From: a virus
Virus record (IMG/VR): IMGVR_UViG_3300042292_000506
Coordinates: 1 to 30,002 of that record
Length of the DNA stretch: 30,002 nt
Reading direction: 5' to 3' (one strand)
Part shown: piece after piece, positions 1 to 30,002 of the stretch
Position numbering within the stretch: the stretch's first letter is position 1
Layout of the letters: each line of letters opens with the position of its first letter
Notes under the pieces: generated by a model
What the model saw: only the letters and a program-made list of their open reading frames with translations
Told to the model about the DNA's origin: nothing
Databases searched by the model: none
Made by a program: the position numbers and the translations under genes

Positions 1-1875
1 GACTCCCCCTGTACCTTTAAACGCTTTAAATATCGAAGGTCCAAACTGTGTTAGAGCAGCAACAACTGAAAGAATTGGTCCTGCTAGTGAAAGGAATAAT
101 GATTTTAACGGATTTTCTTCAACTGCATTAGCTAACTTGCCTAATGCTTCTACTGCTAGCATTGCAGCTTTAAATGATTCTTCTAGTGCTGTGCTAAATG
201 AATCTAAATGGGTTAATGCAAGTGCTTGCATTCTTATTGACATTTCTTGTTGTTGCGCCATTAGATCAACAGCTACTCCGCCTGCGCCTTTTGCTCCTGC
301 GGCTTGTTCAGCAGCTATTTTAGCTCTTTCTTCTTCAGATTTCGCAAAAGTTGCTGTGTACTGAGTTGCTCTTAAATTTATAGCACTAGCTGCCTGTGCA
401 TCAGCACTAGTAGCCATAGCCATACCTTTGTTGGCCATTGCAGCATCATGAGTCGATTGCATTGTATCTTTTTGTAATCGAGCAGTTTGCTCTGCAGACA
501 GTGAACCATCCTGTGCTGCTTTAAATGTTTTAGTATTAAACTCAGCAATGCCTCTATTAGTTGCTTGTGCTATAGCAAGGTCTTTGCTGATAACACTACC
601 GTAAATCATATTTTCACGGAAAGCTCGTTGCTGATCCGCATTCATATTCATCATTGCATCATTAATTCGTGCTTGTTCGGTGGCTGATTTACCATCTAAT
701 ATTTGTTGGAATGCCAATGTATCATTATCTTGGCGAAGTTTTTCTTGTTTAGATTTTGTATCTTCACCTGTTAGATCAGACAGCACCTTCATGTTTTTTG
801 CATATTCTTGAGTCTGTGCTGCTATCTGTTCGTTTGATGCATTTAATTTTCTTGAAGGTCCGGCCATAATAGCCATTGTTGTTGCATAAGCATCGGCTTG
901 TTCTTCTAAGCCCATACCCAGGGCAAACATTCCGTTACGTGCCGCGTCACCTCCTTTTTGCATAGCGGCAGCCATACGTTTACTACCTTCTGCTACACCG
1001 AGACCCGATCTTGCAAATGCATCTCTATTTTGAGTAACTGCTTTAGAGAATTGGTCTAATGTCATTCCAGCACTTAACGCAGTATCAGTCATACTGATCA
1101 AGCCACCGCTATATACTGCTCCTGCCGCTGACATTGATTGGAAACCAGCAATTAATTGTTTGGTTTGACCAAGCATAAATCCTATGCCGGCTTTAGCTAG
1201 TTCACTTAACCCAGTACTTGCGGCACCCAGTACTTCGCCAAAAATACCTGCAGCACGTCCTGCCATTCCAACTTTGCCGCCGGCACCTGCTGTTGCAGCA
1301 CCAAATGATTTTAATGAATTTGCACTACCTTGATTGGCTGCGTTAACAAGATCAACACCAGCAGTCATCATTGATGTAGCTACGTCAAATGAGTCTCCAC
1401 CACGCAATGCTGTAGTGGCTGCTCCGGTAAATGCTTTAGTTACGCCGGCGCCTATTGTTCCAGCTAAACTATACACACTATCTTTTAATGCAGCGTGCGC
1501 CTTATTACGAGCATTCATTGCTTCGAGATCAGCTTTAGCATCAAGTAGAGCTTGTTTTTTACTTTGATCTGATGTTTTGTTAACTTCGTTTCTTAGATTA
1601 TCTAGTTGATCTGATAATTCTTCGGCGCTTACTTCACCTTTGTCGATGCTCTTTTTAAGATCATCCATGGATTTTTTAATGTCAACAGACGATTTTTTGA
1701 ATGCGACATTAAATTTCTCAACGCCGCCCGCTAACTCTAATATTTTTTTCTTGGCTTCGACCCCAGAGAGATTCATTAATTTAGCAACATCTGCATACAT
1801 CTCCATTTGAGCTCGTGCTTTATCCGATGCGTTAGCAAGTGCTTCAATCCTCTGGTCTAATTCTTTTTCATCCAT
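1..1875 (-). CDS. Tail tape-measure-like protein, N-terminal 625 residues (3' end outside window)
   Basis: An uninterrupted minus-strand frame runs from an ATG at 1875 (MDEKELDQRIEAL) to the left edge with no stop, so the C-terminus is missing. Residues 1-150 are charged and heptad-like, which suggests coiled coil. Long Gly/Ala-rich apolar stretches follow (for example LAGTIGAGVTKAFTGAATT and the region around GRAAGIFGEVLGAASTG), then more helical Gln/Ala-rich sequence. Near the edge lies an apolar segment, LKSLFLSLAGPILSVVAAL, which could insert in a membrane. Coiled coil plus apolar segments in a very long protein is typical of tape measures, which set tail length and lie inside the tube. 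The neighbouring gp26-type chaperone supports this. It is transcribed from its own late-type promoter, divergently from the chaperone. The role is inferred from composition and context; another long helical virion protein is possible. Confidence 0.72.
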   Translation of the reverse strand, partial: MDEKELDQRIEALANASDKARAQMEMYADVAKLMNLSGVEAKKKILELAGGVEKFNVAFKKSSVDIKKSMDDLKKSIDKGEVSAEELSDQLDNLRNEVNKTSDQSKKQALLDAKADLEAMNARNKAHAALKDSVYSLAGTIGAGVTKAFTGAATTALRGGDSFDVATSMMTAGVDLVNAANQGSANSLKSFGAATAGAGGKVGMAGRAAGIFGEVLGAASTGLSELAKAGIGFMLGQTKQLIAGFQSMSAAGAVYSGGLISMTDTALSAGMTLDQFSKAVTQNRDAFARSGLGVAEGSKRMAAAMQKGGDAARNGMFALGMGLEEQADAYATTMAIMAGPSRKLNASNEQIAAQTQEYAKNMKVLSDLTGEDTKSKQEKLRQDNDTLAFQQILDGKSATEQARINDAMMNMNADQQRAFRENMIYGSVISKDLAIAQATNRGIAEFNTKTFKAAQDGSLSAEQTARLQKDTMQSTHDAAMANKGMAMATSADAQAASAINLRATQYTATFAKSEEERAKIAAEQAAGAKGAGGVAVDLMAQQQEMSIRMQALALTHLDSFSTALEESFKAAMLAVEALGKLANAVEENPLKSLFLSLAGPILSVVAALTQFGPSIFKAFKGTGGV

Positions 1876-1885
1876 GGTTTTAACC

Positions 1886-1893
1886 TATAAATA
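1886..1893 (+). promoter_or_regulatory. T4-type late promoter TATAAATA for the gp26-like gene
   Basis: This is an exact match to the T4 late promoter consensus TATAAATA, 36 bases upstream of the ATG at 1930. An AGGA at 1917-1920 provides a ribosome-binding site 9 bases before that start. The window also encodes a gp55-type sigma factor that would recognise it. Confidence 0.75.
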
Positions 1894-1909
1894 TATAGTA
1901 TATCAATTA

Positions 1910-1917
1910 TATTTATA
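1910..1917 (-). promoter_or_regulatory. T4-type late promoter TATAAATA for the tape-measure-like gene
   Basis: The plus strand reads TATTTATA here, so the minus strand is an exact TATAAATA, 34 bases upstream of the ATG at 1875. The leader reads TATAGGTTAAAACC before the ATG, giving only a weak AGG ribosome-binding site compared with the AGGA of the divergent gene. Confidence 0.75.
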
Positions 1918-1929
1918 GGAAATAAAACC

Positions 1930-2784
1930 ATGGCTCAAATCAATAACGCAAATCCGTTAGCTAAACACTTTCGCCAACCTGCGCTGTATATCAAGTTAAC
2001 CAGTGAAGGACGTTTTTGGAAAGAAGGCTCATTAGAACTACCTGTAACAGGCGAACTTCCTGTATATCCAATGACCACCAGAGATGAAATTACATTACGC
2101 ACACCAGATGCACTAATCAGTGGTACTAGTGTAGTCGATGTTATACAAAGTTGCTGTCCAAGTATTAAAAACGCTTGGGATATGCCCAGCGTTGATGTAG
2201 ACACTACATTAATTGCTATCCGTATTGCTAGTTACGGTCCTACAATGGCTATTGGATCAACTTGTCCAAAATGCGGTACAGAACACGATTATGATGTAGA
2301 CTTAACTGCTACGTTAGGTTCTGTATCAATGCCAGATTATTCAAAAACTGTTGAACTACCTGATGGATTATCTGTCAGCCTTAAACCATTAACCTATGCT
2401 CAAATTAGCAAATCTGGTAACACTGTGTTTGAAGAAGAAAAGTTAATTCAAACTCTAGCAGATCCAGATCTTGATGCAGAAGTTAGAAAAGTCAAATACA
2501 CTGAACATATTAGTAAAATGGTCGAATTAAACATCGAAACCATAACTAATTGCACAGCCGCAATTACCACAGAAGACGGTAATGTTGTAACAGACACAAA
2601 ATTTATTAGAGAATACTATACAAATTCTGAATCGACTGTGTTGCGCACAATACAACAGACAATCGAAGAATTAGCCAAAGCAATTAGTATTAAACCAGTT
2701 GATGTGGTATGTACTGAATGCTCAAACGAATTTAAATTAGCTATCGATTTTGACTATGCAAGTTTTTTCGCTCGAGGCTTTTGA
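1930..2784 (+). CDS. 26: gp26-like baseplate hub / tail assembly chaperone
   Basis: This 284-residue protein resembles the T4 gp26 family, acting in hub assembly and proposed as a tape-measure chaperone. T4 gp26 is 208 residues. Two CxxC pairs are visible: C112-P-K-C115, followed by GTEHDYDVDL, and C261-T-E-C264, followed by SNEFKLAIDFDYASFFARGF. Together they look like one zinc-ribbon site closed by the two ends of the protein. The start is the ATG at 1930 with AGGA 9 bases upstream, behind an exact TATAAATA promoter. The last codons contain the heptamer T TTT TTC, and a -1 frame continues past the stop (see next feature). Lambda-type tail chaperones show the same arrangement. Family assignment is from CxxC pattern, length and position; the chaperone role is inference. 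Confidence 0.75.
   Translation: MAQINNANPLAKHFRQPALYIKLTSEGRFWKEGSLELPVTGELPVYPMTTRDEITLRTPDALISGTSVVDVIQSCCPSIKNAWDMPSVDVDTTLIAIRIASYGPTMAIGSTCPKCGTEHDYDVDLTATLGSVSMPDYSKTVELPDGLSVSLKPLTYAQISKSGNTVFEEEKLIQTLADPDLDAEVRKVKYTEHISKMVELNIETITNCTAAITTEDGNVVTDTKFIREYYTNSESTVLRTIQQTIEELAKAISIKPVDVVCTECSNEFKLAIDFDYASFFARGF
2763..2769 (+). promoter_or_regulatory. Candidate -1 ribosomal frameshift site (T TTT TTC)
   Basis: In the gp26-like frame the codons are AGT TTT TTC GCT, so the heptamer T TTT TTC fits the X XXY YYZ rule for simultaneous -1 slippage. After slippage the next codons are CGC TCG AGG CTT TTG ACC, and this frame is open to 2999. Slippage would give a 356-residue fusion (280 + 76). A 7-base-pair hairpin, ATCGTAG (2802-2808) with CTACGAT (2822-2828), lies 32 bases downstream. 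That is further away than usual stimulators. Confidence 0.6.
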
Positions 2785-2999
2785 CCCTAGATAATGATGC
2801 CATCGTAGAATTGCTTGATTCCTACGATAAAGAGTCAAAAGCCTTCAGAGAAGAAGCATTACGTATGTGTTGGTATATGCGTGGTGGTTTAAGTTATGAA
2901 GATGCAATGTTTTTAACACAGCAAGAAAGAGATATTATCGGAAAGATTATTAAAGATAATATGGAAACGACCCAGAAGTCAGGGCTGCCTTTTTTTTAG
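2781..2999 (+). CDS. Small -1 frame extension of the gp26-like gene (T-domain-like)
   Basis: This frame encodes 72 residues if a TTG at 2781 is used (TTGA overlapping the upstream stop), or 76 extra residues when reached by -1 slippage at 2763-2769. It has no in-frame ATG until residue 29, which favours frameshifting or TTG coupling over independent initiation. The sequence is acidic and helical, with core RGGLSYEDAMFLTQQERDII and terminal SGLPFF. Short ORFs of this type following gp26 in T4-like phages belong with tail assembly. A possible GAGG ribosome-binding site at 2774-2777 is too close (3 bases) to be convincing. Function is inferred from overlap and position only. Confidence 0.65.
   Translation: MTLDNDAIVELLDSYDKESKAFREEALRMCWYMRGGLSYEDAMFLTQQERDIIGKIIKDNMETTQKSGLPFF
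2990..2997 (+). terminator. Possible weak terminator (T8 run) overlapping the stop codon
   Basis: Eight consecutive T residues follow GGGCTGCC at the end of the small -1 frame. The upstream hairpin is weak (CCC at about 2971 with GGG at about 2982), so this is a marginal call. The next gene has its own promoter-like site. Confidence 0.2.
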
Positions 3000-3031
3000 T
3001 AAAACACTAATCTACATTTTTAAGTAAAGCA

Positions 3032-3039
3032 GATAAATA
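3032..3039 (+). promoter_or_regulatory. Late-promoter-like GATAAATA before the HNH endonuclease gene
   Basis: This matches TATAAATA at seven of eight positions, 18 bases upstream of the ATG at 3058. The ribosome-binding site AGGAGA (3047-3052) lies between. It suggests the nuclease gene has its own late promoter. Confidence 0.45.
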
Positions 3040-3057
3040 AACATATAGGAGATTTAT

Positions 3058-3819
3058 ATGTTTATTGAAAACAAATACAAGCGGTGGTATGATGCAATTG
3101 TCAGTAATGCACAATTGAGATCAACACCGCTTTCTTACAGTGAAAAACATCACATCATACCAAAATCAATCGGAGGACAAGATAGTAAAGATAATCTTGT
3201 TCATTTGTCAGGGCGCGAGCATTTTATATGCCATTGGTTGTTAATTAAAATAACAACAGGTAGCAATCGTGAAAAAATGATATATGCATTAAACGGAATG
3301 CAGCGTGTATCACGTACTCATCAACAAGAACGATATATTACTAAAATTACCAGTCGTGTATTTGCTAATCTTAAAGAAGAATTTAGTAGAATACATTCTG
3401 CACGACTTACAGGTCGCACCATGTCTACAGAACAAAAAGCTAAAATATCTGCAGCAGGAAAAGGAAGAATACAATCTCAAGAAACTATAGATAAACGCAG
3501 TGCATCTTGTACAGGTAAAAAAAGAACACTTGAACAAAAAGAACGTATGAGTATTGCTCAAAAAGGGAGAATAGCGAAAGAATATTCCCAAGAAGAAAAG
3601 AATATAATATCAGCAAAAATATCTGCAGCAAATAAAGGTAGAGTTATGTCTGATGAAACTAAAGTTAAACTTTCTGCGATTAATAAAGGAAAAAAGTTAC
3701 CGCCAAAAAGCGAAGAAACAAAACAGAAGATGCGTAAACCAAAAACAGAAGCACATAAAAAAGCAATATCAGACGCACGTAAAGCCAAATATGCAATACC
3801 CGTACCAAAGTCATTATAA
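3058..3819 (+). CDS. HNH homing endonuclease with NUMOD3 DNA-binding repeats
   Basis: The 253-residue protein has an N-terminal HNH domain: E29-K-H31-H32-I-I-P-K, N46 and H55 (in SGREHFICHW), the usual His-Asn-His spacing for metal-dependent nicking. From about residue 115 to the end there are at least four repeats of the type GRTMSTEQKAKIS, KGRVMSDETKVKLSAINKG and KSEETKQKMRKPKTEAHKKA. These are NUMOD3 modules, which bind DNA in the minor groove in phage homing endonucleases. The C-terminus is very Lys-rich. Ribosome-binding site AGGAGA sits 5 bases before the ATG. It is free-standing, not within an intron as far as can be seen, and lies just after the gp26-like gene. Family is secure; its target site is unknown. 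Confidence 0.88.
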   Translation: MFIENKYKRWYDAIVSNAQLRSTPLSYSEKHHIIPKSIGGQDSKDNLVHLSGREHFICHWLLIKITTGSNREKMIYALNGMQRVSRTHQQERYITKITSRVFANLKEEFSRIHSARLTGRTMSTEQKAKISAAGKGRIQSQETIDKRSASCTGKKRTLEQKERMSIAQKGRIAKEYSQEEKNIISAKISAANKGRVMSDETKVKLSAINKGKKLPPKSEETKQKMRKPKTEAHKKAISDARKAKYAIPVPKSL

Positions 3820-3847
3820 GAGCAAAAGACATTTAAGTACATTTAAA

Positions 3848-3865
3848 GAATGTCTATAGACATTC
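3848..3865. repeat. Perfect 18-base palindrome GAATGTCTATAGACATTC
   Basis: A 7-base-pair stem (GAATGTC/GACATTC) with a TATA centre, 29 bases after the HNH gene stop. In DNA it could be a protein-binding site; in RNA it is a hairpin located upstream of a T-run. Confidence 0.75.
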
Positions 3866-3894
3866 GCATTTCGCTTGCGCTCATGCCTTTTTTT
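3866..3894 (+). terminator. Possible terminator after the HNH endonuclease gene
   Basis: GCAT (3866-3869) can pair with ATGC (3883-3886), and a run of seven T follows at 3888-3894. The stem is short and its loop holds an unstable CGC/GCG pair, so this is only a fair terminator. The neighbouring 18-base palindrome may assist it. Confidence 0.4.
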
Positions 3895-4063
3895 CTAATC
3901 TAATTAATCTAATTTACTTTGATATGTACTGTAATGCTTTTGACTTTAAAACTGCTTCATCCAGATTATAGTCATACTTCACCCACTAAAGGCAAAGTAA
4001 AACAGAGCGACTTCATCCGAGTGCTTCATCATACTAACTAAAAGAGATTATATTCATTTACAC

Positions 4064-4310
4064 GGAAGCGGTCGCCCTGTACTCCCTACTCTTGCTTCTT
4101 ACGACGGTTGATGCATAATCCGTAGTTAGCCAAACTATGTCATCATATGGGTTGTATCTTTTTCACAGTGCCCAAATCATTCGGTTTTTACACCTAATTT
4201 TTATATTGTTGATTCGCTTTTTATAGCACAATACCAAGTCGCCATTCAGTGTATAGTCTAGTCTATACGTTCCACTCGGAGCCATTATGCGACCGAGATC
4301 TCCTCTGAAT
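4064..4310. ncRNA. Candidate structured RNA element, strand undecided
   Basis: Potential stems, plus-strand coordinates: GGAAGC 4064-4069 with GCTTCT 4094-4099 (one G-U); ACGACGG 4101-4107 with CCGTAGT 4120-4126 (one mismatch); ATTCAG 4244-4249 with CTGAAT 4305-4310. This last stem encloses GTATAG 4251-4256 with CTATAC 4263-4268 and CTCGG 4275-4279 with CCGAG 4293-4297. The enclosed arrangement is a three-way junction. The stems were found by eye, with no energy calculation, and each could also form on the opposite strand. No known RNA family was recognised. Confidence 0.35.
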
Positions 4311-4439
4311 ACAGAACTTAATCTGCGATAGGGCTGTTAAAACATTTACTACTTTACTACGGAGTTGGAATTTGTTTCTATGAGAGTGACTTGGTGTCTG
4401 AGAGCTGTGTGTTTATTGTAATACGTTTAGTGTCGTTGG

Positions 4440-4880
4440 TCAACTGTTTTTATCAATCTTTAAATCTTTTACAGAGCCTTTACCAAGTTTAATCTGTATG
4501 ATACCGTTGTAGTTATTTTCCTTCAACAGCACACCTTCTGTAAATTGATAGTACGCTTCCATATAGTTTGTTTCACCGCGACTCTTACACAAATGTATAA
4601 TTTCGCGAGTAAACTGTTCTTTGCCTAAAGCTAATATATCTGCTACTAATCGACTCGAAGAACCCCAATAGTCTTTCCAATCAGTTTCGATTGTTTCTAG
4701 ACGTTTGTTCTTTTTGCCTTTTAGTGGTGGTCTTTTTTTGATAGTTTTAAAATACTTACGGCCAACATAATCGTAGCCGTTAGTAAGATTGGTTATTCTA
4801 TAAATGAAACCGTAGTATGCACCAATATCCTCAGAGTCAAATATTACACCATTGTACGTCCAAGGATATTCGTATGTCAT
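4440..4880 (-). CDS. GIY-YIG-like endonuclease family protein
   Basis: The 146-residue protein has a GIY-YIG-like start: Y23-G-F-I-Y-R-I-T, then Y38-V-G-R41-K, with later E108 (NYMEAYYQF) and N123/N125 that could match the family's Glu and Asn. A basic Lys-rich insert (residues 44-60) and W68-K-D-Y-W-G-S-S are typical of a family of small phage proteins usually annotated as Seg-like or putative endonucleases. There is no separate DNA-binding domain, so it may nick with low specificity or have lost activity. The gene starts 7 bases after the stop of the upstream basic protein gene. No clear ribosome-binding site is seen, so translation is probably coupled. An AATAAATA lies just upstream inside the previous gene's end. 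Family is fairly sure; activity is uncertain. Confidence 0.65.
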   Translation of the reverse strand: MTYEYPWTYNGVIFDSEDIGAYYGFIYRITNLTNGYDYVGRKYFKTIKKRPPLKGKKNKRLETIETDWKDYWGSSSRLVADILALGKEQFTREIIHLCKSRGETNYMEAYYQFTEGVLLKENNYNGIIQIKLGKGSVKDLKIDKNS

Positions 4881-4884
4881 ACGT

Positions 4885-4892
4885 TATTTATT
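4885..4892 (-). promoter_or_regulatory. Late-promoter-like AATAAATA before the GIY-YIG-like gene
   Basis: The plus strand reads TATTTATT. On the minus strand AATAAATA overlaps the stop of the upstream gene and ends 4 bases before the ATG at 4880. A transcript from it would be almost leaderless, so it may be chance in AT-rich sequence. Confidence 0.25.
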
Positions 4893-5073
4893 TTGCAGCC
4901 GCTGCATTTTTCTTCTCTTGGATTTCTGCACGACGAGCTTTTGCCAATTTAGCCAAGTCACCTAATGCACCACGAGCACGTGCCGCTGCGGCTTTAACAC
5001 CTTTAACTTCAAATTTTTCTGATTCTGCTACGTATAATTCTACTGCTGCTAAAATATCATCATGAATTGCCAT
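4888..5073 (-). CDS. Small basic Hc1/histone H1-like protein
   Basis: The protein is 61 residues from the ATG at 5073 (MAIHDDILAAVELYVAESEK). That start is chosen because AGGAGAAG lies directly upstream; a longer frame from 5109 would place the ribosome-binding site inside the gene. The second half, KGVKAAAARARGALGDLAKL and then AKARRAEIQEKKNAAAAK, resembles the conserved helical part of chlamydial Hc1-like histones and small histone-like proteins annotated in T4-like marine phages. Its Lys/Arg/Ala-rich helices suggest DNA binding, perhaps packaging or nucleoid competition. It follows gp46 after a 55-base gap holding a TTAAATAC late-promoter-like site. The similarity is seen by eye; the function is inference. 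Confidence 0.6.
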   Translation of the reverse strand: MAIHDDILAAVELYVAESEKFEVKGVKAAAARARGALGDLAKLAKARRAEIQEKKNAAAAK

Positions 5074-5097
5074 GTTTACTTCTCCTTGTTGTTGTGT

Positions 5098-5105
5098 GTA
5101 TTTAA
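5098..5105 (-). promoter_or_regulatory. Late-promoter-like TTAAATAC before the histone-like gene
   Basis: The minus strand reads TTAAATACACACAACA, which resembles the AATAAATACAYTATAACA module found before two baseplate genes on the plus strand. It lies 24 bases upstream of the ATG at 5073. It would allow the small basic protein to be made late, independently of the gp46 operon. Confidence 0.35.
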
Positions 5106-5128
5106 CCACCCTGTATTGGATGGTAAAA

Positions 5129-6901
5129 TTAAATTACTTCTACGTCAGTACTATATGATGTAAACCCATTTTCTTTGGTTACAGTCATAATGTTATTAAC
5201 TCGCCCCGCAAGTTCATCTTTATGCGAAACAAGCCAAATACTTTTCTCATGCTCTCTAGACATTTTTTTAAGTATACCCAATGAACTTTCAACTCCGCTA
5301 CTGTCCATGCCGCTGTCAATAAGCTCATCAATGAATAATAAGTTAATAGGATTGTATAAACTTTCCCAGACATCACGGAATGCCCACGATAAACTTAATA
5401 TCAAGCGATTGCGTTCACCACGTGATAAGTTATCAAAGTCTAGTTCACGGCCTAACTCTGTAATTTCTACACTTAAATCGTTTAAGAATGTTACTGTATG
5501 TGGCAATCCTATACGATCTAAGTATTGACTTAGGCGTGCGTTTAAATGCGACAAGTTTTGATCAATAATACGTTTACGAATAAAGCTATCTTTGTTAGTT
5601 AATAGTTTCAACAAGAAGTCTTGATGTTCTTTTAACTTAACTAGCTCGTTCATAGTAGTATAATCAGTTTCTACTAATGCAGTCTGTGTCATCTCTTCGA
5701 TTTGTTCAGCATATGGATCAACTTCTGTAGCCTTAGCGGCCAACTGTGTTTCTAAACTAGTAATAGAACCCTTGTGATGAAACGCATCTGCTTCTTTATC
5801 GTAATATACTCGAGGTTGCGCACCAAGAGGACCAATTTCTGTTTTAGCACCTATCAGCGCCGTTAATTGTGTTTGATCAGTTTGGTACTGTGTAGTAGCA
5901 GTTTCGAGTGATGTACGTTTAGCCGCTAACACTTCTTCGTGTTTGCTATCGTGAAAATGTTGACCGCAGGCATAACAAGTATGTGCTTCGAGGTCGGCAA
6001 TTTCTTTAGTAACTTTATCTATAGTCTTTTGTTCACGGGCAATATCTGCTTCGCTACGCAAAATGGCCTTGGTCAAATCATCTAAGTCTTTACGCTGTTG
6101 GTTGTAAGCAGTAAGCGCAGTGTGTGCCGCTAGCTCTTGTTCAATATCAATTTTACGTAGTTCTGTAAGGGCATTTTGTAGTTTTACTGTGTCATCTGCA
6201 TGCTTGGTAGTCCACATAGTTTGCCGGCGTTTTAAGCTGTCAATTTGCTCTTGAATACGACCATTTGCGTCGGTTATAGCCTTAATATTGAACTCTTCTT
6301 GCTGTATTGCATCCTTAGTAGCACGACCCAACTCTTTAAGTTTTTCTGCCTTTTCACTTAAGACAGTGATACCAAGTAGCTGTTCAATAATTTCACGTTG
6401 GTCGTTAGATTTAAGACTAAGGAATGGTTCAGTGTAAGTGTTAAGCGCAACAATATGTTTAAACATATCATGCTTCATGCTTAACATACGCTCAATCTCA
6501 GCTTGTGTTTCTCTACTGTCACCTTGACTTTCGTCGGTAATTTCTTTTTCTTCATCGCCTACGTAAAACTTCATTATGTTAGGCTTACGTCCACGTTCAA
6601 TCTTATAATCTTGCCCGTTATGCTCGAACTCAACTGTAACTAACATGTTCTTACCATTAGTTTTATTAATTAAGTTATCACGTTTAATATTAGTTAATGC
6701 TTGCCCGAACAAACTATAGCTTAGTGCATTGATGATAGTTGTTTTACCAGTACCGTTACGTGCGCCACTATCATCTCCACCCAAGTCAACGTTAACACCA
6801 AGCACTAATGTGAGGTCATTGCGATCGAAGTCCACTGCTTGCGTTGCATTACCAACGCTCATGAAATTTTTAACTGTAAGATTTTTTATTTTAAAGGTCA
6901 T
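5129..6901 (-). CDS. 46: gp46 recombination endonuclease subunit (Rad50/SbcC-like ATPase)
   Basis: This 590-residue protein (T4 gp46 is 560) is an SMC-type ATPase that works with the gp47 nuclease to resect DNA ends for recombination-dependent replication and host DNA breakdown. The Walker A motif is G46-A-R-N-G-T-G-K-T-T. The central part, about 190-450, is coiled coil interrupted by a zinc hook C309-Y-A-C312, which joins two molecules. The ABC signature LSRGERNR starts at residue 492, Walker B is LLFIDE (521-526), and the switch His is H560 in WLVSHKD. All key residues are present, so it should be active. The start at 6901 lies 1 base after the stop of the SGNH-like gene, so translation is probably coupled. 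gp47 is separated from it by three extra genes, which is unusual. Confidence 0.95.
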   Translation of the reverse strand: MTFKIKNLTVKNFMSVGNATQAVDFDRNDLTLVLGVNVDLGGDDSGARNGTGKTTIINALSYSLFGQALTNIKRDNLINKTNGKNMLVTVEFEHNGQDYKIERGRKPNIMKFYVGDEEKEITDESQGDSRETQAEIERMLSMKHDMFKHIVALNTYTEPFLSLKSNDQREIIEQLLGITVLSEKAEKLKELGRATKDAIQQEEFNIKAITDANGRIQEQIDSLKRRQTMWTTKHADDTVKLQNALTELRKIDIEQELAAHTALTAYNQQRKDLDDLTKAILRSEADIAREQKTIDKVTKEIADLEAHTCYACGQHFHDSKHEEVLAAKRTSLETATTQYQTDQTQLTALIGAKTEIGPLGAQPRVYYDKEADAFHHKGSITSLETQLAAKATEVDPYAEQIEEMTQTALVETDYTTMNELVKLKEHQDFLLKLLTNKDSFIRKRIIDQNLSHLNARLSQYLDRIGLPHTVTFLNDLSVEITELGRELDFDNLSRGERNRLILSLSWAFRDVWESLYNPINLLFIDELIDSGMDSSGVESSLGILKKMSREHEKSIWLVSHKDELAGRVNNIMTVTKENGFTSYSTDVEVI

Positions 6902-6902
6902 A

Positions 6903-7595
6903 TTATAAGTTTAACATCTTTGCATATTGAATGTAAACATTTTCGATTAAGTTAGTATCAGTGATATGATAATAAGGTCTAATCAATGTATTATCATACT
7001 CGTCCCATAAATTAATAGGGCATTCGTGCAATATATACTTACTAAAATCCCAAGTGACTGTTGGGTTAAACGATTTGTGTTCGAATCCACCTTGACTCCA
7101 TGCCCATGTTAAATTAGGCGTTGAGTCAAGTAATTGTAAAGTAAATAATATAAAAATATAGTTTTTTTCTATTAGATTAGGAAGATCCACTGCCTCTTTA
7201 AAAAATTCTTGAATTATATTAATTTTTTTGATAGTTAATATGTTGGCAGTATTTTTAGCCACGGTGTTCCACGAAGCACAAATCATCGATTTATCGTTGG
7301 AGGGCAAAGCAGCATTCCAATATCTAGATACATTATCTGATTGTATAAGAGTATCACTATTTAATGAAAATTCCTGTCTGACAGAACTGGTAGCATTATA
7401 AATTAAATAATCACAGTTATGGGCTAGCGCATGTTTAACTTGTAAATAAATTAAATAATTACTTGCACCGACACTAGATAGATTAATTATATTAATATTT
7501 GGATACGATAGTGTTAATAAATCAACCCAATTATCTCCATATTTAGGATCGGAACTACAAAAGCTATCACCGCAGATATATAAAGTTTTACTCAT
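6903..7595 (-). CDS. SGNH/GDSL hydrolase-like protein of unknown substrate
   Basis: The 230-residue protein starts MSKTLYICGDSF: G9-D10-S11 is the GDS block, S11 the candidate nucleophile. G43 (SSVGASN) and N67 (IYNATS) fit blocks II and III of the SGNH fold. The usual C-terminal DxxH block is not clear: H210 lies in YYHITDTN, with Pro rather than Asp three residues before it. The enzyme may use a variant catalytic site or have lost hydrolase activity. SGNH proteins act as esterases or acetyltransferases, often on glycans or lipids. The gene overlaps the upstream glycosyltransferase-like gene by 8 bases and ends 1 base before gp46. Sampled 60-base lines have about 23% G+C, lower than one sampled in gp46 (38%). 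Fold is likely; substrate unknown. Confidence 0.6.
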   Translation of the reverse strand: MSKTLYICGDSFCSSDPKYGDNWVDLLTLSYPNINIINLSSVGASNYLIYLQVKHALAHNCDYLIYNATSSVRQEFSLNSDTLIQSDNVSRYWNAALPSNDKSMICASWNTVAKNTANILTIKKINIIQEFFKEAVDLPNLIEKNYIFILFTLQLLDSTPNLTWAWSQGGFEHKSFNPTVTWDFSKYILHECPINLWDEYDNTLIRPYYHITDTNLIENVYIQYAKMLNL

Positions 7596-8745
7596 AGTAC
7601 CATTTCAACTTATCATCATTGATAAAATTACTGCAATAATGATTATAATTATATTCAACGATCTCTTGAACTTGATTGGCTAATTCATTAATTGGTCTAT
7701 TACTTAAATTAGTAAGCAAGGATATAATAGTAGTCATACGTATTGATGAATTATCGATGGTATCGTATGATTCGTCCCAAATTGATTCAAATGTTTTAAA
7801 TCCAAGTAATTTTAATTGAGCTAATGTTCCTTTAGAACCAACAAGAATAAATGGTCGTTTAGATAAAATACCCTTGATAGTTTTTTCAGAAATCCACGAA
7901 TATGGATAATCATATACTGTTTCTGTTATAACATAGATTAATGCATGTTGTAAGAAAGATGGTTGAAAATCGGAAATTCTATTATCGTGCAGATCGGGGT
8001 AACTTGATAAATCTTGATATTGATTTATAAATTTTTTCGAATATTGAGTTAATAGCGCATGATCGTTATTAGTAAGGAGCAGTAAGTCATTTATTCGAAT
8101 AAATGGAATAGTAGATCTTAATGCCACTGCCGTGTTTGTAATACCACAAGTATCTATCAATGGGCCTGTAGAATTAGGTGATGATCTAAACATATGGGAT
8201 ATATACCCTTGGTCTACTAGATTTGAATTAGCTAGATGACTAAGAAACAAAATTCGATGTGATCTTTGCTCACCATTTAAACAAATAAATAACCGACTTA
8301 ATTTATTAGTTGAATAATTAATAGGATTAACTAATTGTGGAGCGAGTAAAGGGATGAATATAGATTCAATCACAGTAGGAGGGCTTACATTAAATAACTT
8401 ACAAATATTGAATATTTCGGTATGCATACCATACGTTGCTGAAAAATAAATTAAAAATTCAGTAGGCAATCCGAAATATTGGCAACATCTAAAAAAATTG
8501 TAATTATTATTGCCCATTGGTACCTGCTGATTCTCTACATAATAATCAGTATCGATATTTAATATTAATATTCGTTGATTGGGTAAAAATGTATAGTCTT
8601 TCCATTTTTCTGCCCATGCGTAAAACTCATTGGGGTTATTATCGTGCAGGAAAAAATCAAAACAATCAACAAGTTCGAATCGATCAGTTAATTGTTTAAT
8701 TGTTGAATCTCGTAATTTATTCAATGAATTATCAGTATAGTCCAT
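7588..8745 (-). CDS. Glycosyltransferase-like protein
   Basis: The 385-residue protein has a recognisable C-terminal half. ALIYVITETVYDYPYSWISE, then KTIKGILSKRPFILVGSKGT and LAQLKLLGFKTFESIWDESY, resemble the donor-binding region of phage and bacterial glycosyltransferases (exostosin/GT10-like), where ISEKTIK and RPFILVGSxGxLxxLxxLGFKTF are characteristic. The N-terminal 250 residues were not matched to anything. LFICLNGEQRSHRI at about 150 may be the start of the transferase domain. No signal peptide or membrane segment is visible, so it should be cytoplasmic. It starts 2 bases after the stop of the dehydrogenase gene. With its neighbours it may modify a sugar on the virion or host surface, but that is inference. 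The family call rests on one motif region. Confidence 0.5.
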   Translation of the reverse strand: MDYTDNSLNKLRDSTIKQLTDRFELVDCFDFFLHDNNPNEFYAWAEKWKDYTFLPNQRILILNIDTDYYVENQQVPMGNNNYNFFRCCQYFGLPTEFLIYFSATYGMHTEIFNICKLFNVSPPTVIESIFIPLLAPQLVNPINYSTNKLSRLFICLNGEQRSHRILFLSHLANSNLVDQGYISHMFRSSPNSTGPLIDTCGITNTAVALRSTIPFIRINDLLLLTNNDHALLTQYSKKFINQYQDLSSYPDLHDNRISDFQPSFLQHALIYVITETVYDYPYSWISEKTIKGILSKRPFILVGSKGTLAQLKLLGFKTFESIWDESYDTIDNSSIRMTTIISLLTNLSNRPINELANQVQEIVEYNYNHYCSNFINDDKLKWYYE

Positions 8746-8747
8746 GA

Positions 8748-9362
8748 TTATTTTTTATTAATTGTAAATTTTTCAATGGTATCGTTATTAATTGCAAATT
8801 TTACCACTTCGACTATATGATTTACAGTAAGGTGCATCCGTGAATCATAGAATGATTTAATCACTTCGGGGGTATAGATTCCTCTCGCTTCTGGAAAATT
8901 AGTTTTTGTCCTACCAGGCCGAATTTCAATTAATTTATACTCAGACGATAATTCATCACGTAAACAATCGATAAACGTGGATAATCCAGATTTACTTGCA
9001 GCATACACACTATCGCCACCAATATTTTTTTCAACGCACCGACTAGTGATAAAAATAACCTTGCCTGATGCATTTTGATTGATAAATTTTTGAGTTAAGT
9101 ATATCGGCGCTCTGAGATTAGTATCTAAGATTCTGAAATAATCATCAACTTTATGAGTAACAAATGTATTTCCTCCGCCATTAGCATGACCGGCATTATT
9201 GATTAAGATATCAATTCCACTCAGGTTGATTTTTTCTAAATCACTAATTAAATTTAGATCATAATCTAGTCTGTTAATATCAACTATAGTATGATCTCTA
9301 CATAATTCGGATTTAAGAGCGAGTCCGATGCCAGATGTTGTACCAGTAATTGCGATTCTCAT
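8748..9362 (-). CDS. Short-chain dehydrogenase/reductase (SDR)
   Basis: The 204-residue protein carries the classical SDR motifs in order: nucleotide-binding T6-G-T-T-S-G-I-G13, N55-N-A-G58, N82, S107, and Y120-A-A-S-K124. Together these form the complete Asn-Ser-Tyr-Lys catalytic tetrad, so it should be an active NAD(P)-dependent oxidoreductase. The IRPGRTKTNF segment is the usual region after the sixth strand. It is shorter than most classical SDRs (about 250), with a reduced C-terminal substrate-binding part, so the substrate cannot be predicted. Its ATG overlaps the gp47 stop (ATGA), and the glycosyltransferase-like gene follows after 2 bases. It is therefore locked into the recombination operon. 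A role in sugar or cofactor metabolism during infection is inference. Confidence 0.85.
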   Translation of the reverse strand: MRIAITGTTSGIGLALKSELCRDHTIVDINRLDYDLNLISDLEKINLSGIDILINNAGHANGGGNTFVTHKVDDYFRILDTNLRAPIYLTQKFINQNASGKVIFITSRCVEKNIGGDSVYAASKSGLSTFIDCLRDELSSEYKLIEIRPGRTKTNFPEARGIYTPEVIKSFYDSRMHLTVNHIVEVVKFAINNDTIEKFTINKK

Positions 9363-10375
9363 AAATTCCTGTAGATGTCTAATAACAATGCTGGATTATA
9401 ATGCTCACTGTTAATAGCTGTTAGTTGACTAGTTACAATAGTGTCAATACTTTCAAATTGAATATTGCCTAACATAATATCTGTACCAACATCTGTATGC
9501 TTAACTGGAATTAGTGTAAGCTCACGTAGATTATAAGTGCCTACAAACGTTTCTTTAATAAAAGTTGCTTCTTCATAAGAAATATCCACATCAATGTTTA
9601 CACGACAGTGCATGCCTTTTTGTAATAATGCTTCTGGACTTTGTAGTATACCACTTAACGTGTAGACACGATACTTGGGTTGATCCGGCCAAGCATGAAA
9701 TGTGGGTTCTTCACCCCAGGATAATATCATCATACCGCGTTCATCATCGCCAGCGTCGGCATAGTTATGCGGGAATGCATTGCCAATATAGGTAATATTT
9801 TTACCAGTTTGACGTTTATGAAAGTGACCACTGTAGACATGATCAATATGCCCGAAGTCTTCGCGTCTAATCTCGCCGTGTTCTGGCATCTGTACCATGG
9901 CGTTCATATAGTAGCCCGGTAATTCGAAATGCCCAAACATATATTTGGCATTAATTTTTTGTATCTTTTTATGATCATCGCCTACTAACCACGGAACAAT
10001 ACTAACATCACCTTCTTGATAAAAGTCGTTAATAATTTCAATGTTAGGAATATGTCGTGCCCACTCAGCTGATTGTATATCACGCTTGTCGCGATAATAT
10101 AAGTCATGATTGCCCGGAATGAATATAACACGCTCAAACGCTTTGCCCAACAACTCTAACGCTGTTAGACTGTAGTTTAACGTGATGATATTAATTGCCG
10201 CTCGATTATTATGCCAGTCACCTAACATAAAGCAAACATCACAACCTTCTTCTTTAGCTTTGCTAATAAACCACTTAACAAAGTTTAAACAATCATCATT
10301 ATGTGTTTGACTATTTGACTTTAAGCCAAAATGCACGTCAGTCAGAACTGCTGCTTTTTTAAATAAATTTGCCAT
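9359..10375 (-). CDS. 47: gp47 recombination endonuclease subunit (Mre11/SbcD-like)
   Basis: The 338-residue protein (T4 gp47 is 339) is the metallophosphoesterase partner of gp46. Metal-binding motifs are all visible: D13-V-H15, G52-D53-W-H55, G88-N-H-D91, H149 (MFGHFELPG) and H184/H186 in YSGHFHKRQ. They predict a two-metal (Mn) nuclease that trims DNA ends. The C-terminal 120 residues would be the capping and gp46-contact region. The ATG at 10375 has no convincing ribosome-binding site. A TATACTAATTA sequence lies right upstream and is shared with the gp55 upstream region. Its stop overlaps the start of the SDR gene. The assignment is secure. Confidence 0.95.
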   Translation of the reverse strand: MANLFKKAAVLTDVHFGLKSNSQTHNDDCLNFVKWFISKAKEEGCDVCFMLGDWHNNRAAINIITLNYSLTALELLGKAFERVIFIPGNHDLYYRDKRDIQSAEWARHIPNIEIINDFYQEGDVSIVPWLVGDDHKKIQKINAKYMFGHFELPGYYMNAMVQMPEHGEIRREDFGHIDHVYSGHFHKRQTGKNITYIGNAFPHNYADAGDDERGMMILSWGEEPTFHAWPDQPKYRVYTLSGILQSPEALLQKGMHCRVNIDVDISYEEATFIKETFVGTYNLRELTLIPVKHTDVGTDIMLGNIQFESIDTIVTSQLTAINSEHYNPALLLDIYRNL

Positions 10376-10376
10376 A

Positions 10377-10392
10377 TAATTAGTATATACTA
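10377..10392 (-). promoter_or_regulatory. Possible promoter -10 region (TATACTAATTA) before gp47
   Basis: The minus strand carries TATACTAATTA (10387-10377) just before the gp47 start, and TAGTATATACTA (10381-10392) is a perfect 12-base palindrome. The same 11-mer occurs before gp55. It could be a sigma-70-like -10 element used early or mid infection, but it is so close to the ATG that a transcript would lack a leader. Confidence 0.3.
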
Positions 10393-10427
10393 CATAACCC
10401 TGTAATGTCTAATAGAATGTAACCAAA

Positions 10428-11321
10428 TTACTCGTCTGCTCCGTGTCCGCCACCGCCCCATGAACCGCCGCCTTGATTTTGTCTTGTATAACTAGGTGCG
10501 TAGTTGTTCATCTCTAAGATGTCATCACGAATGTTTTGATTACGCTTTTCGATGTTTAGAACACGGGTAAAGCTGTTGGTGATTGCGGCTGTGTAATAGG
10601 CAAATGGATTGTCTGATTTGCTTTCATCGAACTGTAGGCCAATCTGACTTAACTGTAGTAATGCTTGACTGCGCATTTCATCGTTATAGGTATAACCGCG
10701 CCAGTTGCTACGTGTAGCATAGCGTTCACATAGTTTAACAAACATATGAGCCAACTTAGCAGTCATCTGCCCGTGATCTTTACTAAACGCACCAGTAGTT
10801 AAATCACCCTTCCAATGGCTTTTACCTACAATAACTGGAGTTAGGTCTTCAGTTACTGAGTAATGAAAGAATGGTGGAAAGTTTAGCTTAACGTACTTAG
10901 TAGCACCTTTAACTTTAACAGCGGGCTCATCATACTCAGTTTCGAATAAATCTTCGTCGTATGCTTCTTGTGCTTTAGCATCAGATTTTTTCTGTTTAAC
11001 TTCATCGATTGGTATATGTTCCCAGGTCATGACACGGAATACAATGTCAGTGACTGGAATATTTTCTACAGGGATTGCAAATTCATCTAGTTTGCGTTTA
11101 TTGCCAAGTAACAGTTCGGCTTCTTGTGCTTCTTTAGCTAGTCTAGTTGCACGTGTTGCCCTTGCTTCTGCTACGGATTTTTTAGTAATTGCACTAACAT
11201 TTGATACAATAGCATCGTAAATGGTTACTTCTTCATTGACGAAACTACAGTATGCTAATTTACTTTTTGCTATTTCTTTTAATATGTCTTTGTTGTTGAG
11301 ATAATTAATTTTACGAGCCAC
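10428..11321 (-). CDS. 55: gp55 late-transcription sigma factor
   Basis: The 297-residue protein is the T4 gp55-type sigma factor that directs host RNA polymerase to late promoters (TATAAATA). T4 gp55 is 185 residues. The N-terminus KINYLNNKDILKEI parallels the start of T4 gp55 (YNYVNNKELL). Residues 200-268, with WRGYTYNDEM, QALLQLSQIGLQFDESKSDN and PFAYYTAAITNSFTRVLNIEKR, are the region-2-like polymerase- and -10-binding core. Between them lies a charged insert (about 50-180). The C-terminus is Gly-rich (QNQGGGSWGGGGHGADE) instead of the hydrophobic clamp-binding tail of T4 gp55. The start is GTG at 11321, preceded by AAAGGA 10 bases upstream. It faces the baseplate block divergently. Confidence 0.85.
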   Translation of the reverse strand: MARKINYLNNKDILKEIAKSKLAYCSFVNEEVTIYDAIVSNVSAITKKSVAEARATRATRLAKEAQEAELLLGNKRKLDEFAIPVENIPVTDIVFRVMTWEHIPIDEVKQKKSDAKAQEAYDEDLFETEYDEPAVKVKGATKYVKLNFPPFFHYSVTEDLTPVIVGKSHWKGDLTTGAFSKDHGQMTAKLAHMFVKLCERYATRSNWRGYTYNDEMRSQALLQLSQIGLQFDESKSDNPFAYYTAAITNSFTRVLNIEKRNQNIRDDILEMNNYAPSYTRQNQGGGSWGGGGHGADE

Positions 11322-11337
11322 AGTGTTTGGTTCCTTT

Positions 11338-11348
11338 TAATTAGTATA
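11338..11348 (-). promoter_or_regulatory. Possible promoter -10 region (TATACTAATTA) before gp55
   Basis: This is the same 11-mer as before gp47. TATACT is a good -10 hexamer and TTGTAT lies 18 bases upstream as a poor -35. The ribosome-binding site AAAGGA follows at once. A non-late promoter is expected for gp55, since it must be made before late transcription, but this assignment is tentative. Confidence 0.35.
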
Positions 11349-11374
11349 ACATAATAGCATTGCACTATACAACC

Positions 11375-11382
11375 TATTTATG
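11375..11382 (-). promoter_or_regulatory. Late-promoter-like CATAAATA upstream of gp55
   Basis: The plus strand reads TATTTATG; the minus strand CATAAATA matches the late consensus at seven of eight positions, 53 bases before the GTG start. It could let gp55 reinforce its own synthesis. Confidence 0.35.
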
Positions 11383-11415
11383 CGGTTAATCTTTAACTGC
11401 TACTATTTCTCCGGC

Positions 11416-11433
11416 AATAAATACACTATAACA
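11416..11433 (+). promoter_or_regulatory. Late promoter module AATAAATACACTATAACA
   Basis: AATAAATA (11416-11423) matches the late consensus at seven of eight positions, 23 bases before the ATG at 11447. The extended 18-base module recurs with one change before gp6 (18740). AGAGG 8 bases before the ATG is the ribosome-binding site. Confidence 0.6.
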
Positions 11434-11446
11434 CAGAGGTTTTATT

Positions 11447-12676
11447 ATGGCTCTAAATCCTACAGACGCACCCGTATACGACAATAGAGGCGGATATGTA
11501 CCGGGACAAGTTCAATCTACTAACGGTGGATATGACCCGTATGCTCCGCAAAATTATACCGGTGCTTATGCACCTAGTTTCGCCGGTGGCTATAACGGTG
11601 AACAAACACTAAGCAGTGGTGGCGGCTATAATCCTAGCAACCCTAGTGCATATTTAACAGGCACAGATTCAATTGGCGGTAAAGCCGCGATAACTGAAAA
11701 TTATAATCAAGGTGCGGATTTCCGAGGCGGGTTTTATGGAGATCAGGTTGAAGAAAGTGGCGGTGGGTTTGATCCATCGACATCATATGAATCGGAAGAT
11801 GCAAGAAAAAGTCTATTACCAGACAATGCTGCAGTGGCCGCAACAAAAAGCGATCCGTCGATTGCAATACAAGATGCTGGGTCTGGCGCTGGTGCTTCAG
11901 ATGACGATTGGCGAGTGCGTATAAGTCTAGCAGATAAAGCAACTATATTTTACAAAGCAACAGGCGCAAATCCTAATAATCTTATGGCACCGTTAGTAGA
12001 AACAAACGGAGTTATATTCCCTTATACACCAACTATAACTGTATCACATGTAGCCAATTATAGTCCTACTACTCCGGTACACAGCAACTATTCGCAACAA
12101 TTTTATACCAACAGTGAAGTAAGTGACATTACTATCGGTGGAGAATTTACTGTACAAGGCATCGATGAAGGAAAATATTTACTAGCGGCTATCTACTTTT
12201 TTAGATCAGCTACTAAAATGTTCTTTGGTAGTGGAGCAAATGCAGGTAATCCACCGCCAATTGTATTCTTGGATGGATACGGTAGTCACTATTTCCCACA
12301 TGTGCCTTGTGTGATAACTAACTTTACACACACTATGCCAAACGAAGTTGATTATATACAAATTCCAGTAACAACAACTACATTAACAGAGTCAACTGTT
12401 ACTCCGTCGACTCCTATGAGTGTAGTAAACGATTCGCTAGGGCCAAAGTATGCACCAGACATGGGCCGTGATGCTACTGCAACAAATAAAGCAGCCAATA
12501 CAACAAAAACAGAATATAAATCAGTGACAACATCTACCAGGGTGCCAGCAGTAAGTACAATATCGATCACATTGAAACCAATATACAGCCGCAAAAATCT
12601 ACATGATAATTTCAATCTTGATGCATTCGCCGCAGGCAGACTAATACAAACTGCTACTACCGGAGGATTCCTATAA
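11447..12676 (+). CDS. Baseplate tail-tube-cap-like protein (gp48/gp54 type) with Gly-Tyr repeat N-terminus
   Basis: The 409-residue protein opens the baseplate block. Residues 1-150 are low-complexity and Gly/Tyr/Asn/Pro-rich, with three copies of an 18-residue repeat. Residues 155-340 (DDWRVRISLADKATIFYK onward; VIFPYTPTITVSHVANYSP; QFYTNSEVSDITIGGEF; FLDGYGSHYFPHVPCVITNF) look like a tube-type beta-barrel. The end, TISITLKPIYSRKNLHDNFN followed by LDAFAAGRL, is typical of cap proteins annotated gp48 in marine T4-like phages. T4 gp48 is 364 residues. Its neighbour gp53 and the hub genes support a baseplate-tube junction role. It ends in a TAATG overlap with gp53, so translation is coupled. 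The family is inferred from C-terminal pattern and context; gp54 is the alternative. Confidence 0.6.
   Translation: MALNPTDAPVYDNRGGYVPGQVQSTNGGYDPYAPQNYTGAYAPSFAGGYNGEQTLSSGGGYNPSNPSAYLTGTDSIGGKAAITENYNQGADFRGGFYGDQVEESGGGFDPSTSYESEDARKSLLPDNAAVAATKSDPSIAIQDAGSGAGASDDDWRVRISLADKATIFYKATGANPNNLMAPLVETNGVIFPYTPTITVSHVANYSPTTPVHSNYSQQFYTNSEVSDITIGGEFTVQGIDEGKYLLAAIYFFRSATKMFFGSGANAGNPPPIVFLDGYGSHYFPHVPCVITNFTHTMPNEVDYIQIPVTTTTLTESTVTPSTPMSVVNDSLGPKYAPDMGRDATATNKAANTTKTEYKSVTTSTRVPAVSTISITLKPIYSRKNLHDNFNLDAFAAGRLIQTATTGGFL
11486..11776 (+). repeat. Three copies of an 18-residue GGY...GGGY repeat (coding)
   Basis: Residues 14-31, 46-63 and 93-110 of the cap-like protein align as RGGYVPGQVQSTNGGYDP, AGGYNGEQTLSSGGGYNP and RGGFYGDQVEESGGGFDP. 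The pattern is xGG[YF]xxxQxxxSxGG[YF][DN]P, allowing a shift in the first copy. The spacers between copies differ in length (14 and 29 residues). Confidence 0.8.
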
Positions 12677-12981
12677 TGTCAGCAGTTACTTATAGTCAAA
12701 CAAGTCCATATAGCAAAACAGACTCTTATGGATTCTTTTTAGATGTTACTACATTTAGAGATATACCCGCACTTGCGGCTGATGTAGTCTATAGAATTGC
12801 TACAACATATAAACATCGTCCGGACTTATTAGCCTATGACCTATATGGCGACAGTGCATTGTGGTGGGTGTTTGCTATGCGTAATCCCAACACTATACAA
12901 GATCCAGTGTTTGATTTCTTGCCAGGTACAACAATATTCATTCCTAAAAAAGAAACAATCATTGCGGCATTGGGGTTATAG
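12676..12981 (+). CDS. 53: gp53-like baseplate wedge protein
   Basis: The 101-residue protein resembles the gp53/LysM-like baseplate family. The core reads ADVVYRIATTYKHRPDLLAY, then DLYGDSALWWVFAMRNPNTI, then DFLPGTTIFIPKKETI. The YGDSALWWV and final PGTTIFIPK segments are typical. T4 gp53 is 196 residues, so this is a short core version. In T4, gp53 joins wedges to the hub and to one another. The ATG at 12676 overlaps the preceding stop by one base (TAATG), and GGAGGA lies 8 bases upstream. The hub gene follows after 3 bases. Confidence 0.82.
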   Translation: MSAVTYSQTSPYSKTDSYGFFLDVTTFRDIPALAADVVYRIATTYKHRPDLLAYDLYGDSALWWVFAMRNPNTIQDPVFDFLPGTTIFIPKKETIIAALGL

Positions 12982-12984
12982 TAG

Positions 12985-15900
12985 ATGGCTACCGCAGCAC
13001 AATTACAATCTAAAATAACATCAGCTCAACAAACTCTTGCATCTAATCAGCAAGAGTTAGCTAGCCTACGTCAACGGTATGATCAAAAAATAATAAATGC
13101 AAATAGTCCCGGCAATCGTAGTTTGAGGGAGAATTTGTTACAAGACGCTGCAGATCTGCAGGTAGATATAGATAACGCTGTTGATATTATTAGACGACAA
13201 GAATTAGCAATAGCAGATTTAAATGCTCAATTACAAGAAGCGCCGGCTATAACATCAGACACCGCTGCAAATAAAATTGCTAACGATCCTCCTGTTGCTA
13301 ACCCTCCGGTGGCATTACAAGACACTGCAGCTCCGCCAGCACCGCCTACTGAAAATAATACATTGTCACCAGGTGAGGAAAAAAATCTAAGTGTAAGCAC
13401 GGCCGGCGCCGGAGCGGCAATAAACAACTACGATATTGGTCCTAGTTTTTCAACAAAATCAGAGGCTACTAGCGGCGAACCAACAAAAGCAACTACAGCA
13501 AATACTAAAAAGAAAAAAGATCCGATACCTAATCCGTTACTGGCCTACCCGTCTTATACCTACGGAATAAGTTTAGCATTACTAACAGTTAAAGAATATA
13601 ATGATATTGTTAGCGATGTTAAAAATTACCAATCAAATCGTGTTATTATAGCTAGTGCAGGCAGATATAACATCGACGAAGGTGCATCAATGTTTAAACG
13701 TGCACCATTCTTTGCTGAAGATTTTTACTTTGACAACTTAAACATGACCACGGTAATTGGTCTTAATGATCGTTCACGTTCGACTAATGCAATCAATTTT
13801 ACATTTACTATCATTGAACCATATGGAGTTACACTATTAAATCGAATTCTTGACCTTAGTGCTGATATCGAATCATTAAATTACATAGCACAGCCTTATC
13901 TGTTACAAATTGATTTCTTTGGCATGAACGACGCTGGTGAGATTGTTGGAATCATCCCCGATCAAACAAAACGTATACCTATTCGTATTTTAAAAATGGA
14001 TATAAAAGCATCTGCAAAAGGCGCAGAATATCAAATGGAAGCGTGTCCGTATAGTCATTCCGCCTATGATCTATCAACAATCACTACACCAGCAAACTTT
14101 GAAATAACTGCAGGCACACTTGAAAGTTTTTTACAAAGCACTGTTGAGGAAACGGCTTTTGCTGACGCAAAAAAACAACGAGAAGGACTAATTGGCAAAA
14201 ACGGTCAATTTCAACAGGATGATAACGGACTTCTGACAGTTAGAGGCGGCACAAACCAAGTCGTTCCGCTAACTGCTATAGGAAATGCAAGTGCAGAATC
14301 TACTAATTCTATTAGAGGCAAAGATGCATTCTATAAAGTAAAATCATATGGTGGTGCCATTACTGCATATTATGCAGACTTAGCCGCTAGAGAAAGAACA
14401 ACAATTGCAGACAAATATTATTTTAAAGTTCACCCAGATATCATTAAGGATGGCGCCACTCAATTTAATCTTAATATTGAAACATTAAGTACAGCACAAA
14501 CTCCGATGGCCAGCGAAGAAAACGGAATGTCTATTAGGGGCACTCCTGGAAGTTTAGATCATGGCCTTCGGGTATTTGCAATTAATACAGGTACAAGTAT
14601 AGATCAAGTTATTGCCTTTGCAATGCGTCACACCAAGTACTTACAAGGACAAGTGCAACCAGTTTCAAAATTTAAAGACGACACGGAATATAAAAAATAT
14701 CTTGAATCACAGGCCAACGAGCCGCTAAAATGGTATAAGGTTGTACCAACTATAAAGTTAGGTGAATATAATACAACACAAGAAACATGGGCTCGTGAAA
14801 TAACCTATCATATACTTCCGTATACAGTATACAATACAAAAACACGTGAAGGACCACAAGGAACGTGGACTGAACCGTGTAAAATACATAATTATTGGTA
14901 CACTGGAAAAAACAATGATGTACTTGATTTTAATGTTGAATTTAACGCACTGTACTATACTGCCGTCACAGCATATAGAGAAAACTTATCTAAGACACAG
15001 AATCTATTAATAGATGAAACTACTAATGCAAAAATTACGCCGGAGTCGAGAGAAGCCAATGCAGTAATGCCTCAGGGCAAGAAAAAAGTTGTAGAAAACT
15101 CACAGCAACACTCGTCTAGCGGTGCTGTAACAGTAGAAGCAATTGCACTAGCTGATATTGAAGCATCGTTGTATACAACAGCCGGTGGCGATATGCTTCA
15201 GGCAAAATTAAAAATAATTGGCGACCCACAGTATATTAAACAAGATGATGTTTTTTATCCACCAGAAATGACTGTATTGTCGGACCAGGTTGATGGAACA
15301 GGAATAGAACCTCGATTAATTGCCAATGGTAGTCTACGTATGGACCAAGGTGAAATCTATGTACAGATAACAGTTAAAAGTCCAAGCGATATAGATGAAG
15401 CAACCGGGTTGATGAAGTTTGATTCTAAATATTCAACGAGTTTATTTTCAGGAATGTATCGCATATTAACTGTTGAAAGCACATTCACCGGCGGAAAATT
15501 TGAACAAACATTGGATGTGGTACGCTTACCTCGACAAACATCACTTGAACCAAAATATCCCTCAAAAACTGCTAATAAAGAACGTGAAGTTGAAGCAGTA
15601 ACTCCATTACCAACCGATGTAGCCGCGGCTAATGTTGCATCTACTGCAACAACAACCGGTGATGATAAAGCTCCAGATAGTGCACCAGTCGAAGATACCG
15701 CACCACCAGTGCAAACTGCTGAAGAAAAAGCATTGGCTAAAGTAGATGCAACTGCACCAGAGACTGCAATAACTACACAAACAGAACCAGTAGCAATACC
15801 GAGCCCCGTTCCACCAAGTGCAGAAAAATTAGCATTAAAAGCTACATCAGATCAAGCCAGAGCCGCAAGAGATCAAGCACAATCTGCAGCAAATACTGCG

Positions 15901-16158
15901 TTAGATGCAGTTGCGCAAATTGAATCTAGAATTGAGACTATACGTGCTAACCTTGATAGATACCCCGACAGAGTAGCACGAGGAGTATTAACACAAGCCG
16001 AGGCTGCCTCGTTAATTGATAATAATCAACAAAACTTGGCTCTAGCACAGAATCAGTTAGCAACTGCACAAGCTAAGTATGCACCCTTGGATGCAGCCAA
16101 TAAAGCCGCACAAACTGCATACGTTAACGCATTAGATGCATATACAAGAGCGGCTTAA
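12985..16158 (+). CDS. Large baseplate hub protein (gp27-like role)
   Basis: The 1,057-residue protein sits directly before gp5. Residues 1-100 are Gln/Ala-rich coiled coil (SKITSAQQTLASNQQELASL); residues 100-180 are Pro/Ala/Thr-rich linker. The core begins about 183 (NPLLAYPSYTYGISLALLTV) and includes FFAEDFYFDNLNMTTVIGLN, INFTFTIIEPYGVTLLNRIL and IAQPYLLQIDFFGMNDAGEI. It continues to about 860 with LFSGMYRILTVESTFTGGKF. Similar long proteins occupy this place in marine T4-like phages and are annotated as hub or virion structural proteins. The last 190 residues return to Pro/Thr linker and coiled coil. By position it probably replaces T4 gp27 (391 residues), holding the gp5 spike; that is inference. 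There is no good ribosome-binding site, so coupling to gp53 is likely. Confidence 0.65.
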   Translation: MATAAQLQSKITSAQQTLASNQQELASLRQRYDQKIINANSPGNRSLRENLLQDAADLQVDIDNAVDIIRRQELAIADLNAQLQEAPAITSDTAANKIANDPPVANPPVALQDTAAPPAPPTENNTLSPGEEKNLSVSTAGAGAAINNYDIGPSFSTKSEATSGEPTKATTANTKKKKDPIPNPLLAYPSYTYGISLALLTVKEYNDIVSDVKNYQSNRVIIASAGRYNIDEGASMFKRAPFFAEDFYFDNLNMTTVIGLNDRSRSTNAINFTFTIIEPYGVTLLNRILDLSADIESLNYIAQPYLLQIDFFGMNDAGEIVGIIPDQTKRIPIRILKMDIKASAKGAEYQMEACPYSHSAYDLSTITTPANFEITAGTLESFLQSTVEETAFADAKKQREGLIGKNGQFQQDDNGLLTVRGGTNQVVPLTAIGNASAESTNSIRGKDAFYKVKSYGGAITAYYADLAARERTTIADKYYFKVHPDIIKDGATQFNLNIETLSTAQTPMASEENGMSIRGTPGSLDHGLRVFAINTGTSIDQVIAFAMRHTKYLQGQVQPVSKFKDDTEYKKYLESQANEPLKWYKVVPTIKLGEYNTTQETWAREITYHILPYTVYNTKTREGPQGTWTEPCKIHNYWYTGKNNDVLDFNVEFNALYYTAVTAYRENLSKTQNLLIDETTNAKITPESREANAVMPQGKKKVVENSQQHSSSGAVTVEAIALADIEASLYTTAGGDMLQAKLKIIGDPQYIKQDDVFYPPEMTVLSDQVDGTGIEPRLIANGSLRMDQGEIYVQITVKSPSDIDEATGLMKFDSKYSTSLFSGMYRILTVESTFTGGKFEQTLDVVRLPRQTSLEPKYPSKTANKEREVEAVTPLPTDVAAANVASTATTTGDDKAPDSAPVEDTAPPVQTAEEKALAKVDATAPETAITTQTEPVAIPSPVPPSAEKLALKATSDQARAARDQAQSAANTALDAVAQIESRIETIRANLDRYPDRVARGVLTQAEAASLIDNNQQNLALAQNQLATAQAKYAPLDAANKAAQTAYVNALDAYTRAA

Positions 16159-16180
16159 TCAAAAATAAGGAAAGTAATAA

Positions 16181-18319
16181 ATGGCAATAGATCACAGAGT
16201 TGGTAGTAAGGTAGTTAAACATCTACGCAGAGAAGACGCTGCCGCCACTAGAGTTGACCCACATCCATACATTGGTATTGTTAAAAACAATTTAGACCCA
16301 ACTCGCGCAGGTAGACTACAAGTATGGATTCCGGATTTAGGTGGCGACCCTGACGAATCATCAAATTGGCGCACAGTTAGCTATGCTAGTCCGTTTATGG
16401 GTACAACTGATATCGCATCAAAATATGCAAACAAACCCAATAGTGATAATAAATTTGTAAATGTTCCACATACCTACGGTATGTGGATGGTGCCACCTGA
16501 TATTGGTGTAGAAGTAATTGTAATATTCATTGCTGGCGACCCGTTACGTGGATATTTTATTGCCTGTGTTAACTCAAAGGTTAGCAGACACATGATGCCA
16601 GGCTTGGCCAGCAGTAATAAGATCGATACATCGGGGGCATCAGCTGATACTAAAAAATCATATCAAAATGGAATTACTGCCCCTGTAGTTGAATATAACG
16701 AAAATGATCTTACAGCTAGATCAAATCCAAACTTTATTGATAATCCTAAACCAATACACGAACAACAATATAGTATATTGAAAACACAAGGGTTAGATAG
16801 AGACACTGCTCGTGGTACAATTACTAGTAGTAGCCAACGTGAAAGTCCGAGTAACGTTTTTGGTATTAGCACACCCGGTCGCCCATATGCAGATGATCCT
16901 GCTAACAATCGCGAAGCATATCTTGCCAAACAAAAAGCTGGCACGTTGACTGAAGACGATTATCGCTTTTCAACTCGTGTCGGCGGCCACACGTTTGTCA
17001 TGGATGACGGAGCCGTAACAGGTGAAAATCAATTAGTAAGATTGCGCACTGCTGGTGGTCATCAGATAATGATGAATGATACTGCGACTGACAATACTTT
17101 GTACATCTCGCATAGTGATGGTACAAGCTGGGTTGAATTAACTAAAGACGGTGCGGTCAATATCTATACAAATAATGGGTTTAATGTAAGAAGTGAAGGG
17201 TCTATTAATTTACATTCAGACAATAATATAAACCTTAATGCCGCTAATAAAATAAACATGAAATCAGGCAGTAAATTTCAAATTGACTGCGGTAGTTTTA
17301 ACATGTTGTCTACTGGGGTAGTTACTGTTGGCGCAGCTGGTACTATAGGATTACAAAGTGATTCGCCCGTTAACATCGACGCCGCAAGTATATCAATGAA
17401 AGCAGCCGGAGATATTGCTCACACCGGTGAATTGATTAAACAGAATAGTGGCGGCGCACAATCAGTTAATAAGCCAAAAGAAATACAAATCAATAATTTA
17501 TCAGACGTTGTACTTAATTCAACAGTTGGCTTATATACCAGTACCGGTAGTTTATCTTCGATAGTCACGGTCGCTCCTACGCACGAACCATATAGACGAA
17601 GTGCGCCATTGCCGTTTGCAGCGGCAGAATCAATTGGACAACAACCTGCTGAAACATATACAGGTAAGACTGATGCAACTAAAACAGCCGCCGGCACAGG
17701 AGTTAAAAATCCAGCCACTGAAGTTGATCTACGAAATCAACCTACCACTGACTGTTCAATTGGCGGGCTAACTTCTGCACAAATGACAGCGTACTATGCA
17801 GTTATAGGTAAAAGCGAAAGCGGATCTCCCGGACGAGGTGGACAAGCAAACGGTGAAAGCGGATATCGATGTATCAATAGTATCGGATTCGTAGGGAAAT
17901 ATCAATTTGGATATCCTGCATTACAGGATGCCAAACATGTTAAAATGTCCTGCGGTAGTAATGCACAGTTACGCAACCCAAATAACTGGATTGGCAAAGA
18001 CGGCATTGATAGCTTAGAAAAATTCCTAAACAGTCCAGCCATACAAGAAGCTGAGATGTGTGCTTATACCAAACGCAACTACAAAACATTATGTAATATT
18101 GGTACTGTGACTAAAGATACTCCTCTCGAAGATGTAGCGGGATTATTGGCAGTTAGTCACTTACTAGGCGCTGGCGGCGCCAAACAATGGCGTGGCGGTA
18201 GTGGCAAAACAGATGCTTTTGGTACTACCGGCGATAATTATTTTGCCAAAGGCAAATATGCCGTTGCAGTACTAGGACCAAAAATGGCCACATTAGATCA
18301 ACCAATTAAATCCACATAA
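16181..18319 (+). CDS. 5: gp5-like baseplate spike with C-terminal lytic domain
   Basis: The 712-residue protein (T4 gp5 is 575) has an N-terminal OB-fold: HPYIGIVKNNLDPTRAGRLQ, VWIPDLGGD, typical of gp5/VgrG. Residues 265-420 show short beta repeats (GGHTFVMDDG, GAVNIYTNNGFNVRSEGSIN, INLNAANKINMKSGSKFQID) that form the trimeric needle. From about 520 a separate domain follows: IGKSESGS with candidate catalytic E546, then INSIGFVGKYQFGYPALQDA, DGIDSLEKFLNSPAIQEAEM and LLAVSHLLGAGGAKQW. These resemble a transglycosylase/muramidase-type domain of phage structural lysins. In T4 the lysozyme domain lies between OB-fold and needle; here it is at the C-terminus. Ribosome-binding site AAGGAAAG lies upstream of the ATG. 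The spike would pierce the outer membrane and open peptidoglycan. Confidence 0.85.
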   Translation: MAIDHRVGSKVVKHLRREDAAATRVDPHPYIGIVKNNLDPTRAGRLQVWIPDLGGDPDESSNWRTVSYASPFMGTTDIASKYANKPNSDNKFVNVPHTYGMWMVPPDIGVEVIVIFIAGDPLRGYFIACVNSKVSRHMMPGLASSNKIDTSGASADTKKSYQNGITAPVVEYNENDLTARSNPNFIDNPKPIHEQQYSILKTQGLDRDTARGTITSSSQRESPSNVFGISTPGRPYADDPANNREAYLAKQKAGTLTEDDYRFSTRVGGHTFVMDDGAVTGENQLVRLRTAGGHQIMMNDTATDNTLYISHSDGTSWVELTKDGAVNIYTNNGFNVRSEGSINLHSDNNINLNAANKINMKSGSKFQIDCGSFNMLSTGVVTVGAAGTIGLQSDSPVNIDAASISMKAAGDIAHTGELIKQNSGGAQSVNKPKEIQINNLSDVVLNSTVGLYTSTGSLSSIVTVAPTHEPYRRSAPLPFAAAESIGQQPAETYTGKTDATKTAAGTGVKNPATEVDLRNQPTTDCSIGGLTSAQMTAYYAVIGKSESGSPGRGGQANGESGYRCINSIGFVGKYQFGYPALQDAKHVKMSCGSNAQLRNPNNWIGKDGIDSLEKFLNSPAIQEAEMCAYTKRNYKTLCNIGTVTKDTPLEDVAGLLAVSHLLGAGGAKQWRGGSGKTDAFGTTGDNYFAKGKYAVAVLGPKMATLDQPIKST

Positions 18320-18325
18320 CCCTAG

Positions 18326-18333
18326 GATAAATA
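18326..18333 (+). promoter_or_regulatory. Late-promoter-like GATAAATA before gp25
   Basis: Seven of eight positions match the late consensus, but it ends only 5 bases before the gp25 ATG. It overlaps AGGA (18324-18327), which is probably the ribosome-binding site. A transcript would start at about the ATG, so promoter use is doubtful. Confidence 0.25.
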
Positions 18334-18338
18334 TTATT

Positions 18339-18716
18339 ATGGCTATTTTATATAAAGGTTTCTCAACAGTAGGACGAAATAAAAAGTTTCGTCTAACTGA
18401 CTTTGAGTTAATTAAGCAAGATTTAACAAATCACTTTCAAATCCGCAAAGGTGAGAAACTGATGAATCCTAATTTTGGCACTATTATATGGAACGTTTTA
18501 TATGATCCATTCACTCCTGAACTTAAGAGTGCAATTATAGCTGATATTAAAGCAATTGCCGCCTATGACCCACGTGTTTCTATCGACAATGTTATCGTTA
18601 CTGAGTATGAAACTGGTATCCAAATTGAACTTGAACTACGCTATCTACAGACAAATCAAACAAATTTAATGAATCTTAGATTCAACAATCAAAACAGAAC
18701 ACTCACAACATATTAA
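18339..18716 (+). CDS. 25: gp25 baseplate wedge protein
   Basis: The 125-residue protein (T4 gp25 is 132) belongs to the GPW/gp25 family, the most conserved contractile-tail wedge protein. Characteristic segments are FRLTDFELIKQDLTNHFQIR, KGEKLMNPNFGTIIWNVLYD and PFTPELKSAIIADIKAIAAY DPRV. It forms the inner wedge core with gp6 and starts sheath assembly. It lies 19 bases after gp5 and 51 bases before gp6, the standard gp25-gp6 order. AGGA lies 11 bases before the ATG. Confidence 0.93.
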   Translation: MAILYKGFSTVGRNKKFRLTDFELIKQDLTNHFQIRKGEKLMNPNFGTIIWNVLYDPFTPELKSAIIADIKAIAAYDPRVSIDNVIVTEYETGIQIELELRYLQTNQTNLMNLRFNNQNRTLTTY

Positions 18717-18739
18717 TAAACTACGTACTTTTTTCCTTA

Positions 18740-18757
18740 AATAAATACATTATAACA
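18740..18757 (+). promoter_or_regulatory. Late promoter module AATAAATACATTATAACA before gp6
   Basis: It differs from the 18-base module at 11416 by one base. AATAAATA ends 20 bases before the ATG at 18768; GGGA serves as ribosome-binding site. The repetition makes a real promoter more likely than the single octamer would. Confidence 0.6.
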
Positions 18758-18767
18758 GGGAATTAGT

Positions 18768-21700
18768 ATGGCTATTACCACAAGACAATCAGGTTTATTA
18801 GTTGCGGAAGACTGGACACGAGTCTATCAAACCTTCCGCAATGCGGACTTTCAAAGCTATGACTACGAAACACTTCGTAAGTCAATGATTGATTATTTAC
18901 GCTTATATTACCCAGAGGACTTTAACGACTTTATTGAATCAAGTGAGTTTATTGCACTGATTGATTTAATTGCGTTCCTAGGTCAAAGTCTAGCTTTCCG
19001 TGGCGATTTAAACGCACGTGAAAACTTTATGGATACTGCACAACGTCGTGACAGTGTGCTTAAATTAGCCAAACTAATTTCATACAATCCTAAACGTAAT
19101 ATCCCTGCCAGTGGATTCTTAAAAGTTGACAGTGTAAGTACAACTGAAACTGTATACGACAGTAACGGTATTAATTTGTCCGGTTTAGTAATCTCATGGT
19201 CCGATTCAGCAAACGACAATTGGTATGAGCAGTTCACCGCAGTGATCAATGCAGGTTTATTATCGACTCAATCTGTTGGTAAACCTAGTAACTCACAATT
19301 AATTAATGGTATAACCAACGACGAATATCAAATAAATTTAGTACCGAGTATTATTGCAACATATAGTTTTACAACTAAAATTGAAGGCACAACAACTAAA
19401 TTTGAAATGACTAGTCCGACAAGTGCAGGTAGAACTTTTGTATACGAAGCTGCACCTCGTCAAAATCAACCATTTAATCTACTTTATCGTAATGATAATT
19501 TAGGTAATACCAGCAATAATACAGGGTTCTTTACCTATTTTAAACAAGGTGAATTAAAATCACTTGATTTTACATTCCAAGAAAGCACACCAAATCGTGT
19601 GTATAGTGTTAACGTAGATAATATTAATAATACTGACATATGGTTATACAGTTTAGATGCGCAGGGCCTACCAAATGCAGTATGGACACAGGTTGCGACA
19701 GTAAACAATACCAACGTTATCTATAATAAAAGCACTAATAAATCTGTATTTCAAGTCAACACCAGAGCCAGTGATCAAATTGATCTAGTGTTTGGTGATG
19801 GGTCTTTTGCTAATATACCTCAGGGTAATTATAGACTATATTATCGTGTAAGTAACGGTGCTGATTATAAAATTACTCCTGATGAGATGCAAGGTATAGT
19901 TGTACCGATTAATTACATCAGCCGAAGTGGTCGTATTGAAACACTTACTGTTCGTGCAAGTTTGCGCTACACAGTAGCCAACGCTAGTTCACGTGAAACA
20001 CTCGACGAAATACGTCAAAAAGCACCACAACAATATTACACACAAGATCGTATGGTAACAGGCGAAGATTACAACATCTTACCTTATACCTTGTTCAGTA
20101 ATATACTTAAAGTTAAAGCAGTTAACCGTACTAGTTCTGGTATTAGTCGCTACTTAGATGTTATTGATACAACTGGAAAATATTCAAGTACTAACATCTT
20201 TGCAGATGATGGTGTACTATATCGTGATCCATTTGTCAACACCTTCTCTTTTGACTATAACACAAGAAATGATATTTACAAAGCAATCTACAATAAAGTA
20301 AAACCAGTGGCGTCAGCACAGGAAACAATACAATTTTTCTACAGCAAGTACTCGACTATCACTATTACTAACGCATACTGGAATTATTCAACAACTGTGG
20401 CCAATGGGTCCACTGGATATTTCATCGATTCAAATGATACTATACTTCAAGTTGGCGACATAGTATCTACAAATAACAAATTTATTAAACAAAGTTCTAT
20501 AATTAAATTCTCTGCAGGCGCCGGTAACTATTTTGATGCACGTAATACTATTCAACCCGGTATACCCAGCAAGGCAGGCGACAAATATTTCATCTACGCA
20601 AGTGTTCAACAGGTTATTGGTGATGGAACCAATGGTGGCGCAGGCAATTTAGCCAACGGATCTGGTCCGATTATATTAGGTGAGCAAGTACCCGACGGTG
20701 CATTGGCTATTGCAGTTTACGCAGTATTTGACACTGACTTTTCAACAGCATTGGTAGATTCTATTGTAGAGTATGTGCAAGCATACGAAGATTTCGGGCT
20801 ACGATATGATATTGATACTACATCATGGAAATTGATATTACCAGGAGATTTAGATACAGGTGAATTTAATTTAGGCTATGCAGGTAATACCAGCAGTACA
20901 GGATTAGATGCCAGCTGGCTGATACGTTTTAAAACAGTGGGTCAAACCTACACAGTATTATATCGCGGATTAAATTATGTATTTGAAAGTGTAAGAGAAA
21001 CTAACTTCTACTTTGACAATACAGTTAAAGTATTTGATCCAAAAACTGGACTTACAGTACACGATAATATTAAAATATTAAAAGTTAATAGTAATCCAGA
21101 TGATGCAACTCCGTTGGCCTTGGATTATACATGGTACATTTACAAAAATATTATCGAAGTTGATGGCTACGAAAATCCTAGTAAAATTTTAGTTACATTT
21201 TCAGACATAGATAATAATGGTATTTTAGATAATCCAGAATTATTTGAATTAATTGTTAATCCCGATATCGATACTAATAGCAAATATGTATTTTTCCAAT
21301 CAACATACGGATATGATAATTTTGTTACACAAACTTTAGTAAGTAATGACCTAGTAGAATCAACTTATACAACTTTGGTCGCAGCACAAGCCGATGCCAC
21401 TTTGTATACGTCTGGCAAATTATTTTATATTGCGCCAGAAAATAAATTCTACCAACTAACTGTTACTGGTTCAGCATACGTATTAAACGAAGTATTTGAT
21501 TATACTGCTAAAGTGGGACGTCAAAATTTGTACTTCCAATATAGACATAATAGTCCTAACTATCGTCGTATTGATCCAAGTCCAAATAATATTATTGATT
21601 TGTATCTATTAACAAAACAGTATTCAACTGATTATACGGCATGGATACAAGATAGCACCGGCACTGATGCTGAGCCAACTGCACCAACAGTTGATGCACT

Positions 21701-22151
21701 GAGTACAGAATTTAGTAGTTTAGAAAATTACAAAAATTTAACAGACACTATCATTTATAATCCTGCTAAATTTAAACCAATATTTGGTGCCAAGGCGCCA
21801 GCTGCATTACAAGCAACATTTAAAGTTGTAAAAAATGCAAGTATTATTGTCAGTGATAACGATGTTAAAACTAAAGTCATTGATGCAATTAACACTTATT
21901 TTGATGTTGCAAACTGGGACTTTGGTGAAACATTTTACTTCAGTGAATTAAGTGCCTATCTGCATAGTGTGCTCGCACCAAACATTGCAAGTATAACAAT
22001 TGTTCCGTCAAGCGAATCGAGTACATTCGGTAGCCTGTTACAAATCAATGCAAACTATAACGAAATTATTGTAAGTGCGGCCACCGTGGACAATGTACAG
22101 ATTATTAGTGCAATTACCGCGGCGCAAATCAACCAAACTGTATTGGCTTAA
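18768..22151 (+). CDS. 6: gp6 baseplate wedge protein (long form)
   Basis: The 1,127-residue protein is a gp6/baseplate-J-type wedge protein, far longer than T4 gp6 (660). The N-terminus is typical: DWTRVYQTFRNADFQSYDYE, LRKSMIDYLRLYYPEDFNDF, FLGQSLAFRGDLNARENFMD, TAQRRDSVLKLAKLISYNPK. J-like features follow at about 330-450: FGDGSFANIPQGNYRLYYRV and AVNRTSSGISRYLDVI. Extra beta-rich sequence fills about 480-930. The C-terminal segment (about 960-1110) returns to a gp6-like end with IIYNPAKFKPIFGAKAPAAL and DVKTKVIDAINTYFDVANWD. gp6 dimers form the ring that triggers baseplate conformational change. The gene has its own late promoter module. Confidence 0.9.
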   Translation: MAITTRQSGLLVAEDWTRVYQTFRNADFQSYDYETLRKSMIDYLRLYYPEDFNDFIESSEFIALIDLIAFLGQSLAFRGDLNARENFMDTAQRRDSVLKLAKLISYNPKRNIPASGFLKVDSVSTTETVYDSNGINLSGLVISWSDSANDNWYEQFTAVINAGLLSTQSVGKPSNSQLINGITNDEYQINLVPSIIATYSFTTKIEGTTTKFEMTSPTSAGRTFVYEAAPRQNQPFNLLYRNDNLGNTSNNTGFFTYFKQGELKSLDFTFQESTPNRVYSVNVDNINNTDIWLYSLDAQGLPNAVWTQVATVNNTNVIYNKSTNKSVFQVNTRASDQIDLVFGDGSFANIPQGNYRLYYRVSNGADYKITPDEMQGIVVPINYISRSGRIETLTVRASLRYTVANASSRETLDEIRQKAPQQYYTQDRMVTGEDYNILPYTLFSNILKVKAVNRTSSGISRYLDVIDTTGKYSSTNIFADDGVLYRDPFVNTFSFDYNTRNDIYKAIYNKVKPVASAQETIQFFYSKYSTITITNAYWNYSTTVANGSTGYFIDSNDTILQVGDIVSTNNKFIKQSSIIKFSAGAGNYFDARNTIQPGIPSKAGDKYFIYASVQQVIGDGTNGGAGNLANGSGPIILGEQVPDGALAIAVYAVFDTDFSTALVDSIVEYVQAYEDFGLRYDIDTTSWKLILPGDLDTGEFNLGYAGNTSSTGLDASWLIRFKTVGQTYTVLYRGLNYVFESVRETNFYFDNTVKVFDPKTGLTVHDNIKILKVNSNPDDATPLALDYTWYIYKNIIEVDGYENPSKILVTFSDIDNNGILDNPELFELIVNPDIDTNSKYVFFQSTYGYDNFVTQTLVSNDLVESTYTTLVAAQADATLYTSGKLFYIAPENKFYQLTVTGSAYVLNEVFDYTAKVGRQNLYFQYRHNSPNYRRIDPSPNNIIDLYLLTKQYSTDYTAWIQDSTGTDAEPTAPTVDALSTEFSSLENYKNLTDTIIYNPAKFKPIFGAKAPAALQATFKVVKNASIIVSDNDVKTKVIDAINTYFDVANWDFGETFYFSELSAYLHSVLAPNIASITIVPSSESSTFGSLLQINANYNEIIVSAATVDNVQIISAITAAQINQTVLA

Positions 22152-22164
22152 ATACTATATAACA
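22148..22164 (+). promoter_or_regulatory. Late-promoter-like TTAAATACTATATAACA before the giant structural gene
   Basis: It shares TAAATAC and TATAACA with the modules at 11416 and 18740, with one base less between them. It overlaps the gp6 stop and ends 17 bases before the ATG at 22182. There is no strong ribosome-binding site (GAG only). Confidence 0.4.
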
Positions 22165-22181
22165 CTTGAGATTATAACGAC

Positions 22182-25100
22182 ATGGCGACAAAAAAGACTT
22201 CAAATTTTCTTCCTACCATATTTCAAACCGACGTTAACAATAAGTTCTTGTCGGCTACTATGGATCAGTTAGTAACTGAACCAAACTTAAGAAATATATA
22301 TGGCTACATCGGAAGAACATTTGCGCCGACATATAAGAACAAAGACAGTTACGTAATTGAAAATTCAGCCGATAGACAAAAGTATCAACTTGAGCCCAGC
22401 ATAGTAGTCCGCAATGACCAAAAAGAAATTACATTCTTTGCTGGCTATAATGACATATTAAATAAAATTGAATACTACAGTGGATTAACTGCAAATCATG
22501 ATAGACTATTTGATGGCGAATATTATAGTTTTGATCCGCAGATTTCTTTTGATAAGTTTGTTAACTTCAGTCAATACTATTGGCTTGCTAATGGCCCAGA
22601 CCCAGTTGATGTTAATACAAGTGGAGTTGATTTAGAAAAAACATTTACAGTTACTCGTAATGCAAACATATCTCGTTACGATTTCACCACTGGTGGATTA
22701 GTAAAAAATACAATTACCTTGGCACGCGGTGGTCAATATACATTTGAAGTTGATCAGCCGAGCGCAGGCTTTTGGATACAAACTGAACTTGGAGTTGACG
22801 GACTAGTAAATGCAACTCCTACAGTTAGCACACGCGATGTACTTGGCGTTACTAATAACGGTGCAGAAACAGGTACAATTACGTTTAATGTTCCACAATC
22901 AACTGCGCAAGAACGATATGTATTAATGAATGTAGTAGCTAACGTAGAATATGCTGTTCCTCTTGCCTATGCGGATATACAAAATCGTACGCTTAGTCAG
23001 TTTCTTGCAGCTTTTCCTGCGTATGCTGGAATCACAGGTCAACTAAATGGCAAAACTGCAATATTCATTAATCAAAACTTATTAACTAATCGCGGTGAAG
23101 AAGCATGGACCATGCCCGAAGTTATTGATCCAGTCACTGGATTAGTTGTACCAGGATACGATGCTGGCACAGTGATTCCAACTGCTCAACGATACGGAGT
23201 ATGGAGAGTACAGTTTAGTGATATCGGCAACGTCGACGATCCACTAATTCGTTTGGTGCAAGTTCAAGATGTGTTGCTTAACGAAAAAGTCTACATCAGA
23301 TCTGGGCTCGTTAATGCCAATAAAGAATTCTTTAAAGATTACGATGAGTTCTTCCATGTTGTTCCTGTGATTTCAAGTATACAAGATACACTATACTTCC
23401 AAGACGGTAGTGACCCATCTATCTACGGTACAATTAAACTTGTTGATATTGCCGGCTGGGAAATTGATATTGAAAACGACATATTAGGAAAACCTGACTA
23501 TACTAGTCCTAATGGAGTAATTTTTACCAGCGGACTAAAAGTAAGTTTTGGTTCTGATGTTACTCCGGCATCCTATCAAAATAAAGAATATTATGTTGAG
23601 AATGTAGGAGCACCGACCGGTATACAACTAATTGACGTAGAATTGTTAGTTACACCCGAGTTATTTAATGATGAAATAGCATTAAATTATCCAGATGGAT
23701 TGCCGGGCAATGTGTCTAATGCAGAATATATCACAATTAATCGTTGTAGTAAAGATTTAAACCCATGGTCTCGTGGCAATCGTTGGTTCCATCGTGATGT
23801 GATTAAATTAACTGCCGAATACAATAACGTAATTGTTACCTACGATCAAACATATCGTGCCCAACGTCCAATTGTACAATTCGAAGCAGATCTACAACTA
23901 TTTAATTTTGGTAGAATTGGTAAACGACCTATTGATATTTTAGACACTACCACTCGAGATGCATTTAATGAATTGAATGGACAAGTATTAACTGTTGCCG
24001 GCGGCGTTACGTTAGTTGATGGCATGCGAATTATATTCACTAATGATAATGATCCAGTGGTGCGTGATAATATCTATGTAATTAATTTAGTACAAACTCA
24101 ACTTGATGATCAGGGATTATTAATAGGTCCTGTATATGTAAATTTAAATCCTGCAGATGATGCCAACAATGAAATTTATGATACTGTAGTGGTAAAATCA
24201 GGATTTTATAAAGGAACAGCGTGGTGGTACAACGGAGACACTTGGACACAAAGTCAAACAAAAACTAGTCTACAACAAGATCCATTGTTTGATGTATATG
24301 ATGCTACTGGTACAAGCCTAGCCGATTATGAATCTAGCACATTTGCAGGTACACGATTATTTGGCTATAACAGAACCAGCACAAGTACAATAGCAGATAC
24401 AGTATTATACTTTCCATTAAAATACAGAACATTCCGTGCGCAAGGCGATATTGAATTTTCTAACTACTTTGACACAGATACATTTAGCTATGTGCGTGAT
24501 AGAGTGTTATACACTGAACGAATTGCTACCGGCTTCCTACAACAAATTGTAGACAGAAATACTGTGATTCCAAAAAATAATTGGAATACCGTAGTTGAGC
24601 CACTTAAACAGTATCAATTAATTACATACATCTATGATGGTATTAATAGTCCTTTTAAAATTGATGTTACTCCGGTAGTATCAGCATCTGTTCCTCATGT
24701 TAAAGTTTATAAAAATAATGCATTCTTAAGAAAAACACAATGGACTTTAACGAATAATGCATTAACATTGTCTACTGCGCCAGCGATTGGCGACAAGATT
24801 GACATCTTGGTTTATAGTACTGAAGTTAGTGCCCTTGGTCAATACCAAGTACCGCAGAATTTAGATTTAAATGCACAAAATATTGATTTAGAATCATTGA
24901 CTTTGGGACAAATTAGAAATCATTTAGTTGAGCTAAGTCAAAATAGTAGTGAGCTAGAAGGCGACATACTTAGTGAAAGTAATCTTAGAGATATTGAGAT
25001 TAAATCACAAGGCGGTAACATACTGCAGCACAGTGCACCGATATCAAATGCAGCATTGTTTTTATTAAACGACAGCACAAACTTTATCGATGCAATTCGT

Positions 25101-28100
25101 TATGCACAACAAGAATATGCTAGATTTAAAAATAAATTTTTAGAACTAAGTGCTACACTATCGGGCATACAACCAACTGATCCTGTAGCCAGTGTAGATT
25201 TAATCTTAACAGAAATTAATAAGATTAAAAACAAAACATTCCCATGGTTCTACAGTGACATGGTACCGTATGGTACATTAAAAAATATTGTCAATGGTGT
25301 AGGTTATACAATATTTGATCCATTGGTACGTTCATATGAAATTACTACAGTATTTGATGCATTTGCATTAGGCAATACTGCGGTATTGGTTTATTTAAAT
25401 GATGTACAATTGATCATAGATAGAGATTACACATTTGATACAGATCGTCCAGCAATAACATTTAAGGATACTGTTACATTAGAAGTAGATGACAATGTTA
25501 AATTTGTAGAATATCAAGATACCAACGGATCTTATGTGCCAGAGACTCCAAGTAAGTTAGGTTTGTATCCTAAGTTTATTCCTGAGATCTTTTTAGACGA
25601 TACGTATCGCACACCTATTAATGTTATTCGTGGACATGATGGTAGCATAACTCCGGCATTTGAAGATTATAGAGATAGTTTTGTATTGGAATTAGAAAAA
25701 CGTATATACAATAATATTACTCTAAGAGATGCAGGCAGTTATCGAGACATATATGCAGTTATGCCGGGTAAATTTAGAACAGGTGATTACTCGTTAGCCG
25801 ATGCCAATCAATTGTTGTCTAAGAATTTCTTAACGTGGATTGGTAATAATAAAATTGAGTTTACAGTCAATGATACATTTGAAAGCAATGATCCATTTAC
25901 ATGGAACTATGGTCGTTTTGTTGATAGAATCGACGGTGAAATATTACCTGGTAGTTGGAGAGCCTGCTATCAATATTTTTACGATACAATACGTCCACAT
26001 TTGACGCCTTGGGAAATGTTGGGTTTTTCTACTATGCCATCATGGTGGGTAGAAGAATACGGTCCTGCACCTTATACAGGTGGTAATAAACTACTATGGG
26101 ATGATTTAGAACTGGGATTAATTAAATATGGTGAACGTGCTGGTATAGATACTGTTTTTGCTCGTCCTGGATTATCAGCAGTTATCCCAGTTGACGTAAA
26201 TGGACTTTTATTGAGTCCAGCAGCAATTATGACTGGATCGTTTAACTCTGTCAGAGCCGCAACAGCATGGGCAGTGGGACAGCAAGGACCAGTTGAAACT
26301 GCATGGCGCAACAGCAGTGATTATCCATTTGCTGCACAGCAAGCACTGGCATTGGCTAAACCAGCTAGATACTTTGGCTTATTAATGGATGTATCACGTT
26401 ATTCAAAAAATAATGTATTAGAACAATATATAACTGATACAAATGATCATATTAAACAAACATCATTGACATTTAATGGTGACACAACATCTGGCACAGT
26501 AGTTAGAACAGCGGGGTATATAAACTGGATCGCAGATTTCCTAGTAAATCAAGGAATTAATCCTTCTACTGTTATCACTCCGTTATTGAAAAACTACGAA
26601 GTTAACCTTGCATACAAAATGGCCGGGTTCAGTGACCAAAAATATCTACAGGTGTTAGCAGAGCAAAGTTCACCGACAAGTACAAATGATAGTATTATTA
26701 TTCCAAATGAAAACTATAATGTACATTTGTATAAATCAACTCCAGTTGATAGAATAGCCTATAGCGGTGTGATTGTTGAAAAAACAACAAATGGATATAG
26801 TGTACGTGGATATAATTTATCTAATCCGTATTTTACTATCATACCAAGTGTTATAAACACAAACGCATATAAAATTACTGTGTTAAACAATTCAGTAACT
26901 GTGTTTAGGGATTATCAAAACTTAAAACTAACAGTGCCCTACGGTTACGAATTTAATACTCAACAACAGATAGCTGATTTTTTAATTAGTTACGAAAGAC
27001 ATTTAATGGCTCAAGGGTTCACATTTAATGACACCGATGAGCAACTAGGTGAAACTCGTAACTGGAAACTATCGACTAAAGAATTCTTGTTCTGGGCACA
27101 ACAAGGTTGGGCACCTGGTAGTATCTTAGTATTAAGCCCAGTGGCTAATGTGATAAATGCCGTTACTGTTGGTGCAATCACAGATGCTATTACAGATAGC
27201 CAATATGGTTCTAAAGTATTAGATCAAAATTTTGCATTGGTCAAGACTACGAACTACAATGTATTGCGTAGTCCAACTTCATTCAAGTTAACATTGACTA
27301 ACGATGCAGTTATTGGCTATATTGAATTAAATCTAGTGCAATACGAGCATGTATTAATATTCGATAATACAACAGTGTTCAACGATATTATATACAAGCC
27401 AGAACTTGGTAATAGACAATTTAGATTAAAATTAATTGGACAAAAAACAGCAGATTGGGACGGCAGTTTAAGTGCACCAGGTTTTATTTACAATTCTGGT
27501 GACGTAGATGCTTGGACTGGTAACAAGGATTATTTAAAAGGCGACATGGTACAATATAAAAATCAATATTACGTTGCACTACAAAATATTTCAGCAACAA
27601 TTGAATTTGACTTTGCCTACTGGAAACAAATTTCTACAAACGAAATTAAAAAGGGATTGTTGCCTAACTTTGCTACTATCGCTGCTAAATCTCAAGTATA
27701 CTATGATTCATATACAAACTTTAAAGATGCAGACCAAATCAAATACAGTCATGGTTTAATTGGATTTAAACCACGTCAATATCTAGCAGATCTCGGATTA
27801 AGTGACACTACACAAATTGAATTGTATAAAGGATTCATTAAACAAAAAGGATCTGCTAATGCAATTAATCAATTGTCAAATGCAGAATTTAATAATCTAA
27901 GCAGTGCTATAAATTTCTATGAAGAGTGGGCAATTCGTGTCGGCGAATACGGTGCGCTAGATACAAATCCATATGTTGAAATTGCACTTGACGAAAAAGC
28001 ATTTTCAGTTAATCCAGCAATTGCTACTTTTGTAACTGCTGCTGACAGTGACGGTGTAACTACATTTAATAAATCACAACTATATAAATCAACTGAACAA

Positions 28101-30002
28101 TATGCAGGTACTATTGCGTTAGATAGAAATGCGCAAAGTGATTACAATAATGATATCGCCACTGCTGGATATGTAAATATCGACGACGTTGATACTACTA
28201 TATTCGATCTTGCTAATTTTACAGATTTAAATAATCAATTAGCTGATATTGGTACTGGATACAGCATTTGGTGCGCAAAAGACTTTTCGCAAAACTGGAA
28301 TGTTTATCGAGTATCAGAAACTGACAATCATGTGTTGTTGGTATCTAACTCACTTGATGGATTTGTGACATTTACCACAGATGATCCGCACGGATTGTCT
28401 GCAGGTGACATATTCTTAATTCGTAGCTTCACTATAGAATTTGATGGATTCTATCAAGTTGAAGAAGTGGTTGACCTTAATAATATATTAGTCAAATACT
28501 CCGGTGATACAACACAATTAACCACACTCGACGGTGACGGTATGTTGTTTATTTTAGACAGCATACGATTCCAGTACATGGAAGATGCACGACTATATTC
28601 TCCACGACATCAATGGAAAGTTGGTGAAAAGATTTGGATTGACGACGATGCCGAAACAACAGCAGTACAAGGTCAACCATACGGCACGCAACCAAGTGGC
28701 ACATGGAAAGTATATGAAAAAACACGCCCATGGGAAATGGGGCAACGCTTAGTAAAACCAACTAGCGAATATTCAGCAAACATAGGCTATGGTCAAGCAT
28801 TAAAAATGATTGACAACGCTGAGCAAAATATTTTTGTTGGTACTACGTTGTACGCAAACTTATCTGTTTCAACTAACACAGGCGCGGTAAATGTGTTTGA
28901 TAAAGTTATGGCAGTGGCATTAAGTGGAAATGTCACTGTAACAGCCGGCGATTACATAACGCAATCATCGACTGGTGCTAATTTAACTGTATTAACAAGT
29001 GGTGCTAACATTAGTAATATCTCATTAAGCTATTATGGAACTACAACATTAACTACTGGCATTAACAACGGCAATATTGCAATCAACGGATCTAATGTTG
29101 CTGTTTATCCAACCACAATAACTAACAATGTGTATGTTGGAACTACAACTATAACACCAGATGGTGCAAATACATTTACCTATGGTTCACATATTGACAC
29201 AGCAGTCGATGGCCAACAAGTTCGTCTAGCAGTTAACGCACCAACAAGTTCTGGCCTGGCTGGTGCAGCTAATGTTGGTTTAATCTATACCTATAATAAA
29301 CTCGAAGGCGAAACAACTTGGAATCGCGGACAGGTTATTACAGGTAATGTTAGTGCAACAAGTGGACAATTTGGCTATGGCTTTGCATTTGATGAATTAG
29401 GTCACTGGTTATATGTCGGTGCACCTTACGAAGCGACTCCTAAAGTTTATGTCTACGGCTTAAAACGATTTGTAACGGGTAATATTGGAACAGTTACTAC
29501 ATCTGGTTCAGTATCATCTATAACAGTGCCGTTTACTCGAGACCCAGCAGTCAGTTCAACTGATGCTAACTCGTTAGTAGTTACAACTGCAACACGTACA
29601 TACATTCCAAATATTGATTACACATTATCTGGCACAACGATAACATTTATATCAGGCAATGTAAACGACACATTCACAATTTCACAAGGACCATATTACA
29701 CCTTAGTTAAAACAATCGACGGACCAGTAGGTAGTGAATTTGGTTTTTGTATTGATGCAAGTTTAAATGGTGCACAGCTCGGTGTAGGCGCACCTGCAGA
29801 TACAGTAAACGTAGCAGTATTCAGCGACGGAATAACAACAATTGACCGATCAATTCCTGTAGGGTCCAATACTGCCTCGATTACTGTAGATGGTAATGTA
29901 TTACCGCGTATATCATATGTTGAAAATGTAAGTGCTGGTGCCGTTTATGTTTATGATCGTGTAATTGAAGCATTTGATAGTACAAATGGTACAGTATATA
30001 CT
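22182..30002 (+). CDS. Giant baseplate wedge-type structural protein (gp7 position), 3' end outside window
   Basis: I read this frame line by line: 2,607 codons from ATG 22182 (MATKKTSNFLPTIFQTDVNN) to the window edge without a stop. It follows gp6, where T4 has gp7 (1,032 residues). Segments I associate with giant virion proteins of marine T4-like phages include NPWSRGNRWFHRDVI (about 527), RAQRPIVQFEADLQLFNFG (about 557), PSKLGLYPKFIPEIFLDDTY (about 1123), RDSFVLELEKRIYNNI (about 1165), RPHLTPWEMLGFSTMPSWW (about 1272) and HGLIGFKPRQYLADLGL (about 1858). At about 1778 there is a carbohydrate-binding-module-like W..NKDYLKGDMVQYKNQYYVA. From about 2202 FG-GAP-like repeats appear. It probably forms the outer wedge scaffold with glycan-binding extensions. 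gp7 equivalence is by position, not by clear sequence match. Confidence 0.7.
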   Translation, partial: MATKKTSNFLPTIFQTDVNNKFLSATMDQLVTEPNLRNIYGYIGRTFAPTYKNKDSYVIENSADRQKYQLEPSIVVRNDQKEITFFAGYNDILNKIEYYSGLTANHDRLFDGEYYSFDPQISFDKFVNFSQYYWLANGPDPVDVNTSGVDLEKTFTVTRNANISRYDFTTGGLVKNTITLARGGQYTFEVDQPSAGFWIQTELGVDGLVNATPTVSTRDVLGVTNNGAETGTITFNVPQSTAQERYVLMNVVANVEYAVPLAYADIQNRTLSQFLAAFPAYAGITGQLNGKTAIFINQNLLTNRGEEAWTMPEVIDPVTGLVVPGYDAGTVIPTAQRYGVWRVQFSDIGNVDDPLIRLVQVQDVLLNEKVYIRSGLVNANKEFFKDYDEFFHVVPVISSIQDTLYFQDGSDPSIYGTIKLVDIAGWEIDIENDILGKPDYTSPNGVIFTSGLKVSFGSDVTPASYQNKEYYVENVGAPTGIQLIDVELLVTPELFNDEIALNYPDGLPGNVSNAEYITINRCSKDLNPWSRGNRWFHRDVIKLTAEYNNVIVTYDQTYRAQRPIVQFEADLQLFNFGRIGKRPIDILDTTTRDAFNELNGQVLTVAGGVTLVDGMRIIFTNDNDPVVRDNIYVINLVQTQLDDQGLLIGPVYVNLNPADDANNEIYDTVVVKSGFYKGTAWWYNGDTWTQSQTKTSLQQDPLFDVYDATGTSLADYESSTFAGTRLFGYNRTSTSTIADTVLYFPLKYRTFRAQGDIEFSNYFDTDTFSYVRDRVLYTERIATGFLQQIVDRNTVIPKNNWNTVVEPLKQYQLITYIYDGINSPFKIDVTPVVSASVPHVKVYKNNAFLRKTQWTLTNNALTLSTAPAIGDKIDILVYSTEVSALGQYQVPQNLDLNAQNIDLESLTLGQIRNHLVELSQNSSELEGDILSESNLRDIEIKSQGGNILQHSAPISNAALFLLNDSTNFIDAIRYAQQEYARFKNKFLELSATLSGIQPTDPVASVDLILTEINKIKNKTFPWFYSDMVPYGTLKNIVNGVGYTIFDPLVRSYEITTVFDAFALGNTAVLVYLNDVQLIIDRDYTFDTDRPAITFKDTVTLEVDDNVKFVEYQDTNGSYVPETPSKLGLYPKFIPEIFLDDTYRTPINVIRGHDGSITPAFEDYRDSFVLELEKRIYNNITLRDAGSYRDIYAVMPGKFRTGDYSLADANQLLSKNFLTWIGNNKIEFTVNDTFESNDPFTWNYGRFVDRIDGEILPGSWRACYQYFYDTIRPHLTPWEMLGFSTMPSWWVEEYGPAPYTGGNKLLWDDLELGLIKYGERAGIDTVFARPGLSAVIPVDVNGLLLSPAAIMTGSFNSVRAATAWAVGQQGPVETAWRNSSDYPFAAQQALALAKPARYFGLLMDVSRYSKNNVLEQYITDTNDHIKQTSLTFNGDTTSGTVVRTAGYINWIADFLVNQGINPSTVITPLLKNYEVNLAYKMAGFSDQKYLQVLAEQSSPTSTNDSIIIPNENYNVHLYKSTPVDRIAYSGVIVEKTTNGYSVRGYNLSNPYFTIIPSVINTNAYKITVLNNSVTVFRDYQNLKLTVPYGYEFNTQQQIADFLISYERHLMAQGFTFNDTDEQLGETRNWKLSTKEFLFWAQQGWAPGSILVLSPVANVINAVTVGAITDAITDSQYGSKVLDQNFALVKTTNYNVLRSPTSFKLTLTNDAVIGYIELNLVQYEHVLIFDNTTVFNDIIYKPELGNRQFRLKLIGQKTADWDGSLSAPGFIYNSGDVDAWTGNKDYLKGDMVQYKNQYYVALQNISATIEFDFAYWKQISTNEIKKGLLPNFATIAAKSQVYYDSYTNFKDADQIKYSHGLIGFKPRQYLADLGLSDTTQIELYKGFIKQKGSANAINQLSNAEFNNLSSAINFYEEWAIRVGEYGALDTNPYVEIALDEKAFSVNPAIATFVTAADSDGVTTFNKSQLYKSTEQYAGTIALDRNAQSDYNNDIATAGYVNIDDVDTTIFDLANFTDLNNQLADIGTGYSIWCAKDFSQNWNVYRVSETDNHVLLVSNSLDGFVTFTTDDPHGLSAGDIFLIRSFTIEFDGFYQVEEVVDLNNILVKYSGDTTQLTTLDGDGMLFILDSIRFQYMEDARLYSPRHQWKVGEKIWIDDDAETTAVQGQPYGTQPSGTWKVYEKTRPWEMGQRLVKPTSEYSANIGYGQALKMIDNAEQNIFVGTTLYANLSVSTNTGAVNVFDKVMAVALSGNVTVTAGDYITQSSTGANLTVLTSGANISNISLSYYGTTTLTTGINNGNIAINGSNVAVYPTTITNNVYVGTTTITPDGANTFTYGSHIDTAVDGQQVRLAVNAPTSSGLAGAANVGLIYTYNKLEGETTWNRGQVITGNVSATSGQFGYGFAFDELGHWLYVGAPYEATPKVYVYGLKRFVTGNIGTVTTSGSVSSITVPFTRDPAVSSTDANSLVVTTATRTYIPNIDYTLSGTTITFISGNVNDTFTISQGPYYTLVKTIDGPVGSEFGFCIDASLNGAQLGVGAPADTVNVAVFSDGITTIDRSIPVGSNTASITVDGNVLPRISYVENVSAGAVYVYDRVIEAFDSTNGTVYT
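27513..27635 (+). other. Carbohydrate-binding-module-like segment within the giant protein
   Basis: Residues 1778-1818 read W-T-G-N-K-D-Y-L-K-G-D-M-V-Q-Y-K-N-Q-Y-Y-V-A and end with YWKQI. The order W...Y..GD.V.Y.N..Y.A...W is that of small chitin/cellulose-type binding modules (CBM5/12-like). The match is by pattern only. Confidence 0.4.
28785..29964 (+). other. FG-GAP/integrin-like beta-propeller repeats within the giant protein
   Basis: Three repeat units are visible. Near residue 2202: GYGQALKMIDNAEQNIFVGT, later GAVNVFD. Near 2395: FGYGFAFDELGHWLYVGAP, then KVYVYG. Near 2519: FGFCIDASLNGAQLGVGAP, later GAVYVYD. The FG...(8-12 residues)...VGAP...VYVY order is the FG-GAP signature of integrin-alpha-type propellers. 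Thr/Ser/Asn-rich beta inserts separate units. More blades probably lie past the window edge. Confidence 0.65.

Follow-up and report, generated by a model that had tools for sequence, protein, structure and literature searches.

Analysis of the giant gene at the end of the window (the entire virus record, 30,002 bases) reveals that its FG-GAP repeats belong to one predicted seven-bladed propeller of the integrin type. Comparison with related phage proteins places this propeller as an internal insertion between two conserved scaffold blocks, not as a C-terminal fusion, and sequence identities and trees indicate that it has been exchanged between lineages, with domain precision, in the relatives L035 and L005/L058. 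We think it reasonably probable that the wedge scaffold bears the propeller as a secondary adhesin, exposed at the surface, where it would contribute to adsorption by binding a ligand.

The giant gene and its genomic setting

The source of the giant gene is a jumbo-type phage related to T4, and a T4-like baseplate cluster is present within the window (Table 1). The giant gene is a wedge-region gene, judged by its position; the gap between it and the gp6-like gene is 30 bases. In a profile search its product matches PHROG 10938, 'virion structural protein', with an E-value of 1.5e-269, and the alignment of full-length relatives over the scaffold identifies it as a member of this family. Two homologues, PA5oct gp355, which is flagged ESI-MS/MS, that is, detected in virions, and CBB_236, represented by 21 peptides from virions (PMC5259590), have been found by mass spectrometry; the homologues are therefore virion proteins.

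Table 1. Positions of the giant gene, its domains and the neighbouring baseplate genes in the window
Feature	Residues	Position	Strand	Basis
T4_baseplate (PF12322) protein		1930-2784		Pfam
gp5-like baseplate hub and tail lysozyme gene		16181..18319	+	PHROG search
gp25-like baseplate wedge gene		18339..18716	+	phrog_43
gp6-like baseplate wedge gene, adjoining the giant gene 5'		18768..22151	+	phrog_10646, phrog_219
Giant wedge-region virion protein gene, 5' part (2,607 codons)		22182..30002	+	PHROG 10938
CBM5/12-like small module	1773-1818	27498..27635	+	sub-threshold Pfam, relatives, fold match
Scaffold motif AGYVN; site 1 immediately before, empty in window	1995	28164..28178	+	
Beta-barrel domain ahead of propeller	2043-2127	28308..28562	+	predicted fold
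Site 2 insert: blades ~1-4 of the seven-bladed FG-GAP integrin-type propeller	2182-2607	28725..30002	+	
~80-residue GNVTVTAGDYITQ module within blade 1	2245-2328	28914..29165	+	

Elsewhere in the window, two ORFs near the baseplate genes appear on reading to be probable homing-endonuclease-like ORFs, one HNH-like (3058-3819, plus strand) and the other GIY-YIG-like (4440-4880, minus strand). The window also has a gp46-like gene (5129-6901) and a gp47-like gene (9359-10375). Between these lie three minus-strand genes (6903-9362); on reading, one product has a GDS motif, one resembles short-chain dehydrogenases and the third is of unknown type. Though flanked by two nuclease genes, the trio is seemingly unconnected with DNA repair.

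The earlier note had reported at least 2,607 residues with no stop, and the frame is indeed open from 22182 onwards, lacking a stop because the record ends. Relatives in IMG/VR supply the missing 3' part of the gene. The orthologue L006, 94% identical across all 2,607 residues, has a closed gene encoding 4,272 residues, and the remaining complete forms in IMG/VR range from about 3,650 to 5,280 codons. In the PDB, neither the first 2,085 residues nor the C-terminal region gave a credible sequence match. Relatives of the giant gene are also found on contigs L169-L177, which have been assigned to MAGs of bacteria or archaea (Pelagibacter, Rickettsiales and others) but are probably misbinned phage; three of them show propeller-profile matches as well.

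The repeats form a single predicted propeller

FG-GAP-type repeats, said by the earlier note to begin at about residue 2202, start at about 2203, and each of the 26 aligned homologous regions matches Pfam FG-GAP_2, with a best E-value of 4e-34. The repeat motifs in the window are YGQALKM at residue 2203, GSHIDTAV at 2335, FGYGF at 2397 and FGFCI at 2520. The identity of the repeats rests on the relatives, as the window protein alone gives no Pfam FG-GAP match; a family profile of the propeller regions finds integrin alpha-4 in the PDB (4.5e-12).

The full-length gene of L006 holds the complete propeller, spanning residues 2182-2956. An AF2 model of its residues 2140-2990 (pLDDT 77.5, pTM 0.80) has a beta-propeller fold. 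Model residues 43-817, equivalent to the whole propeller, superimpose on the integrin alpha-M head with an rmsd of 2.5 Å for 364 residues (Z 34.4), and CIAO1, a seven-bladed WD40 protein, aligns to the model over 331 of its 336 residues. Because the model matches both the integrin alpha head and CIAO1, the repeats are predicted to form one seven-bladed propeller; the plural propellers of the earlier note reduce to one. Across 29 propeller inserts the loose DxDxDG calcium-loop motif usually occurs as one degenerate copy, for example DASLNG, and the canonical integrin calcium loops are mostly missing.

That the repeats are the product of chance or of faulty assembly is a notion that might be entertained for a window cut at the record end and lacking an FG-GAP match of its own. 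We attach practically no probability to it, and other contigs already refute it: L007, from a separate dataset, shares 17,295 bases with the window at 100% identity, and 58 distinct propeller inserts are found in viral contigs. The confidently predicted integrin-type fold argues against it also.

Blade lengths in the propeller vary through insertions concentrated in certain loops. In L035, L006 and the window the ~80-residue GNVTVTAGDYITQ module lies within blade 1; some phages have it at other propeller positions, and in many relatives it also occurs near the C-terminus. L006 has a second copy at residues 4084-4163, the copies being 75% identical, and from its distribution the module looks like an intragenic shuffled unit.

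The propeller is inserted into a conserved scaffold

The description of the protein as ending in propeller repeats does not hold for the full-length gene, in which the propeller stops at about residue 2956 and conserved scaffold follows. The propeller appears C-terminal in the window because the record breaks off inside about blade 4. Some 1,300 residues come after the propeller in L006, starting with a scaffold block (approximately 2957-3560) that is about as conserved as the part preceding the propeller.

Seven cultured relatives, including RaK2, CBB, Vibrio 2.275, PA5oct, SCTP-2 and Atu_ph07/Phosso, were compared with the giant protein. Alignment reveals that the scaffold flanks are common to all seven, none of which gives a blade match with the propeller profile. 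Between the flanks, RaK2, CBB and Vibrio 2.275 have a short stretch only, and PA5oct, SCTP-2 and Atu_ph07/Phosso carry different sequence. Pfam gave no match for the inserts of SCTP-2, Atu_ph07 and PA5oct; reading by eye, we would guess that of SCTP-2 to be LamG-like. No further relatives were confirmed with SCTP-2 as the query.

In related phages, 89 distinct inserts occupy the site, comprising 58 propellers, 16 of the SGNH clade, six YHYH and nine others; these labels were given by script, a profile match defining the propellers and clade membership the SGNH and YHYH classes. Apart from the propellers and the YHYH domains, the inserts at this site are of other kinds or short. A YHYH domain is present at the window's propeller site in L068 (L068:16400-17998; Pfam 5e-31). 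Its YHYH relatives are L067, L090-L093 and L106, of which L090 was read by eye. At site 1, an SGNH/GDSL hydrolase is matched by Pfam in L064 (7.6e-15), L163, L168 and L162. In this hydrolase, additional beta domains separate the GDS block from the remainder. The L064 copy retains the motifs FGDS, GLND and DGIHP; L168 has FGDG instead of FGDS, a Ser to Gly replacement suggesting that some copies may be inactive.

A scaffold tree of 86 rows was built on the block that follows the insert. In it the SGNH clade and the YHYH clade are sisters (support 100), nested among propeller-bearing phages. This is explained most simply if the propeller was lost or replaced in these clades, the root and deep branches of the tree being uncertain. 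Insert type changes three times in the 86 rows, at clade level only. The idea of freely mobile cassettes has been toned down: the insert types are distributed by clade, and the exchange that the data show is among propeller alleles.

Exchange of the propeller between lineages

L035 and L006 are 65% identical in the scaffold before the propeller, 57% after it and 83% within it. Measured in 20-codon windows, their identity at the nucleotide level jumps at residue 2180 from 61% to 87% and is back to about 56-73% past residue 2940, so that the breaks coincide with the propeller borders. The reverse pattern is seen in L005/L058, with 80% identity in the scaffold and 58% in the propeller. When 17 relatives are compared in all pairs, the propeller-minus-scaffold difference in identity has a median of -6.3 points (SD 6.0), the propeller diverging faster than the scaffold; the values are at least +15 for L035 against the window clade and between about -14 and -18 for L005. 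In trees, L035 joins L125 by its scaffold (support 98, quick method) and falls within the window clade by its propeller (100/100).

Chimeric assembly is unlikely for L005/L058 because the pattern comes from two metagenomes and one of the contigs is 329 kb long. For L035, known from a single contig, a chimera is less improbable; its propeller DNA is only 73-90% identical to that of L006, which is not expected of a simple chimera of the sampled contigs.

The carbohydrate-binding-like module and the barrel

The CBM5/12-like pattern that had been placed at about residue 1778 corresponds to a small fold that the evidence supports as real, though the match lies below the Pfam threshold and sugar binding is unsupported. 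CBM_5_12 matches residues 1777-1805 with 18.7 bits against a cut-off of 26.2 (E 0.0018), weak matches occur in 11 of 21 family members (best 4.8e-5), and another lies near L006 residue 3700. The predicted structure of the module superimposes on residues 74-118 of the tail spike gp124 of Agrobacterium phage Milano with an rmsd of 1.4 Å for 45 residues (Z 7.4, 27% identity). From this modelling we conclude that the same small fold is present in another phage tail protein.

The predicted beta-barrel ahead of the propeller resembles the barrel of an endosialidase (4hiz_A; Z 9.5, rmsd 2.5, 82 residues). It likewise resembles ubiquitin E1 and tail proteins, and since these include unrelated barrels, we draw no functional inference from the likeness to endosialidase.

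Possible roles of the propeller

In the reading that we favour, the giant protein is a scaffold of the baseplate wedge region with the propeller slotted in at one fixed place. The propeller would face outwards from the baseplate and may bind a glycan or a protein of the host surface; as a secondary adhesin beside the tail fibres, it would help to keep the baseplate in place or to orient it. The propeller is absent, exchanged or substituted in related phages, and this suggests exposure to the outside world, probably to the host cell; recombinational exchange and replacement would fit an exposed module under selection. The persistence of the scaffold in cultured relatives that lack the insert, the YHYH domain at the propeller site and the SGNH hydrolase at the nearby site all favour an adhesin, as do the faster divergence of the propeller and the concentration of its length changes in certain loops. 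Against it, the canonical integrin calcium loops are mostly missing, clade-level changes of insert are slower than would be expected of a main host-range determinant, propellers can be purely structural in phage tails, and relatives have fibre-like genes of their own downstream. The suggestion in the earlier note that host binding is built into the wedge is thus partly sustained: by position the gene belongs to the wedge region, the propeller is of the integrin type and binding is its most plausible role, but it is an internal insert and we infer the binding.

Relatives have separate fibre-like genes downstream of the giant gene, one with a Peptidase_G2-type domain, and the propeller would therefore add to the tail fibres, not replace them. 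These genes also bear on the main rival explanation, in which the propeller is a structural dock for another protein of the tail, be it a fibre, a fibre connector or an adjacent wedge, and changes with its partner. Lying right after the giant gene, they could co-vary with it; the T7 nozzle has a beta-propeller with a purely structural role in the tail (PMC6702177), and the scaffold functions without a propeller in cultured phages. A conserved dock, however, does not call for the YHYH replacement or for the nearby hydrolase, intact in its motifs in L064, in the sister clade, and the exchange in L035 spans the propeller and ends at its borders. We regard such a dock as rather unlikely.

Alternatively, the propeller may raise encounter rates by binding a target other than the host, for example mucus, particles or extracellular matrix. 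FG-GAP propellers are known in cell-adhesion proteins, the integrins, and the same fold is found on many viral proteins; the present results do not distinguish ligands of the host from others. We judge this improbable, and continue to prefer a secondary adhesin for the host surface.

More tentatively, it is quite possible that the wedge protein is a modular receptor platform in which at least two fixed sites take adhesin or enzyme domains (propeller, YHYH, SGNH hydrolase and others), so that part of host specificity would be set in the wedge, independently of the tail fibres, by cassettes spread through recombination. The host range of a phage is commonly deduced from its tail fibres and spikes. 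Should jumbo phages have an exchangeable binding domain in the wedge scaffold, the giant gene ought to be considered as well when host range is predicted. Domain-precise exchange makes the question of host specificity testable.

Comparison with known systems

The giant protein resembles T4 gp7 in the position of its gene directly after gp6, but gp7 has 1,032 residues compared with about 4,270. Homology was considered but not detected: the position fits and the sequence profile does not. With hhalign, three regions of the giant protein each gave a probability below 1% against gp7, and the gp7 Pfam domains (V, VI and helical) match T4 gp7 and are not found in the window protein. The predicted structure of window residues 1060-2200 only (pTM 0.57) gave small local Foldseek/VIA matches; gp7 is not among the structure matches listed for this region, which may nevertheless have a gp7 fold. 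T4 gp7 itself (L083:7061-10156) contains stretches that read as Asp-box-like, for example SNDKGQTW, and may thus have a propeller of another kind in its own wedge protein.

The cultured members of PHROG 10938 (RaK2 ORF070w, CBB_236, PA5oct gp355 and Atu_ph07 AUZ94962) share the scaffold on both sides of the insert and likewise follow gp6 directly, the product being a virion protein in PA5oct and CBB. Unlike the window, none of the seven has an FG-GAP propeller at site 2.

With integrin alpha the propeller shares FG-GAP_2 repeats, seven blades and fold (Z 34). It differs in its location inside a phage baseplate protein, its degenerate calcium loops, the absence of a beta chain, and its large extra loops and 80-residue module.

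FG-GAP and YHYH domains have already been named on some uncultured phage proteins; within the literature library searched, FG-GAP does not occur alongside baseplate and phage, nor alongside bacteriophage and tail fiber. Beta-propellers of phage tails and baseplates are already known. Those of phi11 Gp45 and of gp131, which in phiKZ lies at the periphery of the baseplate, have a proposed receptor role (PMC4901313) and resemble the present case in being beta-propellers at a phage baseplate. They belong to different proteins, however: in gp131 the seven-bladed propeller is C-terminal, and Gp45 is a trimeric receptor-binding protein, whereas the propeller of the window is an insertion in the wedge scaffold.
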